This document shows, piece by piece, positions 1 to 64,000 of a DNA stretch of 64,000 bases (positions within the stretch are counted from its first letter, which is position 1; each line of letters opens with the position of its first letter). Source of the DNA: Planctomycetota bacterium (GTDB lineage: Bacteria; Planctomycetota; Phycisphaerae; UBA1845); assembly GCA_024278775.1 (NCBI GenBank), contig JAJRSP010000132.1, positions 1 through 64,000 on the forward strand, in the 5' to 3' direction. The notes under the pieces were generated by a model. That model saw only the letters and a program-made list of their open reading frames with translations. It was not told the origin of the DNA and ran no database searches. Both the position numbers and the translations under genes were made by a program.

Positions 1-18
1 ATGGCCACCCCCATTCCG

Positions 19-759
19 CTAGCCGGCCCCCTCATCAGAAGTTGTCGGGGTAGGGGACGCGGAAGGCTCTGGTACCTCGGTAGGTGCCGCCACAGTAGCA
101 TCGGGTGGCTGCGGTGGCGCTGTAGGTTCAGTCGGTGCCACCCCCACCTCCGAGGCGGCGGCCTGTGCAGCAGCGCGGGCCGCCCCGGCACTAGCCGAAG
201 GAATACTGGTACGTTTGGGGGCACTCCCCGGCGCTTTGGTCGGCTTCTTTTTTCCCGGCGAGACCACCATCGTCATGCGACGCCCGTGCATCGAGGGAAA
301 CTGGTCTACACGAATCGACTCACCCAGTTCGTCTACGATGCCCTTAAAAATCTCATCGGCCACCTCACGATGGAATCGCTCTCGTCCTCGGAACAACATC
401 GTAAACTGAACCTTGTTCCCTTCGCTGAGGAAACGGACTGCGCGGGCCATCTTGATGGAGCGATCGTGCGGGTCCGTCTTGGGACGCAGCCGTATCTCTT
501 TGAGCGTGACCTGATGGCTCTGGGCCGACATCTTCATCCGCTTTTTCTTTTCATACAACGATCTGCCGTAATCCATGATACGGCACACCGGCGGACTTTC
601 GTTCGGGGAAACCTCCACAAGGTCAAGGCCGGCGTCACGCGCCAGTCCTAACGCTTGGTCACACGGCATGATGCCCAGTTGATTCTCGTGCTGGTCGATG
701 ACCCGAACGGGTGAGATGCGAATCCGCTCATTAAGACGAAGTGCTTTTGCGATAACAAT
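19..759 (-). CDS. infC: Translation initiation factor IF-3, AUU start
   Basis: IF-3 binds the 30S subunit, blocks 50S joining and proofreads the initiator codon. The N-domain (LNERIRI, VIDQHENQLGIM), linker and C-domain (KEIRLRPKT, FRGRE) are all present. The first in-frame ATG (667-669) would remove the conserved LNERIR segment. Between the in-frame stop TAG and that ATG there is no ATG, GTG or TTG, only ATT (757-759) and ATC (751-753) with an AGGGG tract just upstream, so a non-canonical start is required. AUU is the known autoregulated infC start in other bacteria and I chose it; AUC has the better spacing. The product is about 246 residues because of a roughly 75-residue Ala/Pro/Thr-rich C-terminal tail after the conserved domain. 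It lies 114 bp downstream of thrS. rpmI and rplT, which usually follow, would lie beyond the window. Confidence 0.93.
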   Translation of the reverse strand: MVIAKALRLNERIRISPVRVIDQHENQLGIMPCDQALGLARDAGLDLVEVSPNESPPVCRIMDYGRSLYEKKKRMKMSAQSHQVTLKEIRLRPKTDPHDRSIKMARAVRFLSEGNKVQFTMLFRGRERFHREVADEIFKGIVDELGESIRVDQFPSMHGRRMTMVVSPGKKKPTKAPGSAPKRTSIPSASAGAARAAAQAAASEVGVAPTEPTAPPQPPDATVAAPTEVPEPSASPTPTTSDEGAG

Positions 760-873
760 AAACCCCTACAAATGAAATCCGGCGACCGCTCCTGCTCCAC
801 ACGATTTGATGCACGCCACCAAACCAAGGACGCCATACGCCGATGAACTGTAATCTACCCTAATATACTCCAT

Positions 874-3057
874 TCACTCCGAAACTAACACAGAGTGCAG
901 GCTTTTGTCTTCGATTTCCTTGCGACAAGCATCGATGAAAGCCGCGAGGGAGAGGTTCCCCATCGTCTTGCCGCCCCGCTCGTTCACGTTGACCGTTCGA
1001 TCGGCGGATTCCTGCTCTCCAACCACCAGAATATAATTGACTTTCGCGGTCCGCAAACGATGTTTTTTCGGACCGATTTTCTCGCCCGATAGGTCGATTT
1101 TGGCCCGCAGACCAGCCTTTTGCAAGCTGTCGAACACCTCACGGCAAAAAGCTTCACTCTTCTCGCTGACACTCACCACGCCCACCTGGACCGGCGAAAG
1201 CCACAGCGGAAAAGCCCCGGCAAAGTGCTCGATCAGGATGCCCACAAACCGCTCCATACTGCCAAAAGGGGCCCGATGCACCATCACCGGACGGTGGGGC
1301 TTGTTGTCACGATCGACGTAAGTCAAATCGAACCGCTCCGGCTGAGTGTAGTCGGCCTGAACGGTGCCCAACTGCCAGCTTCTTCCGATGCAATCCTTCA
1401 CGACGAAATCGATCTTCGGACCGTAGAATGCGGCCTCTCCCGTTTCTTCGGTAAACGCGACACCGCTAGCCTGTGCGGCGGTCCGGACGGCGGTCTCGGC
1501 CCGCTCCCAGGTTTCCTTCGAACCAACATATTTGTCACTGTTCGCTTCTCGAAGCCCCACGCGTACCCGGTAGTCACTCAATCCCAACGTCTCCAGCACC
1601 TGCTTTGTGAGGCGGACCGTAGTGAGTAGCTCATCGGCCAATTGATCCTCGGTACAAAACAGGTGGGCGTCGTCCTGGGTAAACCCACGAACCCGCGTCA
1701 TCCCGGAGAGTTCGCCGCTCTGCTCATAGCGATAGACCGTGCCGTATTCCGCGACCCGAAACGGCAAATCACGGTAACTTCTCGGCTTGGAGGCATAGAT
1801 GCGAATGTGATGCGGGCAGTTCATCGGCCGAAGCAGGAAGCCATCGCCCTCTTCAAGCAATGCCTCAATCGCTTTAAGGTTTCGCTCCTTACCACCGGCC
1901 ACAGAGCCGTAACCCTTCTCGGTGAGCCGCGCCGGAGCCGCTTCGTCTTCCGCCGCCAGGGCGGTCATCGCAGCCCGCTCGAGCTCGCTGATACCCTCAG
2001 CATCGCCTCGATCGCGGCACGCCTCCCACAAGTCGTTCAGCACGCGGGCCCGCTCACTCTCAAACAACGGTGGAAACTGAGAATCTTTATAGTACGGAAA
2101 ATGCCCACTCGTCCGGTACATCTTCAGCCGTCCGATATGGGGCGTATACACCATGTGGTAGCCCAGCTTGACCATTTCCGCAGAGAGGTAATTCTGCAGC
2201 TCCGTGCGGACCACCGCCCCATGGGGGAGCCAGAGAATCATACCCTGACCGACCATATCATCGATCGTAAACAGATCGAGTTCCTTGCCGAGTACTCGGT
2301 GGTCCCGTTTTTTGGCCTCCTCCAGACGCTCATTGTACTCCTTGAGCGACGACTTCTTGAAAAACGCCGTGCCATATACGCGTTGAAGCGGCTGATCGTT
2401 GACGTCCCCGCGATAGTGCGATCGGCTGACCTGGCGAATCTGGAACGCCTTCACTACGCCCGTAGTCGGGACATGGGGTCCGCGGCAGAGATCCTCAAAA
2501 TCCGTGCCGACATTCTCACCGGTGACATAGAAACTCAGCGTGTCGCCTTCGGCCCGTTCGGCGTTGTCGATCTTGTAGCGGCTGCCTTCGTTTTGCAGCT
2601 TGCCAAGCCCCGCGTCGCGCGTCATCTCCACGCGAGAGAACCGGCGGTTCTCCTTAATAATCCGCCGCATCTCCTCCTCGATTTTCGGAAAATCATCCGG
2701 AGTGATCGAGTGCGCCAAATCAATATCGTAACAAAAGCCGTCTTCGAGGGGCGGTCCGTAGACGAGTTTGGCTTCGGGGAAAATCTTGCAGATCGCTTCG
2801 GCCATGATGTGAGCCGCACTGTGTCGAAGCACGAGCAAACTATCGGCGTCAGCGTCGGTCGCGGTAAGGATCTTGATGGTGCAGTCGCCGGGGAGCGGAC
2901 GGTGCAGATCGAACACCTCCCCCTCATGCCCATCGTCAGTTACCTTGGCGGCGATAGCGACCCGCGCAAGTCCGGGTCCGATCTCAGCAGCGACGTCAGC
3001 GGTGGTGCCCCCCTCGGCCAACGTAAGAACCGTACCATCCGGAAGTGTGACATTCAT
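874..3057 (-). CDS. thrS: Threonine--tRNA ligase
   Basis: Charges tRNA-Thr in the cytoplasm. The order is TGS domain (about residues 1-62), SAD/editing domain (HxxxH at 79-83, CRGPH at 191-195), class II catalytic core (RPMNCPHH around 411-417, which supplies a zinc ligand; EYGTVYRYE; HRAPFGSMERF) and C-terminal anticodon-binding domain. At 727 residues it is about 80 longer than common ThrRS; the extra part is an acidic, Ala-rich insertion at about residues 327-405 between GHFPYYKD and the zinc motif. The ATG start has AAGGA 9 nt upstream. infC follows on the same strand. Confidence 0.97.
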   Translation of the reverse strand: MNVTLPDGTVLTLAEGGTTADVAAEIGPGLARVAIAAKVTDDGHEGEVFDLHRPLPGDCTIKILTATDADADSLLVLRHSAAHIMAEAICKIFPEAKLVYGPPLEDGFCYDIDLAHSITPDDFPKIEEEMRRIIKENRRFSRVEMTRDAGLGKLQNEGSRYKIDNAERAEGDTLSFYVTGENVGTDFEDLCRGPHVPTTGVVKAFQIRQVSRSHYRGDVNDQPLQRVYGTAFFKKSSLKEYNERLEEAKKRDHRVLGKELDLFTIDDMVGQGMILWLPHGAVVRTELQNYLSAEMVKLGYHMVYTPHIGRLKMYRTSGHFPYYKDSQFPPLFESERARVLNDLWEACRDRGDAEGISELERAAMTALAAEDEAAPARLTEKGYGSVAGGKERNLKAIEALLEEGDGFLLRPMNCPHHIRIYASKPRSYRDLPFRVAEYGTVYRYEQSGELSGMTRVRGFTQDDAHLFCTEDQLADELLTTVRLTKQVLETLGLSDYRVRVGLREANSDKYVGSKETWERAETAVRTAAQASGVAFTEETGEAAFYGPKIDFVVKDCIGRSWQLGTVQADYTQPERFDLTYVDRDNKPHRPVMVHRAPFGSMERFVGILIEHFAGAFPLWLSPVQVGVVSVSEKSEAFCREVFDSLQKAGLRAKIDLSGEKIGPKKHRLRTAKVNYILVVGEQESADRTVNVNERGGKTMGNLSLAAFIDACRKEIEDKSLHSVLVSE

Positions 3058-3390
3058 CGTCCCGGTCCTTCAACAAGAACCGTCCACGCACAACAAGACT
3101 TGGGATGCGTCATCGCTCGAAGATCGCCGCCCTCCGCCGCAGGTATGGAGATATGATCGGCGTTGACTAACATTCAACGAGCATCAAGAACCCCTGCGTC
3201 ACCTTCGCGCACCTCCGCCAGCAAGGTCCGCACCCCACCGGTCTCACACATCCACGCCTGTCACACCACGACGGCGGAGCCCGAGTATATAGGCAGATCG
3301 GCCCAATTGGTCAAGCAACCCCACTCATCTTCACAGCGTGCCGGTGCGACACGTTGCCGCGTGTAGAACAAGAACCCTTCACTGATTGAC
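3058..3390 (-). other. Non-coding leader of thrS
   Basis: This stretch between the micro-ORF and thrS has no recognisable gene. I looked for T-box or tRNA-like elements upstream of thrS and saw none that I could support. It presumably holds the thrS promoter and leader. Confidence 0.4.
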
Positions 3391-3510
3391 CTAGTTCAAA
3401 GAAAAAAAGGTTCCTATGAACTGAGAAGCAAACGCCGAGAAAATGGCGGACACAATCGTAGCAAATTGAACCAGAAATTCCGTGGATGTAAAAAAGCCCT
3501 GGAGATTCAT
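3391..3510 (-). CDS. 39-residue hydrophobic small protein
   Basis: A short frame reads MNLQGFFTSTEFLVQFATI and continues through a hydrophobic stretch to IGTFFSLN and TAG. AAGGA lies 6 nt before the third of three consecutive in-frame ATGs, so the start is taken there (3508-3510). Residues 12-37 could form one membrane-spanning helix. It stands alone between the CBM9-like gene and thrS on the same strand. No function is known to me. Support comes from the ribosome-binding site, the clean hydrophobic composition and the lack of a competing gene. It could still be a chance frame. Confidence 0.5.
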   Translation of the reverse strand: MNLQGFFTSTEFLVQFATIVSAIFSAFASQFIGTFFSLN

Positions 3511-3664
3511 CATCATTCCTTTCGAAAACGTCCAATCAATTCGGTGAGTGGTCTCACTATCTCAACCACAACGCCCGAGATTATAGGGGAGCCATCCCAG
3601 CAGACAACCTTGATGTAGATGCCGTCGAGAAACTCTGAAAAATGGACTCCACCGACTCCCGGAG

Positions 3665-4321
3665 TTACCGTTCGAGCCGTGCGGTCGCCCAGGTCGACGG
3701 GTCCACACTCCACAAAAGATCATCCCCCACCGTCAGAAACTGTTGCCCGTGATCGCCGTCCTCGACGAGGTAGTAGAACCCGATGCGGGGGTGTTCCCGC
3801 GAATCGAACCCACTAAGACACTCGACCGGGATCATCGCTTCGAGTGTGTACCCGGTGGGCTTGACCACCGACGCCACCCGGATTCTTTCTGAAGGCACGG
3901 CGGGAGCATCCTCTCGAGCACGCTGAAGATGGCTGACACCTGCCACCGGTTGATTCTTGCGGCTACCGCCACCAGTCGGCAAAAAGAAAAACTGCTGACA
4001 GAAGCGCGTGGCGCGGCGGATGTTACGCGTGTCACGCATGTCGGTGCAGAGCCGCAGGTTATCCCCCTCCCAAAACCGTTTTGGATCGCATCGCAATCGC
4101 TGTTTTTTCCTCTGAACCCGACACGCAATAGCCAAACCCTCGTCGTTCCAACAAGCCCAGAGCTCGGCGAAGTCCTCCCGGCCGTCCAGCTCGCCAAATG
4201 AAGGCAACCGCTCCACTTCAGTCCAGCCGCTCAGCTTGCCGTCGATCTTCGGAAGCCTCGCTCGATACGCGAGTGCGAAGGAAAAATCGAACAGGAACCG
4301 ATTGGGGATCAGGGTGGTCAT
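3665..4321 (-). CDS. CBM9-like (DOMON-type fold) protein
   Basis: 218 residues from the ATG that overlaps the stop of the upstream UvrA gene (ATGA, 4318-4321). The pattern resembles family 9 carbohydrate-binding / CBM9-like domains: PKIDGKLSGWTEV near the N-terminus, then an acidic aromatic strand, EGDNLRLCTDMRDT, a long beta-rich body, and GFYYLVEDGD with WSVDPSTWA at the end. No signal peptide is evident from this start, so it may be cytoplasmic. Translational coupling to uvrA is unexpected for a sugar-binding fold and hints at a shared role with the UvrA C-terminal extension, but that is inference. An upstream start would run into uvrA. Confidence 0.7.
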   Translation of the reverse strand: MTTLIPNRFLFDFSFALAYRARLPKIDGKLSGWTEVERLPSFGELDGREDFAELWACWNDEGLAIACRVQRKKQRLRCDPKRFWEGDNLRLCTDMRDTRNIRRATRFCQQFFFLPTGGGSRKNQPVAGVSHLQRAREDAPAVPSERIRVASVVKPTGYTLEAMIPVECLSGFDSREHPRIGFYYLVEDGDHGQQFLTVGDDLLWSVDPSTWATARLER

Positions 4322-7300
4322 GCGGATCGCAGCCTCGTACTCTTGTCGCCGCCGAACGACGCACGCCACACCGCGAGCAGTTGTTTGGTGTCATTCTGCG
4401 ACAGCTCACGAACCCAAAACACGAGCCGATCATACGCCGCAGCGGGTTTGATCTCGACGTCTTCCCCGAGGCGATCCACCTGGGTCGGCGTGAAGGCTTG
4501 TCGCGGCACGCGAAGCTCGACACGCAAACCGCGTCCGATGTTCGTCACGATTTTTCCGATCGGCTGGCCCCCGCCCGGCATCGCGAACGAGCCGGCTGTC
4601 TTGGTCGCCCAGTCGAACAGGAGGTCGGATTGCATCGACTTGAACCTACCCACCAGCGACATCAGCACCATCGGCTCCCATTTGATCTTATGACGGCAAT
4701 GGATCGATTTCTGTGAGAGATGCCAATCCAAGCCGATCGATTTCCACGGCTCGGCTTTCACGGGGTCGGCCTTGGTCTGCACCACCTGTTTTTGATAGGA
4801 GGCCACGGCGTCCTTCAAAAACGCTCGGAACTTCGCCTTGGAAATGTCCTTGCCATCACGCAGGTGCAGCCGGACCTCCTGCCAACCGCCCTGTTTGCTT
4901 CTCACGCGAACGCGCTTCCATTGCCCATAAATCGGCAGATCGGCACGCTCATCCAGCGTCTTGACACCGAGCCGCGTCGCCAGCGTTTTGGTGCTGAACG
5001 TCCCCCGCTTCACACGCAACGACACCTCGATCAGGTCCTGCCCCCCCGTGAGAATATGGCAGAACCACTGCTTGGCACGTGGGGCTTTGATTTCGATGAG
5101 CGAGCGGTGGTTCCAATCCGTCGGGGACAGATCACCCACGGCTTCGATCGTCTCGACCAACCAAAGCAGTGCGTCCGAATCCCACGCGACGGGCTTGCCC
5201 TTACGATCCACGTGGTTCACCGTATGCCACGCGCGTCCGTCCGTCTCCCACGGCATCTTCACCTCGTCGCCAAGATCGGCAGACGCCGAACTCACTGGCA
5301 GCTCTTCCGAACAGTGTTCCAGAGTATAGACATCGCGATCTTCCACCGGACCGGCCTCGAGTACCGGCTTGAGCGCAGCCCCGGTGTGTGACGCCTGCAC
5401 CGCAGCCACTACGCGCGGCGGCCCCTCGACCACAATCGCGCCACCGGCCCAACCGGCCTCGGGACCGAGATCGATGATCCAGTCGGCCGTCTTGATGACG
5501 TCCAGGTTGTGCTCGATGCAGATGACGGTGTTGCCAAGATCGACCAACCGATGCAACACACTCAGCAGTTTCTTGAGATCGTCAAAATGCAAACCGGTGG
5601 TCGGCTCATCGAGAATGTAAAGTGTTTTACCGGTGGACGGCCTGCCGAGCTCGGCCGCCAGCTTGACGCGCTGAGCCTCGCCGCCGGACAGGGTTGGCGC
5701 ACTTTGACCGAGTTGAACGTATCCCAGGCCGACATCGTCAAGCGTCTTGAGCATGCGTCGGACCTTCGGCACGCGGTCAAAAAGCTCCAACGCCTCCACC
5801 ACCGGCATGTTCAACACGTCGGCGATGCTCTTGTCGCGAAACGTCACCTCCAACGTCTCCGGGACGTAACGCGAGCCGCCGCAGCTATCGCACTCGACCC
5901 AGACATCCGGCAGGAAGTGCATCTCAATGCAACGCTGCCCCATTCCCTCACACGCCTCGCACCGACCACCGGGGCGGTTAAAGCTGAACCGGTTCGGCGC
6001 ATAACCGCGAATCTTCGCCATGGGCGTCTTGGCGAAAAGCTCCCGGATCGAATCGAACAGACCGGTATAGGTGGCCGGGTTGCTCGTCGGACTCACACCG
6101 ATCGGCGATTGGTCCACGTTGATGACCTTGTCGATCCGGTCGATGCCCGTGATGTGATCGTGTCCGCCCGGCACCAGCCTCGCCCGATGAATTCGCGAGG
6201 CCAACGCCCGATACAGCACGGCATTCACCAGGCTGCTCTTCCCGCTACCCGAGACGCCCGTCACGCACGTAAAGCGCCCCAGCGGAAACGCTACGTCAAT
6301 CTCTCTGAGATTGTTTTCCCTGGCCCCATGAACCGTGAGCCACTTTCCATCCGCTACATCCTCAAGACCAACGCTCGGTGACTCCAGCGGGACCAGATCG
6401 AGACGCGTCGCCTGACGCACGGGTCGTGGGTTACTTGGTACCGCGATCGCCTCTCTGCCGGAGAGGTACTTCCCGGTCAGAGACGCACGCTTGCTCCGTA
6501 TCTTGCTCGGGCTGGCGGCAGCCGTGATCGAACCTCCGTAGGAGCCGGCACCGGGTCCGAAATCGAGAACGTGGTCTGACGAGTCGATCACCTCGCGATC
6601 GTGCTCGACGAGAAGGAGCGTGTTGCCGAGGTCGCGAAGCCGCCGCAGTGCCCGAATGAGCCGGCCGTTGTCGCGCGGGTGCAATCCGATCGTCGGCTCA
6701 TCCAGCACATAGAGCACACCGGTCAGCCCGGAGCCGATCTGCGAGGCGAGCTGGATCCGCTGCGCCTCCCCGCCGGAGAGTGTGGCAGCCGTGCGATGCA
6801 GACTGACGTAATCCAGGCCGACATCCACCAGGAACCGCACGCGCGACACGATTTCGTGCAGCAATTCTCCCGCGATCTTCCGGCGGCGCGGATCGAGCTT
6901 GATCCCGTCAAACCAGGCCAGCGTTTCGCTGAGCGGCATCACGGACACCTCGTGTATCGTCTTGCCGGAGACGCGAGTGACGGCGGCCGCGGACTGAAGT
7001 CGGCTACCCCGGCACCGTTCGCACGACACCTCCGTCACGAGGCTTTCGAGGCGTTTGCGATACTGCCAGCTCGCGCGTGTCGCCCGATCAATCGCCGGAA
7101 AGAAGCCACGCCACTTGAACTGCATACCGGCCAGCGAGTCCGACCCGACCTTCTTGTGGTTCGGCCCGTCCGATCCGACCTTGATCCAGTCTCCGCCGCA
7201 GCCATGCAAGAACGTCTGCTGTTGTGTCTCCGGCAGTTCTCGCCAGGGGGTATGCACGTCGAAGCCGATGTGCCGGGCCAACGCCTCCGCCAAGCGGAAC

Positions 7301-9606
7301 AGCTTTGCGCTAGGAGGCAGCGTACCCCACGCCGCTACGGCTCCGCCGACGATCGACCGCGTCGGGCGCGTGATGATGGTGTCCGGACTGGCCCCCTGTT
7401 GCACGCCCAGCCCCTCACACGTGTTGCACCAGCCCATCCGCGTGTTAAACGAGAAATGATGCGGCGTCAGCTCATCAAAACTCTTCCCACACCGCTCGCA
7501 CGATCGGTGCTGGGAGAAACGCATCTCTTCGTAAGAACTGTTTCCAAATAGGTTGGTTCTTTTTCTTCCCCCCTTACCAAGGGGGGATCGAGGGGGGTTC
7601 TGCGAGCGAACAAGAACCTCCCCCGGCCCCTCCTTGTCAAGGAGGGGAGCAGGGAGACGAACGTCCTTTGTGGAAGTAGTACAAGCACCGCACCCGGCCG
7701 CTTCGATCGGTACAGCGATCATCACGCCGCGTCCCACCGCCAGAGCCTGCTCCACACTATCGGCCAACCGTGCGCGGCCGGTAGCTTTGATGACCACACG
7801 ATCGACGACAAGTTCCACCCGGTGGTTCCGCCTGGCGTCGATCTTGATCGGCTCGTCCAGCGAGAGCACCTCTCCGTCGACGCGCACGCGGGCGTAGCCG
7901 TTCGCTCGCTCGCGTTCAAACAGATGACGGTACGATTCTTGCCCGGTCGTGCTGATCGGAGCGAGGAGCATCAGCCGCGCACCGTCTCCGGTGGCCATGA
8001 TCCGTTCGACGATCTCGTCGGCCGTTTGCGTGCCGATGGGTATCTTGCAATCCGGGCAATAAGGTTGGCCGACGCGAGCCCAGAGCACCCGCATGTAGTC
8101 GTAAATCTCCGTGACGGTGCCGACGGTCGACCTGGGAGACTTGCTCGTATTCTTCTGCTCGATGCAAATCGCCGGTGACAGGCCGTAGACGTGATCGACC
8201 TTGGGCGGCTGCAATCGCCCGAGAAACTGCCGCGCGTACGAACTCAGACTCTCGACGTACCGCCGCTGGCCCTCGGCATACACCGTGTCGATCGCGAAAC
8301 TGCTCTTGCCGCTGCCACTGGGTCCGGAACAGACCGTGGTCTTGCCACGCGGCACCTCCACCGTAATGTTCTTCAGATTGTGCTGCCTGGCACCGACGAC
8401 CGTGATCCGATCCTTCACCCGCACCTTGGATCGCTCGCCGTGCGATGCCGACTTCGGCTTTTTCTTGCTCGCCCGATCCTTTGGCCTGGTACCAAGAACT
8501 TCCCGGAGCGACTGCCCGGTGAACGAACGCTTGGACCGGGCGATCTGCTCCGGCGTGCCGGTGGCAACGACCCGGCCACCACCACTGCCGCCCTCCGGAC
8601 CGAGGTCGATCACCCAATCGGCCGTCTTCACCACGTCCAGGTTGTGCTCGATCACCAGGACGGAGTTCCCTGCGTCCACAAAGCCGTGAAGCACCTTCAG
8701 CAAACGTTTGATGTCGGCAAAGTGCAGCCCCGTCGTCGGCTCGTCAAGGATATAGAGCGTCCGTCCGGTGGAGCGTTTGACCAGTTCGCGAGCCAGTTTG
8801 ATCCGCTGGGCCTCACCCCCGGACAGTGTGGTCGAGGACTGCCCCAGCTTGAGATAATCCAGCCCGACATCGTGCAGCGTGCGTAACATGCCGGCGATTT
8901 TCGGCACGGACTCAAAGTGGTCGAGCGCGTCCTGCACGTCCATCTCGAGCACATCCGCGATGGATTTTCCCTTGTAGAGAACTTGCAGGGTTTCACGGCT
9001 GAATCGCCGCCCCTCACACACCGGACACGGCGACCAGATATCCGCGAGGAAATCCATCTCGATCTTGTGACTGCCGTTCCCCTCACACGACTCGCAGCGA
9101 CCACCGCCGGTCTTGCCGGTTTTCACGTTGAAGCTGAAACGCCCGGGCTTGTAGCCGCGAACCCGTGCGTCGGGCAGCTTCGTGTAGAGCGTGCGGATTT
9201 CGTCAAACACCTTGATATAGGTGGCCGGGTTCGATCGCGGCGTGCGGCCGATGGCCGACTGGTCAATGTCGATCACCTTGTCGAGATGCTCGATACCATC
9301 GACGCGTTCATGCTTACCGGGGGAGACCTTCGTCGCCCCGTTGAGCTCGCGGGCGAGCACCTCACGAACGATATCGTTGACCAGCGAACTCTTGCCCGAG
9401 CCGGATACGCCCGTCACACAAACAAACCGCCGCAGGGGAAAGTCCACCGTGATGTGGCGTAGATTGTTTTGCGCCGCCCCGACCACGGTGAGCCAGGGCA
9501 ACACCTCGTCTACCGACGACTCAACCACTGACGAATCGCGTCTGGTACGCTTCTTCGCCTTGCGTTTTTTCGTCTTAGGCTTGGTTGTCGGCTTCTTTCC
9601 TGCCAT
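4318..9606 (-). CDS. UvrA fusion: C-half + full UvrA + extension
   Basis: This 1762-residue protein has three ABC-ATPase modules. Residues about 35-380 match only the C-terminal half of UvrA (Walker A GVSGSGKSS; zinc finger CESC...CPVC at 171-198; LSGGEAQR; ILDEPTTGLH). Residues about 398-1060 are a UvrA N-half (SGPSGSGKSS, RYVESLSSYARQFLG, CERC...CNTC zinc pair, LSGGEAQR, VLDEPTIGLH). Residues about 1085-1415 are a second C-half (CEAC...CDSC, ILDEPTTGLH). A Lys/Arg-rich leader precedes, and a roughly 310-residue C-terminal extension of unknown fold follows (from about 1450). Standard UvrA is about 940 residues and scans DNA with UvrB for damage. The missing N-half of the first UvrA is the gene 38 bp upstream. 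A palindromic repeat encodes about 38 residues near 645-682. Repair in vivo or a divergent DNA-related role are both possible. Confidence 0.93.
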   Translation of the reverse strand: MAGKKPTTKPKTKKRKAKKRTRRDSSVVESSVDEVLPWLTVVGAAQNNLRHITVDFPLRRFVCVTGVSGSGKSSLVNDIVREVLARELNGATKVSPGKHERVDGIEHLDKVIDIDQSAIGRTPRSNPATYIKVFDEIRTLYTKLPDARVRGYKPGRFSFNVKTGKTGGGRCESCEGNGSHKIEMDFLADIWSPCPVCEGRRFSRETLQVLYKGKSIADVLEMDVQDALDHFESVPKIAGMLRTLHDVGLDYLKLGQSSTTLSGGEAQRIKLARELVKRSTGRTLYILDEPTTGLHFADIKRLLKVLHGFVDAGNSVLVIEHNLDVVKTADWVIDLGPEGGSGGGRVVATGTPEQIARSKRSFTGQSLREVLGTRPKDRASKKKPKSASHGERSKVRVKDRITVVGARQHNLKNITVEVPRGKTTVCSGPSGSGKSSFAIDTVYAEGQRRYVESLSSYARQFLGRLQPPKVDHVYGLSPAICIEQKNTSKSPRSTVGTVTEIYDYMRVLWARVGQPYCPDCKIPIGTQTADEIVERIMATGDGARLMLLAPISTTGQESYRHLFERERANGYARVRVDGEVLSLDEPIKIDARRNHRVELVVDRVVIKATGRARLADSVEQALAVGRGVMIAVPIEAAGCGACTTSTKDVRLPAPLLDKEGPGEVLVRSQNPPRSPLGKGGRKRTNLFGNSSYEEMRFSQHRSCERCGKSFDELTPHHFSFNTRMGWCNTCEGLGVQQGASPDTIITRPTRSIVGGAVAAWGTLPPSAKLFRLAEALARHIGFDVHTPWRELPETQQQTFLHGCGGDWIKVGSDGPNHKKVGSDSLAGMQFKWRGFFPAIDRATRASWQYRKRLESLVTEVSCERCRGSRLQSAAAVTRVSGKTIHEVSVMPLSETLAWFDGIKLDPRRRKIAGELLHEIVSRVRFLVDVGLDYVSLHRTAATLSGGEAQRIQLASQIGSGLTGVLYVLDEPTIGLHPRDNGRLIRALRRLRDLGNTLLLVEHDREVIDSSDHVLDFGPGAGSYGGSITAAASPSKIRSKRASLTGKYLSGREAIAVPSNPRPVRQATRLDLVPLESPSVGLEDVADGKWLTVHGARENNLREIDVAFPLGRFTCVTGVSGSGKSSLVNAVLYRALASRIHRARLVPGGHDHITGIDRIDKVINVDQSPIGVSPTSNPATYTGLFDSIRELFAKTPMAKIRGYAPNRFSFNRPGGRCEACEGMGQRCIEMHFLPDVWVECDSCGGSRYVPETLEVTFRDKSIADVLNMPVVEALELFDRVPKVRRMLKTLDDVGLGYVQLGQSAPTLSGGEAQRVKLAAELGRPSTGKTLYILDEPTTGLHFDDLKKLLSVLHRLVDLGNTVICIEHNLDVIKTADWIIDLGPEAGWAGGAIVVEGPPRVVAAVQASHTGAALKPVLEAGPVEDRDVYTLEHCSEELPVSSASADLGDEVKMPWETDGRAWHTVNHVDRKGKPVAWDSDALLWLVETIEAVGDLSPTDWNHRSLIEIKAPRAKQWFCHILTGGQDLIEVSLRVKRGTFSTKTLATRLGVKTLDERADLPIYGQWKRVRVRSKQGGWQEVRLHLRDGKDISKAKFRAFLKDAVASYQKQVVQTKADPVKAEPWKSIGLDWHLSQKSIHCRHKIKWEPMVLMSLVGRFKSMQSDLLFDWATKTAGSFAMPGGGQPIGKIVTNIGRGLRVELRVPRQAFTPTQVDRLGEDVEIKPAAAYDRLVFWVRELSQNDTKQLLAVWRASFGGDKSTRLRSA
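7563..7676. repeat. 114-bp palindromic repeat, copy A, inside uvrA fusion
   Basis: This copy contains two palindromes: CCCCCCTT-acc-AAGGGGGG near its left end, and CCCCTCCTTG with its inverted complement 1 nt further on. It aligns base for base, without gaps, with the reverse complement of 10822-10935; I count 11 mismatches in 114. It keeps the reading frame open and encodes the segment with LLDKEGPGEVLV and NPPRSPLGKGG, just before the CERC zinc finger. Short repeats translating to similar peptides occur dispersed in many bacterial genomes. Confidence 0.88.
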
Positions 9607-9644
9607 CTCTGTTCCGCTCAGGCTCTCGCGTGGCCGCTACACTT

Positions 9645-11702
9645 CTATCGTTTCCGCACGGGTCGTCGCTTCTTCGGCACCGCGATCTCTTCATCTCCGC
9701 GCAGGTACTGACCGGTGACGGATCGTTTCGCCTTCTTGATTTTGTCGAGGTCGCCGTGGGCCACGATCTTCCCGCCGCGCACACCTGGACCGGGACCGAA
9801 GTCGACAATCTCGTCGGCCCGGCGTATCGTCGCCTCGTCATGCTCGACCACGATCACCGTGTTGCCCATGTCGCGGAGGTGGCAGAGCGTGTTCAGGAGG
9901 CGGTCGTTGTCGCGGGCGTGCAAGCCGATGCTTGGCTCATCAAGGATATAGAGCACGCCGACCAACCCCGCACCGATCTGGCTTGCGAGGCGAATCCGCT
10001 GCGACTCGCCGCCCGAGAGCGTCGGCGCGGTCCTGTCGAGTGCGAGATAACCCAGCCCCACGTCGCAAAGAAACTTCAGCCGACCACTGATTTCCTTTAA
10101 CACGTCCACACCGATGAGCTGTTGCGTCTTGTCGAGCTTCAGCCGGGCGAAGAAGTCGGCCGCGTCGCTGATCGCCATGGCAGATAACTCAGTGATGTTG
10201 ATACCACCCACGCGAACGGACTGCGCCTGGCCATTCAGCCGCGCACCGTCGCACTCGGGGCAACGTGTTTTCCGCATGTACTTTTCGTAATACGATCGAA
10301 CAAAGGCTGCCTTCGCCTTACGGTGTTTGTCACGCAGCTCGGCCAGCACGCCGGCGAAAGTGTCGCCGTGCCGCCAGATGCCGCCGCACCACCGCCACTC
10401 AAACGTCACGTGTTGATCGCCAAGCCCGTATAGCAGGGCGTCCTTCGCTTTTTTCGATAGTTTTTTCCACGGTTTGGAAAGATCAAACCCGCAGTGGGCC
10501 GCTACGCCCTCGTAAATGTGTTTGCGCCACCGCCCGACACGCCCCTTCATCCGCATCGGATCGATCGCCCCGGCCAGAAACGACCGTGACGGATCGGACA
10601 CGAGCAGATCAGGATCAAAATCGAACGTCGAGCCCAGGCCATCACAACGCAGACACATACCGGCCGGCGAGTTAAAACTGAATAGCTGCGGCGTGGGCGG
10701 ATCGAAGCTCAGATCACACGTGGGACAAGCGTAGTGGGCGGACAGCAGCAAATCCCGTGTCTTGATTTTCTTATGGTTCGATCTGCGCCGGGTACGCGGT
10801 GGTGTGGCCTGGGCAGTGCCGCTTCCACAAAAGTCGTTCGACTTCTCGCTCCCCTCCTTGACAAGGAGGGGCTGGGGGAGGTTCTTGTCCGCCCGAAGAA
10901 CCCCCCTCAATCCCCCCTTGGTAAGGGGGGAAGAAAGCGAGCTATCCTTGTTGCAAACAACACTAGCGTCACCTTTCGATTCAGACACCATCTGCACGAT
11001 GAGCGTGCCATCGCCGAGCTTCAGCGCATTTTCCACCGCCTCCGCAAGCCTAGGGCGAACCGTGGCAGTGATGGCCAGCCGGTCGATGACAATCTCAATA
11101 TGATGCCGGATGTTCCGCGCGAGCCGCGGCGCATCGGACAGGGACACAACCTCACCATCGACGCGCGCCCGGGCATACCCCTGGCGAATCATATCCGCAA
11201 AAAGATCACGGTATTCGCCCTTCTGCCCGCGAACCACCGGTGCCAGCACGAGAAACTTCGTCTTGGGCGGTAGCTCCAGGATTCTGGCGATGATCTGCTC
11301 ACGCGTTTGGGCGGAGATGACCTCGCCGCACGAGGGGCAATGCTGTGTCCCGACGCGTGCAAACAACACCCGCAAGTAGTCATGGATCTGTGTGATGGTG
11401 CCGACGGTGCTGCGTGGGTTCCAGCCGCTGGTTTTTTGTTGAATGGATATCGCCGGGCTCAGACCCGTGATCTGATCCACGTCCGGCTTGGCGAGCTGCC
11501 CGAGGAACTGCCGGGCGTACGAGCTGAGCGATTCGAGATACCGCCGCTGTCCCTCTGCGAACAGCGTATCGAACGCGAAACTGCTTTTGCCACTACCCGA
11601 AACGCCCGTAAAGCAGATCAGCTTACCGCGCGGAAGCGTCAGCGACACATCTTGAAGATTGTGCTCGCGGGCCCTCCTGACTGTGATCGTCTTGGCTTCC
11701 AT
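9645..11702 (-). CDS. UvrA N-terminal half (split UvrA)
   Basis: 685 residues matching only the first ABC half of UvrA: EHNLQDVSLTLPRGK, Walker A GVSGSGKSSFAFDT, RYLESLSSYARQFLGQL, GLSPAISIQQKT, the UvrB-binding/zinc region (CPTC...CLRC), the second CPEC motif, signature LSGGESQRIRLASQIG, Walker B LYILDEPSIGLH and VVEHD. It ends with a basic tail (KKRRPVRKR), after which a normal UvrA would continue into its second half. That half opens the next gene, 38 bp downstream. There is no sign of a recent frameshift: the next gene has its own ATG and its own basic leader. A repeat-derived insert lies before the zinc finger. The ATG at 11700-11702 was preferred to a GTG 24 nt upstream because it starts the conserved TITVRRAREHNL. 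Confidence 0.92.
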   Translation of the reverse strand: MEAKTITVRRAREHNLQDVSLTLPRGKLICFTGVSGSGKSSFAFDTLFAEGQRRYLESLSSYARQFLGQLAKPDVDQITGLSPAISIQQKTSGWNPRSTVGTITQIHDYLRVLFARVGTQHCPSCGEVISAQTREQIIARILELPPKTKFLVLAPVVRGQKGEYRDLFADMIRQGYARARVDGEVVSLSDAPRLARNIRHHIEIVIDRLAITATVRPRLAEAVENALKLGDGTLIVQMVSESKGDASVVCNKDSSLSSPLTKGGLRGVLRADKNLPQPLLVKEGSEKSNDFCGSGTAQATPPRTRRRSNHKKIKTRDLLLSAHYACPTCDLSFDPPTPQLFSFNSPAGMCLRCDGLGSTFDFDPDLLVSDPSRSFLAGAIDPMRMKGRVGRWRKHIYEGVAAHCGFDLSKPWKKLSKKAKDALLYGLGDQHVTFEWRWCGGIWRHGDTFAGVLAELRDKHRKAKAAFVRSYYEKYMRKTRCPECDGARLNGQAQSVRVGGINITELSAMAISDAADFFARLKLDKTQQLIGVDVLKEISGRLKFLCDVGLGYLALDRTAPTLSGGESQRIRLASQIGAGLVGVLYILDEPSIGLHARDNDRLLNTLCHLRDMGNTVIVVEHDEATIRRADEIVDFGPGPGVRGGKIVAHGDLDKIKKAKRSVTGQYLRGDEEIAVPKKRRPVRKR
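10822..10935. repeat. 114-bp palindromic repeat, copy B, inside split uvrA
   Basis: This is the same element as at 7563-7676 but in the opposite orientation relative to the gene. It still leaves the frame open, encoding the segment with SSPLTKGGLRGVL and LPQPLLVKEGSEK before the zinc finger. Each copy lies between the end of the first UvrA subdomain and the first CxxC pair. Confidence 0.88.
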
Positions 11703-11831
11703 CCGTACACCGTGACGAGCGCCCACGGCGCAGAAACCCCCGCCGCGGGAGTCACAAACACCGAACTTTCGTCAGAGAATCCACCGGAAGGCCGGCGCAC
11801 CACTCCGGCCATCATTGAAACGCAAACACCA

Positions 11832-12455
11832 TCATGTGCCGGTGATCGCGCGAGTGGACAGGTCAAACCCCAAGTGCGTGACGCGCCAGAATCCCGCGTC
11901 CTTCGCCATCCACACGAGCATCACAACATTGGCGTTCGGGTCACCGTTGGGGTTCTTCACCACCATCGCAACCTCACACTCATCCTCCGATGATTCGTCT
12001 TGTGGTGCTTTGCCCAGGTGGGTCACCGGGCGGCGGTGCATCCGGGCTTCGGCTCGATCCCATTCCACCTCAAAATCCGCGGCGTAATGAGACACCGTAG
12101 GGGTCCAGCGATACACGACCCCGTAGACAAACTCATCACGCGACAAGGTCGTACGGTTCCGCGATTGCAACACGTCGGCCGCAGACACGGAGAATTCGAC
12201 ATCAATCGCCTTCTGTCGCGCGGCATCGTCCTTTGCGAAAACATCATCGCGTATGGCGCGAAGCGCGACATAGGCCACTTGCTCCGGAGAAGCCTTCTCA
12301 TCGAGCTTCACGCCGTACTGTGTCACCGGGCCGACCTTCACCGTGGGAACTTTCTTCCCGGCCAATCGCACATCCCGGCTGCACCCCGATGCGATGAGAA
12401 CCGCCCCGCAGATAATCAAACCGAAGCACCGTGTACCATTTCGTTGACCTTGCAT
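11832..12455 (-). CDS. Predicted lipoprotein, unknown function
   Basis: 207 residues. The ATG at 12453-12455 places a signal peptide (CFGLIICGAVLIASGC) with lipobox IASGC directly after a short basic start; a longer frame upstream lacks one. The mature part has SPEQVAYVALRAIRDDVFAKDD and an alpha/beta region ending VWMAKDAGFWRVTHLGFDL, which looks like a small SnoaL/NTF2-like or DUF lipoprotein, but I cannot assign a family. It is transcribed away from the HIT gene; the 111-bp gap probably holds both promoters. Confidence 0.65.
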   Translation of the reverse strand: MQGQRNGTRCFGLIICGAVLIASGCSRDVRLAGKKVPTVKVGPVTQYGVKLDEKASPEQVAYVALRAIRDDVFAKDDAARQKAIDVEFSVSAADVLQSRNRTTLSRDEFVYGVVYRWTPTVSHYAADFEVEWDRAEARMHRRPVTHLGKAPQDESSEDECEVAMVVKNPNGDPNANVVMLVWMAKDAGFWRVTHLGFDLSTRAITGT

Positions 12456-12566
12456 ATGGTAGAGTTTATCCGTCGGCCATCTTCTTGCCAACGCGCCCGA
12501 TCTTGTTGACCGTTCGGCCAGCGAGTACACTCCGGCAGCAAGGATGGCGGATGCGGTAGAATCACG

Positions 12567-13088
12567 ATGCCGGAATTTCACAACAACCTCTGGGCTCCGT
12601 GGCGGATGCAATACATCCGCTCAATTGACCAGGAAGAAGCAGATCACGGATGTTTTCTCTGTCGATATCTTGAAACGCCGACCGAGGACGCGGCCAATCA
12701 TGTCCTGTGGCGTACGCCGTTCTCTCTCGTCGTGATGAACCGGTTCCCCTATACGAACGGGCACCTGCTCGTAGCACCGGCCGCCCACAAGCCGGACCTA
12801 GCCGGGCTGGAAGACACCGAGATGCTGGATCTCACCAAGGCCATTCGTGACGCCGTCACGGTCCTGGAACAGACGATCCAAGCCCAGGGCATGAATATCG
12901 GGTACAATCTCGGTCGGTGTGCCGGGGCCGGTCTGCCGGGCCATCTTCACGCCCACGTCGTGCCCCGTTGGTCCGGCGATACGAACTTTATGGCCGTCAT
13001 GGGCAACGCCCGCGTGATCCCCGATTCGCTGGATGCCCTCGCCGCCGAGTTGATCAAAACCGCTGAGCAGGCCGGTCTGCGATCATGA
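12567..13088 (+). CDS. HIT-family nucleotide hydrolase/transferase
   Basis: 173 residues. It contains the histidine triad GHLHAHVVPRW (H-x-H-x-H) near residue 124, preceded by NIGYNLGRCAGAGLPG and an N-terminal NLWAPWRMQYI with CFLC, the layout of Ap4A phosphorylase-like HIT proteins that cleave or transfer on nucleotide phosphoanhydrides. It is cytoplasmic. The stop overlaps the start of the HD-domain dGTPase-like gene by ATGA, so the two nucleotide-metabolism genes are probably co-translated. Confidence 0.9.
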   Translation: MPEFHNNLWAPWRMQYIRSIDQEEADHGCFLCRYLETPTEDAANHVLWRTPFSLVVMNRFPYTNGHLLVAPAAHKPDLAGLEDTEMLDLTKAIRDAVTVLEQTIQAQGMNIGYNLGRCAGAGLPGHLHAHVVPRWSGDTNFMAVMGNARVIPDSLDALAAELIKTAEQAGLRS

Positions 13089-14167
13089 CCGCCCCGTATG
13101 CCGTCAGTGATAGCGACTTCGGTGGTCGCGCGCATGACGAATCGACCGACGGCGGATGCCCGCCGTTCGAGTTGGATCGGCACCGCATTATCACTTGTAC
13201 CGCCTTCCGCCGACTCCAGGGAAAAACGCAGGTCTTCGGACCGCGGCAGCATGACCATTTTCGCACGCGACTCACCCACACGCTTGAGGTATCCCAGATC
13301 GCACGCGCTCTGGCCCGGCGACTACACGCTAATGAAGGCCTGACGGAGGCAATCGCCCTGGCCCACGATCTCGGTCATCCGCCGTTTGGTCACGCGGGAG
13401 AGGTCGCGCTCGACGAGGCCATGCGCGACTGCGGCGGGTTCAACCACAACATCCACTCGCTTCGTGTGGTGGAGTATCTCGAACACCCGTTCCCGGAGTT
13501 TCGCGGGCTCAATCTCACTGGAGCCACGCGGGCCGGTATCGCCACTCACTGCACACAATACGACCTCCCCGCTCTAAGCGAAGGCGGCCTCGCAGCCTCC
13601 GTCGAGGCGCAGATCACGTCGGTGGCCGATCGGATCGCCTACAACTGCCACGATCTGGAAGATGCGATCGGGCAAGAGCTTGTCTCAGAACGCGAGCTAT
13701 CGGAAATCGAGCTCTGGCGATCAGCTCACGCATCGGCAACCGCAGAGGGCCGACCGCCGTCCATCCACGCGGTGCGCCGTCGGGTGCTGGATGAACTACA
13801 GGAGCGGCTACTCGTCGACGTGACGGAGGCATCCGCCGGCATCTTGCTGGGATGGGGCCGCGAACGCGCCGTCTGTGACCACACCGGGCCTGTGGTCATT
13901 CTTTCAGCAGACGGTAAGCGACGGCTGCGAATCCTGGAAGAATTCTTGTGTGAACGTGTCTACCGCCAAACCGACGTGGTCGCTGCTGACGAGCAGGGTC
14001 GTCGTGTGGTCAGTAGCCTGTTTGCGGCTTACCGCGCCCATCCCGAGCTTCTTCCCGGTCGGTTTGCGTCCCGGCTGGGCGATCAAGGTCCGGACCGCGT
14101 CATCGGGGATTACATCGCCGGCATGACAGATCGTTTTTGCCAGAGGGAACACGACGCCCACTGCTGA
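13085..14167 (+). CDS. dGTPase-like HD-domain triphosphohydrolase
   Basis: 360 residues. Family hallmarks are FELDRHRIITCTAFRRLQGKTQVF, RTRLTHTLEVSQIAR (first metal His), LAHDLGHPPFGHAGE (HD pair plus catalytic His region) and ITSVADRIAYNCHDLEDAI (last metal Asp). These match the deoxyguanosinetriphosphate triphosphohydrolase-like family, which removes triphosphate from dNTPs. It is a little shorter than the classical enzyme. The start is fixed by a 4-nt overlap with the HIT gene. Substrate specificity cannot be read from sequence. Confidence 0.92.
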   Translation: MTAPYAVSDSDFGGRAHDESTDGGCPPFELDRHRIITCTAFRRLQGKTQVFGPRQHDHFRTRLTHTLEVSQIARALARRLHANEGLTEAIALAHDLGHPPFGHAGEVALDEAMRDCGGFNHNIHSLRVVEYLEHPFPEFRGLNLTGATRAGIATHCTQYDLPALSEGGLAASVEAQITSVADRIAYNCHDLEDAIGQELVSERELSEIELWRSAHASATAEGRPPSIHAVRRRVLDELQERLLVDVTEASAGILLGWGRERAVCDHTGPVVILSADGKRRLRILEEFLCERVYRQTDVVAADEQGRRVVSSLFAAYRAHPELLPGRFASRLGDQGPDRVIGDYIAGMTDRFCQREHDAHC

Positions 14168-14240
14168 TCCGCGGTGCCACCGGGCGTGGTCGTGGGGGCG
14201 TGTGGTGGCCAACTTCTGCCTTACGGAGATAATCCCCGCC

Positions 14241-14849
14241 ATGCTCACGATAGACGACATCATGCGCGACCCGCCGGCTGATGGCGAAATCGTCGACCTG
14301 GCCACGTGGTTTGGTGCCGCCGGACCGATTGAACTGGAGATCGGCTGCGGCAAGGGCGGTTTCCTGCTCGATCGTGCCCGGAGCCATCCGGACATCCGGC
14401 TGCTGGGCATCGAGTGGGCCAACAAGTATTGCCGCTATTGTGCCGATCGGCTCGCACGGGCCAAGCTGACCAATGTTCGTGTCATGCGAACCGACGCCCA
14501 GTATTTCGTGATGCACCACCTGCCTACGGATGCGCTCTCGACCCTCCACGTCTACCACCCCGATCCCTGGCCGAAGAAACGGCACCACAAGCGGCGGCTG
14601 TTTCAACCCGGTTTTGTCGACGCGGCGATCCGAGCGACCGAGTCGGGCGGCCGCTGGTTTGTCCAATCCGATCACGCCGAGTACTTCGCGTGGATCACGG
14701 ACATGCTCCACACGCGTTCCGAGTTGACCCCGTTTGATTGGGACGGTCCGGAAACACTCACCGGCGACGCCTGGAGTGGCACCAACTTCGAGATCAAATA
14801 CGTCCGAGAAGGACGGCCGATCCATCGCATCGCGTATCGTGTCCAATAA
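14241..14849 (+). CDS. trmB: tRNA (guanine-N7-)-methyltransferase
   Basis: Makes m7G46 in tRNA using SAM. Motif I is ELEIGCGKGGFLLDRA, then LLGIEW(ANKY); the TrmB signature HVYHPDPWPKKRHHKRR is intact and the protein ends with GTNFEIKYVREGRPI. I chose the ATG at 14241 (GGAG 12 nt upstream), giving 202 residues; a GTG at 14202 would add 13 residues. It follows the dGTPase-like gene on the same strand. Confidence 0.93.
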   Translation: MLTIDDIMRDPPADGEIVDLATWFGAAGPIELEIGCGKGGFLLDRARSHPDIRLLGIEWANKYCRYCADRLARAKLTNVRVMRTDAQYFVMHHLPTDALSTLHVYHPDPWPKKRHHKRRLFQPGFVDAAIRATESGGRWFVQSDHAEYFAWITDMLHTRSELTPFDWDGPETLTGDAWSGTNFEIKYVREGRPIHRIAYRVQ

Positions 14850-14979
14850 CCCTGCCGTAGACACACTCACACTTCGGCATCCGAGTCCCATGATGGCACG
14901 GATGATATCCTACTGTAGTCATAAGGAAAGACAGGGACCGGTGGGGCTTTGTGCCGCACCACGGCGGGAGCAGATTTCG

Positions 14980-15411
14980 ATGAGCAAATGGCAAGAACGA
15001 TTCACTCAGAAAATTGGCGTCGTGAAAGAGGCCTCGTGCGCTCAGTTCGAGTCGATCGCCGCGGAGTGCCTCGAACCGCTGTTCGAGGAGTTTCGTGAGT
15101 TCACGGCGCAGCAGGGGCTTATGGCCGCCGTCCCCGTATCACGATCAGGAATCCGAACGTACCGGTTTTCCATGACGGAGAACGCCTACGCGCTACTATC
15201 GTTTCGCTTCGCCGGGTTTGAGTATTGCGAAATGCAAGGCGAGATATTTGTACCCGGTACCGAACGACACGCGCTGACACCGGAACACGTGGAGCTGATT
15301 AACTTCGACGTGGGCTGGGTTCGTCGAATGTTCGAGCGGACGCTGGACGAATTCCTGGACGCCTTCGTCGAATCACTTCGCTCCACCGCACCCGAACTCG
15401 TCAAGGCATAG
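14980..15411 (+). CDS. Conserved-looking hypothetical protein
   Basis: 143 residues beginning MSKWQERFTQKIGVVKEAS, with GGGAG 9 nt before the ATG. The frame is open further upstream but has no ribosome-binding site there and would overlap trmB. It is predicted soluble alpha/beta (RFSMTENAYALLSFRFAGFEYCEMQG, then a C-terminal helix RRMFERTLDEFLDAFVESLR). I do not recognise the family. Its last 11 nt overlap tail-to-tail with the next gene on the other strand. Confidence 0.75.
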   Translation: MSKWQERFTQKIGVVKEASCAQFESIAAECLEPLFEEFREFTAQQGLMAAVPVSRSGIRTYRFSMTENAYALLSFRFAGFEYCEMQGEIFVPGTERHALTPEHVELINFDVGWVRRMFERTLDEFLDAFVESLRSTAPELVKA

Positions 15412-17380
15412 GGCGCGGTTTGGACCGATGAAGCGTGAGCAACGCCGCGTAGTGATGGGCATCTGAAGGTTGTACGGAATAACTCGCGAACCCGATATCA
15501 CGCCCCGCCTCGCCGATCAACCGCAGCACCTGTGACGGATCAAACCGCTTCACATCCGCCCCGGCATGGGCAGTTCGCGGTAGCTCGACATCCATGGGCA
15601 CACCCGCTCGAATCACACGCAGCACGGGGGCCTGCTTTTCGGACCGTTGTCGCCACCGGAGCCGAAAGTCCTGGTCCGCATCGAACAGGCTCAACAACCG
15701 ACCATTGAGCCCAAGAATCTGATCGCCCACGAGGAGCCGCCCATCCGAAAGCGTGCCCGATTCCACCGAGGCTATGGTGATCTGACCGGGCAGCGTCGGC
15801 TCGGCAAATCGAAGCCCCAGAGAGGCACCTCGGGTCAGCTCACCCGCCAACACGGAACTCCACCAGAGCGGATCGAGCCAGAGCGGTGGCGGCGACGAAC
15901 GAGTGGCCAGCCAGGCGTCGATCTGGCGAGACGCAGCGCGACCACGCATCACCATCACGGCCGAAGCGCGACGGTCGGGATGCCATGCGGTGCGAATCAG
16001 GGGAAGAAAGCCGAGTGTCGGAGCCATACCAAACTGGGCATCGAGAATGCTTTTTAGATGAATACGGTGAGTGGAGACAACCAACCAGTCACCCCACGCC
16101 GCCCAGGCCGGCTCCACATCGGCAAGAAGACCCAACGTGCCAAATCGATCGGCCATCTCCGGTGCCAGCGGAGGAACATAACTCACACTCACGCCGAGAT
16201 GCGTTTCACGGTTAATCGTAAGTGAGTTTGCAGCCGCGTCCGGCCCCAAGGTGCGTACGGCAGAAAGAACGCTCGTCAACAAGCTGTCCAACTCGCTCTT
16301 TGCCATTGCCGCATCATCACACTCGGCCAGCAATGTCACATGTGGAAAATCGGACGGACTCGTGAGATCCTGGCCCCATACCCACACGACGTGAGGACCC
16401 AGCGTGGGCAGCGTTTCATGGGAGTCGGCACGGGCACCACGAAGCGTCATCAAGAGTTTGGCGTAGCGTGACAACTCACCACTACCCGAAGTACCTAACG
16501 CGTTCAGGTCGATCGAGGTCGTGCCCACGGCAGCCATCAGCGTCGACCGCGGCAACCGGAGAAGCTGTCCGAGGCCATCGGCCGCCACCGGCGATTGAAC
16601 CAACTCGTCTCGTAGACTCCCACGGATGGCCACATCCACACGCCCGCTCACGTCGTACACGCCCACGATCACACCGTCGAAAACAGGACGCAGCACCGTC
16701 GACATACTCGTGGTAGCCCCTTCCCTGCGTTTCGGAACAAAAAAGATTGTTCCCAATGCGTGACCGGGAAGATAGGTGGCCAGTTCTCGATAGGGCTTCG
16801 CCTCTTGTAGCGACGGAAGCGACTTTCCCGTCATCATCTGCATGGACGAAACGAGCAGACCATCACCCACCCAACGACGAGACAACAAGAGCACGTCGTC
16901 GCGAAGGGCCACGATCAACCCATCCGACGTGCGAAACATCGTCGCCAGCTCAGACCGGCCTTGTGCTTTTCGCACCTTCGTGGGAAACCATTGGTCGAGC
17001 ACGCTCGGATCGGGTAGGTGAAAAAACCAAACAGATCGAGAGAGGTCACCACAGGAATCGGCGGCCACACCCGCCCGCAAAGTCGTCAATGATGCCAGGT
17101 CGATCGCCAACGAGTCGCCGATCATGCCGACCAACGCCGCCCGCCAATCCCCACTGAATCGACGCACGCCACCGGTTTCCTCGGCCAACGCCATCGCCGC
17201 AGACACACCGAGTTGCGGAAGCGTGTCATCCCATCGACCAAGATTTTCCACCGATACGAAACAGCCCGCTGATGCCGGCACGTAACGGGTGAAGGGGGCG
17301 TCGTCGGGTGTCGCTTGATTCGTCTGTGCGACGGTCAGCGACACGAGCGATAGCAGAACTGCTGCACTTCTACGGCCCAT
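15401..17380 (-). CDS. Secreted protein with C-terminal PDZ-like domain
   Basis: 659 residues from the ATG at 17378-17380, which puts a signal peptide (RRSAAVLLSLVSLTVAQT) first; an earlier frame start adds a basic 32-residue leader and is less likely. The large central part, with FTRYVPASAGCFVSVENLGRW and several beta-rich repeats, resembles the secreted DUF3352-type proteins found in bacteria with exported proteins, but this is not a firm assignment. Near the C-terminus, GRLLVGDQILGLNGRLLS is PDZ-like. No protease triad is visible. It is convergent with the preceding gene and downstream of the sigma/anti-sigma pair. Confidence 0.75.
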   Translation of the reverse strand: MGRRSAAVLLSLVSLTVAQTNQATPDDAPFTRYVPASAGCFVSVENLGRWDDTLPQLGVSAAMALAEETGGVRRFSGDWRAALVGMIGDSLAIDLASLTTLRAGVAADSCGDLSRSVWFFHLPDPSVLDQWFPTKVRKAQGRSELATMFRTSDGLIVALRDDVLLLSRRWVGDGLLVSSMQMMTGKSLPSLQEAKPYRELATYLPGHALGTIFFVPKRREGATTSMSTVLRPVFDGVIVGVYDVSGRVDVAIRGSLRDELVQSPVAADGLGQLLRLPRSTLMAAVGTTSIDLNALGTSGSGELSRYAKLLMTLRGARADSHETLPTLGPHVVWVWGQDLTSPSDFPHVTLLAECDDAAMAKSELDSLLTSVLSAVRTLGPDAAANSLTINRETHLGVSVSYVPPLAPEMADRFGTLGLLADVEPAWAAWGDWLVVSTHRIHLKSILDAQFGMAPTLGFLPLIRTAWHPDRRASAVMVMRGRAASRQIDAWLATRSSPPPLWLDPLWWSSVLAGELTRGASLGLRFAEPTLPGQITIASVESGTLSDGRLLVGDQILGLNGRLLSLFDADQDFRLRWRQRSEKQAPVLRVIRAGVPMDVELPRTAHAGADVKRFDPSQVLRLIGEAGRDIGFASYSVQPSDAHHYAALLTLHRSKPRPMP

Positions 17381-17560
17381 CACGAGAGCATAAGTATCCG
17401 CAACACCACGCGGACGTCGTAACGTGCCGCCGGAGCGCGAATGGTTGGTAAGGCGAATGGACCGCAACATAGACATGCCACGAAAAGTTAATCCGGCGTG
17501 TCTTACGCACGCAAGACGGATCAGGTGAGCCCCAAGATCAATTGAACCAGGTACCGGCGA

Positions 17561-18265
17561 TCAACGATCCACGTCTCTGTTGTAAGCACCATCCGGATCG
17601 GGCAGCGCACCGTGCGACTCACCGTCCGTAGTGCCGTCCGCTTTGGGAAGATGGTCCGTCCCCTGGGGCGTCGGCTTGGCTTCTTCCAGGATATCAATCA
17701 ACTGAAGAATCGTCAGATCCAAGGCACGCTCCAGCGGCTCTCCTCGGCGCTGCTTCTCCGCAACGTCAGACTGCACATGACGGAACCAATCATCCGGCAC
17801 CTGTGCTTGACCGGCGGGCGTTGCATGCTCATTACGAACCGGCCCCCGCACCGGGGCGTCGACCAACACACGTGGTACCGGCGGCTGCCCCAGAACCTCC
17901 TCCACCGAGGTGCTCACGCCAGCCACCTGACCCTTGCCACCGGTATCAAAAAACCCAAGAAATGCCATCGCCACCACGGCCGCAGCGGCCAGCGGTGCCC
18001 CCACGTAAGCCGTCCATCGCAGCCGCATCGGCCAGCGAGATCGGGGCTCATCCATGCAGGCAATCAGCCGATCAGTGAAACTGTCGCCGATCGTCACCGG
18101 ATCTCGATCCGCACGCAAGACGTGACCGCTGACTTCCAGCAGCGCAAGCTCCCGCCGACAATCCGCACACTTCACACGGTGGGCCTGTAACTCGGTCGCC
18201 ATCGACGAGGATAATTCTCCGTTGAGGAAGGCGTCGAAAAGTTGTCTCGCGTCTGCACAGCGCAT
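17561..18265 (-). CDS. Anti-sigma factor, zf-HC2 type
   Basis: 234 residues. The N-terminus MRCADARQLFDAFLNGELSS followed by HRVKCADCRREL gives the H-x3-C-x2-C zinc anti-sigma motif (residues 29-36). A single membrane segment lies at about 85-107 (YVGAPLAAAAVVAMAFLGFF), and the remaining about 125 residues would be periplasmic, with a predicted helix at WFRHVQSDVAEKQRRGEPLERAL. It is 60 bp downstream of the ECF sigma gene, which it probably sequesters at the membrane. Confidence 0.87.
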   Translation of the reverse strand: MRCADARQLFDAFLNGELSSSMATELQAHRVKCADCRRELALLEVSGHVLRADRDPVTIGDSFTDRLIACMDEPRSRWPMRLRWTAYVGAPLAAAAVVAMAFLGFFDTGGKGQVAGVSTSVEEVLGQPPVPRVLVDAPVRGPVRNEHATPAGQAQVPDDWFRHVQSDVAEKQRRGEPLERALDLTILQLIDILEEAKPTPQGTDHLPKADGTTDGESHGALPDPDGAYNRDVDR

Positions 18266-18325
18266 GAATCATTCAATCCAACTCGAATGGAAAGGGCGTC
18301 AACGTGACCCCCGCCACACGATCTC

Positions 18326-18967
18326 TTACCCGGCTCTCGCCGAAAGATTGCGAAAGCTTTGCAATTCTTTTTCCGTCAGTGGCTCGAGCATGTCACGCAG
18401 CTTGGCGCGTGCCCGGTGCAGATGACTCTTTACCGTGGCCACGGGAAGCTGAACGATCCGTGCAAGCTCCTGGCAACTCATCTCATGTCGATAAAACAAC
18501 AACACACACGCACGTTGCGGTGGTGATAGTTTTTCCACCGCCTGCCAGACGAGCGTTCGAACCTGATCGGCGTCTTCCGACTGCATCACCGTTTCCGATG
18601 CGCCGATCCCGTTCATCGGAAGCGTTGTGAAGTCCACTTCACCGGTCAGCGCGCGCTTGCGGCGCATCTTGTTCAAGCACACGCGATACCCAATCGTGAA
18701 CAACCAGGTGCTGAATCGATAGTCACTGTTGAAGGACTTCAGCGAGGCGAACGCCTTGAGAAACGCGTCCTGACAAATGTCTTCAGCATCGTGATGGTCT
18801 CTCACCATCCGCCAGATGAACGCAAACAAACGATCCTTGTGAAGATCGATCAGCTCGCGCAGCGCAGACCCCTCCCCTGCTACCGCGCGCTCGACCAACA
18901 ACTTTTCCTTGGCCCTCTCGGCCTTGGTGTTACTCGAAATTGCACGACCTCCTAAGCGATCCACCAT
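18326..18967 (-). CDS. RNA polymerase ECF sigma factor
   Basis: About 213 residues. Region 2 is LIDLHKDRLFAFIWRMVRDHHDAEDICQDAFLKAF with FSTWLFTIGYRVCLNKMRRKR; region 4 is LSPPQRACVLLFYRHEMSCQELARI followed by VATVKSHLHRARAKLR. The start is unsure. The ATG at 18965-18967 lies directly after a perfect TATAAT. If that box is the -10, the transcript starts at about 18961, downstream of this ATG. A strong GGAGG (18948-18952) then sits 7 nt before an in-frame ATT (18938-18940), nine codons further in. A GTG at 19039 is also possible. It pairs with the anti-sigma gene downstream and is divergent from smpB. Confidence 0.9.
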   Translation of the reverse strand: MVDRLGGRAISSNTKAERAKEKLLVERAVAGEGSALRELIDLHKDRLFAFIWRMVRDHHDAEDICQDAFLKAFASLKSFNSDYRFSTWLFTIGYRVCLNKMRRKRALTGEVDFTTLPMNGIGASETVMQSEDADQVRTLVWQAVEKLSPPQRACVLLFYRHEMSCQELARIVQLPVATVKSHLHRARAKLRDMLEPLTEKELQSFRNLSARAG

Positions 18968-18973
18968 ATTATA
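18968..18973 (-). promoter_or_regulatory. TATAAT -10 box for the sigma operon
   Basis: Perfect -10 hexamer on the minus strand, 16 nt before a GGAGG site. I see no good -35 at 16-18 nt spacing, so the promoter may be activator-dependent. It lies in the 122-bp divergent region shared with smpB. Confidence 0.4.
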
Positions 18974-19089
18974 CAGACTTTTCGAAACTCCGTTGCGTCC
19001 CGAGAAGCCTATAACTACAATCGGTTGCTTGGTCGGCACCCGATAAGCCCACCATCGAAATTTCGTAACTCCTGTCGTGGCAACGCGTT

Positions 19090-19560
19090 ATGGCAAAAAA
19101 ACCCGTCAAGGATGATAGCATCTGCCGCAACCGGAAGGCCGGTTTTCGCTTCGAGTTTATCGAAAAATACGAGTGTGGCATCGTTCTGTGCGGCACGGAA
19201 GTGAAAAGTCTCCGGGCCGGAGACGTCTCGCTCGATGAAGCCTATGCCCGGATGGAGGGCGGTGAGGTGTGGCTCATCGGATGTCACATCGCCCCGTATG
19301 CCCACGGTTCCACCCGGCCACACCACGTCCTCTCCCGCCGAAAGCTGCTGCTTCATCGCCACCAGATTGCTAAAATCAGGCCCAAGATCGAACAGCGCGG
19401 CCTCACGTTCGTCCCTGTGCGGATGTATTTCAATGAACGCGGCATCGCCAAGATCACGATTGCGCTCGCCCGTGGAAAAACCATGGGCGACAAACGCCAG
19501 ACGCTCAAATCCAAGCAAGCCAAACGTGACATGGACCGCGCCATGCGCCGCGGACGGTAG
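19090..19560 (+). CDS. smpB: SsrA-binding protein SmpB
   Basis: 156 residues. It binds tmRNA and delivers it to stalled ribosomes. The diagnostic stretches are all present: RKAGFRFEFIEKYECGIVLCGTEVKSLR, LDEAYARM, PYAHGSTRPHH, RRKLLLHRHQI and the basic C-terminal tail KRDMDRAMRRGR. There is no strong ribosome-binding site. The gene is divergent from the ECF sigma operon. The tmRNA gene itself is not in the window. Confidence 0.96.
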   Translation: MAKKPVKDDSICRNRKAGFRFEFIEKYECGIVLCGTEVKSLRAGDVSLDEAYARMEGGEVWLIGCHIAPYAHGSTRPHHVLSRRKLLLHRHQIAKIRPKIEQRGLTFVPVRMYFNERGIAKITIALARGKTMGDKRQTLKSKQAKRDMDRAMRRGR

Positions 19561-19601
19561 CGACCTACTCGCGATCGGCGCAAGGGGAGAGCGCCGCCGC
19601 A

Positions 19602-21167
19602 CTATCCACCACAAGTCGGATCGACGAAAACACCGTCACCGCTGAAACAACGCTGAAAGATGCCGAAGTCTCGCAGGTCAACGGCTTCGTCCTCGTTCGC
19701 GTCAATGTGGGTGCATTCCGGATTCACGAAACCGGATCGTGGCGGCGTCACACACGAGACGAACGTCTTCATGTCGGCTCGGTCTACGTCGAAGTCCAGG
19801 TCAAAATCCGCGTAGGCAAACGGTAGCGGATCGGACACCTGAAGAAAACCAGTGCCCGTGAGAAACGGGTCAAAGATCACGTTGCGGTTCCAGAAAAAGT
19901 TCATCCCTAGGATGCCATCAAGCGAGCCACCCTCGGGCGACTGCAGGTCGAGTACGATGAACGGCGCTCGAGAAAACTCAATCGCTCCACCCAGCGCGTT
20001 CATCCTGACGAAATCAATGTAGTACCCCGGCACATTCGTGGCCAAGCCGCCGACACCGCACACATCCACCGTAAAATGCGGTGTGATCGGAAGACTCAGG
20101 TTGGCGGCCACACCGGGACTGATGATCGAGCTCTGGGCCCCGGTGTCCACCAATACACGAATGGACTGCGCCGGATTGTCCGGAGACGGATCACCCTTTC
20201 GCACGAGTATATCAGCGAAAAACGCACCCCCGGTAGGAATCGACCCGGGCATCGTGGAAAGCATCGTCGGAAAAACAGGTATTTCAAATGTTTCGAAATC
20301 GGGAAAAAAATTAGCCGTGGTCGCTGGTGCCAACCCGCCAAAATTCATCGTGATGAAATGATCCAAAATCGGCACATCCCCGAAGGGATCAAGCAGCTCA
20401 ATGTCCGGACTGGTATAGGTCACGCCGTTCACCGTCACGGTCCGTAGAGAATCCACATGAATCACGGATGTGTAAAAGGCCATCAACGGCGTGCCCACGA
20501 CCGCGGTGAGCGTCTCACCGTTGCCGCAGTTGAGCGAAGGCGCGACAACGGCCGACACGTTGGAGTGCCCCACCATCGCAGCAAAATCAACATTCCCACC
20601 GGCATCAACCGCCGAAAGCCCGGCCGCAAAAAAAGCGACAGGGTTTGTCAGAATCCCATCAACGGGATCACCAACACCACCCAATCCGATCGTATTGTTC
20701 GTGAGCACGGTGCCGGTAAGTCCGAGTGACGTCGCAAAGCCACCGGCCGCAAGATCAACCGTGGCCCCACTGTCCAGAAACCCCACGACAACGTCCGGTT
20801 CGATCGACGCGGTGAGCGGCGCGCCGACGTAACCGGTGTGCAGGTCATGCTCAAACTCGAAATCATTTCCGGGACGATGGGCGTCAGAAGTGGTGATGAC
20901 CACAAGCGGTGAGAATCCCGAGAGCCTGGGACGCGGCGGTAACGTACCGGCCACTCCGCCAGTTCCTCGACGCGGCACGATCGGGTTCGCGCCGGGCGTC
21001 ACCGACACAATGGCCCCTGCACGCCCCGCTCGTATGGTTGTCCTTCGAGAGGGCTTATCGGTCGGACCGGCCGCGTGTGTGGGCACGACACACCACGCCA
21101 GGCACACGGCTACCGCTAGTCCCCCCGCAGCCTTCGTGTCCCCCCATGTTATCTTCCCACCAATCAT
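19602..21167 (-). CDS. Secreted retropepsin-like aspartic protease with dockerin tail
   Basis: 521 residues. A signal peptide (AAGGLAVAVCLAWCVVPTHAA) precedes a two-part body with two aspartic protease-type motifs: VVGFLDSGATVDL (D132-S-G) and VLVDTGAQSSIIS (D341-T-G). DGILGMNFFWNRN near residue 425 resembles the flap-distal ILG motif of pepsin and retropepsin folds. The last about 65 residues carry paired Ca-binding loops (DFDLDFDVDRADM; DANEDEAVDLRDF) typical of planctomycete dockerin-like tails. Two D-[ST]-G motifs in one chain suggest a pepsin-like two-lobed enzyme; activity is unproven. GAGGG lies 6 nt before the ATG. Confidence 0.8.
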   Translation of the reverse strand: MIGGKITWGDTKAAGGLAVAVCLAWCVVPTHAAGPTDKPSRRTTIRAGRAGAIVSVTPGANPIVPRRGTGGVAGTLPPRPRLSGFSPLVVITTSDAHRPGNDFEFEHDLHTGYVGAPLTASIEPDVVVGFLDSGATVDLAAGGFATSLGLTGTVLTNNTIGLGGVGDPVDGILTNPVAFFAAGLSAVDAGGNVDFAAMVGHSNVSAVVAPSLNCGNGETLTAVVGTPLMAFYTSVIHVDSLRTVTVNGVTYTSPDIELLDPFGDVPILDHFITMNFGGLAPATTANFFPDFETFEIPVFPTMLSTMPGSIPTGGAFFADILVRKGDPSPDNPAQSIRVLVDTGAQSSIISPGVAANLSLPITPHFTVDVCGVGGLATNVPGYYIDFVRMNALGGAIEFSRAPFIVLDLQSPEGGSLDGILGMNFFWNRNVIFDPFLTGTGFLQVSDPLPFAYADFDLDFDVDRADMKTFVSCVTPPRSGFVNPECTHIDANEDEAVDLRDFGIFQRCFSGDGVFVDPTCGG

Positions 21168-21635
21168 ATTCGCCCTCTCTCCTGCTCCGTCACACCAACT
21201 CGAACGGTCCCGCCGCGGAGCCTCTTCTTCGCCTCAAGATCGAATAGAGGAAGGAAACGCGGAATGTACGATTCCTCACGAATATAGCTCCGACCACTCG
21301 CCACCCCTTCTTGGCCCACGCCGATTATAGGCTTGGTAATGATTATTGGTCCAGAAAGTTCCCTTGGGAGTTGAGTTTTCTGAGGCGAGACGTGGTACCT
21401 CCAAGCTGGCACAAACCGGAGAAAACGGCCCTTTTCGATATTAAGCCGATAATCGGACGGCTACCAGCCTGGATTCGACAATCGAGCATCGTCCTTTTAG
21501 GATCAAACGGTCGTGGATGTGGATCCGCCCTCGATCCCTCCGACTCCACACGGAGCCACGGGACGTGTCGGTGGCACATCAAGACAAGGATGACGCGCCT
21601 GCAAAAGCGATACAACCCCATCACCGGAGAACGCC
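21168..21635. other. 468-bp divergent intergenic region
   Basis: No coding sequence that I can support. It separates the divergent protease and beta-lactamase-like genes and should hold both promoters. A short inverted repeat CCGAT-a-ATCGG is visible near 21445; I could not assign a role. Confidence 0.4.
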
Positions 21636-22889
21636 ATGCACCTCACAACACTCCTACTCCTTCTGCCTCTGATGCTGCAGCCGACCAAAGGCCCGCTGGA
21701 CGACGTGGCCGATCAGGTCGTCCAACAGATCAACGAGCAAAATCCCCATATCGCCCGCGCCTACCACAAGAGTCTCCTGAAACAGGTTCCGGAAAGCCGA
21801 CTCGTGGGATTGTACAAGGATTTTTTCACGAAGCATGGCCGCATCGTCAGCGTGACGCCTCAAAAGCGAACGACGCCGGAGTCCGGCAACTTCACGCTCG
21901 CCTTTGAGAAGGGTGTCGAGATGCCCATGACGCTCACGATCAACAAGCGAACACCGCCACAGATCATCGGCATCTGGTTCGGCCCTCCGGAGGCGTCATT
22001 CCAGGATATCAAGTCGATCATAAAGGATATTGGGAAACTGCCCGGCAAGGTGAATTTTCAGGTGGCCCGCATGGGTGACGACATCGAAGTGGTTCACGCG
22101 CTGCACGCGGATTCAGTGCTGGCCATCGGTTCGACATTCAAGCTCTATCTGTTGGGCACGATCGTCGAACAGGGACGACCCTGGGATGATGTCATCAAAC
22201 TGACAACCAACTGCCGATCGCTGCCGTCCGGTGTGCTGCAAAACTGGCCCGAGGGCTCACCCGTGACGGTACATACACTCGCCTCGGAGATGATTTCGAT
22301 TAGCGACAACACGGCGACAGATCACCTGCTGCACTATCTGGGTCGCAAGACCGTCGAATCACAGCTTTCGGTCATGGGCCACACGAACCCGGAGCGATCC
22401 TGGCCGATACTCTCGACGATGGAGATGTTCAAGCTCAAGAGTGACACCAAGCTGCTCAGCAAGTACCTTAGCGCCGATGTATCCGCTCGCCGACGCATGC
22501 TCCACGGATCCATCAAAAAGATGCTGCGGGTCGAGGTCGATCCATTCCCGGATGGTACCCCCATCGCCATCGACAGTGTGGAGTGGTTTGCCTCGGCCGC
22601 TGATCTGTGCCGGGCGATGGATTGGTTCCGCCGAAAAAATGACAAAACGGCGCTCGACATTCTGAGCATCAATCCCGGCGTGATGGCGATGAACAACGAG
22701 TTCGATTACATCGGGTATAAGGGCGGCTCGGAGCCGGGCGTGCTGAACTTCACGTGGCTGCTCCAAACCAAAAAGGGTACGCACTTCGCCGTCTCTATGG
22801 CGTGGAACAATCCCGCGGAAGAAGGCGTCGACCTGGAAACATACCTGGGCCTGGCCCAGGCCACCCTGCGGCTGCTTGCCGGACAATAA
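21636..22889 (+). CDS. Class A beta-lactamase-like serine hydrolase
   Basis: 417 residues with a signal peptide (MHLTTLLLLLPLMLQ). The N-terminal about 130 residues form a separate domain. The penicillin-recognising fold follows, with IGSTFK (catalytic Ser166-x-x-Lys169) and SISDN (Ser-Asp-Asn, 223-225). The usual KTG motif is replaced by YKGGSEPG, which could still form the beta-3 strand edge. The extra N-domain and altered KTG argue against a resistance enzyme; a cell-wall or other serine hydrolase role is as likely. GGAG lies 6 nt upstream of the ATG. Confidence 0.8.
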   Translation: MHLTTLLLLLPLMLQPTKGPLDDVADQVVQQINEQNPHIARAYHKSLLKQVPESRLVGLYKDFFTKHGRIVSVTPQKRTTPESGNFTLAFEKGVEMPMTLTINKRTPPQIIGIWFGPPEASFQDIKSIIKDIGKLPGKVNFQVARMGDDIEVVHALHADSVLAIGSTFKLYLLGTIVEQGRPWDDVIKLTTNCRSLPSGVLQNWPEGSPVTVHTLASEMISISDNTATDHLLHYLGRKTVESQLSVMGHTNPERSWPILSTMEMFKLKSDTKLLSKYLSADVSARRRMLHGSIKKMLRVEVDPFPDGTPIAIDSVEWFASAADLCRAMDWFRRKNDKTALDILSINPGVMAMNNEFDYIGYKGGSEPGVLNFTWLLQTKKGTHFAVSMAWNNPAEEGVDLETYLGLAQATLRLLAGQ

Positions 22890-22971
22890 TCGCAAATGCC
22901 ATTAGATGACACCCGCATATCCTGATCGCAAGAAAGCCCGAAGGAATCGTTAACGCGCGGTGGGGCCGTGG

Positions 22972-24102
22972 CTATCTGCGGGAGGCTTCCCCGAAGGCAT
23001 AGATGCGTATGCGCCAGGGTCCGAACTGGTCACTCACGAAGATAATGTACCGCGCGTCGAAGCCCGAAGGAATCCTATCCGCAAGCAGCGGCACCGCCGA
23101 CGCATCCACTGCAATACCGGCCGGCATCGTCAAGCAACCGGGCGCACTACCGGGTCCGCCAAAGAGCATCAACGACTGCCCGCTTTCATCGAACATCTGC
23201 ACACGCTGAAACGCCGCATCCACCACGTATAGGATTCCGTCCGATGCCACGGCCAGGTGCTTGGGCCGCGCCAAACACCCGGCACGATCTCCCGGATGAC
23301 CGATCGAGCCCAGCCACTCCCCTCGCTCGGAAAAGTGGCTGATCCGAGCATGCAATACGTCTGACACCCACACCCCTCCGTGCGGATCCATCGCGAGGCC
23401 CGACGGCAGCCCTGAAGAAGATTCAGTATCGCGCGACCCCAAGGTACGTACGACGTGCCCCTGCGACGGGTCGATCACGAGTACCCGGCGCGAGGCACGA
23501 TCCGCAACGTACAAACGGCCTTCGTAGCAGGCCACGGCAACCGGCTCGAACGGGGAGTCACCGGGCGGTCGGAGCGCTCGGAGCGCTTCATTGGCACGAG
23601 AGAACGCGATGATTTCCCCACGACCGATGTCGGCCACATATCGTGTGCCGGCGTCATCGAGGGCAATCGCGACCGGTCGGCTCAGGCGACCGAGACCGGA
23701 ATCTCCAAGGGCGGCATACTGCCCGGACGCCAGATCAAAGACGTGAACGATGCGCTGCTTCGTGTCGCATACCAACAGCTCGCCGTCGGCGAAAGCCAAC
23801 CCAAACGGCTTGCTGATGAGGCCGCCGGTCGCCTCGCGCGGTCCAAACAAAAAATGTTCTAACGCGCTCGGCTGCTTGGAGGAAAAATGGAGATCACTGA
23901 TATCGGCAAGGTAAGCAATCCGAGGCGTGGAAGGTGCGGCCGGATAGAACACGGCAGAGCGTGAGGCATCCGTGTTTCGCGACGAACTGGCACACCCTCC
24001 GAACAGCCACCCCGCGACCACACCCAATAACGCAAGAAACAACCGCCGCCCGGTCCTGTGTGAATGCCTGCCCGGCGCTACTTGCGGTGACACGTAAGGC
24101 AT
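22972..24102 (-). CDS. NHL-repeat lipoprotein (conduit operon, distal copy)
   Basis: 376 residues. An N-terminal signal with lipobox WLFGGC is followed by beta-propeller repeats: PFGLAFADGELLVCDT, RPVAIALDDAGTRYVADIG, EPVAVACYEGRLYVADRA, PSGLAMDPHGGVWVSDV, RPKHLAVASDGILYVVDAAFQRVQ and PAGIAVDA, i.e. about six NHL blades. It is probably anchored in the outer membrane or facing the periplasm. It overlaps the start of the tetraheme cytochrome frame by 25 nt and ends the operon. It is paralogous to the NHL lipoprotein at 27366-28406; both share PRIAYLAD/PRIRYVGE-type strands after the anchor. NHL proteins occur in some porin-cytochrome clusters, where their role is unresolved. Confidence 0.85.
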   Translation of the reverse strand: MPYVSPQVAPGRHSHRTGRRLFLALLGVVAGWLFGGCASSSRNTDASRSAVFYPAAPSTPRIAYLADISDLHFSSKQPSALEHFLFGPREATGGLISKPFGLAFADGELLVCDTKQRIVHVFDLASGQYAALGDSGLGRLSRPVAIALDDAGTRYVADIGRGEIIAFSRANEALRALRPPGDSPFEPVAVACYEGRLYVADRASRRVLVIDPSQGHVVRTLGSRDTESSSGLPSGLAMDPHGGVWVSDVLHARISHFSERGEWLGSIGHPGDRAGCLARPKHLAVASDGILYVVDAAFQRVQMFDESGQSLMLFGGPGSAPGCLTMPAGIAVDASAVPLLADRIPSGFDARYIIFVSDQFGPWRIRIYAFGEASRR

Positions 24103-24689
24103 AGCGCGCTTCGCACGTTGGATTTCACCAGGAATTTGGGCACGCCGTATTGACCATGAACATCATGGCAGGAGACGCACTCGACGCGCCCCTCGCGCAG
24201 CGTGACCGCACCACCGGCCTCCACAAGAGACTTCATCCGAAAGTTTCGATCAAAATCGGGATAGGCCACGCCCACGGGGTGATCGCCGCTCAGGTCATAG
24301 TCACGACCTACAACCGGTATGGCATCCGCCACACCGGCAGCGTCAACGTCACCATCCAGGCCGCCGAACGCATCCATGGCAGAACTTCCATCGTGACAAC
24401 TGAGGCAGACCATGGTGACCGAACCGGGCACGCCAAGGCTACCACTGTAGAGCGTGTATCGGCGCGTCGAATCGGGACTCTTGTCCCAAAGAGCCCCTTG
24501 AGAATCTTCCGGCGCGCTTTTCGGAGCATGACAAGGCATGCATCGCTGGTCGTCACTTACGCCCAAGCGTACGAAGTCATGCTTCGAGCCGGCGAGTCCG
24601 AGCTCACGGTCGTCGTCGGCCATTCCTACGGCACCCACGAGAACGATACCACCGAGTATCGCAAACCGCCACGAAATTGAGGACAACAT
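24078..24689 (-). CDS. Tetraheme cytochrome c
   Basis: 203 residues with a Sec signal (FAILGGIVLVGAVGMA). Four CXXCH heme sites lie at residues 50-54 (CMPCH), 95-99 (CLSCH), 171-175 (CVSCH) and 197-201 (CLTCH). It shares the doubled-CXXCH style and the SGDHPVGVAYPD(F/Y)D segment with the dodecaheme protein upstream (SDDHPIGFRYD), so it is probably a truncated relative. It is periplasmic or exported. AAAGGGA precedes the ATG. Confidence 0.9.
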   Translation of the reverse strand: MLSSISWRFAILGGIVLVGAVGMADDDRELGLAGSKHDFVRLGVSDDQRCMPCHAPKSAPEDSQGALWDKSPDSTRRYTLYSGSLGVPGSVTMVCLSCHDGSSAMDAFGGLDGDVDAAGVADAIPVVGRDYDLSGDHPVGVAYPDFDRNFRMKSLVEAGGAVTLREGRVECVSCHDVHGQYGVPKFLVKSNVRSALCLTCHRK

Positions 24690-24772
24690 GAGATCCCTTT
24701 CGATTAGCCCGCCTCGTCATCAACCGCAGTTCATCGTACTGCTCCGGCACCTACAGCGGCACCCCCCTAACA

Positions 24773-25606
24773 CTACTTCGGAGGAAGCGCCGGGGTGGTA
24801 CCAACCGGCACGGGTTGAATTCGATCGTAAGTCCTCGCCACATGACACGCCGGGCCGCAATAGCCACCCGTCTTCGTGGGCAGGTACTTCAACGGCAGCT
24901 TCCACTTCTTGAACATAATCCCCTCCCGCACAAGCCTTGCCTGCTCGCTCACGTGGGGCTTGTGACACGTTCGGCAGTTTCGCCCCTTGGCATCCGCCCC
25001 CACATGAACGTGGTGTAGGTTGACCGTACCGTTTCGAAACGCTGTCGCCTCGTCGGTGTCTTTCTCAGTGACCATTTCCGGGTCGTTACACTGGAAACAA
25101 AGCTCGAACTGCGATTCGTCGAAGCGCCCGTAGCGTCGTTCCCGATATGATTCCAAGAGCAACGCGGGCTGCATCGTAGCGTGCGGGTCATGGCAACTGA
25201 GACATTCCCCCTCGGCCACCGGAAAATGGCGTGACAACATGGTGTCGGTGTCCTCCAGCGCATCACCCAGTTCCTCATGGCAGTCGAGACAAAGCGCTCC
25301 CCCCTCTGCCACGAGCGCAAAGGTATGCTTATCGCCATCCGCTACCTCGTGACAGGTGTCGCAGCCCCCCTGAGACACCGCAGCATGCACGACCTTCTTC
25401 GCCGCAAGCTTGGCATGACAACCCGAGGTCATGCAATCCAGTTTCACCCATCGGGCACGGTCCGGCACCTTCGGGGTCTCGGACGCAGGCGGCTGTGCCG
25501 CCACGGCCACACGCGCAACCACCATTGTGACGAAGAAGGAAAAGAGGCCGCGACACCTCGTGTGGCGAGGCCATGTGACACGTCGGATCAATATGGTCAT
25601 GTTCAT
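24773..25606 (-). CDS. Multiheme cytochrome c with atypical heme sites
   Basis: 277 residues from ATG 25604-25606; a GTG at 25636 directly after the upstream stop is also possible. The signal segment is FSFFVTMVVARVAVAA. Regular sites are CDTCH, CLDCH, CLSCH and CRTCH. There are spaced variants CMTSGCH (CX4CH) and CGPACH (CX3CH), and ELCFQCND, where the His is replaced by Asn (CXXCN). So six sites look able to bind heme and a seventh is altered. VNLHHVHVGADAKGRNC supplies likely distal ligands. It is third from last in the electron-conduit operon. Confidence 0.88.
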   Translation of the reverse strand: MNMTILIRRVTWPRHTRCRGLFSFFVTMVVARVAVAAQPPASETPKVPDRARWVKLDCMTSGCHAKLAAKKVVHAAVSQGGCDTCHEVADGDKHTFALVAEGGALCLDCHEELGDALEDTDTMLSRHFPVAEGECLSCHDPHATMQPALLLESYRERRYGRFDESQFELCFQCNDPEMVTEKDTDEATAFRNGTVNLHHVHVGADAKGRNCRTCHKPHVSEQARLVREGIMFKKWKLPLKYLPTKTGGYCGPACHVARTYDRIQPVPVGTTPALPPK

Positions 25607-25641
25607 ATCAGTAGGGTCTTTGGATACCGCACGCACTCACA

Positions 25642-27369
25642 CTATGGGGAGTACGGAAACCGTACATGGGTCATATTGTGGCAGGTCAACGTGCAATTGC
25701 CACTCCGGCGACCCGTATCCTCATACACAATACCACTCGCGGCACCGGATTCTACCGGTCTCACGATAGATAGATCAAAATTGATAAGGTTCGAGTGATC
25801 GCTACCGGAACTTTGTAGCCGACTCACACCGTGAGCATCGTGACACGCCGAACACGGAGCCTGCCGATCGACGATGTGCTGCTTGTGCCGCGAAAAACTT
25901 TCATTTCCTAGGATGCTGTTGCGGTCGTGACAGGAATAACACAGCGCATACGCATTGGCACTTTCCACCGTAAAATCTCGTGTCTCGTAGTTGAGCTTGA
26001 GCAGCGGTTTGAAGATCGAGCCGTGCGGCCCATTGGGCCCGCCCCCACCATTCTGTCTCGCATTGTCACTGTTGTGGCAGTCGACGCAGGTGATTCGGCT
26101 CCCCACGCGCAACGGCGACAGCAAACTCACCACATCCGAGTTGCGCCGCGGCCCGATGACCGGGTGGAACGACGGATTCGATGTCTGAAACTCGGCCCGC
26201 GCGTTCGTCTGAAAGACCTGCCGCTGAATGCGGCTCCGCCGCCGCGTGGCGTTGTCACTGTGGCACTTGAAGCAGACCTCATACAATAACGCCGACGTAT
26301 CCACCGGCAGCCCACTGGCATTCACGCCGGAGACGAACAAGTTTTGCAGTGGAACGATCGACCCGCGCGTGCCGCGATTCGTCGTCGCGAGATCGGGCCG
26401 CACGGCATGGGGATTGTGACAATCGACGCACTCCACGTGCCGCCGCATCGTTAGTGAATCTTCGGCCGCGTCATGCACCTCGGCCCGTAAGAAAACCTCG
26501 TGCGCCGACCGCTTGCGGATGTCCGCCAGGATATTTGTCTTGGCCACCGATCCATCGTGACAGTTAAGACAATTCATCTCTTCCTGCCGAAAACGCAACA
26601 GCCGCTCTCGCTCGGAGGCCCCATGTATTTTGTGGCAATTCAGACAGGCGTTCTCCGCGACCGAAGAATAGTCCAGCCGCTCCCTCGGATCCACGGACCG
26701 ACCGGCCACCCGCGCCCGGCTGCGAAAATGAGAACTCCCCTGCCAGCCATTCATCTCGTGACACGTGAGGCAGATAGCCGCGAACCGATCGGTAATACGC
26801 AAGAAGTTTCCCTCGGCGTTGTTGTGCGGATCGTGGCAGGTCGTGCAGTGCATCTCCCCGTGGCGACCAAGCGGTAGATCACGCGTAACCAACTCGGGCA
26901 CACGAATCTGCGGGTCGCTCAAGGCCAGTGTCCGGTCATAGCGAAAGCCGATCGGGTGATCGTCAGACAGATCCGTCGTGATATCGGTCGGTCCCGGCGG
27001 AATCGTGCGAGGCGTCGTCAACAACGGGTTGGTCACCGGCTGACTGAGCACGGCCCCGAGCGCAAGAATGCCATCGTGACAACTGAGACACATCTTGGAC
27101 GGTCCGCTGGGCTGATCCACCCGTGCGTCCAACGTGCTACTTTGATAGACCCGGTAGTACGCACGCGAGGAATGACGATTCCAAAGCGGTGTCTGCGGCG
27201 CGGCATTGTGTGGTGCGTGGCAAAAGATACACACCTCCGTCTCGTACACCGCACGAACCGGACCCGGACCAAACGCGGACAAGTCATGGGGGCTATTGAG
27301 CACGCTATCATCAGCCAGCGCCGAAAACGTACCCGCTCCCACAACGATGATGAAGACAACCCGACTCAT
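25642..27369 (-). CDS. Dodecaheme cytochrome c
   Basis: 575 residues with a signal peptide (VVFIIVVGAGTFSALA). I count eleven CXXCH sites (CIFCH, CLSCH, CTTCH, CLTCH, CLNCH twice, CVDCH twice, CFKCH, CYSCH, CSACH) and a final CTLTCH (CX3CH), twelve in all. The spacing is that of doubled-CXXCH family proteins, which carry electrons over long distances in the periplasm or outside the cell. It is coupled by ATGA (27366-27369) to the NHL lipoprotein gene upstream. GGAG precedes the ATG. Confidence 0.93.
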   Translation of the reverse strand: MSRVVFIIVVGAGTFSALADDSVLNSPHDLSAFGPGPVRAVYETEVCIFCHAPHNAAPQTPLWNRHSSRAYYRVYQSSTLDARVDQPSGPSKMCLSCHDGILALGAVLSQPVTNPLLTTPRTIPPGPTDITTDLSDDHPIGFRYDRTLALSDPQIRVPELVTRDLPLGRHGEMHCTTCHDPHNNAEGNFLRITDRFAAICLTCHEMNGWQGSSHFRSRARVAGRSVDPRERLDYSSVAENACLNCHKIHGASERERLLRFRQEEMNCLNCHDGSVAKTNILADIRKRSAHEVFLRAEVHDAAEDSLTMRRHVECVDCHNPHAVRPDLATTNRGTRGSIVPLQNLFVSGVNASGLPVDTSALLYEVCFKCHSDNATRRRSRIQRQVFQTNARAEFQTSNPSFHPVIGPRRNSDVVSLLSPLRVGSRITCVDCHNSDNARQNGGGGPNGPHGSIFKPLLKLNYETRDFTVESANAYALCYSCHDRNSILGNESFSRHKQHIVDRQAPCSACHDAHGVSRLQSSGSDHSNLINFDLSIVRPVESGAASGIVYEDTGRRSGNCTLTCHNMTHVRFPYSP

Positions 27370-28406
27370 CCTTCACTCCGACCCAAGTACTGAAACACCT
27401 GAAGCCTGCGGTTGTAGGCGTCGGCCACCCAGATACGGTCACGGTAGTCTATCGCCAGGCCGGCCGGTATGGCGAACTGTCCCGGTTTCGAACCTTCCTC
27501 GCCAAAGGCCATCAACAACCTTCCGTCGGAATCAAAAATCTGCACGTTCTCAAATTGGGCATCGACCACGTACAGGTGTCCGCTCTGGTCCACGCCCACA
27601 CCTTTGGGCAGCGAGAAATCACCGGCCGCGTCGCCCTTTTTTCCGACACTGCCGCGGAATGTCCCGTCAAAATCAAACCGCTGCACTCTAAAGTTGAGCG
27701 TATCACTGACCACCACACCCAACAACCCATCGCAGGCCACGTGGGTCGGATAATTCAACTGGCCGTCGCCGGTGCCGCGCATCCCAAACGAGGACAGTCG
27801 CTTCCCCCGGGCGTCAAAGATCACGCCTTCGTGCCGTCCCGTATCCACCACGTAAAGCCGTTGACTCTTCGGACAGTACGCGATACCTCCCGGTCGTTCG
27901 AGATCAGCATTCAATGCCCGGCGGTAGGTTCCATCACGCGCGAACTCAAACACATCACCCAGTTTGGCATCCGTCACAAATACGCCGTCAGGTGAAAGCG
28001 TCACACCCACCGGACTCTGCAACGACACCTCACCGACGCGACGGACTACACGGTGCGTTCGTCGAACCAAATCCATCACATGCAATGCCGCGGCTCCCGT
28101 ATCCGCCACATACACCATATCATCCCTACTCACTGCGACGGCTTGAGGCGTCACAAGCCGGGCCGGACGCGGATCCTTCAGGCGAAAAGCCTCTTCAAAC
28201 ACCTGCCAACCGGATCGCGCAGGCTTCAAGCCCGCACCACCGGTAATCTCCCCGACATACCGGATACGAGGCGCGTCAGGCGGCAGAGGCCAGACAGGCG
28301 GCGTCCGTAGCTGGGGGAACAAATCTCCGGCCGGTCGGGCGCAACCCCCGACCCCCACCAGCAACAGCCCAGCGCAACAGCCCCCCCAAAAGAACCGCCG
28401 TTCCAT
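27366..28406 (-). CDS. NHL-repeat lipoprotein (conduit operon, proximal copy)
   Basis: 346 residues. The ATG at 28404-28406 is followed by a signal with lipobox VGVGGC; a GTG exactly after the upstream stop (28433) would add nine residues. There are about six NHL blades: TPQAVAVSRDDMVYVADT, SPVGVTLSPDGVFVTDA, RPGGIAYCPKSQRLYVVDT, YPTHVACDGLLGVVVSDTLNFRVQ, LPKGVGVDQSGHLYVVDAQFENVQ and IPAGLAIDYRDRIWVADAYNRRLQ. It sits between the beta-barrel and dodecaheme genes, so it may be a scaffold at the conduit. Confidence 0.88.
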   Translation of the reverse strand: MERRFFWGGCCAGLLLVGVGGCARPAGDLFPQLRTPPVWPLPPDAPRIRYVGEITGGAGLKPARSGWQVFEEAFRLKDPRPARLVTPQAVAVSRDDMVYVADTGAAALHVMDLVRRTHRVVRRVGEVSLQSPVGVTLSPDGVFVTDAKLGDVFEFARDGTYRRALNADLERPGGIAYCPKSQRLYVVDTGRHEGVIFDARGKRLSSFGMRGTGDGQLNYPTHVACDGLLGVVVSDTLNFRVQRFDFDGTFRGSVGKKGDAAGDFSLPKGVGVDQSGHLYVVDAQFENVQIFDSDGRLLMAFGEEGSKPGQFAIPAGLAIDYRDRIWVADAYNRRLQVFQYLGRSEG

Positions 28407-28433
28407 AGGCCTACGGTGTGTGTGAACTAGCAC

Positions 28434-30518
28434 TTAATGTTCCCCCAGCACATCGTCCAACTCCCACCGCAGATTAACCCAGGCGGCCGCCCCATCTTCC
28501 TTCGACCCGGCGATGCGCAGCAAGTCATACTCCAAGGAAAACTCTACACTCATTCTGCCGTAGCGATAGGCCAGCGTACTTTCCAGATCGAGCGCATTGG
28601 TCGTACCGCGGACGGAGTCGTCCTCCCACCGGTACGTCGACGTGAGGGTCGTGGTCCAATCACGATCCAAGCGTAACTCATACACCGCGCTCAGATTCAC
28701 CTCAGACACCTCACGCTCGTCAAATCCGCCATCAAAAAGATATTGCGAGAAGCGTCCTCGAAAATCGAGGACTTTCTCCTGTGTACGGATTGCATTCCAC
28801 TGGCCCGACAGATGGAACCCATCGTAGGGATCGACCGAATCATCGTAGATTTCGTACTCTGCCGTGGTCGACCAACGCGGCCGCGTGTAGGTCACACCGA
28901 GGCGATGATGGTCGGTTCGATCGGCATATATGGCATACCCCACAGAGCGATTCACATCTTGGTTGCGATAGCTGAGTCGGTAGTAGGGGGTCCACCCGGA
29001 CTCAAAGTCCTGCTGCACACTAAAGTCGATTCGAGTCGTATCAATCTGACCGCTTCGCCTCGTACGGTAACGATAATCCACCATCACCGTTTGGCCGTTC
29101 ACAATCCGACCCGAAAGAACACGAGTGAGGACCGTGCGATCGCGCAGCGTGCTCAGCATGTAATCGCTACCGATACGGTACACGATACGCCCCGTCACGT
29201 CGGTGACCAGCACCGAGGCTAACACGGCGAGAGGTCGAACAAGATATACCGGCAGCGGATCTCGGAACGTCGCGGACTCATTCAACACGACCCGCGTGCC
29301 GTTATTGCCCCGCGTGCGTTCGGAATCACCCGCAAGCCGTAGCTCAGCCGACACACGACCGTAGGGATTGCGACGCGTATAGCGCCACGCCACCGAGGCC
29401 CCCACTTGCGTCGTTTCGACATCGTCGTCCGTTCGCTCTTCAAGCCCAAAAACGTCAACCGTGGTCGTCAGGTTTTTCAGAAAACGGTGCGTGAGCTGAA
29501 AGTCGCCGCGATGCTGATCCACGCTGATGCCATCGAGTCGCTCACGGGTGAACTGGTACGCATAGCTGGTCGACAGCGTATCGGAATGCGCGATAATCAC
29601 CTGCGGACCCACCTCGATGATATCCCGAGCCAAATCGCCCGACTCCTCCTGAACACGAGCCACCATTACAAAGCGGTGCTGATGGCGATCGCCAAATGCT
29701 CGCTCGTAGTCGAGCTTGAGCAGATCGCGCCGGGTATCAAACTCGAACTGATTCCCTTGGAACTCCTGCTGCCTACGGCTATGTTCATAATCGAGCTTGA
29801 GCTTCTCATCGGAACCTATTGTCCAATCCAACGTGTATCGAAAAAAGTCTTCGATGACTCTTTCATCATCACGCTGGCGACGATTTCCGAACCGATCTGT
29901 ATCAAAATGATCGAAGCTGAACTCCATCAACGCGCGGTCCCCCTTGTGGACCCACGCGGTCCCGTAGGCGGTTCGCCGCTGACGCAAAGTCGGTAAAAAA
30001 AGCCGCCCGATACGGTCTTCTCCACGCTGACCATAGACCGTTCCGGAAATGCGCTTGGTCTTGAACAAATCCGCCCGCAGGTCAAACTCCGCCAGATACC
30101 CGCTCGTACGATCGGAATCAGTCCGACCCGCCCGTCGCTCGCGGAAGAAACTACGGGAATAACCAAGCCCCACTTTCCCATACACGTCCACGAAATATGG
30201 ATGCACGATGTCGGCATGAAACCGCAACGTGAGCGTGGTGCGATTGAGCGAACTTTGGTTCGTTTGTCTGGCGTTCGGCTTCCCTCTGCCATCCTTGGAT
30301 CGAACTCGATACCGCTCGACCGTCCCCTCATACTCCCACTCCGCATCAAGGCGATGCAGGTGAAGCAAGCCCGGCTCGATCCGTTGCGGCTCCCGCGTAC
30401 GTGACTGGGCAACAACCGGACCGGCGGTGAAAACCATCACCCCACACGCCGCCGCGATCCACACGCCGGCATACGCCGGCGGGCGAGGTATCAATCTTCT
30501 CAACGGTTGCATGTCCAT
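28434..30518 (-). CDS. Outer-membrane beta-barrel, probable conduit porin
   Basis: 694 residues. After a signal peptide (GVWIAAACGVMVFTAGPVVAQ) the rest is almost entirely alternating polar/aromatic strands with short turns (for example YLAEFDLRADLFKTKRISGTVYGQR, YEHSRRQQEFQGNQFEFDTRRD, WSTTAEYEIYDDSVD), and it ends AWVNLRWELDDVLGEH. That is the pattern of a large 20-plus-strand outer-membrane barrel. With multiheme cytochromes on both sides it fits the porin of a porin-cytochrome electron conduit. The ATG at 30518 overlaps the upstream stop by one base (TGATG); a TTG one codon earlier is less likely. Confidence 0.82.
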   Translation of the reverse strand: MDMQPLRRLIPRPPAYAGVWIAAACGVMVFTAGPVVAQSRTREPQRIEPGLLHLHRLDAEWEYEGTVERYRVRSKDGRGKPNARQTNQSSLNRTTLTLRFHADIVHPYFVDVYGKVGLGYSRSFFRERRAGRTDSDRTSGYLAEFDLRADLFKTKRISGTVYGQRGEDRIGRLFLPTLRQRRTAYGTAWVHKGDRALMEFSFDHFDTDRFGNRRQRDDERVIEDFFRYTLDWTIGSDEKLKLDYEHSRRQQEFQGNQFEFDTRRDLLKLDYERAFGDRHQHRFVMVARVQEESGDLARDIIEVGPQVIIAHSDTLSTSYAYQFTRERLDGISVDQHRGDFQLTHRFLKNLTTTVDVFGLEERTDDDVETTQVGASVAWRYTRRNPYGRVSAELRLAGDSERTRGNNGTRVVLNESATFRDPLPVYLVRPLAVLASVLVTDVTGRIVYRIGSDYMLSTLRDRTVLTRVLSGRIVNGQTVMVDYRYRTRRSGQIDTTRIDFSVQQDFESGWTPYYRLSYRNQDVNRSVGYAIYADRTDHHRLGVTYTRPRWSTTAEYEIYDDSVDPYDGFHLSGQWNAIRTQEKVLDFRGRFSQYLFDGGFDEREVSEVNLSAVYELRLDRDWTTTLTSTYRWEDDSVRGTTNALDLESTLAYRYGRMSVEFSLEYDLLRIAGSKEDGAAAWVNLRWELDDVLGEH

Positions 30519-31171
30519 CAATTCACAACTGTGGAACGACTGCCATTCCCACTAACCGGAATAGGAAGACGCTCCGCCTCCGGCTTGAGAAGCATACGCC
30601 GCGTGGAAGCGTGCGGATTGTGGCACGCCGTACAATCGACCGTATCCATCCCACGATGATAAGTCGTTAACGCCGAATCCTCGAACTGGGCATCATGGCA
30701 ACTGGTGCAAAGCACTGCCTGTGAAAAACGCAGTAACGCACTGTGCCGCGAGGCATGCATGGTATGGCAGAGGGTGCAATCTTCCCGCAGGGCCGGCGCA
30801 TGGCGGTACGGTGCCTCCTCGAAATAACGCGTATGGCAATTTCTACAACGGGAGGGCATATCAGCCCGCGGAGCGAATTGCCGATCCGGGTTATGGCACA
30901 CCTGGCACCGATGCTCTACAAAAGGCCGATGCCGCGACACCGCAAACGGGGTGTTCGGACCGGCCATCGCAACCTCACCCGCTGTGATATCTTTCCCGGA
31001 TTCCAAGGGTTTCCCTATCGCTTCGGTAGCTGGATACTCGAAGAAGAAGTGCATCACACGATCACGGGCGGTTCCCGTACACGCCACCGCAAACAACATG
31101 ACCGCCATGAACCCTATCGCAGGTAGCCAACACAAACGATACAGCAGCGGATTCGGCAAACGGCAACGCAT
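30518..31171 (-). CDS. Pentaheme cytochrome c lipoprotein
   Basis: 217 residues from the ATG at 31169-31171. The N-terminal hydrophobic segment (FMAVMLFAVAC) ends in a plausible lipobox; a simple membrane anchor is the alternative. Five CXXCH sites lie at 89-93, 109-113, 132-136, 155-159 and 180-184. Histidines in HTMHASRHS and YHRG could serve as distal ligands. It opens the operon and is translationally coupled to the barrel gene. It is the likely cytochrome plugged into the porin. Confidence 0.87.
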   Translation of the reverse strand: MRCRLPNPLLYRLCWLPAIGFMAVMLFAVACTGTARDRVMHFFFEYPATEAIGKPLESGKDITAGEVAMAGPNTPFAVSRHRPFVEHRCQVCHNPDRQFAPRADMPSRCRNCHTRYFEEAPYRHAPALREDCTLCHTMHASRHSALLRFSQAVLCTSCHDAQFEDSALTTYHRGMDTVDCTACHNPHASTRRMLLKPEAERLPIPVSGNGSRSTVVN

Positions 31172-31354
31172 AGTCACTCCGAACCGGGGTCTCGAGCGCT
31201 TCCAAGGAAAAAGATGCGGGGAGTATATGCAGCAACTCCCCTCTCCGCAAGAAACAAATGAACCCGTTCCGCGTACCATTTTTTCTTGACACCGAACCAG
31301 ACACCTACACAATGGCCCGGCGTATATCGTGGTGTTGGACTAAGGGAGCACTTC

Positions 31355-31870
31355 ATGACACGGGCAACTCGAAGAATCTGTTGCGTCTCAATCTTGCTTT
31401 GCGCCGGTTGCGGATCGGGCGTACAGGACGCCGTCTTGCTTGCGGGCGAAAGCGGTGCCCGCACCTTCATCGATATTCTGATATCGGATATCTTCGCCGA
31501 TCTTCCCGACTTGGTCACGTTCCCTCCGGGCGTCGACACTTCGGCAGACGCCGTGGCGGAAACTGACGTGGCCACCGACGGTGGCACTGGTACAGACGGT
31601 GCCGCGGATACTCCGACGGATAGCGGTGGTGTGGGTGCCGGCTTGACCGGCGTGGCCTCAAACGGCGAAGCCTTGTTTTCGGCCAACGGCTGCTCAGGGT
31701 GTCACTGCCCCGCTGCCGACGCTTGTACTTCCGGCCGCATCAACCTACATGGCGTGCAAGCAGCCCGGATTGAAGAAAAGACCCAGAGCGATCTCTTTCA
31801 CACCGGCGGCAAGTTCCCCGACCTGACCGAGCAAGACCTCGTCGACCTCGAAGCGTTCTTCGCAAGCTAA
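31355..31870 (+). CDS. Monoheme cytochrome c lipoprotein
   Basis: 171 residues, ATG at 31355 with AGGGAG upstream. The signal ends with lipobox LLCAGC. A long Gly/Thr/Asp-rich linker (about residues 50-100) leads to a small C-terminal cytochrome domain with one site, NGCSGCHCPAADAC, and a KFPDLTEQDLVDLEAFF terminal helix typical of class-I cytochromes. The extra cysteines around the heme site are odd. It is divergent from the conduit operon across a 183-bp region and is probably part of the same redox system. Confidence 0.8.
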   Translation: MTRATRRICCVSILLCAGCGSGVQDAVLLAGESGARTFIDILISDIFADLPDLVTFPPGVDTSADAVAETDVATDGGTGTDGAADTPTDSGGVGAGLTGVASNGEALFSANGCSGCHCPAADACTSGRINLHGVQAARIEEKTQSDLFHTGGKFPDLTEQDLVDLEAFFAS

Positions 31871-32158
31871 CGCCTCTCGTTTCGGCAACGGCCCCGTTTG
31901 CGAATCCGTCCGCCTGTGACGCCGGCCAGATGAGATGCACGTCTTGCGAAAACCTGCGAGCATTCCTATTCACGGCAAGGGAATGCGGAATCACCGTGTT
32001 GAGCTCACGCCGACGCACCCCACCGCCATCGCCAGCGTCACCAAGAACACGGTGACACACTCGTGGATCGACCTCATGCGAGTTCCCTTGTCGTCATATC
32101 CTGCCGTGTCGGTTTGTGGCACGGGTCGGATCGTCAAGGCCATCCGGAACAAGGCCGT

Positions 32159-34375
32159 TCAGGACTGATCCGGTTTTCTACGGCGCGGCGTGCGGCCTAT
32201 CAGGCACAGGCCCGCGAACATCATCGGAAACGTGATCATCCCAAACGAACCGCAGATCGACCGGGGTGGCGTCGTGCTGGAACCATCTGTTCCCGGGTCA
32301 GTCGTCGGCACATCGGCACCGGGTTGAACATCGGTGGGCGCATCCGCGCCGCCGCCCGGGCTATCGGTGCCGGAACCATCGGTACCCGAGCCGCCCGTGC
32401 CATTATCACCACCGGTCGTCACACCTCCATCAGGGGAAGCCACCTCCGTCGGATCGCACTTGGTACCAATACCGTCCCCGTCAGCGTCCGCCTGATCGTG
32501 GTTGGCGATCTGCGGGCAGTTGTCTTCGGTGTCAGGAATGCCGTCACTGTCGTCATCCAAATCACACGCGTCGCCGTCACCATTGCCGTCGGTATCGATT
32601 TGATCGGCGTTGGCATCATTGATGCAGTTATCCAAACAGTCCATCACACCATCGCTATCGGTGTCCGTGTCGGGCACGCCACATCCACAGACGCCGGGGC
32701 TTAGTTTGTCCGGATCATTCGGGCAGGTATCCTGCTGGCCGGGATCCTGACCGCAGTCCGCCACTTCCACCACACCACACCCGCAAACACCGGGATCGGA
32801 TTTCGCCGAGTCATCGGGGCAGCCGTCCACGCTATCCATGACGCCGTCGCCGTCCCGATCGTCACATACGTCGCCGATGCCGTTGCCGTCGGCGTCGGCC
32901 TGATCGGCGTTGGCAGCCGATGGGCAGTTGTAGTCCGCCTCAAAGAAACCGTCACCATCTAGGTCGAGACCTGAGACATCCCGAAGAAAGATATCCTTCT
33001 TGTCGTTTGTGTCATCCGGAACCAAGTCAACCGCAATGCTATGGAACACCACCAGTTGCCCGTCGGTCGACAGCGACGGACGAGAGCTACTTTCTTTTGG
33101 ATTACAGGAGGCAGGTGGAACACAAACGGGAGCCGGGTTCGAGCCAGGCGAGCCATCGGCCTTGGCACTAACCAAAAACAGGCTGCCCGTCACACGATTG
33201 ACGATATACACCTGCTCTACCCCGTTGGCACCACCGACCACCAAATTGGTCGCCACACTGCGAAACGAAATAAAACTGCCGTCAGCCGAAAGGGTTGACA
33301 CCGAACTCGGTCCGTCCGACTCCGTGCCGTCGGCCGCCACGCTGATCCGCGTGGTCACTCCGGTATCCCGATCATGCAGAAAGACATCATCGACACCGTT
33401 GGTGTCACCGGAGACAAGGTTGCTTGCAGAACTCGTAAATGTAATGAAACGGCCGTCACCGGATATCGCCGGTCGGGAGCTTTCATTGTTCGCGGCCGTA
33501 CCATCCGATGCGACACTCACACGCGTTGTCTCACCGGTGTCTCGATCATGCAGAAAGATGTCTTCCACGCCATTGGAGTCGCCCGCGACGAGATTGGTCG
33601 CCTTGCTACTGAAAACCACGTACCGCCCATCGCTGGAAATCGCCGGCCTATCACTATCGCCGCCAGTCGCCTGGGCACCCGAGGAATCCACACTCACGCG
33701 AGTCGTGGTGCCGCTGACGCGATCGAAAACAAGGATGTCCATATTGCCGTTGGTATCCACTTCGCCGGAAACGAGATTGCTGGCTTTTGTGCGGTAGGCA
33801 ATAAACCGACCGTTGCCCGAAATGGCCGGGCGGTTACTGCTGCCGTTGCCGCGAAAGCCCAATTCGACTCCGCTGACGAGCGTCGTGGTGCCTGCGACCC
33901 GATCGTAAAGAAAGATGTCGCGAGTCGCGTTGTTATCAATCGCAATCAGGTTGGTGGCATCGCTACGATAGGCAATGTAGCGACCATCGGCGGAGATCGT
34001 CGGACGACCACTGTCACCGTTGGATTCCACACCACCGGGGCCAACGCTGACGCGCGCGACCGTACCCGTGGCTCGCTCAACAAGGAAGATGTCTTTGCTG
34101 AGGTTCGTATCGCCGGGGATCAGGTTGGTTGCGTTGCTGGAGAACACGACAAACGCCCCATCACCCGACACCATCGGTCGCTTGCTGGATTTGTCCGTCT
34201 GCACGCCGCCGGCACCGACGTTCACGCGTTCTATCGACTGTCCACGCGCCGGCATAGCGAACATCACCGCCAGCCCGTACATCGCCACCATCACGCCGTT
34301 TCGATAAGCACCGGCAAACCGGTTTGATCGTGTTTTTTCAGTCATCTGATTCGTCTTTGTCATCAATAGCATCAT
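32159..34375 (-). CDS. TolB-like repeat surface protein with TSP3 repeats
   Basis: 738 residues. It has a signal peptide, then seven TolB/PD40-type repeats with the core SRPAISGDGRFITFxSxAxNLVxGDTN and DxFLHDRxTGxTTRVSV, then Ca-binding thrombospondin type-3 repeats (DLDGDGFFEADYNCP, DADGNGIGDVCDDRDGDGVMD, DTDSDGVMDCLDNC and similar), a Gly/Thr-rich linker, and a C-terminal hydrophobic segment followed by RTPRRRKPDQS. The last part looks like a sorting or membrane-anchor tail. It is probably displayed on the cell surface. A second, longer relative starts about 4.6 kb upstream on the same strand. Confidence 0.85.
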   Translation of the reverse strand: MMLLMTKTNQMTEKTRSNRFAGAYRNGVMVAMYGLAVMFAMPARGQSIERVNVGAGGVQTDKSSKRPMVSGDGAFVVFSSNATNLIPGDTNLSKDIFLVERATGTVARVSVGPGGVESNGDSGRPTISADGRYIAYRSDATNLIAIDNNATRDIFLYDRVAGTTTLVSGVELGFRGNGSSNRPAISGNGRFIAYRTKASNLVSGEVDTNGNMDILVFDRVSGTTTRVSVDSSGAQATGGDSDRPAISSDGRYVVFSSKATNLVAGDSNGVEDIFLHDRDTGETTRVSVASDGTAANNESSRPAISGDGRFITFTSSASNLVSGDTNGVDDVFLHDRDTGVTTRISVAADGTESDGPSSVSTLSADGSFISFRSVATNLVVGGANGVEQVYIVNRVTGSLFLVSAKADGSPGSNPAPVCVPPASCNPKESSSRPSLSTDGQLVVFHSIAVDLVPDDTNDKKDIFLRDVSGLDLDGDGFFEADYNCPSAANADQADADGNGIGDVCDDRDGDGVMDSVDGCPDDSAKSDPGVCGCGVVEVADCGQDPGQQDTCPNDPDKLSPGVCGCGVPDTDTDSDGVMDCLDNCINDANADQIDTDGNGDGDACDLDDDSDGIPDTEDNCPQIANHDQADADGDGIGTKCDPTEVASPDGGVTTGGDNGTGGSGTDGSGTDSPGGGADAPTDVQPGADVPTTDPGTDGSSTTPPRSICGSFGMITFPMMFAGLCLIGRTPRRRKPDQS

Positions 34376-34548
34376 CCACTAATACCCCGCTCTCGAACAA
34401 TCGTAGGCACAAGAATCCACCGATTCTTCTCCCATAAGACAGGACTGATAAGAGCACCCAAGCTGGCGCAGGGACACACCACGGCTCGCGACCATTTTTC
34501 GGACCCGGTATCACCGGCCTGAGGCCCAAGGTCCGCAGGCACCAGGTG

Positions 34549-34953
34549 CTAGTCATCACCCGGAGTCACCACGGAGCCGGCCCGCAGCGTAACGATCTCA
34601 GCTTCCAGCCGGGCCAGCCGCTTTTCCAACTTTTTCAGACGTTTCGCTGTTTTGTCGGGCTTTTTTGGCTTTTTCCAAACGGGAAACGATACATCAACAT
34701 AAACCGCGTTGTCGCTATTTCCGTTACCATCGTCGATATCACGCCGCCGATAGGTAATCCCCGTCCTAAGTCCATGCTTCCAGCTAAAGGACAACCCCTG
34801 CTGCATGGTCCATTGCGTGCTGTCGGTGTTGTTTTTTTCCTTGTGGCGAAAGGACGCACCGAACTTTGTCTTGCTGCGTACCTGCTTCAGCCCGCAGCCC
34901 ACACACGACACCAACAAGCCACCACTTACCAACAATATCACCAATCTTCGCAT
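34549..34953 (-). CDS. Small lipoprotein with C-terminal coiled coil
   Basis: 134 residues; ATG at 34951-34953 with GGGAG 6 nt upstream. The signal ends in lipobox-like LLVSC or SCVGC. The middle (KHGLRTGITYRRRDI) is short and beta-like, and the C-terminus (KPDKTAKRLKKLEKRLARL) forms a basic-acidic coiled coil. It lies between the two TolB-like genes on the same strand. I do not recognise the family. Confidence 0.72.
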   Translation of the reverse strand: MRRLVILLVSGGLLVSCVGCGLKQVRSKTKFGASFRHKEKNNTDSTQWTMQQGLSFSWKHGLRTGITYRRRDIDDGNGNSDNAVYVDVSFPVWKKPKKPDKTAKRLKKLEKRLARLEAEIVTLRAGSVVTPGDD

Positions 34954-35080
34954 GACGTACTCCCAGCAAGAACACTCGTGAGCCGGGGAGTCTACCGAAG
35001 AGATCACTTTTCATCCAGCCATTTCGTCATGCTGAAATCGCACCTATGTACTGCGTGCAACAAGTTCCACGACTACCTGA

Positions 35081-35172
35081 GCCGCGGGCCTCAGCCCGCG
35101 CGGTTTCGGGAATTCGGGCGAGGCTCGGCGTTCCAGCGCCACGCAAGCGACAGCATGGGGCTCTCGAGGAGC
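35081..35172. repeat. REP-like cluster of GC-rich hairpins
   Basis: This intergenic stretch between the TolB-like gene and the small lipoprotein contains CGCGGGC-ctca-GCCCGCG (35083-35100), a GGCG/CGCC pair near 35127, and GGCTC-tcgag-GAGCC near 35160. Such hairpin groups resemble dispersed REP-type repeats. I see only this copy here, so the assignment is tentative; it could simply act as a bidirectional terminator. Confidence 0.4.
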
Positions 35173-35216
35173 CGCAACACTTATGGAACACGGCACAAGC
35201 GTTGGGGACGCGTGCC

Positions 35217-38200
35217 CTACGGGCTACAGCGACCGCACGCATCCGCACAGAAGCCGTCCACACAGAACCCACCACCACAGGGCGTATCGGTGGTACAGGC
35301 CGTCACTCCACACGTCACCACAGACGGGCAGGTACAGGGACCGAGGATGGCCACATCGTCTGCATAGGCCACCCCCAAAAACGCACCCACGTCTGCCGCA
35401 ATATCCTTAAAGTTGACCGAACGATTGGGAAACACGACGTTGGGCCTGAGCTGGGCGCTGGCTTTGATCGGCGCGGAGGAAGTCCCCAGGAACTTCGCAA
35501 CGATCCCGCTGATGTCCTTGAAATCAGGCTGCAACTCGGTACCCGGACCGAAAAAGGGATCAACGGCATCGCCCCATTTTCCTGTGGATACACTCAGCGG
35601 ACTCGAAAAACTGGTCGGATCATTCACCGTACCGCAGTTCTGGTTGATGACACGTATTTCATACGAGGTATCCGGCATAATTTCCGAACCGAACACATGC
35701 AAGAGATCCACCGTTCCCCAATCGTGGAACACCGGCTCACACTGCAACGCCGCACCCACGAACGTCAGGTTCGGGATCAACACATTCTCCTCGGGGTACA
35801 AGTGCGGCAAACCGACCCACCGCTGGGTACCGTTCCACGCGGGGAACTCCGACGAACTCACCACCGTCACCTGCAACGCCGTCATCTCATTCGCATTGCC
35901 AGGAACGAAGGACACATACCGGCTACGCTCCACACCACTCGGATCGGGTGTGGGGGGTATGGCACCGGGGTTAATGAACACGCATGTTCCGATCAACAAG
36001 TTGCACGAATCCTGCGTACAGGGCGAGCCGTCATTGCAATCCAAGTCGCTCGAACACTCTGCAGGTATGATCGAAGCAAGAAAAACATCGCGGGCCAGAT
36101 TGGTATCTCCGGTGACCAGGTTGGTCGCGTCACTGTAAAACGCCACCGCACTGCCATCGGCCGTAATCCTGGAAGACCCGCTACCCAGGTCCGACACGAG
36201 CCCATTGTTATTCACGCTCACACGCAACGTGGTCACACCACCCGGCTCATCAAACACGCCGTTCTGATCCGTATCTCGGTCATGCACAAAAATGTCCGCA
36301 ACTGCGTTCGTATCGGCCGTGACGAGATTCGCAGCAAAACTGCGAAAAGCCACGAAACGACCGTCAGCCGACATGGAGGCATCATCACTATCCGGTGTGA
36401 CGAGTATCGGCGTCGCCGCCTCGGCACCGGTCGAGCTGACATTGGCCCGCTCCACCAGACCCGTACCCAGGTCCTTGATGAAAACATCTTCGGAGTAGTT
36501 CAAGTCATTCGGAACCAAATTGGTGGCCGGTCCCACCATAGCCATCACCGTACCATCCCCGGATATTTTGGGGCCGCCGGTTCGCAGATCGCCAGGATCT
36601 CCCACCGCGTTGACGCTCACCCGCGTAGTGACGCCATTGGATTCATCAAACACGCCGTTGTTGTCAGGATCCCGGTCGTGAAGAAAGACATCCAGCACGC
36701 CCACACATGCCGGGCAGCCATTCGTATCAAACGAAGGCGCATCTCCCGCCACGAGATTATCTGCTTTGCTTCGCATTCCAACAAACCGTCCGTCCGCAGA
36801 CAATGTCACGCGATCGGTACCGAAATTACCGGCCACACCTGCGGAATCAACGCTGACACGAACGGTAGCGCCACTCACGATGTTGTGTACGAACACATCG
36901 GTATGCCCCGTGGTATCACCCGGCACCAAATTGGTGGCTTCGCTGATGAAGCCGACCCAAGTTCCACCGGCTGCCATCCAGGGTCGATCGCTCGGGCCAT
37001 CACCGGCCACTCCAGAGCCGGACACACTGACGCGCGTCGTCACACCGTTGCCCTCATCCAAAATACCGTTCAGATCAGGGTCACGATCGCGGACGAAAAT
37101 GTCCGCCCACCCGATACACGTCGGGCAGGTGACCGAGTCAAAAGGCGGATCGTCACCGGGCACAAGATTGCTGGCTTTGCTCCAAAACGCGACAAAACGA
37201 CCATCGCCCGAGAGAGACGGCAAATCGCTGTCGCCATCAACGGTCTGTGCCCCCAGCGAACTCACGCTCACCCGCACCGTGGTGTGCAGCGTTCGATCGT
37301 GAACAAACACATCCCGAAGAGCGTTGGTGTCGTTCAACACGAGGTTACCGGCTTTGCTTCGAAACGCGACGAAGCGCCCATCGGCCGAGATGGACGGTCG
37401 ATTGCACGAGCTGGCAGCCGGCACTCCGGCAGTAGACACGCTCACACGCTCGATCACCTGGTTCCCCTCATCAAAGATGCCGTTCCCGTCCGGATCGCGG
37501 TCGTGAACAAAAATATCGCGCGTCCCGATGCAGGCCGGACAGAGTATCGGATCGAACGTCGGATCGTCGCCGATGACGAGGTTGGACGCGTCGCTATAAA
37601 AGGCCACGTACCTCCCGTCGGCGGAAATCACCGGACGATTACTCAGCCCGTTGCCCTGCACGCCGGTGGCGTTGACACTGATTCGGACGGTTTTGTTCAG
37701 CACGCGGTCTCGGACAAAAACGTCGGTCACTCCGTTCGTATCGCCGGGTACGAGGTTGTCGGCATCACTGAAAAAGGCAGCGTAACGTCCATCGTAAGAA
37801 AGGGACGCCCGGCCGCTATCCGGTCCGAAGCCCACCGCCTCCGCCAGGTCCGAAGCCACACTCACACGCACCGTGGTCCCCGCCGAACGATCGTGTACAA
37901 AAACATCGTCAGCCTGGTTCGTATCCCCGGGGACGAGATTGTCCGAAAGGCTCTTGAACTCGACCAGATTTCCATCTGCAGAAAGTTGCGGACGCGTGCT
38001 GGCTGCGTTACCCGGGACCCCGGCGGAAGAAACGCTCACCCGCGTGGTGACGCCATCGCCCTGGTCGAAAACGCCATCGCCCCCCGGATCACGATCGTGA
38101 ACGAACACGTCGCGCGCCCCGGGGCAGGCCGGACACAACGTCACGTCGAACGTGGGAAGATCCCCCGGTACCAGGTTATCCGCATCGCTGAAGTACGCAA

Positions 38201-38954
38201 CGTACCGACCGTCTGCCGATAAAGATGGGCGATCACTGGTGGCGTTCCCCATGACACCGGCGGAGCTGAGACTGACCAGCACCGTCGCCCCGCTGATGCG
38301 GTCGTGAACGAATACCTGATCGAGACCGTTCGTTCCCGCCGCGATAAGATTCGTGGCTCGACTGCGAAACGCGATGTAACGCCCATCGGCGGAGATTACG
38401 GGGATGTTGCTGCGCCCGTTCGCTTCCACGCCCGTCGAGGAGACGCTCACGCGCGTCGTCGAAATCTGCCCGGGCTCGTCAAACACGCCGTTCACATCGA
38501 CATCGCGATCATGCAAAAACACATCACGCTGCCCATTGAAATCACCGGGGACGAGGTTGTCGGCGTTGCTCGTGAACGTCACAAAACGCCCGTCGCCGGA
38601 GATAGACGGCCGATCGCTCTTGGCGTTACCCGGCACACCAGCGGAACTCACACTGACACGTACGGTAGTCCCCGTACTACGATCGCGAACAAAAACGTCT
38701 CGCACGCCGGTACAAGCGGGACAGCCGGTGCTTGAGGGCGGCCCGTCACCGGGGACGAGGTTCCACGCATCGCTGTAAAACGCAACGTAGCGACCATCGG
38801 CAGAGACCGACGGCCGAGAGCTCGTATCATTGGCTTCTACACCAGCCGCTCCGACACTCACGCGAGACAGATTGGTAGCCTGCGTGGGAAGTGTAAAAGC
38901 CACAAGTGTTACGGCCACGAGGGCCACCCCGTGTCTGAGGATGCGATTCATCAT
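35217..38954 (-). CDS. Giant TolB-like repeat protein with CPxC and EF-hand inserts
   Basis: About 1245 residues from ATG 38952-38954. After the signal peptide (GVALVAVTLVAFTLPTQA) I count 14 TolB/PD40-type repeats (SxRPxxSADGRYVAFxSDAxNLVPGD). Several repeats are expanded by an insert holding a CPxC knuckle (CPACTG, CPACPG, CPACIG, CPTCIG, CPACVG; five in all) and a Ca-binding loop of the DRDPDxNGxFDE type (six in all). The C-terminal part has DCNDGSPCTQDSC, a Pro/Ser-rich domain and a Cys-rich tail (DTPCGGGFCVDGFC). It is probably secreted or surface-bound. Its relation to 32159-34375 suggests paralogy. Confidence 0.85.
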   Translation of the reverse strand: MMNRILRHGVALVAVTLVAFTLPTQATNLSRVSVGAAGVEANDTSSRPSVSADGRYVAFYSDAWNLVPGDGPPSSTGCPACTGVRDVFVRDRSTGTTVRVSVSSAGVPGNAKSDRPSISGDGRFVTFTSNADNLVPGDFNGQRDVFLHDRDVDVNGVFDEPGQISTTRVSVSSTGVEANGRSNIPVISADGRYIAFRSRATNLIAAGTNGLDQVFVHDRISGATVLVSLSSAGVMGNATSDRPSLSADGRYVAYFSDADNLVPGDLPTFDVTLCPACPGARDVFVHDRDPGGDGVFDQGDGVTTRVSVSSAGVPGNAASTRPQLSADGNLVEFKSLSDNLVPGDTNQADDVFVHDRSAGTTVRVSVASDLAEAVGFGPDSGRASLSYDGRYAAFFSDADNLVPGDTNGVTDVFVRDRVLNKTVRISVNATGVQGNGLSNRPVISADGRYVAFYSDASNLVIGDDPTFDPILCPACIGTRDIFVHDRDPDGNGIFDEGNQVIERVSVSTAGVPAASSCNRPSISADGRFVAFRSKAGNLVLNDTNALRDVFVHDRTLHTTVRVSVSSLGAQTVDGDSDLPSLSGDGRFVAFWSKASNLVPGDDPPFDSVTCPTCIGWADIFVRDRDPDLNGILDEGNGVTTRVSVSGSGVAGDGPSDRPWMAAGGTWVGFISEATNLVPGDTTGHTDVFVHNIVSGATVRVSVDSAGVAGNFGTDRVTLSADGRFVGMRSKADNLVAGDAPSFDTNGCPACVGVLDVFLHDRDPDNNGVFDESNGVTTRVSVNAVGDPGDLRTGGPKISGDGTVMAMVGPATNLVPNDLNYSEDVFIKDLGTGLVERANVSSTGAEAATPILVTPDSDDASMSADGRFVAFRSFAANLVTADTNAVADIFVHDRDTDQNGVFDEPGGVTTLRVSVNNNGLVSDLGSGSSRITADGSAVAFYSDATNLVTGDTNLARDVFLASIIPAECSSDLDCNDGSPCTQDSCNLLIGTCVFINPGAIPPTPDPSGVERSRYVSFVPGNANEMTALQVTVVSSSEFPAWNGTQRWVGLPHLYPEENVLIPNLTFVGAALQCEPVFHDWGTVDLLHVFGSEIMPDTSYEIRVINQNCGTVNDPTSFSSPLSVSTGKWGDAVDPFFGPGTELQPDFKDISGIVAKFLGTSSAPIKASAQLRPNVVFPNRSVNFKDIAADVGAFLGVAYADDVAILGPCTCPSVVTCGVTACTTDTPCGGGFCVDGFCADACGRCSP

Positions 38955-39360
38955 TACTCTTCTTTCCTTATTCCCAAGACCCACACCACTGGTCCACCTT
39001 GGGGGGGCACGAACGACACAGCGGTCAGATGTTTGCGGCCAGCCCCTTCGATCATAGGCACCAACTTGGAACGCCGAGAACGACCATTCAACGAGCCCCC
39101 CCGTTGCCCCCCGGCAACAAAAAACACCACATGAAGCGGATTCAAACTATCGGACCCCTCGATCGTTCGCAAGATCATTGGCCTCATACTAGCAGTTCCC
39201 AGGGGGAAAAGCTCCAATTATAAGATCGTGCTAAGAAACAGATAAGATTGCGCTAAGAAACCGTGCATGGGGCGTTCGTCCTGCTAACATACTGCTGTTA
39301 TGGGCTCCCGAAGGGGGCCATATTGCTGGACAAAAGATTCTCTTAATCCTAGTGTTACTC
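38955..39360. other. Divergent regulatory region, TolB-like gene and ABC operon
   Basis: About 400 bp with no gene I can support. It separates the TolB-like gene (leftward) from the ABC transporter operon (rightward) and contains the four direct repeats described at 39221-39264. Confidence 0.45.
39221..39264. promoter_or_regulatory. Four 11-bp direct repeats (TAAGA) - operator-like
   Basis: TAAGATCGTGC, TAAGAAACAGA, TAAGATTGCGC and TAAGAAACCGT start at 39221, 39232, 39243 and 39254, an exact 11-bp period (one helical turn). Tandem 11-bp repeats are the binding pattern of OmpR/PhoB-family response regulators. The array lies about 100 bp before the ABC gene and about 270 bp before the divergent TolB-like gene, so either could be the target. 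Confidence 0.6.
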
Positions 39361-41223
39361 ATGAGTAACGAACGCTTCATGATGACGGCCACACAGCCTT
39401 CGATGCAGACGGGAGCGCTGCGCGCTCCCGGGAGCGGTCGGATACGAAGCATGGACGCGCGTAATGGGATGAGCATGCGCCACCGAAGTTTTTCTGTTTT
39501 TCGAGCCTTCCTGCCCTTCTGCTTCAAGCATTACCGGCTCTTCGCAGCCGGTGCGGGCTTTGCGCTGCTGGTGGTCGTCATTCGTCTGGCCATGCCCTGG
39601 CCTTTGAAGGCACTCATGCATTCGTGGCTGTCGTCAAAGCACGCAAAGGCTCCATGGCTGCTCGACCTGGTGCCGGCCGGCGTCCATCCGGCCATCGGCA
39701 TGGGCACCGCGTTTCTCATCCTGGTTGGGGGTCTTGGGCTGGTGGACTTCCTGGAACGTCTCTTTTTCGCGCGGTTCTCCATTGCCGCCGTTCGAGACTT
39801 GCGTTCCGCGGCGTTCAAAAAGATGGTGGCCATCAACGCTAATGATCGGTCCATGGGTTCCGGCGATCTCGTGGCGCGTCTCGTCGGCGACACCGCCCGC
39901 GTCAAAACCGGACTCAAGGGCTTCCTGGTGCATGTGGCCACCAACGGCGTCATGTTCCTCGGCGTCACCGTGGTTCTTCTATCCATGGAGCCGAAACTCG
40001 GGCTCGTGTTTATCGGTGCCGGGTTGCTAGCGGCCTCCATCACCTACTGGGGTGCCAAGCAGTCGTTTCACTTGGCGCTCAAGTACCGCACCAAAGAGGG
40101 CAAACTGGCCGACTTCATCCACGAATCCTGGCGATCCTCTTCCGGAGGCAACGTCTTTTCCGACACGAACAATTCGAGCGGCCGGTATGAGGCGGCGCTC
40201 ACGCGTATCCAGGGGCTCACCACCTGGGGTGCACACGTCGCACTGGGCGGTGGGGTCTTGTTGGGTCTCTGGATCGGGGCGGCTGCCGTCGATGCGGGCC
40301 GGCTTTCCGCCGGCGATCTGATGGTCTTCACCATGTACGCCCTCATGCTCCGTGCCCCCATGGTCCAACTGGCCCGACAAGGAGCTCGTACCGGAAAACT
40401 CTTTGCCTGCGGCGATCGGCTGTATCAGCTTATTGGATCTTCCTCGGCACAGGACCTGGCATCCGAGGAGCTTGCGCCGTTGCGATCCAGCATCGAAATA
40501 AACGCCACACGGGTCACGGCACGACGGGGACGTGCTCGCCATCGTCTTCTCGGACCGCTGGATTTGCGGATCGTGGCCGGAGAACGCCTCCTGGTAATCG
40601 GACCACCGGGCGCGGGCAAGACCACCCTACTGGAACTTCTTGCCGGTCGGCGAAAGTACTCCGGCGAAGGCGTGCGCTGGGACGGGCTTGAGCTGAGTAC
40701 TTTTGATACCTGGTCAACCTCTGATGAAATCGCCTACGTCGCGGAGGCCCCGTCTTGGTCCCGCCTGCCACTTCGAGAGTTGCTCGCGCTGCCGGCCGGC
40801 GATATCGACGAGAAAACCACCAAACTACTGCGAAAGTGCGGGTTGCGAAGGCTCCTGGGTCGTCTTCCGAACGGCCTCGACACGGCCATATGTTCGGACG
40901 ACGTCTCAGTCGCAGAGCGTCGCGGTCTGACGCTGGCGCGTGTGCTGCTAAGCCGCGCCTCCCTGCGTCTCTTCGACAACCCTCTGGTGGGTCGCGACAA
41001 GCGACAGGCACGGAAACTCATTAAGGCAATTACCGGAATCGATTCGGATAGTACCGTCATTGTCACGATGGCGCGTCCGATCAAACCCGAGCGATTTGAC
41101 CGGGTGATTCAACTCCGGCATGGGCGTGTGTCTTTCGATGGCACTCCCACCGCCTGGAACCAATGGACTAAGAACGGTACACCTTGCGTCTCCCATAGCA
41201 AAGATGAGACGCACGCACCGTAG
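39361..41223 (+). CDS. ABC transporter, fused permease and degenerate ATPase
   Basis: About 620 residues. The N-terminal half has about six membrane segments of the exporter type (FAAGAGFALLVVVIRLAMPW, GTAFLILVGGLGLVDFLERL and others), with an MsbA-like cytoplasmic loop FKKMVAINANDRSMGSGDLVARLVGDTARVK. The C-terminal ATPase keeps Walker A (GPPGAGKTT), but the signature is VSVAERRG instead of LSGGQ, Walker B ends FDNP (no catalytic Glu) and the H-loop His is missing (TMARP). The start is uncertain: the ATG at 39361 and others at 39451-39475 are possible, and a GGGAGCG hairpin (39411-39429) lies between them. It is followed within 20 bp by the nucleotidyltransferase gene. Confidence 0.85.
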   Translation: MSNERFMMTATQPSMQTGALRAPGSGRIRSMDARNGMSMRHRSFSVFRAFLPFCFKHYRLFAAGAGFALLVVVIRLAMPWPLKALMHSWLSSKHAKAPWLLDLVPAGVHPAIGMGTAFLILVGGLGLVDFLERLFFARFSIAAVRDLRSAAFKKMVAINANDRSMGSGDLVARLVGDTARVKTGLKGFLVHVATNGVMFLGVTVVLLSMEPKLGLVFIGAGLLAASITYWGAKQSFHLALKYRTKEGKLADFIHESWRSSSGGNVFSDTNNSSGRYEAALTRIQGLTTWGAHVALGGGVLLGLWIGAAAVDAGRLSAGDLMVFTMYALMLRAPMVQLARQGARTGKLFACGDRLYQLIGSSSAQDLASEELAPLRSSIEINATRVTARRGRARHRLLGPLDLRIVAGERLLVIGPPGAGKTTLLELLAGRRKYSGEGVRWDGLELSTFDTWSTSDEIAYVAEAPSWSRLPLRELLALPAGDIDEKTTKLLRKCGLRRLLGRLPNGLDTAICSDDVSVAERRGLTLARVLLSRASLRLFDNPLVGRDKRQARKLIKAITGIDSDSTVIVTMARPIKPERFDRVIQLRHGRVSFDGTPTAWNQWTKNGTPCVSHSKDETHAP

Positions 41224-41242
41224 AAAGAAGGGAGAAGGAATC

Positions 41243-42031
41243 GTGCAAGCCATTATTCTTGCTGCGGGACGGGGGCTGAGGCTCGGCGCAGGAACAAAGG
41301 ACCGGCCCAAATGCCTGTTGGAGATCGGCGGCAAACCGCTGATCAAACATCAGGTCGACGCGTTGCGATCACTGGGTGTCGATCAGATTCACGTCGTCGT
41401 CGGATTCCACGGGGAGAAAGTCTGCGCCACCGTTGGGCAGGACTGCCACTGCATCACCAACGCTCGCTACGCCGAGACGAACAGCTTGTACTCGTTGCGT
41501 CTGGCGCTGAAACAGATCCAAGGACCGACGATGCTTCTCAATTCGGACGTTCTCGCCCATAGAGACGTGTACGTTCGCGTCGCGCAGGCCTCGGGCAGTT
41601 GCCTGGCCTTTGATTCCAGTTCCGAATGTGAAGAAGAGGAGATGAAGGTCTCATTTGCAGACGGTCGACTCCGCGCCATCAGCAAGGACATGCCGAAGAA
41701 CGAAGCCGACGGAGAAAACGTCGGCATCCTGAAGTTCGACGCACCCACAGTTGAACTCTTGACCGAGGAAGCGGACGCGATCATCCACGATGGTGCCGAG
41801 CGTTGCTGGGCTCCGGCGGCGCTTCACAATATCGCCGACCGTACGGTCGTCTGCGGCGTGGACATCGCCGATTTGCCCTGGACGGAAATTGACTTTGCGG
41901 AAGATCTGGCGTTCGCCCGGGACCGTGTGTGGCCCGGAATCTCCAACGGTCATAGCCTCAAGGGCGGCACGAGCATGGCGTTTCAAGCCAACGCGGCCTT
42001 TGCCCGGGCCCCCGTCCCGAGGCCCACGTAA
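41243..42031 (+). CDS. Sugar/polyol-phosphate nucleotidyltransferase
   Basis: 262 residues. The GTG at 41243 (GGGAG 8 nt upstream) gives MQAIILAAGRGLRLG at the very N-terminus, as expected for this family; a longer frame overlapping the ABC gene is rejected. The nucleotide-binding loop LAAGRGLRLGAGTKDRPKCLL and metal-binding LLNSDVLAH are present, and EIDFAEDLAFA near the end is typical of LicC-type NTP transferases. It probably makes a CDP- or UDP-activated phosphopolyol for the downstream transferase. Confidence 0.88.
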   Translation: MQAIILAAGRGLRLGAGTKDRPKCLLEIGGKPLIKHQVDALRSLGVDQIHVVVGFHGEKVCATVGQDCHCITNARYAETNSLYSLRLALKQIQGPTMLLNSDVLAHRDVYVRVAQASGSCLAFDSSSECEEEEMKVSFADGRLRAISKDMPKNEADGENVGILKFDAPTVELLTEEADAIIHDGAERCWAPAALHNIADRTVVCGVDIADLPWTEIDFAEDLAFARDRVWPGISNGHSLKGGTSMAFQANAAFARAPVPRPT

Positions 42032-42123
42032 ACCTCACGAGGCGGTGGCGGCGTGCGTCCATCATCACCTGGGTTCGATAGCACCAACACGTGGCAACGA
42101 CCACGATAGCGAGGAGTGGCTCT

Positions 42124-43284
42124 GTGAGTACGCACAGGAAAACCAACATCTTATTTACCGGGTACGCCCCGGTTCATTTCGCGTGCTTTCGGCCGTTGTT
42201 TGAACAACTGTGCGCCATGCCCGACTTTGACGTACACGTCTCCGGCGGACTACGCACGAAGACAGACGACGGATATGTCTACGACCCGGATGGGATGTAC
42301 GGCTCCTTCGATGTACCCCACAACCGCATCATCCCAGAGCCTGAAATCCGAGAGCAATCGTTCGATGCCATCTTCGCCGCGAACACAAAGATGATCTTGC
42401 CGAAGAAGGTCGACACACGCGTTCAGATTTTCCACGGGATCTCCTTCCGAAACCGGGGCATCCGTGAAGAGAACATGAACTGCGATCACTACTTTCTTGC
42501 CGGCCCCTACATGAAACGGAAGTTCATCGAACGCGGGCTGATGGTCGACAACGACCCTCGGGCTCTGCCCATCGGGTTCATGAAAACCGACCGGCTGGTG
42601 AATGGCACTCTCGATCGTCACGAGTGTCTCCGTCGCTACGGGTTCGATGGTTCGCGCCCGGTGATTCTGTATGCACCCACCGGCGAAAAAGACAACTCCC
42701 TGGAAACCATGGGTGAGAACGTTCTTAGCCGACTACGCGACACGGACCAATATGACATTCTCGTCAAATTGCACGACCATCCCAAACGAAGCAAACCGAA
42801 TTGGTTCGAGCAGCTAGCACCACTGGAAGGGGATCACTTCAAGATCGCACGGGAGTTCGACATTATCCCCCTGCTCTTCGTGGCCGACCTGCTCATTTCG
42901 GATGCCTCATCGGTCTCAAGCGAATACTCACTGATGGATCGACCGATGATTTTTCTCGATGTACCCAAGCTCCTTCAGAGAACCAGGGCCAGAAAAAGTT
43001 CTACCGTAGACGTGGACACGTGGGGGCAGCGCGCCGGAGCGTTGGTCAAAAAAGCGGAGGACATCGAAGACGCCGTCGCCAACGAGTTGGCCCACCCCGA
43101 GCGACACGCCGCCATACGCCAGGAGATGAGCCGAGACCTCTTCTTCAACCCCGGTCATGCGGTGGATGCTGCCATTGCGTGGCTGTGCGAACGCTTCGGT
43201 GCGGGACCGGCCGCCGTATCACATCCTGCGTCGAATCCCGGACAGTGCGTCGCTCGCGCCGAGGCAAAGACCTCCCACGACTGA
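42124..43284 (+). CDS. CDP-glycerol glycerophosphotransferase-like protein
   Basis: 386 residues. The GTG at 42124 with GAGGAG 7 nt upstream was preferred to the GTG at 42091. Motifs match the TagB/TagF family: FTGYAPVHFACFRPLFEQL, VQIFHGISFRNRG, VILYAPTGEKDNS, VKLHDHPKRSKP and LLISDASSVSSEYSLMDRPMIFLD. The family polymerises or transfers glycerol- or ribitol-phosphate from CDP-polyols, as in teichoic acids. That chemistry is unusual in a didermic planctomycete-like cell, and the real acceptor is unknown. It forms an operon-like set with the ABC and nucleotidyltransferase genes. Confidence 0.85.
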   Translation: MSTHRKTNILFTGYAPVHFACFRPLFEQLCAMPDFDVHVSGGLRTKTDDGYVYDPDGMYGSFDVPHNRIIPEPEIREQSFDAIFAANTKMILPKKVDTRVQIFHGISFRNRGIREENMNCDHYFLAGPYMKRKFIERGLMVDNDPRALPIGFMKTDRLVNGTLDRHECLRRYGFDGSRPVILYAPTGEKDNSLETMGENVLSRLRDTDQYDILVKLHDHPKRSKPNWFEQLAPLEGDHFKIAREFDIIPLLFVADLLISDASSVSSEYSLMDRPMIFLDVPKLLQRTRARKSSTVDVDTWGQRAGALVKKAEDIEDAVANELAHPERHAAIRQEMSRDLFFNPGHAVDAAIAWLCERFGAGPAAVSHPASNPGQCVARAEAKTSHD

Positions 43285-43307
43285 TGGGGGGCCTCCCACG
43301 ATTGATG
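43271..43307. repeat. Short direct repeat at gene end
   Basis: CCTCCCACGACTGATG (43271-43286) is repeated with one change at 43292-43307, spanning the stop codon of the glycerophosphotransferase gene. It is probably a small local duplication. Confidence 0.6.
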
Positions 43308-43326
43308 CGGCCGGGGCTCGCTTCTG

Positions 43327-43905
43327 TTAGGAGCCGGAGTGCGCAGCTTCCAGCTCATCCGCCATCCGCGTAAGTTCCTCCGCGTTCTTACCGCCGAAGC
43401 TCCGGCATCCGGCCTCACAAAACTGATCGCACAGGGTGGCCTGGTCTTGGTCGGACATAACACGATCACCCATCGGATAGAGGATGTTGTCCTCTTTGTA
43501 GATGTGCTGCCCGAGCAATTCAATGTACTGCTTTCCGGCGCGACAAACGACATTCGCCCCTTCGCTGTCTCCCGCGGCGTGTTGCTTCAAACCGTCGGCC
43601 ATCGCCTGTGTCAGCGCTCGAGCCATCTTATGTTCCTCCAGCATCACACCGATCGGTCCTTGATCGCGGGGAATACCGCACTTTTCGAGCGTCGGGAAGA
43701 GCAAATCCTCCTCCTTGGCGTGGTGGAACGCATCCGCAAAAAGCTGAAAGAACTGAACGCATGTCCCCATGGCATCGGCATCAAATTGACCCGACGACTC
43801 GGATTTATTGATCAGCCGCTCCAGCACCGCCGTCACACGCAGAATGATGCGATGTTCCGCCTTCAATACATCGGCCGGCATACCCTGGTCTGATGTCTCT
43901 GCCAT
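43327..43905 (-). CDS. Hemerythrin HHE-domain protein
   Basis: 192 residues with AAGGAG 8 nt before the ATG. The diiron ligands expected for the fold are seen in LKAEHRIIL (H18), FHHAKEEDLLFPTL (H61/H62, E65/E66), LEEHKMAR (H92) and LGQHIYKEDNILYPM (H134, E138). Such proteins bind O2 or sense/handle NO and iron. It lies 96 bp downstream of the last respiratory gene on the same strand, so a role in protecting or sensing for the respiratory complex is plausible. Confidence 0.9.
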   Translation of the reverse strand: MAETSDQGMPADVLKAEHRIILRVTAVLERLINKSESSGQFDADAMGTCVQFFQLFADAFHHAKEEDLLFPTLEKCGIPRDQGPIGVMLEEHKMARALTQAMADGLKQHAAGDSEGANVVCRAGKQYIELLGQHIYKEDNILYPMGDRVMSDQDQATLCDQFCEAGCRSFGGKNAEELTRMADELEAAHSGS

Positions 43906-44001
43906 TTCCGTATCTCCTTCGAACTCGAAACAGTTCGACCGTCATCCACAAACAACCGCAGCCACAACAACTCACGATACCACATGCACGCCGAAAGTCT
44001 A

Positions 44002-46092
44002 TCACATGGCCGAGGTACGCATTTCCATCGGCTGCTTCAACAGCCACAAGCTGAACACACTAAACGCGATCATCCCACACAACATCGGAAGCTGGCTTCG
44101 AAACGCCGCCTTGGGACTCCCAAACAAACGCAGCGAGGTCCGTTGGGCGACCCACAAGCTATACACATGCCCGACCAATACCAGAAACACCTGCACAAGC
44201 CAGAGTGTGCTCAACGAGATCATCGGCGGAATATCCCACTGCGCCGTGCCGAGCATATTCCACCCCCATCCAAACGGGTCTGAGATCATCGCCAGCACCT
44301 TAGGCCCCTCCATCAGAAGGTGCTCCATGTTGTGCGCAATGTGATAAAAAAGCGCAATCGGAAGCAACGCATACGCATAGCGAACGAAATAATCCTTGTA
44401 TGTCATCGATGATACGGCGTGGGCATCCCCGAGTCGCTTGGAGACACCGACAAGCGCGGCATACACGAGAATCGGCCCGGCCATCAACAGCGCCATACCC
44501 ACGCTAAACCCCACCACACGACCGACGCCACTGTGATTGCGGATCGCGTCGATAAACTGTTGCCATACCGGCGTCATCGTAAGCCCGTGAAACCCGGTGA
44601 TGGCCAGCATCAGCAGCGCCAGATAGGCCTCGTCGGCTTGCGGCTTGCCCTCGACGGCAAGATCACTTCCCCACGGCCTCAGGTTCACCGCGAGGTTATC
44701 TTCCGGGCACGCCTGCACACATTCCATACACTGAATGCAGTAGGTGTTCGTTTCGAGCTTGCCCGGATATAGAAACGTCGGACACCCGTAGGCCGTCTCA
44801 CTCCCGGTTACGCACGCCTTCCCTCGGCACGCCTTGCAAACCGCCGCGACCTTGGAGCGAACCTCCACACTGGCGAACATCGCGTATAGCCCGCTCACGC
44901 GCCCAACCAAACAGCCGTATCGGCAAAAACTTTTGCGATCAAACAGAAGGGCCGACACCACGGCCATCAACACCATCCCGATCGCCAGATAGGCGGTCAC
45001 GCGCGGACTCATCGTCACGCCGAAACCCAATTCGATCCATGTCAGCCCCACGAACATCACCGTGGCAATCACGATGTTTCGTACGATCCGTGGCCACTTC
45101 ATCTCCAAACTAAGACCGTCGCTGTTCTTTCGCCACAGGGCGAGCTTCTCCGTCCACCCGGCGATGGCGTCCCACGGACACACATAACACCATGCCTTGC
45201 CCGCAAACATGATCAAGATAATCAACGCCCCCCACCAGATCGTCCACGTCAGAATCGGCGCGATGTTGAGGGCGGGGTTCTGATTACCAAACAGCCCCGC
45301 AACCACAATCAGCACAAACAGAAGCGTGACTACCGCCTGCAGCGTAAAACGAAACCCACGCGACCGAAGCGCCCAGCGAACCCAAGCGAGAGTCAGAAGA
45401 TCAAATCGATCGGAACCGCCCGATGCGACACTGGACGGCAACGCCACCGGGGCATCCGAAACCGTCAGGATCGGGAGGGTCGTCGGCACCGCAAGTGCCG
45501 CTGCACCGACACCGGCACAACCCCGTATCCGTTCCCCCTCCCCCTTCATCTCAAAGGTCGCCATCCGGGGTGATGGAGCCGGCGTCTCCTCGGCGGCCTT
45601 CTGCCGACATACGGCCGCACGCCCCAGCCAATCGAAGATGCCGAAGCTCACAATCAGCACGAGCGCGATCGACGCGTAATAGAGCCAGCTCGGAATGCCC
45701 CACATCGAGTGCATGAAATAGGAGGCCGGATCCGACTTGAACATCGAACGATGCGCTTCACTACAGAGGTGATACGTCTTGCCGAGATAGGTGGCCGGAA
45801 ACCCGGCATCCTCCGTCATCGGCGCTTTGCACACCATGCAACGCGCCGAAACGTACGCATCCGGATTGGCAAGAAATTGCTCGCGGCAGCGCTGCGTGCA
45901 GAAGTGGTACGTCGTACCGGCGTGGTCAGCCTCAATGTCCCAGGAGGGGTTGACCTCCATCTGACACACGACGTCGACGAGGCGTCCGGATTCCGAGGAC
46001 GCCGTCCCGCCGGCGTTCGTAGCCATAACAACGGCCACGATCCCCGCCAGCATCATGTACGGGAACCAGAGTTTCACCCGGTCCTGCCTCAC
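44002..46092 (-). CDS. NapH-like polyferredoxin membrane protein with two YHS domains
   Basis: 696 residues, GTG start with AAGGGGG upstream. A signal or anchor is followed by two YHS/TRASH-type metal-binding modules (about residues 40-80 and 84-125: VVCQMEVNP...YHFCTQRC; CMVCKAPM...YHLCSEAHRSMF). A membrane domain then carries the NapH/CcoG-like Cys motifs AWCYVCPWDAIAGW, FCRYGCLVGR and CIQCMECVQACP, then more membrane segments. YHS modules bind Cu or Zn. It is adjacent to another NapH-like gene and probably moves electrons from quinol to periplasmic partners. Confidence 0.85.
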   Translation of the reverse strand: MRQDRVKLWFPYMMLAGIVAVVMATNAGGTASSESGRLVDVVCQMEVNPSWDIEADHAGTTYHFCTQRCREQFLANPDAYVSARCMVCKAPMTEDAGFPATYLGKTYHLCSEAHRSMFKSDPASYFMHSMWGIPSWLYYASIALVLIVSFGIFDWLGRAAVCRQKAAEETPAPSPRMATFEMKGEGERIRGCAGVGAAALAVPTTLPILTVSDAPVALPSSVASGGSDRFDLLTLAWVRWALRSRGFRFTLQAVVTLLFVLIVVAGLFGNQNPALNIAPILTWTIWWGALIILIMFAGKAWCYVCPWDAIAGWTEKLALWRKNSDGLSLEMKWPRIVRNIVIATVMFVGLTWIELGFGVTMSPRVTAYLAIGMVLMAVVSALLFDRKSFCRYGCLVGRVSGLYAMFASVEVRSKVAAVCKACRGKACVTGSETAYGCPTFLYPGKLETNTYCIQCMECVQACPEDNLAVNLRPWGSDLAVEGKPQADEAYLALLMLAITGFHGLTMTPVWQQFIDAIRNHSGVGRVVGFSVGMALLMAGPILVYAALVGVSKRLGDAHAVSSMTYKDYFVRYAYALLPIALFYHIAHNMEHLLMEGPKVLAMISDPFGWGWNMLGTAQWDIPPMISLSTLWLVQVFLVLVGHVYSLWVAQRTSLRLFGSPKAAFRSQLPMLCGMIAFSVFSLWLLKQPMEMRTSAM

Positions 46093-46101
46093 GCCACCCC
46101 C

Positions 46102-47652
46102 TTACCCTGCACCTGCTACCACGTCGGATGGTGTCGGTTCTGACAGGCTACGCCGCCGTCGCTCACGCTTCTTCTGAAACGCCCGAACCGCCACAAACAG
46201 CACGACCACCCCAACGGATACGGCAAGGACCATTGACCCCATGGCCGTGGGATGGCCCGCCACGATAAGAAACGGAATCACCTCAACACGTCCCTCGACC
46301 GGCATCGACAGCTCCACGATGTACTCACCGTCCTCCGGCATGGTGACATAGTACTTGTATTCATTGTCGAAGGGTGTGCGCGTCGTCGGGGGCATGATGA
46401 GGACGTTGTCGCCAAACGTGCTCGTCTGAAGCACGCGCACCGTAATAGTTTCCGTGTAGACGGTGTCGGTTTCCACGTTTTTGATATAAAGGGCTAGGTT
46501 GGCCGGTTCGCCGGGCACGGGAACGCCCGGATACGAGGTCAACAACACCTCATACGGTCCGGTCGTAGCGGGATACTCGAGTGTCGGACGCTGTGGATAG
46601 TTTTCCTTATACGAATAGTGCGGCAAACCGAGTATGTGATGCGCGCTCGCCGGGTCCACCGGCACCAGAACCAACGCCGCCGCCAAGACGAGCATGGCCG
46701 CGCGAGACACTGAACGCGACGGAGGCCGCGTCCGATTCTTCACACCCCGATGCGGGAGTCCGATCGTCAAGACCAGCGCGTGATCTCCACAGTGGCGTAA
46801 ACACACACCGCAGTTATCGCACTCGATCGACTCCGACTGCGGAATGGGATTGATACCGGCTTCGCACACGGGAATGCAATCACGACACCCGGTGCAGGCC
46901 CCTTCATTCAACTTGACACGCAACCATCGATACTTACCGAGTAACCCGTAGAGGGCACCACCCGGACACATCGTCCGGCACCACCATCGCGGCGATACAA
47001 ACACCTCCACGCCAATCATAACCAACAACAGCACCACCATCCCCGACAGCGCCGTCCCAAAAACCCACGCATGAAGCGTGCGGCTGATTACGGCAGGCGG
47101 ATAGATGATCGAAAAAAGAGGCGAGGACGTAGCCGCCGCCACAGCCAACCCCACGACAAGGAATATGTACTTGTTCGCGTGAGAAAACCTCACGGATGCC
47201 GGCTCGATCTCCGCAAACCGCAGAACCCGGCGAAGTTTGCCGGCCAACTCGAACAACACATAACCGGGGCAGATCCAACTACAAAAGACCTTTCCGAAAA
47301 CTATGGTCAGCACCACCGGAATGATGATCGACACGATCAGCGGCCTATGAACATGTCTGGACGCGGCGAGCATCTCCGCTGCCGCAAGCGGATCGGTCAC
47401 GTCAACACCCATCAGCCGGGCCGACCAAATCGTCCCCTTGTTCGCGTCCAAAAACGCCTCGGGGTTGTCGATGCCTTCGACGAAGGGACGAATCAGCCGG
47501 GTGGACACCTCTCCGCGCAAGCCCGCCATCAGTTGCGGATCGTCAATCGAACCGGCCGCCCGATAGTGCGCGTACAAACTGAGCAACGGCAACACCGCGG
47601 CCAACACGACCACCAGCATCTGCACCAACCTACGAAGAAGTTGCAGCTTCAT
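46102..47652 (-). CDS. NapH-like polyferredoxin with C-terminal periplasmic domain
   Basis: 516 residues. The N-terminal part has membrane segments plus FCSWICPGYVLFELAG, WWCRTMCPGGALYG, CTGCRDCIPVC and CDNCGVCLRHC, the NapH/NosR-type arrangement of Cys motifs and two [4Fe-4S] ferredoxin sites. Residues about 320-480 form a beta-rich domain beginning AHHILGLPHYSYKENYP, perhaps a copper-binding or YtkA/FixH-like domain, followed by a C-terminal membrane helix and basic tail. It overlaps no neighbour; 3 bp separate it from the NapG-like gene upstream and 9 bp from the next gene. Confidence 0.85.
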   Translation of the reverse strand: MKLQLLRRLVQMLVVVLAAVLPLLSLYAHYRAAGSIDDPQLMAGLRGEVSTRLIRPFVEGIDNPEAFLDANKGTIWSARLMGVDVTDPLAAAEMLAASRHVHRPLIVSIIIPVVLTIVFGKVFCSWICPGYVLFELAGKLRRVLRFAEIEPASVRFSHANKYIFLVVGLAVAAATSSPLFSIIYPPAVISRTLHAWVFGTALSGMVVLLLVMIGVEVFVSPRWWCRTMCPGGALYGLLGKYRWLRVKLNEGACTGCRDCIPVCEAGINPIPQSESIECDNCGVCLRHCGDHALVLTIGLPHRGVKNRTRPPSRSVSRAAMLVLAAALVLVPVDPASAHHILGLPHYSYKENYPQRPTLEYPATTGPYEVLLTSYPGVPVPGEPANLALYIKNVETDTVYTETITVRVLQTSTFGDNVLIMPPTTRTPFDNEYKYYVTMPEDGEYIVELSMPVEGRVEVIPFLIVAGHPTAMGSMVLAVSVGVVVLFVAVRAFQKKRERRRRSLSEPTPSDVVAGAG

Positions 47653-47655
47653 ACC

Positions 47656-48384
47656 CTACAACGCTCCACGACGCGTGTGCCGCGTTCGGACAACTCGGAT
47701 GGCCGGCTCACCCCGCACCACGGTTCGACAGATTTCCTCACACATGCCACAGCCCACACACCGTTCTGTATACACGATCGGTGCCAGGAACGCGCCCGGC
47801 TCGAGCTTGATCGCCTGATTCCGAAGCGGACAGAACATATAACACTCCCCACACGGACCGCGGCGCTCGTCTTCGGTCACCACTTGCGTCGGAGCGCGTC
47901 CCAAGTCCATCAGCAAACTCTGCTCGGCTCGTATTTTCTTAGCCTTGTACGAAAGGCAGAGGTCCGGCCGCAGTTCCACGGATCCCATGTCAGCGTCGGC
48001 CATCATCAACAAAGATTCGATCGCTCCCGTAGGACACGCCGGGCCACATTTCAAGCAAAGGGTGCAACCCTTAATAGAGGGATCGACATAGGGCGTGTGG
48101 GCAAGTTCCCCGTCTCGCTCCGTGTAGAATTGGATCGCACCCGGCTCGCAAGCGTCCTGACACCGGTAGCACCGAACACACGCTGAAAGAAAACCACGCT
48201 CGAATAACGAACCGGGCGGACGCAGCAGCCCTACGGTTGTTTTGTACGGCCGCGCCACGGCGGGATACCGTCTGCGCCGACCACGACTCAACCAATGGGT
48301 GAGGAGCACGGCACCGGCCATCCCCACGCTGGTCGCTGCCCCCCGAAGCACACGCCGCATCACTTCGCGCCGCGTCGGGCGCAT
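47656..48384 (-). CDS. NapG-like 4Fe-4S ferredoxin, Tat-type
   Basis: 242 residues. ATG at 48382-48384, one base overlapping the stop of the preceding gene (TGATG); an earlier frame start is less likely. The N-terminus has RRVLRGAATSVGMAGAVLL, a weak Tat-like signal. Four ferredoxin-type Cys clusters follow: CVRCYRCQDAC, CTLCLKCGPAC, CGECYMFC and CVGCGMCEEIC. NapG is the periplasmic partner of NapH in quinol oxidation for nitrate reductase. It sits between a paralogous ferredoxin gene and NapH-like genes. Confidence 0.88.
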   Translation of the reverse strand: MRPTRREVMRRVLRGAATSVGMAGAVLLTHWLSRGRRRRYPAVARPYKTTVGLLRPPGSLFERGFLSACVRCYRCQDACEPGAIQFYTERDGELAHTPYVDPSIKGCTLCLKCGPACPTGAIESLLMMADADMGSVELRPDLCLSYKAKKIRAEQSLLMDLGRAPTQVVTEDERRGPCGECYMFCPLRNQAIKLEPGAFLAPIVYTERCVGCGMCEEICRTVVRGEPAIRVVRTRHTRRGAL

Positions 48385-48992
48385 CACGCGCGCCTCACGC
48401 GCACCCGAACCGCTTGCGGATACCGGATGCACGAGCGCTCGCAGCAACCACATCCCACGCACGCCCCGGGGTGAATCGTCGGACGTTCCCAGAGGCCGAT
48501 CGTCATCGCCTCACCGGCCAGGGGGCACGCCCGAAAGCACGCGCCGCAGCTCCAGTTGTTGTATGAATAACAAAGATCAAAATCGATCTCGGCAACACCG
48601 ATCCGAACCTTGGCTTTGATGTCCTCCCGAACCTTGCGCACCAACTGCAGCGCACCGGACGGACACACTTCCGTACACTTAAGGTGATCGCCCTCGACGT
48701 TCGCACACAGCATGCAAGCGGCCGTGCGCGGATGCATCGTCGGCGTACCGCTGACGTGATCCCCCGCCGTCAACGGCAGCGACTCCAAGGCCCGGTTGGG
48801 GCAGGCGTCCACACACTTCAAACAGCGGATACAGGTTGATGCAAACTCGGATTCGTCCAATGCCCCCGGCGGTCGCAACGGCCCCGCAGACGCCACCGCA
48901 GCGGCACCACCCAACCCCGTGACCAGTGCTCCCCCTCCCACCGCCACACCGATCGTCGCTGATTGTTTGATGAAATCGCGCCGATCAAGCAA
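48384..48992 (-). CDS. Tat-exported 4Fe-4S ferredoxin (NapG-like)
   Basis: 202 residues starting at TTG 48990-48992, which lies 7 nt after GAGGAGG and directly begins LLDRRDFIKQSATIGVAVGGG, a good Tat signal (RRDFIK). A longer reading from 49052 would put 20 residues before the twin-arginine. Ferredoxin clusters are CIRCLKCVDAC, CMLC...CTEVC, CGACFRAC and CVGCGCCERSC. It is a paralogue of the following NapG-like protein, so the locus has two. Confidence 0.88.
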   Translation of the reverse strand: MLDRRDFIKQSATIGVAVGGGALVTGLGGAAAVASAGPLRPPGALDESEFASTCIRCLKCVDACPNRALESLPLTAGDHVSGTPTMHPRTAACMLCANVEGDHLKCTEVCPSGALQLVRKVREDIKAKVRIGVAEIDFDLCYSYNNWSCGACFRACPLAGEAMTIGLWERPTIHPGACVGCGCCERSCIRYPQAVRVRVRRA

Positions 48993-49171
48993 TGACGATC
49001 CTCCTCGAAACCACAGGCACCAAGGCGCAAACCGGAACGAGCCGGATGGCACAAACCTTCAATGATCTTCTCAATCGAGCCATCGCTGAACTACCAACTC
49101 GGGGGATTACCGACAACCCCACTGTTATTCGACTCCACTTTCAGATAGCGGCCATTCGTCCCGCATGACAA

Positions 49172-51973
49172 TCACAAAAGCTCAATACGTGCGGCCAGCT
49201 TTTTATAGTCACACTGCCCGCTCACCGGGTCCCACGCACGGTGACTCGTCGAATTGACGAGCCACTTGTTCTTGCGCGGATCGGCGCTGTCCGCCACCGA
49301 CAGGTTCCACGGACTGAACAAGTAACCCGGTGGTACTTCGGTACGTGCCGGACGAATCATACTCTGGAGTCCGGCGGACACGCGCGCCTCATATGATCCC
49401 CGCCGCGTGACCAGACGCACGCGCTGACCATCTCGTAGCCCGTACCGCTTCGCGTCTTCCTCACTCACCTCGACATATTGTTCCGGCACAAGCTTGATCG
49501 TGGTGGCACCGCGAATCGTCTTCGCGGTATGAAAATGCTCGTATACCACACCAAGCCCAAGCCAGAAGGGATAGACATCGGCCGCCTTATGGTCCTTCAG
49601 CAGCTTCGACTCGTCACGATAGACCTCCAGATGCGGAAGCTCCGGGACCAACCCGGCATTACGCGCCTCAACAAGAATCTTGGGCTTACCCTTGTTGGGT
49701 CCGTCCTTGTGTAGATCATCAATGAGGAACGGTCCCTGACCCGGCTTGTTCTTATCGCCATATTTCGAAAGCCGTGACGTGATGTCCTCCAGCTTCGAAT
49801 AGTCCTGCTCGCAAAGCTTAAACCGTGCCTTGCCGTCTTTGTGTCGGAAGGCTCCATACGGCTTCCCGGCCCACCCCTCCTGGCCGAGATAGCGGCGCGG
49901 TGTGCCGCCCGCCCTGGCCACTTTCGCCGTGGGTGCCGGCCACTGAATACCTCTCAGTGCGCGAAGCTGATCGTAGGGTGACGTGCCGTCCTCTTTTTCC
50001 ACTTCGAGAATACCGCTGAGGTCCGCGTCCGACCCGGGGCTAGCGGCAACAATATCTCGGAACACCTCCTCCGGGTCATACGCCATGATGCCGTTACCCA
50101 TTTTGATCTTCTTCTTGTACGGAAAGATTTTGTCGGCGTCGAGCCCGAGTTTCTTGGCGAGAGACTTACCCTTATCAATGGCCATATCCATATCCGGTCG
50201 GCAGTTGGGCGGCGGGTTCTTCGTTCCGTCGCAGATATAGATTCGGCGTTCCGATTGAATGTAAGTGCCTCCGGTCCACTCGCCCCAGGTCGCCGCCGGG
50301 AAGATCACATCGCCATACAGGAGGTTCGGCGCGTGGCGGTAAATATCCTGAACCACGCAAAACATCTTGGTTAGCGCCGGACGCACCAACGTATCCAGAT
50401 CGGGCATGTGAACGTGCGTCGTGTACATCCAGAACATGGCATCAAGCCCACCCTTGAGAGCTCGCTCCATCATTCCGATTACCATACCCGGATTCGGCAA
50501 GGCCGATGTCTGCGCCAGACGCTCACGCGGCACGCGCCATGCATCAGCGATGTGATCACGCCACGCCGCATTCTTAAGCGGCATGTTGAACGGCAAACGA
50601 CCGGTCAAGCCCCCCATCAAACGCTCGCTCATGGCGTTGGGCTGTCCGGTTTGTGAGTGGCTTCCACAACCCGGACGCCCGACATTGCCCGTCAGCAGGT
50701 GCAGGTTGATGATGCTGATCGTGTTAAACTGGCCGTGCAACATCTGGTTGTAACCGATGCCCCAAAAACTCAACACACCGCCGCGACCACGCTGGCGACC
50801 CTTGATCGAGGCCTCAGCCCACGTACGCGCGACGTTTTCAATCAGCTCGACCGTGACACGACCGTTGTCGATCTTCCTCAACCGCTCGACAGTCTGCTCG
50901 GGAGAATACTGCGCAAGTACGCCCTCTCGGTACGCCTTCCAGTTGTTGGTGTTCTTCTCCAACCACGACTCGGGCATACACGCTTGCGGGTACCGCTTCA
51001 TCAACACATGGGCGATCGCATTGAGATAGCTGATGTCCCCGTTGAGCGTAGGGATATGCAAGCTGTTTCGCGGATTGATGTCTTCAAGCCCCGTAACGGT
51101 CCCCGTTTTTCGTGGGTCTGCGACGCACGTCGGGATATCATGCTTGGCCTTGTGATCCGCTACCCGCCAGAACAAAATCGGATGCGCCTCACGCGCGTTG
51201 TGACCCCAGAACGTAATAAAATCCGCTTCTTCGATATCCTCGTAGCTCGTCGGCGGTGCGTCCGACCCGTACGAATGAAAATAACCGGTGACGGCCGAGG
51301 TCATACACATTCGCGCATTGGCCTCGATCGAGTTACTCCCGATCACACCCTTCATGAGCAGGTTCTCGATCCATTGCGCCTCCATCGTAAGCTGCCCCGA
51401 TCCATCGAGACCCACGGCATTCGGACCCTTGGCCTTGATGATTTCGGCGATACGATCGGCCACCAACTCCTCGGCCTCTTCATACGAAACTTCGCGGAAC
51501 ACATCCGCATCAAACCGGCCTTTGGTGCTCGACACGTGACCGCGTAACGGATCACTCATGTCCCTACGAACCAGTACCTTGGTCAAACGATCACGATAAA
51601 TCGGCTCATGCGCGTTGAGCCCCTTGATACACTGAATACCCCGGTTGGTCGGATGCTTCTTATCCGGCACCATACCTACCACCTTACCGCCCTCGGTCTT
51701 GATGAGGGTACCACAACCGACGCCACAATAAGGGCATGCCGCCTGCAGCAACTTAATCCCCGTACCGTTCGACGCACCAGGTAACGGCGCAGCTTTTGCC
51801 TCGATGAATTCCTCCGGCAACATCCCCGTAGCCGCCACAGCGACTCCAGTCCCCGCAGCCATCTGCATAAAAGCACGACGGTCGAACGGCTTGTCGTATT
51901 TGACCTTGCGGTGAATCGTACAGGGAACCTGCTCAACTCCGTCGTCGAGCACCGTCAGTTTGTTATCACTCAT
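49172..51973 (-). CDS. NapA-type periplasmic molybdopterin oxidoreductase
   Basis: 933 residues. The N-terminus has a Tat-like motif FDRRAFMQMAAGTGVAVAA. An N-terminal [4Fe-4S] cluster (CPYCGVGCGTL; Cys 80, 83, 87, 115) precedes the bis-MGD domains. The putative Mo-ligand Cys223 is in ARMCMTSAVTGYF, and WGHNAREAHPILFWRV and FWLGLGVVYEHFHT near the C-terminus match periplasmic nitrate reductase NapA. No NapB, NapC, NapD or NapF is seen in the window, so nitrate as substrate is not certain; another oxyanion is possible. AGGAG lies 8 nt before the ATG. It is 4 bp downstream of the decaheme cytochrome gene. Confidence 0.9.
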   Translation of the reverse strand: MSDNKLTVLDDGVEQVPCTIHRKVKYDKPFDRRAFMQMAAGTGVAVAATGMLPEEFIEAKAAPLPGASNGTGIKLLQAACPYCGVGCGTLIKTEGGKVVGMVPDKKHPTNRGIQCIKGLNAHEPIYRDRLTKVLVRRDMSDPLRGHVSSTKGRFDADVFREVSYEEAEELVADRIAEIIKAKGPNAVGLDGSGQLTMEAQWIENLLMKGVIGSNSIEANARMCMTSAVTGYFHSYGSDAPPTSYEDIEEADFITFWGHNAREAHPILFWRVADHKAKHDIPTCVADPRKTGTVTGLEDINPRNSLHIPTLNGDISYLNAIAHVLMKRYPQACMPESWLEKNTNNWKAYREGVLAQYSPEQTVERLRKIDNGRVTVELIENVARTWAEASIKGRQRGRGGVLSFWGIGYNQMLHGQFNTISIINLHLLTGNVGRPGCGSHSQTGQPNAMSERLMGGLTGRLPFNMPLKNAAWRDHIADAWRVPRERLAQTSALPNPGMVIGMMERALKGGLDAMFWMYTTHVHMPDLDTLVRPALTKMFCVVQDIYRHAPNLLYGDVIFPAATWGEWTGGTYIQSERRIYICDGTKNPPPNCRPDMDMAIDKGKSLAKKLGLDADKIFPYKKKIKMGNGIMAYDPEEVFRDIVAASPGSDADLSGILEVEKEDGTSPYDQLRALRGIQWPAPTAKVARAGGTPRRYLGQEGWAGKPYGAFRHKDGKARFKLCEQDYSKLEDITSRLSKYGDKNKPGQGPFLIDDLHKDGPNKGKPKILVEARNAGLVPELPHLEVYRDESKLLKDHKAADVYPFWLGLGVVYEHFHTAKTIRGATTIKLVPEQYVEVSEEDAKRYGLRDGQRVRLVTRRGSYEARVSAGLQSMIRPARTEVPPGYLFSPWNLSVADSADPRKNKWLVNSTSHRAWDPVSGQCDYKKLAARIELL

Positions 51974-51976
51974 CGC

Positions 51977-54973
51977 TTACTCTCCTAGAGGCGGAACCCA
52001 CGCAGCCATCGGTTCCGAGTTGCCTGCACGTTTCGAATCAAACCCTGATAGACCCTTTGCGGAGACCGTCCTCGCCGCCCCGATACGCTCGATTTGAGTC
52101 ACCCGCTCGGACGACATGGGCGCATCAAGCGACCGCTCGGCCGGCAACGTCATGGGTGACGGTGCCAGCGTGGACCAATGTCTGATGTAGGCCACAATAT
52201 CGTCAACATCTTCCGAGGAAAGCGCCCCCAAGCCATTCGACCCACGCCCGAAGGCGCGCATCGCCGTACCCCGCCGTCCCCGCACGATCGTAGCCTGCAA
52301 AAACCCATCAGTGGCGGAAGCCAGGAACCCTTCGTTATTCAACTCCGGAGCCCACAAACCCTTCCCCTCTTCGCCGTGGCAGCCGGAGCAGTTCGACAGG
52401 TACAGTTCGTGGCCGCGTCCAAGATCCCACGGCACCACAAAACGATGCGGCACGTCAGCCACCGCACCCGGCAACTCAGGCGGCGCGTACTCCCACGATC
52501 TCAGGAACGCCACGAGATCGTTCACCTCATCGCTTGACAGACCTAGGATGGATTGCGGTCCGCGCTTCACCGGACGCATCTCCGTGCCACGCCGCCCCAA
52601 CGCCATCGTCGCCATGAGGAATCCGTCCGACGCAAAACGCAGGAAGTTCGCGTTAGCCAGTGCCGGACCGCTCGCCCCCTCACCATACACACCGTGACAA
52701 CCCGAGCAATTGGCGGCGTAGATATGCACGCCGGTCTCCGGTCGACCATGTGGCGATTTGGCCACCCGGGCGATCTCGTTTTCACCGGCCCGCTCCAGAT
52801 AACGAAGGTAAGCCACCACATCGTCAATGTGCCGCTCGGAAAGTTCTCCGATGCCCTGTCCGCCCTTGCGGAAACCGCGCATCTCGGTCCCTTCTTTGCC
52901 GTTCGTGATCCACTCTCGAAGCATCACGTCGCTTGCGTTGGCCAAAAAGACGGGGTTGTTAAGCTGCGGACCCGAAGCCCCCTCGCCATCCACTCCGTGG
53001 CAACCGCTACAGTGACCGGTAAAAATACGCCGACCGGTATCCCAGTCGCCGCGCGGCACCACCTGAGCGTGCCACTCGGCATCGTGACTGGGCTCGGTCT
53101 GCCAGGTCCGAACATACTTGATGAGCGACGCCACGTCGTCGTTGGAAAGGTGCCGCCAACTCGGCATCCCCGTACCTGGACGCCCTTGGATCATCGTCTC
53201 CGCGAGGTAGACATCAGAGACAGCCGTCAAGAACGCCTGCGTCCGAAGCGAAGGGGCCAGATCGCCGGACCCATCCAGCCCGTGACACATCACGCAATTC
53301 GCCTTGTAGAGCACCCTGCCGATACGAACAGAGGCTCGCGCCGAATCTTCCTGCGATACCGTGGCCACGACCGAAGGCACGTCGCTCCGCACGGTCTGCC
53401 ACTGGCGCAGGTACGCAAGAAGATCACTCACTTCCTGCGCGTCAAAACCACGCCACGCCGGCATCGCCGTATTGGGTCGGCCGTAGACAATTGTATCACG
53501 CAAAAAAGCGTCAGAGGCGACGGCAAGAAATGTCGGAGAGTTCAGAGTGACCCCGATGCCACCTTGGCCCGCAGCCCCATGGCACCCCGCACAATTTGAA
53601 CGATACAATGCGCCACCGACCCGGACGTCGCCACGCGCCGAAGATACCGCCGCCATATCCGGGGGTGGCTCCTGCCAACTCCGCAAATACTGAACGAGTA
53701 GCGTAATTTCATCGCCACTCAAACCGCCCTCTTCGGCCCATGCGAGCATCTTCGTGCCCGGTCGTCCGTACGTCACTACCCGCCGCAGGTAATCATCGCT
53801 TGCCACGGCCAACGTATCGCCAAGATTCAGCGAAGGCGTCAGCACCTCCATGTCGCTACGCTGTTCGATCACAATGTTTCGAGCGTCCCAAGACCGCCCC
53901 CACGGATCAGCGTCCGACTGCCACAACCCCTGACGCATGGTCGAACCGTAACCGTCCGGCCCATGACACGCCGAACAGTACATCTTGTAGAGCGTTTCTC
54001 CCCGAACCGGAACCCGAGAGGAGGCGAGTGCGGCCGGTTCCGGCATATGGCTCGCTGGCGCGTCCTTGCGATGAAACGCCCCCATGTACAGCGCCAAATC
54101 GCGTGCCTGATCGTCGGTCAGCCCCATATCCGGCATCACCGTAGTCGGAGACACACGACGGGGGTACTTGAAGTGCTCAAATAACCACTGCTCCACGGTG
54201 TGCTCACCCTCGATGTGGGTAAAATCAAAATCGTGCCTTGTTTTGTCCCCAACGTACGTGAGGTCCGGTCCCAGGGTCCCGCCGCGGCCGCGGTACTGGT
54301 GGCAACCCAAGCAGCCGGATTGCACGACGAGTTTCTTCGCGGCAGCCAGACGATCGGCACCGGGAAGCGATGCCGACAGAACCCCTTCATCGATCATGGG
54401 CTTCGCCGAAGCCCCATCCCCCTCTTCATTACGAGCGAAGAGGTCTTCCGCTCCGCCGTACAAATCCAGCTCATCGTGACATCGCCCGCAACTCGTATAC
54501 ACCGCATCCCCCCGCAGCATCGGTGAGTCCATGAACGGCACAGGAGCGCCATCGGGTCGCCAGCCATGCGCAAAATCCTTAACCGTGGCCTGACCCTGAC
54601 CCTGGTGGCAGATGGTACAACCAAACTTATCCGGCGGATGGAAACGCAACAGGTCACCCGAATGCCGACGGATCGGCTGCGGAACCTCGGCCATGGCGGG
54701 GTTTTCTACGCCCAAGTGACACGTCGTACATCGATCGACCCTGGCCAACTCCGGCAGGTAAATCTGCTTGTGCTCCACGCGAAACGCCTTGGCCGCCTGC
54801 CGCGCAAGTTCACCGTCGGCCGTCTCCAGCAACAGCACCTGATAGTCCGCTTGCGCATCGCGCCAGGCCCCACTGAAGTTTTCTTCAGACGCGGACAGCG
54901 CCAACACGCCAAGCGATACGATCGAACTCACCAACAGCACGACCTTCATGGCTTTGACTTGTCGATGATCCAT
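51977..54973 (-). CDS. Decaheme cytochrome c with six tandem class-I modules
   Basis: 998 residues. A signal or anchor (VVLLVSSIVSLGVLALS) precedes ten CXXCH sites: CTTCH 92, CTICH 119, CGRCH 162, CLGCH 221, CSACH 333, CAGCH 461, CVMCH 560, CSGCH 655, CSGCH 756, CSGCH 862. The last six are each followed by a copy of G(R/K)xGTxM or GRPNTAM, the Met axial-ligand loop, at about 95-130-residue spacing, so they are six repeated monoheme cytochrome c modules. Mature protein is probably periplasmic. It is between cytochrome b and the NapA-type gene and is the likely electron carrier linking them. Confidence 0.93.
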   Translation of the reverse strand: MDHRQVKAMKVVLLVSSIVSLGVLALSASEENFSGAWRDAQADYQVLLLETADGELARQAAKAFRVEHKQIYLPELARVDRCTTCHLGVENPAMAEVPQPIRRHSGDLLRFHPPDKFGCTICHQGQGQATVKDFAHGWRPDGAPVPFMDSPMLRGDAVYTSCGRCHDELDLYGGAEDLFARNEEGDGASAKPMIDEGVLSASLPGADRLAAAKKLVVQSGCLGCHQYRGRGGTLGPDLTYVGDKTRHDFDFTHIEGEHTVEQWLFEHFKYPRRVSPTTVMPDMGLTDDQARDLALYMGAFHRKDAPASHMPEPAALASSRVPVRGETLYKMYCSACHGPDGYGSTMRQGLWQSDADPWGRSWDARNIVIEQRSDMEVLTPSLNLGDTLAVASDDYLRRVVTYGRPGTKMLAWAEEGGLSGDEITLLVQYLRSWQEPPPDMAAVSSARGDVRVGGALYRSNCAGCHGAAGQGGIGVTLNSPTFLAVASDAFLRDTIVYGRPNTAMPAWRGFDAQEVSDLLAYLRQWQTVRSDVPSVVATVSQEDSARASVRIGRVLYKANCVMCHGLDGSGDLAPSLRTQAFLTAVSDVYLAETMIQGRPGTGMPSWRHLSNDDVASLIKYVRTWQTEPSHDAEWHAQVVPRGDWDTGRRIFTGHCSGCHGVDGEGASGPQLNNPVFLANASDVMLREWITNGKEGTEMRGFRKGGQGIGELSERHIDDVVAYLRYLERAGENEIARVAKSPHGRPETGVHIYAANCSGCHGVYGEGASGPALANANFLRFASDGFLMATMALGRRGTEMRPVKRGPQSILGLSSDEVNDLVAFLRSWEYAPPELPGAVADVPHRFVVPWDLGRGHELYLSNCSGCHGEEGKGLWAPELNNEGFLASATDGFLQATIVRGRRGTAMRAFGRGSNGLGALSSEDVDDIVAYIRHWSTLAPSPMTLPAERSLDAPMSSERVTQIERIGAARTVSAKGLSGFDSKRAGNSEPMAAWVPPLGE

Positions 54974-55012
54974 GTCATCTCCCGAAAACGCGTCCCGAAC
55001 CTCGCAGCCTCA

Positions 55013-55054
55013 CCCAGACCAACCCGATGCCCAGACCAACCCGATGCCCAGACC
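55013..55054. repeat. 17-bp tandem repeat, 2.5 copies
   Basis: CCCAGACCAACCCGATG occurs at 55013-55029 and 55030-55046, with a partial third copy at 55047-55054, in the gap between the cytochrome b and decaheme genes. It is probably slippage; it sits in the ribosome-entry side of the decaheme gene and might affect it only slightly. Confidence 0.85.
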
Positions 55055-55057
55055 GGC

Positions 55058-56674
55058 TTAGTGCACAGGCCAATCCGCCGACGACCAATAGAAGGCCCAG
55101 TTGGGTCCGCGGAGGAACGTGGCGAAGTACGTCAAGATCACGAAACCCACCAGGAAACAGGTAAAGAGCGCGATAGCTCCCATCCGTGTCGAATTCGTCG
55201 CCTTCATGGCCACGAAAGACCAGAGCGCAAAACACGCCACGAATACCGTGCCCGGATTGAACAACGTAATCACAATCTGCGGCACGTCGGCCGTCGCCTC
55301 CCAGTTGCGGAGCCAACCGTGCGCCACTGTGAACCAGAGCATCCCGACCACCACGAGTACCGCAAAAACAGCCGACAACATGGCCGTACGCCGCCCCTGT
55401 CGCCCGCTGAACCAAATGCCACAGTCTTCCTTTTCTCTATCAAGATACGGCACCAATCCCAGACCCAGCACCACAATCGCGGGAATCCCCACGCCACCCA
55501 TGAATGCCGAATAGGAAACCAACTCCTGCAATCCGAGGAAATACCAGGGGGCTTTGGCCGGATTCTCCGGAACCGCCGGGTTGGCCATTTCTGTCAGAGG
55601 CGCGTCAACCCACATACCAATCACCAGAGTGAGCAGCACGGTGACCATGCTGACGGCACCAATGACGTACATCACGTTGGGCCAGGTTGTGATCGTGTTA
55701 CGCAGCTCACGATTCACCGCAGGCGTCCGCCCCTTCATAAGCCCCATAAGCCCGTAGGTCTTGAGCGGCAATGTGTCGGATAGGACAACGTCTCCCCCCG
55801 CTTCGCCATCCGACTTCGGGAGTTCGTCGGCGGAACGCGGCCTCACCAACCCACCGTCCTTACGAATCCGCCAGAAGTGAACCGCAATCATCGCGGTAAT
55901 CACAATGGGCAGGACCATGACATGAAGCACGTAAAACCGCGTTAACGCCTCCTGACCCACATAGTGAGCCCCAAGCAACAACTCTTTTTGCAACCCACCC
56001 ACGTCGAACCACTGCGTCATGCCCAACGCATCTGTGAGTTCCCGAGGCGACTGAGCAATGTTGGATCCAATCGTAATCGCCCAGTACGCCAACTGATCCC
56101 ACGGCAGCAGGTAGCCCGTAAAACTGAGTGCGAGGGTCAGCACGAACAACCCCATACCGATCACCCAGTTGAATCGCCGTGGACCTTTATATGCGGAGGT
56201 GTAGAACGCGCGCGCCATGTGAAGCATCACACTCGCCACCATGGCATGTGCCGCCCAACGATGCACGTTTCGAATCAGTCGCCCGGTCGGCACCACATAA
56301 ATAATATCCAGCATCGACGCGTAGGCCTGATCTACCGCCGGCTTGTAATACACCATCAAGAGAATCCCTGTGAAGCAGAGCAAGACAAACAGCACCAGCG
56401 TCGCGTAGCCCAGCCCCAGTGTCGTCAACGCCTTGATGGAGTGAACATGTGTCCGCACCGGAAGAACATGCAAGAAGAAATTGGTGAAAATAGCTTGTGA
56501 CTTGGCCCGGTCCGACGTGGGCTTTCCATGCCGGACCACCGATGCCGTAAACGCCCTCGGAGTCGATAGCAAATTCGCCGCAAACGCACGCACGGCACCG
56601 CGATCACCCATGCTACGCTCGCCGGTCTCGCCGCGCTTTCCTGACGACGCAGAATCGCGTTTCACGTCGGACAT
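55058..56674 (-). CDS. Cytochrome b, fused b/IV type with extra C-terminal helices
   Basis: 538 residues from ATG 56672-56674 with GGAG upstream. Two bis-His pairs are seen: RWAAHAMVASVMLH and FYVLHVMVLPIVITAMIAVH. SFTGYLLPWDQLAYWA is the Qi/heme loop. The Qo PEWY motif reads APWYFLGLQEL, a variant seen in menaquinol-type complexes. After YLDREKEDCGIWFSG there are extra membrane segments ending RGPNWAFYWSSADWPVH. It oxidises quinol and passes electrons to the Rieske protein and cytochrome c. Confidence 0.94.
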   Translation of the reverse strand: MSDVKRDSASSGKRGETGERSMGDRGAVRAFAANLLSTPRAFTASVVRHGKPTSDRAKSQAIFTNFFLHVLPVRTHVHSIKALTTLGLGYATLVLFVLLCFTGILLMVYYKPAVDQAYASMLDIIYVVPTGRLIRNVHRWAAHAMVASVMLHMARAFYTSAYKGPRRFNWVIGMGLFVLTLALSFTGYLLPWDQLAYWAITIGSNIAQSPRELTDALGMTQWFDVGGLQKELLLGAHYVGQEALTRFYVLHVMVLPIVITAMIAVHFWRIRKDGGLVRPRSADELPKSDGEAGGDVVLSDTLPLKTYGLMGLMKGRTPAVNRELRNTITTWPNVMYVIGAVSMVTVLLTLVIGMWVDAPLTEMANPAVPENPAKAPWYFLGLQELVSYSAFMGGVGIPAIVVLGLGLVPYLDREKEDCGIWFSGRQGRRTAMLSAVFAVLVVVGMLWFTVAHGWLRNWEATADVPQIVITLFNPGTVFVACFALWSFVAMKATNSTRMGAIALFTCFLVGFVILTYFATFLRGPNWAFYWSSADWPVH

Positions 56675-56724
56675 GATCTCACTCCAACTCGCCCAGCGCG
56701 GCCCCATAAGGGCACCACGACAGG

Positions 56725-57219
56725 CTACACACTCAACACGGTCCCTTGTTCCACTTCCTTCAATGTTTCCGCCACGAGCGAACCTTCCGGTGAGACCTGA
56801 AGCTCCACCCACACCAACCCCTTGGGAGCCGGTCCACCGGTCAGCTTCCCCATCGCATCAAACGAAGACCCGTGGCAAGGACACAAAAACGCTCCATCGG
56901 GACCCCGCTCTGCGACACATCCCAGGTGCGTACAGACCGCCGAAATTGCGTAGAATCCTTCCGCGGTTCGGTAAAGCCACAAACGCTGCGCGGGAAAATA
57001 CGTCGATGCACCGACCTGAAACCGGTCGGGCTTGCCGAGCTTTACACGAGAATTCGACTCTGGAAATACGGAGGGCATCGGTAGCCGAAGCGAACCCAGC
57101 ATCGCCATGACAAACGCCAGAATCGCAGACCATCCGGCCGCCAACCCAAGAAAGTCACGGCGAGCCGGTGGCGTTTGGAACCGCTTGCTCATCTCCGGCC
57201 GGCTGTGATCCACTGCCAT
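56725..57219 (-). CDS. Rieske iron-sulfur protein
   Basis: 164 residues from ATG 57217-57219 (GAGGG 7 nt upstream). The N-terminus has a Tat-type motif [12 protein letters not shown] and a membrane anchor ([12 protein letters not shown]). The Rieske cluster ligands are CTHLGC and CPCHGSSF. It ends with [15 protein letters not shown]. It is the high-potential carrier of the bc-type complex and lies next to cytochrome b (55058-56674). Confidence 0.95.
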
Positions 57220-57232
57220 AACAAAACCCTCA

Positions 57233-59143
57233 TCAACTGGGAACGGCGGTCGGCACCAGGGTTGCCGTAAAACCGAATCGTTCCATCGTAATCGCATCCA
57301 CCGGACACCGCTCGGCGCACAGCGCGCAACGGATACATTTCGCCTCATCCTTCACGATCGCCGACATCTCCGCCAGCTCAGCCGCCCCGTAGCGCTCTTG
57401 CAGTGCCAGACCGAGTTCATCCCCGCCCACCAAACGATCACACGAGACAAGCTGCAGGCACAGCTCCGGACACACATCCGCACACCCACCGCACAAAATA
57501 CACTTCTCGGAATCGAAGATCGTGTTCACCCCACAATCCAAGCATCGACACGCCTCGGTCACGGCCTGCGACTCCGTAAAACCACATTCCACCACCGCCG
57601 CCTGGCTTAGCTTTCGCGTTTCGGCGCTCATGGTGTCGGGAACTTGGCGGGGAAGTTTTTCGTAGTCCGGTTCACGACCGTAGTCAGGTATGTTGAGATG
57701 AACAAACTCATACGAAGGCACCAGCGGCTTACCCTGCAAGAAGGCATCCACCGAGAGCGCACATTTCTTGCCGCTCGCCACCGCGTCAATCAGCAAACGC
57801 GGACCGTACGCAATATCGCCCGCGAGAAAAACATCCGGTGCATCAGTACGCAAGGACTCCTGGTCGCATGTCAGCAGACCGCGTCCATCGACGGAGAGGT
57901 CTGTTGCAGGCTCCACGAAGCTCAAATCAGCCTGCTGCCCGATCGCCCACAGCACGGTGTCCGCCTCGATCGTCGTCAGGTCGGCCTCATCAAATGTTGG
58001 CGCAAACTTCCCGGAGTCATCAAAAACGCTCAGACAACGTTTGAACGTCACGCCGGTCAGCTTGCTGGACGCATCACGCACAATCTCCACGGGACCGAGC
58101 GAGGCGTGCAACACCACACCTTCCTCATGCCCTTCGAGAATCTCCAGATCGTCGGCTGGCATCTCCTCGACACTTTCCAAACAACAGAGGTGAACCTCGC
58201 CGCCTTCAGATTGCCGCAACACGCTGCGCGATACGTCGTAACCGATCTGCCGAACCAAAGTCCGCGACACATCATACGCAACATTACCCCCACCGATCAC
58301 AACCGTCTTACGCCCGAGCCGGGATAGCGTCGAGCCGGACGAACGATCTTTCAACGCAACGTCACGCAGGAACTCCACACCACCGATCACGCCCGGACCC
58401 TCACCACCGGGAATGGGGATGGCACGAGACTTCTTGGCCCCCACAGCCACGATCGTCGCAGCGTAATCACGGCGAATGTCCGTAAAGAGAATATCTTTGC
58501 CCACCTCGGTATTGTAGATGAACTCCACTCCCAACGCCCGAATCACTTCGACCTCTGCCTCGATCAAGGCGCGCGGGAGGCGGTACTCCGGAATACCAAA
58601 CGCCAGCATGCCCGCCGGCACCGGCTCCATCTCGAAAATGGTCGGGCGATACCCCAGCAGCGCAAGATCATGCGCGGCGGCTAAGCCGGCCGGTCCGGAA
58701 CCGATAATCGCCACCTTAGCGCCGTCGGCCGCACCATCACCCGGCTCACCAGGCATCGCCCCCAGCTCATTTCGATCGAAACAATCCCGTCGCGACCGGC
58801 CGGCCAAAACACGTTTCATAAAAGAGATGGGCTGGAGCGTCTCGCTCGTAAATGACTCCGGACCGTGTCGCTCGGCGACGAAACGCTTCAGGGCACGGAT
58901 GGAGACGGCCTCGTCGACATCACCCCGGCGACAAGCAGCCTCGCAGGGTGCCCCGCACACACGACCACAAATACTTGCCAGCGGGTTGGGCCCCCGCGCG
59001 ATCAGATAAGCCGAAGCGAAATCCCCCCGAGCGACGGCCCGGACATAACCCCGCGCGTCCGTGTTGACCGGACACGCATACTGGCATTTGATCTGCCTTC
59101 GCCAGTAGGTTTCGTCTGGAATCTCTACCGATACCGAATCCAC
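57233..59143 (-). CDS. GltD-like FAD/NAD(P) oxidoreductase with ferredoxin domains
   Basis: 636 residues, GTG start. The N-terminal Cys-rich domain [15 protein letters not shown] and [16 protein letters not shown] matches GltD-type [4Fe-4S] domains. An FAD site [22 protein letters not shown] and a second dinucleotide site [14 protein letters not shown] follow, and the C-terminal part carries two ferredoxin clusters [11 protein letters not shown] and [11 protein letters not shown]. No signal peptide is seen, so it is probably cytoplasmic. In the bc-type operons of some Planctomycetota, subunits of this kind are thought to link NAD(P)H to the complex, but the direction is unknown. It opens the operon. 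Confidence 0.9.
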
Positions 59144-59781
59144 GATATCTCTCTTCGTGCCGACACCGCCCCCACCAAACTACATCCGCACGCACCGTCG
59201 ATTGGTACTAGATCGGTACGGCTTCCTCATTTCGTTTAGCTCCATTGCATTCCACTTCGAGCGGCCGGCTCGCACTACACCCCAACGATGACTCCGACGA
59301 TCACTCCATCGTCGCGATCAGACGCTACGCAGGGGTTCAGTAATTCCGGCAACACAAGCCCTCGGACAATGGGCACAAACCAAGCCCGCAGATCGCGTGG
59401 CAAGTTCGATGCCCAAACAGCACAGCTTCCGCGAATTGGTCGCATCGCTGTAAAAAAATCAACTATATACGACGAAAAGGAATAAACTCACAGGCTCGCG
59501 AGGAATGAACACCCACTATGCAACCCACATTCCCATCCTGTTGACTACGTACGTCGACCACAACGAGCCATCGAACCTTATTTGCCAACCGATCGCAACC
59601 TGTGACTTTTATGAAAACCACAGCCCGAAATGGAAAAGAGGAGGCCCACCAAAGCCAACCACTCTGGTGACCCACGCCGCGCTTGAGGATATCGCCGCGT
59701 CAGACTCGAGCGGCAGTATACATGTCGGAAGCACCACACACCTTCGCAGACGCTAAGGCAACGTCAGGCACAGATGCCCAC
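59144..59781. other. 638-bp intergenic region with hairpin upstream of the respiratory operon
   Basis: Nothing firmly coding. A 56-codon minus-strand frame (59275-59445, MRPIRGSCAVWA...) exists but is not convincing. An inverted repeat CGACGAT-cactcc-ATCGTCG lies at 59295-59314, and a GGTAC pair near 59205-59219. This stretch should hold the promoter of the GltD-like operon. Confidence 0.4.
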
Positions 59782-60237
59782 TTAAGGTTGATCGCAACAA
59801 CTAGCGTCGAAATCGCTGATCTTATCAATCCGCCGTCCATGTCGGCCACCTTCATACTCGGTGCGCATCCAGACCTCCACCAACCGATGGATCAACTCCT
59901 CGCCCAGTAAGTCGGCCGGTAAACACAACACGTTGGCGTCGTTGTGGCGTCGAGACATCTCAGCCGTCAACTCGTCGTGACAGAGTGCCGCGCGAATTCC
60001 GCGAACCTTGTTAGCGCAGATCGACATGCCGATCCCGGTACCACAAAGAAAAATCCCACGGTCGGAAACACCACTGGCCACAGATTTCGCACCGGCAAAC
60101 GCCATGTCCGGGTAATCGCAACTGGCCACCCCCTCACACCCGCAGTCGATGATCTCATGACCGGATTCCTTGAGCATCAACTTAATCTGCTCTTTGGCAA
60201 GAAAGCCCCGATGATCACTCGCGAGTGCCACGTTCAT
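59782..60237 (-). CDS. rpiB: Ribose-5-phosphate isomerase B
   Basis: 151 residues. It interconverts ribose-5-phosphate and ribulose-5-phosphate in the pentose phosphate pathway. MNVALASDHRGFLAKEQI, the active-site Cys in CGTGIGMSICANKVRGIRAALCHD, and the HNDANVLCL stretch are diagnostic. It is coupled by ATGA to the TsaC-phosphatase fusion gene upstream. Confidence 0.96.
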   Translation of the reverse strand: MNVALASDHRGFLAKEQIKLMLKESGHEIIDCGCEGVASCDYPDMAFAGAKSVASGVSDRGIFLCGTGIGMSICANKVRGIRAALCHDELTAEMSRRHNDANVLCLPADLLGEELIHRLVEVWMRTEYEGGRHGRRIDKISDFDASCCDQP

Positions 60238-61355
60238 GACATCACCTCCTCAAGTTTTCTGCGCAGCGCGGATTCCACCTGTGTAGCACACGCATCGTAA
60301 TCTTGCTCCGTACCGCCCACCGGATCGACCACATCCTGATCGTCACACAAAACCGCCACGCGATCTTTCGCACTCGGACACAACTCGATCACACGATCCC
60401 GGTGATACTTGGTCATCACGAACACGTGGTCAGCCTGCTGAACCATGTCAGCCTCCAACAATGACGATACGTGGCCCGACAGGTCCACGCCGCGTTTTGT
60501 CATAACCGACAACGCCGCAGGTGATGCAGACCCATACCCCCCCGACACGCCGGCCGAGGATACAAACACGCCGCGTCCCGCCAGCTCATCGAGTGCGCAG
60601 CCGAGTTTTTCGGAGAGCCATTTCTTCGCCAGCCCCTCGGCCATGGGACTCCGACAGGTGTTACCAGTACACACGAAAAGAAAATGCACCGCCGCCAACC
60701 TCCCGATGGTCCCTACATCCAGAACACCCTCACGCACCACCTCATAGCGCGAGCCATCCACACGAACGATCGTCGACGGCTTTGCATAGCGCGTGGACCC
60801 GGCATCAAGCAACAAAGCCGCCAGATCACCGATCGCCTCAGCCGCTGCCGTCCCCGATAACGGTGCCGACTCGCCCGCCCGGTTGGCACTGGTCGCCACT
60901 ACCGGAAACGACGCCGCACGCAGCAACGCGCCGGCCACCGCATCATCCGGGCAGCGTAGCCCCACGGTACCACCATAGAACATCGCATCCGCCGCGGTGC
61001 GATCGAGCTCTTTCATCACGGGCGTCAACGCGGGATCGGGCACTGGCAAAATCAAAGTCAGTGGTCCCGGCCAAGCCTTGCGAATCAGACGCCTCGTTAA
61101 TCCGCTGACACCCGCCGTATACCGTTCGACCGCCTCACGCTCGCCGAGATGAACCGTAAACGCTTTGTCGTACCCACGAGACTTCGCCGCGCGAAGTCGC
61201 TCCATCCCCTCAGGGCTGTCCGCCCGCGCGGCCAGCCCATACACCGTCTCCGTCGGAAACGCCACCAGCCGGCCAGACCGCAACACATCCACCGCCCGAA
61301 CTACCGCCGCCGCGAACGACGCGCGCGGATCAACCTTCGTAACCACTAGCGACAT
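60234..61355 (-). CDS. TsaC (Sua5/YrdC) fused to low-molecular-weight phosphatase
   Basis: 373 residues from ATG 61353-61355. Residues about 1-210 are TsaC-type (LRSGRLVAFPTETVYGLAARA, KSRGYDKAFTVHL, GPLTLILPV, TSANRAGESAP), which makes threonylcarbamoyl-AMP for tRNA t6A. After a short linker, HFLFVCTGNTCRSPMAEGLA is the C-x5-R-S P-loop of a low-molecular-weight tyrosine/arginine phosphatase, with catalytic Asp near VVDPVGGTEQDY. In Bacillus the separate genes ywlC, ywlE and rpiB (ywlF) are close together in this order, so this looks like a fusion of neighbours. Confidence 0.93.
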   Translation of the reverse strand: MSLVVTKVDPRASFAAAVVRAVDVLRSGRLVAFPTETVYGLAARADSPEGMERLRAAKSRGYDKAFTVHLGEREAVERYTAGVSGLTRRLIRKAWPGPLTLILPVPDPALTPVMKELDRTAADAMFYGGTVGLRCPDDAVAGALLRAASFPVVATSANRAGESAPLSGTAAAEAIGDLAALLLDAGSTRYAKPSTIVRVDGSRYEVVREGVLDVGTIGRLAAVHFLFVCTGNTCRSPMAEGLAKKWLSEKLGCALDELAGRGVFVSSAGVSGGYGSASPAALSVMTKRGVDLSGHVSSLLEADMVQQADHVFVMTKYHRDRVIELCPSAKDRVAVLCDDQDVVDPVGGTEQDYDACATQVESALRRKLEEVMS

Positions 61356-61593
61356 TGCGCGTGACCTCACGGTTCACGGTAGATGTTATTCTCGGACGTG
61401 TCAAGAACTTCAGTGCCCCCGATCAGTGGTAAGTGCGACACCACCGGCGTGTGTGACAGGGGCCAACGTAGCCAAATCGGGTTTGCGAACGCACGACGGA
61501 CCTGCCCGCGACGCCTGCCCACGCCACCGAGATGGTCCTCCCCCATGCCCCCGGTCCACACACACCACCATGCCCCGGAGCATCACCCGTACA

Positions 61594-62934
61594 TCACCAC
61601 GCCACGCGCGTCAGATCCTCAGGGCCATCGGCCTGCTCGTACATCTCGTGAGATGGCGGCGTCCCCCACGTCAAAGCCACCAATAACGCCAGCAGGGGCT
61701 CTACCGGCGCGCGAAACCGAACCTGAACGTGTGTGGCGATGTAGACAATGGAAAACAACAAAACGATCCCGAGGAGCCATCGAGCGGGAACCGTCAGCCT
61801 TCGACGGACCGCCATCGCCACGAGCCACATCAGCAGCTCAAGCGATGCAAACGCCGCACCAACCGCCCGCGTCATCGAGCGAGGCCAACCACTTCGACCG
61901 GGCGAGACATGTGAATAGACCGTGCCGAGCCAGTAATCCACGGCGCGGACACCAACCAACCTCACATACCGGACCGGATCCGCCAGGATGCTCGCCCTCG
62001 CTCGATCACGACACTCCGCGATGTACGCCTGTTCTCCCATCGCAGCCACATGGGTTTGCACCTCGTCGTTGAGCAGTGGAAACTGCCGCGAATAGACGGC
62101 TCCACCCTCCACGTCCGCCTCGGGACAGACCCCCAACCAAAACTCCAACCCAAGCCCTCCGCGAATGTACATGAGTTCGCCGGATTGCAAGTAGTTTCTC
62201 ACCGTCCACGGGGTGACAGCCACAAACCAGCCGCTCACGACAATCAACACACCCACGCTAACCGGACGACACTGCCACCCGAATCGGCGAGAAAGAGGCC
62301 ACAACACGATCAGCGGGTAAGCCACCGTCAACGCCGGATTCACTTGCGCGAGAACTCCCAGCCACACGCCAAATGCCACCCAATGGCACCATCTACGATC
62401 TCCGTCGTCGCCCAAACGAACCGACCACCAGACCGTCACTACCACACCAAGCGAAAATAGACACGTATCCCAAACGAGATGTGTGTACCCCAGGAGCATC
62501 GGATTGATGCTCGTCAGGGCGGCGGCCATCCACGCCACACGAACACCGCCGAGCCGAAGGCCTATCAGGAAAACACCCACCACGACAAAAGCCCCGGCCA
62601 CCGCACCGACCATCGCCAGCACCCAAGATGACAGCGGCGTCTCCACACCGCATACGCGATAGACGCCGGCCACAACCGCGACATACACCGGCGGCATCAG
62701 AGTGGAAGAAGTCGCGGACGCGTCATCGACAATGAGTGAACTGAGCAACGCCCCATGCTGCAGCAGACGCGCGCCGGCCATGATGTATTCGCGGTATTGA
62801 TCGTGTGCGGCCGCGCCATGCGCCCGCGGCATGGCCCCCCACGCCACGCCCATCCGAAGCACCAACGAACCCAAGAAAAGGAGCGTCAAACTCCGACGCA
62901 GAGAAGATGGGCCTCGCAACGGCACCATCGACAT
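61594..62934 (-). CDS. ArnT/PMT-like membrane glycosyltransferase
   Basis: 446 residues, about 10-11 predicted membrane segments. The first loop after helix 1 has AHDQYREYIMAGARLL, where a conserved Asp is expected in GT-C enzymes such as the GT39/ArnT families, and INPMLLGYTHLVWD and PWTVRNYL segments fit the family. Substrate unknown. The ATG at 62932-62934 overlaps the upstream stop (TGATG), so it is coupled to the small membrane protein gene; an earlier ATG at 63000 is less likely. Confidence 0.75.
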   Translation of the reverse strand: MSMVPLRGPSSLRRSLTLLFLGSLVLRMGVAWGAMPRAHGAAAHDQYREYIMAGARLLQHGALLSSLIVDDASATSSTLMPPVYVAVVAGVYRVCGVETPLSSWVLAMVGAVAGAFVVVGVFLIGLRLGGVRVAWMAAALTSINPMLLGYTHLVWDTCLFSLGVVVTVWWSVRLGDDGDRRWCHWVAFGVWLGVLAQVNPALTVAYPLIVLWPLSRRFGWQCRPVSVGVLIVVSGWFVAVTPWTVRNYLQSGELMYIRGGLGLEFWLGVCPEADVEGGAVYSRQFPLLNDEVQTHVAAMGEQAYIAECRDRARASILADPVRYVRLVGVRAVDYWLGTVYSHVSPGRSGWPRSMTRAVGAAFASLELLMWLVAMAVRRRLTVPARWLLGIVLLFSIVYIATHVQVRFRAPVEPLLALLVALTWGTPPSHEMYEQADGPEDLTRVAW

Positions 62935-63497
62935 CAGCCGCCTGAGCCCGTGTTGGCTCGAACCGAAGCACGCGACCGAACGTAGCGAAGGAGAAGCCAT
63001 CCTCCGAATATCGCCCCCAAACCGAGCAGCGTCACGAACTGATCTCCTACGGCCTCTCGATACGGAAGCTCAACCTCGGGAATCACCGCCTCGGAGCCGT
63101 CGGCGAAATGAAGCGTCATCTCACCCTGGACATGCCGCGCCCCACCGGCCGCGAGTTGCAGCCGAAACTCCGCAGACCGACCCACCCGGATTCCATCAGA
63201 CGCAGACGGCGCCCGCGCGACGCACACCCCCGGTCGATCCTCCACCCCCACGCCCACGAGGTATGTCGATTCGCTCGTATCCCAACCATCCGGTGCCACA
63301 AACGCACCACCCCGGTAATGGGGGAACGAAACGTAGATCAGCGGGGAATCGCGGCGATTCGTGATAACCCAGGTGTAGACCTGCCCCGTCACATCGGCAC
63401 CACCGCGAACCACCGCGGCGGGTTCAGCGCCGCCGGCCATCGACACCACGGACACCGCCCACACGACACTAGACAACGGGATGACTCCATTCATCAC
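62934..63497 (-). CDS. Small secreted/membrane protein, unknown
   Basis: 187 residues. It has a signal peptide (VIPLSSVVWAVSVVSMAGG), a beta-rich body (GQVYTWVITNRRDSPLIYVSFPHYRGG and so on) and one C-terminal membrane segment (FVTLLGLGAIFGGWLLL) with a basic end. I do not recognise a family. It is 21 bp from the M16 peptidase end and coupled to the glycosyltransferase gene. Confidence 0.7.
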   Translation of the reverse strand: MMNGVIPLSSVVWAVSVVSMAGGAEPAAVVRGGADVTGQVYTWVITNRRDSPLIYVSFPHYRGGAFVAPDGWDTSESTYLVGVGVEDRPGVCVARAPSASDGIRVGRSAEFRLQLAAGGARHVQGEMTLHFADGSEAVIPEVELPYREAVGDQFVTLLGLGAIFGGWLLLRYVRSRASVRANTGSGG

Positions 63498-63518
63498 CCG
63501 TGACTTACCCCCAACCCC

Positions 63519-64000
63519 CTATCGCGTCAATGTGTCCGGGTCTCGCAGCGGAAGCTCAGTCACTTTGCCAAACGCATCCAGGTGAAGATCGGGTGCTTTA
63601 TCATGCCCCCCTTTGCGAATCGCAGACGAATCACCCACGGCCAGGATCACCAACTCATCCGGATGCAGGTATTTCTTGGCCACCCGCAGCACGTCGTCCG
63701 GCGTGACACGTTTGATGCGGTCGACATAGCTTTGCCAGAACCCCGGATCACGCCCCGTGTATTCGTCGGCGAGGTAAGTCCTCAAAATCGCCATTTTGTT
63801 TGGGAATCGCTGGGGGAAACTCTCGACGGCGAAGGCCACGGCATCATCCACGTCCTGCTGCGAAACTTTTTCGTTACGAATACGGTTGATCTCTTCCAAC
63901 ACGATCTTCGTGGCGTATGCGCAGGAGTTGCTTTTGCTCTGGAACCAAGCCGTAAAATCACCGGGGTAATAGACACCCTGTTCAAACCGGGCACCCGTGT
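63519..64000 (-). CDS. M16-family peptidase, C-terminal part (cut by window edge)
   Basis: Only the last about 160 residues are present; the frame is open to base 64000. SNSCAYATKIVLEEINRIRNEKVSQQDVDDA, VESFPQRFPNK, FWQSYVDRIKRVTPDDVLRVAKKYLHPDELVILAVGD match the C-terminal domain of M16 (insulinase/pitrilysin-like) zinc peptidases or their processing-peptidase relatives. The HxxEH motif would lie upstream, outside the window, so catalytic competence cannot be judged. Confidence 0.8.
   Translation of the reverse strand, partial: TGARFEQGVYYPGDFTAWFQSKSNSCAYATKIVLEEINRIRNEKVSQQDVDDAVAFAVESFPQRFPNKMAILRTYLADEYTGRDPGFWQSYVDRIKRVTPDDVLRVAKKYLHPDELVILAVGDSSAIRKGGHDKAPDLHLDAFGKVTELPLRDPDTLTR

Follow-up and report, generated by a model that had tools for sequence, protein, structure and literature searches.

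To our knowledge, a Rieske/cytochrome b complex that makes NAD(P)H has been proposed solely for the slow-growing anammox bacteria. In Kuenenia, the complexes Kustd1480-1485 and Kuste4569-4574 are each encoded in one operon, with a Rieske protein, a b6-type cytochrome b, a subunit-IV part, a GltD-like flavoprotein and a multiheme cytochrome c, and NAD(P)+ reduction from quinol was proposed for them (PMC12954380). In the canonical Nap system, NapA acts with NapB, NapC, NapD, NapG and NapH. The nap cluster of Caldithrix abyssi has Rieske/cytochrome b and NapGH genes without NapB or NapC; it also encodes NapM, which has four hemes, and a nitrite reductase with eight. A GltD-like protein is not mentioned in the available part of that source (PMC5317091).

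We analysed a 64,000-nt stretch of a Planctomycetota contig (JAJRSP010000132.1; hereafter the window), in which ten genes, all on the minus strand, run from 59143 to 43327 (Table 1). Intergenic gaps range from -79 to 119 nt if the Rieske and cytochrome b genes begin at their likely downstream start codons. ORF calls and domain content (Pfam, NCBIfam) agreed with the gene list of the original prediction, namely co-linear respiratory genes plus a hemerythrin. Also as predicted, no NapB, NapC or NapD gene is present in the operon; in tblastn with E. coli queries, the best window matches to NapB and NapC (E 0.58 and 0.075) were not credible, and NapD gave none at E 1. The clade II nitrous oxide reductase module, in which NosGH is combined with Rieske/cytochrome b, offers a parallel; NosZ is not among the ten operon proteins by Pfam and NCBIfam, so the operon is not a module of that kind. 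A promoter scan returned 0 sites, against 6.4 in shuffled sequence. We did not find this operon described in the literature searched, which covered mostly papers outside subscription.

Table 1. Genes of the operon, in order of transcription
Product	Coordinates	Strand	Basis
GltD/NfnB-like FAD/NAD(P) flavoprotein, 636 aa; [4Fe-4S] ferredoxin domains at both termini	57233..59143	-	Pfam Pyr_redox_2, Fer4_20, Fer4
Rieske [2Fe-2S] protein; likely start 57216	56725..57348	-	Pfam Rieske
Cytochrome b6 fused to subunit-IV-like part; likely start 56674	55058..56812	-	Domains, alignment
Membrane-anchored decaheme cytochrome c	51977..54973	-	Ten CxxCH, N-terminal TM helix
Nap-like Mo/[4Fe-4S] oxidoreductase, twin-arginine signal	49172..51973	-	Domains, tree, motif alignment
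NapG-like ferredoxin 1, twin-arginine motif (from sequence)	48384..49052	-	NapG 129.8 bits, cut-off 269
NapG-like ferredoxin 2, twin-arginine motif (from sequence)	47656..48462	-	NapG 86.1 bits, cut-off 269
NapH-like membrane polyferredoxin, C-terminal beta-sandwich	46102..47652	-	NapH 133.5 bits, cut-off 234
YHS domain + second NapH-like membrane polyferredoxin	44002..46092	-	Domain and NCBIfam profiles
Hemerythrin-domain protein, accessory	43327..43905	-	Pfam Hemerythrin

The first three genes resemble those of the Kuenenia complexes. The best PDB matches of the window Rieske protein were 9rk4 and 9rk3, which are Kuste4569 and Kustd1480, with reported potentials of +303 mV and +335 mV, respectively (PMC12954380). 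The Ser/Phe tuning pair of Kustd1480 was found in the window Rieske, and likewise in all eight operon rows listed. For the flavoprotein, the best PDB matches were 9bov/9bp5 and 8oh5, of which 9bp5 is named NfnABC (PMC12954380); hydropathy gave no TM helix, and the protein is probably cytoplasmic. Cytochrome b (numbered from 56812) has the heme His pairs 184/198 and 297/312 and the PAKAPWYFLGLQE motif. The extra-heme His modelled in cytochrome b of the Kuenenia complex (PMC12954380) aligns with its His115, which, like Arg317 and Lys318, is kept in 40/40 sequences; the PAKAPWY motif, this His and the neighbouring Arg and Lys are common to both systems. Arg612 of GltD (Arg550 of Kustd1483) is kept in 35/35 operon proteins. 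In genome G113, the Rieske proteins of two loci match the Kuste4569/Kustd1480 chains over their full length, and both loci also encode cytochrome b, a subunit IV, GltD and a multiheme cytochrome c. Judged from these alignments, the two Kuenenia complexes and the Rieske/b/GltD module are homologous. The original prediction did not contain this link, through which the likely role of GltD shifts from an input to a possible output.

The two systems also differ. In the window operon, unlike in Kuenenia, a single fused protein combines cytochrome b with subunit IV, and a decaheme cytochrome takes the place of the octa- or hexaheme c. The two anammox loci (18 kb each) hold neither a Nap-like reductase nor NapH, whereas the window operon has both. 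At the heme c_n Cys position of cytochrome b, a column that we picked by analogy to b6, both anammox loci have Cys; the operons of the window type have Gly (38) or Ala (2) and never Cys in 40 sequences. It should be noted that bc1 complexes function without this Cys. In contrast to the Kuenenia-type YRR loop, the NAD(P) loop of the flavoprotein is acidic in 33 of 35 operon proteins, the other two having an RT or YRR loop. Such acidic loops would be expected to favour NAD+ over NADP, which suggests NAD+ as the cofactor here. PMC12954380 names a second flavoprotein Arg, Arg511 of Kuste4570; its equivalent is Gly in 35/35 operon proteins.

The extra His was also found in three related complexes (L204, L205 and L206) in which GltD is absent within the 15-16 kb fetched; by itself it is therefore no marker of an NAD+ path, and its use as one for NAD coupling is weakened. 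Separately, we read through 30 aligned cytochrome b rows; of the 19 canonical ones among them, 3 by our reading carry a His in the same gappy column, in a different context.

Related complexes without GltD fit a scheme of plain quinol-to-Nap respiration, in which Rieske/cytochrome b would run a normal Q cycle with energy conserved, the decaheme would feed the reductase, and GltD would deliver NADH electrons to cytochrome b or the quinone pool. The Caldithrix cluster (PMC5317091), the coupling of Campylobacter Nap respiration to Qcr (PMC6195509) and the replacement of the module by an ActB-type complex in some loci speak for it as well. Against it stand the presence of GltD in 40/40 loci that have Rieske and room for it and the loss of the heme c_n Cys of the quinone-reducing side in 40/40; NADH input was judged energetically wasteful for Kuenenia (PMC12954380). 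We consider plain respiration of this kind possible, at somewhat less than even chances.

Next, we examined the distribution of the locus. Through the molybdoenzyme we collected 73 loci, 38 of which have room for the seven scored partner genes. All seven were present in 29 of these 38, in several phyla, and all 29 keep the gene order of the window on a shared strand. All 40 loci that have Rieske and room for GltD contain it, and none has GltD without Rieske. This gene association exceeds chance. Across 25 loci, the distances of the reductase correlate with those of cytochrome b, GltD, cytochrome c and the YHS-NapH protein (r 0.62-0.93; 0 of 2000 permutations as high), as distances among related genomes would also do. 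The association is not universal: in loci of types B and C the reductase occurs but GltD does not, from which it follows that the reductase needs no NAD coupling. In seven loci an ActB-type gene adjoins the reductase gene, five of these also carry an NrfD/ActC-type gene (Act names were assigned by inference from domains), and Rieske/b is absent from all six of these ActB-type loci that have room to tell. Alternative complex III (ActABC), absent from the window, replaces the Rieske/b module in some lineages, and others have neither. Among the 294 Planctomycetota genomes sampled, 10 contain the reductase clade.

The reductase itself was originally called NapA. Its score against NCBIfam NAPA, 292.6 bits, lies far below the cut-off of 930.55; the NapG and NapH profiles also score under their cut-offs. 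In a quick tree with long branches, it falls in a clade of 32 sequences (SH-aLRT 100) that is sister to eight NapA plus one other sequence (SH-aLRT 89), not inside the NapA clade, on a long stem of 2.8 changes per column. The top eight PDB matches of its AF2 model were all Nap; the model is weak near the active site and has stretches under pLDDT 50. Fold, twin-arginine export, [4Fe-4S] and Mo-Cys motifs, core pocket residues and NapG/NapH neighbours are shared with canonical Nap; the separate clade, altered pocket residues and extra segments of at least 8 aa set it apart. On this evidence, the enzyme is a separate, previously unrecognised sister group of NapA rather than NapA itself. Formate dehydrogenase was rejected, as Cys-Met and TGQPNA stand in place of the Fdh-type motifs and the clade groups with NapA, apart from the four Fdh sequences in the tree. 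Source names of the members are mixed: molybdopterin oxidoreductase, selenocysteine-containing dehydrogenase, hypothetical protein and, once, ferredoxin-nitrate reductase.

Nitrate seems the better candidate for its main substrate, and we lean towards it. The equivalents of the Mo-Cys, the [4Fe-4S] Cys, Lys49, Gln346 and Arg354, and also of Met141, Gln111 and Asp155, are kept in 32/32 members; together with the sister position to NapA, they argue against another oxyanion or N-oxide (e.g. chlorate, selenate or nitrite). The same applies to two protein clusters among the 73 loci, an Rrf2-type regulator (19 loci) and a hybrid cluster protein (3 loci), with one member of each checked by Pfam. A different oxyanion, as the original prediction already allowed, or an N-oxide nevertheless gains from the clade's isolation, its long stem and low NAPA score, and from its pocket: the acid D/E355, which follows Arg354 and is Glu in 12/12 Nap/Nas references, is Leu in 31 and Ile in one member, the Met308 equivalent is Ile in all 32, and E156 is A/T throughout. 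Deferrisoma camini, whose reductase is 100% identical to that of a MAG carrying nine of the operon genes, is recorded as an iron reducer (PMC9629499). The pocket changes mean that the substrate may differ from nitrate, which we rate as rather unlikely. Among 26 host genomes, NarG over cut-off occurred in none and NapA in three, and both were rejected as the hosts' nitrate reductase; in a fourth genome (G023), split NapA matches fall just below cut-off and group with NapA. Judged by NrfA and NirK, a nitrite partner is not general either, a long NrfA match occurring in 3/26 and NirK over cut-off in 0/26.

Exactly ten CxxCH motifs were counted in the 998-aa cytochrome, with three N-terminal hemes followed by seven more in mostly single-heme modules, and the number is the same in 47/47 homologous ORFs above 850 aa, including the window's (8 of the 55 cluster members, shorter or cut, were excluded). 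Its gene lies 3 nt upstream of the reductase gene, its distances match those of the reductase at r 0.93, and it is similar to the multiheme cytochrome that partners Rieske/b in the anammox complex. All this is at odds with a role in redox balancing or detoxification instead of energy conservation, in which NapG/NapH would feed the reductase and Rieske/b-GltD would be a separate complex sharing the operon. Such a role could draw on the minimal type C loci, which manage with a 2-3-heme cytochrome, the reductase, NapG and NapH-like proteins only, and on a heme-copper oxidase family match in 26/26 hosts (one a fragment), from which the hosts may respire oxygen; we find it improbable.

Of the two predicted NapGH sets, the content held, and the genes are ordered G-G-H-(YHS)H. 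The C-terminal beta-sandwich of the first NapH-like protein resembles the copper protein CrdA (Foldseek 9ll2, E 4.1e-4; AF2 model with mean pLDDT 74.5). A hemerythrin homologue occurs in 9 of the 73 loci apart from the window, many of which end early; in one locus, the hemerythrin gene precedes cytochrome c.

We propose that a membrane complex would oxidise quinol at the Rieske/cytochrome b core. The first electron would pass through Rieske and the decaheme to the periplasmic Nap-like reductase, most likely reducing nitrate to nitrite. The second would travel over the b hemes, probably also over an additional heme bound at His115, and on through iron-sulphur clusters; it would reach the cytoplasmic flavoprotein, where NAD+ would be reduced. 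NapG/NapH may let quinol electrons reach the reductase by another path that involves no bifurcation, or may aid maturation. With menaquinol at -70 mV and nitrate at +420 mV, the first branch is estimated to be 490 mV downhill and the second 250 mV uphill (PMC12954380, PMC6195509). The quinol-to-reductase chain is very probable; running through Rieske/b and the decaheme, it is the best-supported part of the original interpretation, in which the name NapA needs correcting. For net NAD+ reduction by the complex, the odds appear nearly balanced, leaning slightly against, and the same holds for the whole reading, a split of quinol electrons between the Nap-like enzyme and NAD+. The sequence establishes the gene set and its conserved order, the clade, the heme and iron-sulphur motifs, the export signals and the homology to Kuenenia; a single physical complex, the direction of flow, nitrate as substrate and NAD+ as product are what we infer. 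More tentative still is a quinol-bifurcating, NAD+-reducing nitrate/oxyanion reductase supercomplex, in which the high-potential electron would be spent so that the low-potential one makes NADH. If this is true, electrons would tend to take the NAD+ route rather than a Q cycle once the heme c_n site is lost.

The operon, a new variant combination of known parts, would then represent a second, differently wired version of the anammox-type scheme outside anammox, and that scheme would recur across several phyla as a modular device, its oxidant set by the plugged-in reductase. As the nine-gene MAG and Deferrisoma camini, which is in culture, have identical reductases, a pure-culture test is possible. 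Because the clade is unnamed and its source names are mixed, the extent of nitrate respiration among Planctomycetota and other phyla may be underestimated, and nitrate-like respiration may help NADH formation outside anammox.

The gene cluster described in the original prediction, nine co-linear respiratory genes and a hemerythrin, was borne out by the open reading frames of the window, by their Pfam and NCBIfam domains and by ten CxxCH motifs in the cytochrome. All ten genes share the minus strand and span 59143 to 43327, with intergenic gaps of −79 to 119 nt given the likely starts of the Rieske and cytochrome b genes. GC content is flat at 0.57–0.62 over the whole window, and composition therefore does not set the operon apart as a recent foreign acquisition. 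The flanking genes (59782–61370 and 41120–43284: RpiB, a Sua5–phosphatase fusion, a nucleotidyltransferase and a glycerophosphotransferase) appear unrelated.

Operon genes and their presence at loci of the reductase that have the gene or room for it
Product	Position in window	Strand	Basis	Loci with gene
GltD/NfnB-like flavoprotein with ferredoxin domains		-	Pfam + NCBIfam	40/49
Rieske protein	likely start 57216	-	Pfam + NCBIfam	41/53
Cytochrome b	likely start 56674	-	Pfam + NCBIfam	45/56
Multi-cytochrome c, ten CxxCH		-	Pfam + NCBIfam; motif count	56/65
Molybdopterin oxidoreductase	49172–51973	-	Pfam + NCBIfam	
NapG-like ferredoxins, two genes		-	Pfam + NCBIfam	63/64 (first gene)
NapH-like protein	46102–47652	-	Pfam + NCBIfam	60/61
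YHS + NapH-like protein		-	Pfam + NCBIfam	48/51
Hemerythrin		-	Pfam + NCBIfam	

The first NapH-like protein has at its C-terminus a conserved beta-sandwich (residues ~338–465, AHHILGLPHYSY...), which is a gene of its own in some loci and has the copper protein CrdA as its best structural match. Together with the YHS domain, it hints at a role for a metal, perhaps copper, to which we assign no place in the scheme. In relatives, a third NapG-like ferredoxin often lies between YHS-NapH and the hemerythrin, where the window has only 96 nt (43906–44001).

Using the molybdoenzyme in a profile search of species genomes, we found 73 loci and mapped the window proteins on each. Seven partners were scored, a set that excludes the second NapG and the hemerythrin. 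All seven were present in 29 of the 38 loci roomy enough for them, and these 29 all kept the window gene order. GltD was present in 40/40 loci with Rieske and room for it, and in none without Rieske; a hemerythrin homologue was seen in 9/73. Where GltD, Rieske and cytochrome b are all present, the loci are titled Planctomycetota, Wallbacteria, Deltaproteobacteria, Binatota, Gemmatimonadales, Hydrogenedentota, Sumerlaeota and Verrucomicrobia, names that come from the record titles of MAGs and may be wrong in single cases. The reductase of one MAG locus, L062, which carries nine of the ten genes (no hemerythrin), matches at 100% identity, across 910 aa, a protein entry (P0043) named by one source as Deferrisoma camini, a cultured species. 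The best 120 of 2232 matches in a large protein set, the window's own entry aside, were 74–88% identical to the window molybdoenzyme. Members of the reductase clade occur in 10 of 294 Planctomycetota genomes (59–84% identity), the next-best among the matches listed being at most 39% identical over partial length. At three loci (L021, L022, L067) a hybrid cluster protein gene precedes cytochrome b; in the first two it separates cytochrome b from Rieske.

A quick maximum-likelihood tree built on 50 proteins, in which some long branches meet according to a tool warning, groups the operon enzymes into a single long-stemmed clade (32 rows, SH-aLRT 100), with NapA plus one other sequence as sister (SH-aLRT 89). 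The AF2 model of the reductase (mean pLDDT 71.9) has Nap structures as its top eight matches (2jio, E 3.7e-39). The equivalents of D. desulfuricans Cys140, Met141, Lys49, Gln111, Gln346, Arg354 and Asp155, numbered by sequence alignment, are conserved in 32/32. The Glu156 position is Ala or Thr across the 32 rows, Asp355 gives way to Leu (31 rows) or Ile (one row), against Glu in 12/12 references, and Met308 is Ile in 32/32. Excerpts of a review list Arg354, Asp155, Glu156 and Asp355 as channel residues (PMC13223375); for the other residues compared, the roles are partly general background. On these results the enzyme is Nap-like rather than a canonical NapA, with nitrate as the likely predicted substrate.

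We screened 26 host genomes, taken from among the longer loci and with completeness not given. NapA was above cut-off in three (G023 falling just under) and NarG in none; 23/26 therefore show no further respiratory enzyme of the NapA or NarG type above cut-off, Nas being outside this search. NirK was above cut-off in 0/26. The NrfA Pfam cut-off was passed in nine, by a long match in three and by short pieces in the other six, so that a search for NirK and NrfA found no general nitrite partner in the 26 hosts. A heme-copper oxidase family match is present in all 26, once as a fragment. The host of L033 has unusually many NarG-like molybdoenzyme matches (34), all under the NarG cut-off.

The closest solved relatives of the window Rieske are 9rk4 and 9rk3, which are Kuste4569 and Kustd1480 of two Kuenenia complexes in the accessible text of PMC12954380. 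That text gives Rieske potentials of +303 and +335 mV, models an extra heme b carried by Kuste4571 His43 or Kustd1481 His62, and makes the case that NAD(P)H is formed. To pick out presumed anammox genomes we used a hydrazine synthase domain; it matched 57/294 genomes, clearly wider than anammox, and we selected ten with frames of 809–826 aa. Homologues of cytochrome b and of GltD are present in each of the ten. One of these genomes, G113, holds two loci with the gene contents described for Kustd1480–1485 and Kuste4569–4574 (PMC12954380, in part), whose Rieske proteins match 9rk3 and 9rk4 along the full chain, and is taken as Kuenenia or a near relative. Its cytochrome b is 47% and its GltD 34–36% identical to those of the window.

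Residues were counted in 40/45 cytochrome b and 35/38 GltD frames of usable length. Window His115, aligning with Kuste4571 His43 and Kustd1481 His62, is kept in 40/40 operon proteins, as are Arg317 and Lys318; GltD Arg612 (Kustd1483 Arg550) is kept in 35/35, whereas the Kuste4570 Arg511 position is Gly in 35/35. The Ser/Phe tuning pair of Kustd1480 is present in the window Rieske and the 8/8 operon rows printed. The presumed heme c_n Cys of both anammox proteins is replaced in the 40 operon proteins by Gly (38) or Ala (2). At the NAD(P) loop, the anammox proteins have YRR but 33/35 operon proteins have LE, which suggests NAD+ as cofactor under a rule we take to link loop type to NAD+.

Quinol would very probably be oxidised at the Rieske/b core, with the decaheme cytochrome as the putative link to the reductase; NapG and NapH may form a bypass. 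That the low-potential branch reduces NAD+ is plausible, and we hold it tentatively. From potentials in the accessible parts of published work (menaquinol −70 mV and NAD+ −320 mV, PMC12954380; nitrate +420 mV, PMC6195509), we calculate a downhill step of 490 mV, larger than the uphill step of 250 mV. Every part has precedent in the Kuenenia complexes, the Caldithrix nap cluster with Rieske/b (PMC5317091) and Campylobacter Nap coupled to Qcr (PMC6195509), as far as these texts were available. Our literature search, with most subscription papers outside it, did not find the gene combination, its conservation or the separate reductase clade.

Among 30 cytochrome b loci from 18 genomes (three of the loci being operon members), the extra His in its sequence context is present in 11/11 rows of the same subfamily and 0/19 canonical rows by our grouping; 3/19 canonical rows have His in the same gappy column. 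We took the neighbourhoods of five more loci of the subfamily, three of which (L204, L205 and L206) lack GltD within 15–16 kb. By these comparisons, the extra His is a subfamily trait and no proof of a route to NAD+. L204, L205 and L206 encode Rieske/b complexes with multiheme c and the extra His, followed in L205 by a COX1 gene. In L207 (4790–9881) and L208 (5883–11016), the genes for GltD, Rieske, cytochrome b and a hexaheme cytochrome cluster without the reductase, and the host genomes of both also contain the operon. The cytochrome b tree unites the operon rows in a clade of their own (SH-aLRT 100) and places L207 and L208 as its sister group (95); a separate grouping holds the anammox and GltD-free rows (84).

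The cytochrome c is absent from nine scored loci, six titled Elusimicrobia. An ActB-type gene follows YHS-NapH in 7/73 loci, with an NrfD/ActC-type gene in five of the seven and a hexaheme cytochrome in between in three (one member of each type was checked by Pfam). Six of the seven lack Rieske/b genes; the other, L050, has no upstream sequence to judge. Alginate_exp porin, Rrf2 regulator and Mo-cofactor genes lie close to some of these loci. Two early branches, L172 and L173, retain a 2–3-heme cytochrome, the reductase and NapG- and NapH-like proteins, the second NapH aligning from residue 229 onward only, without the YHS part. Thus, the reductase is found with three kinds of electron supply, which supports a quinol-to-reductase chain and shows coupling to NAD to be optional.
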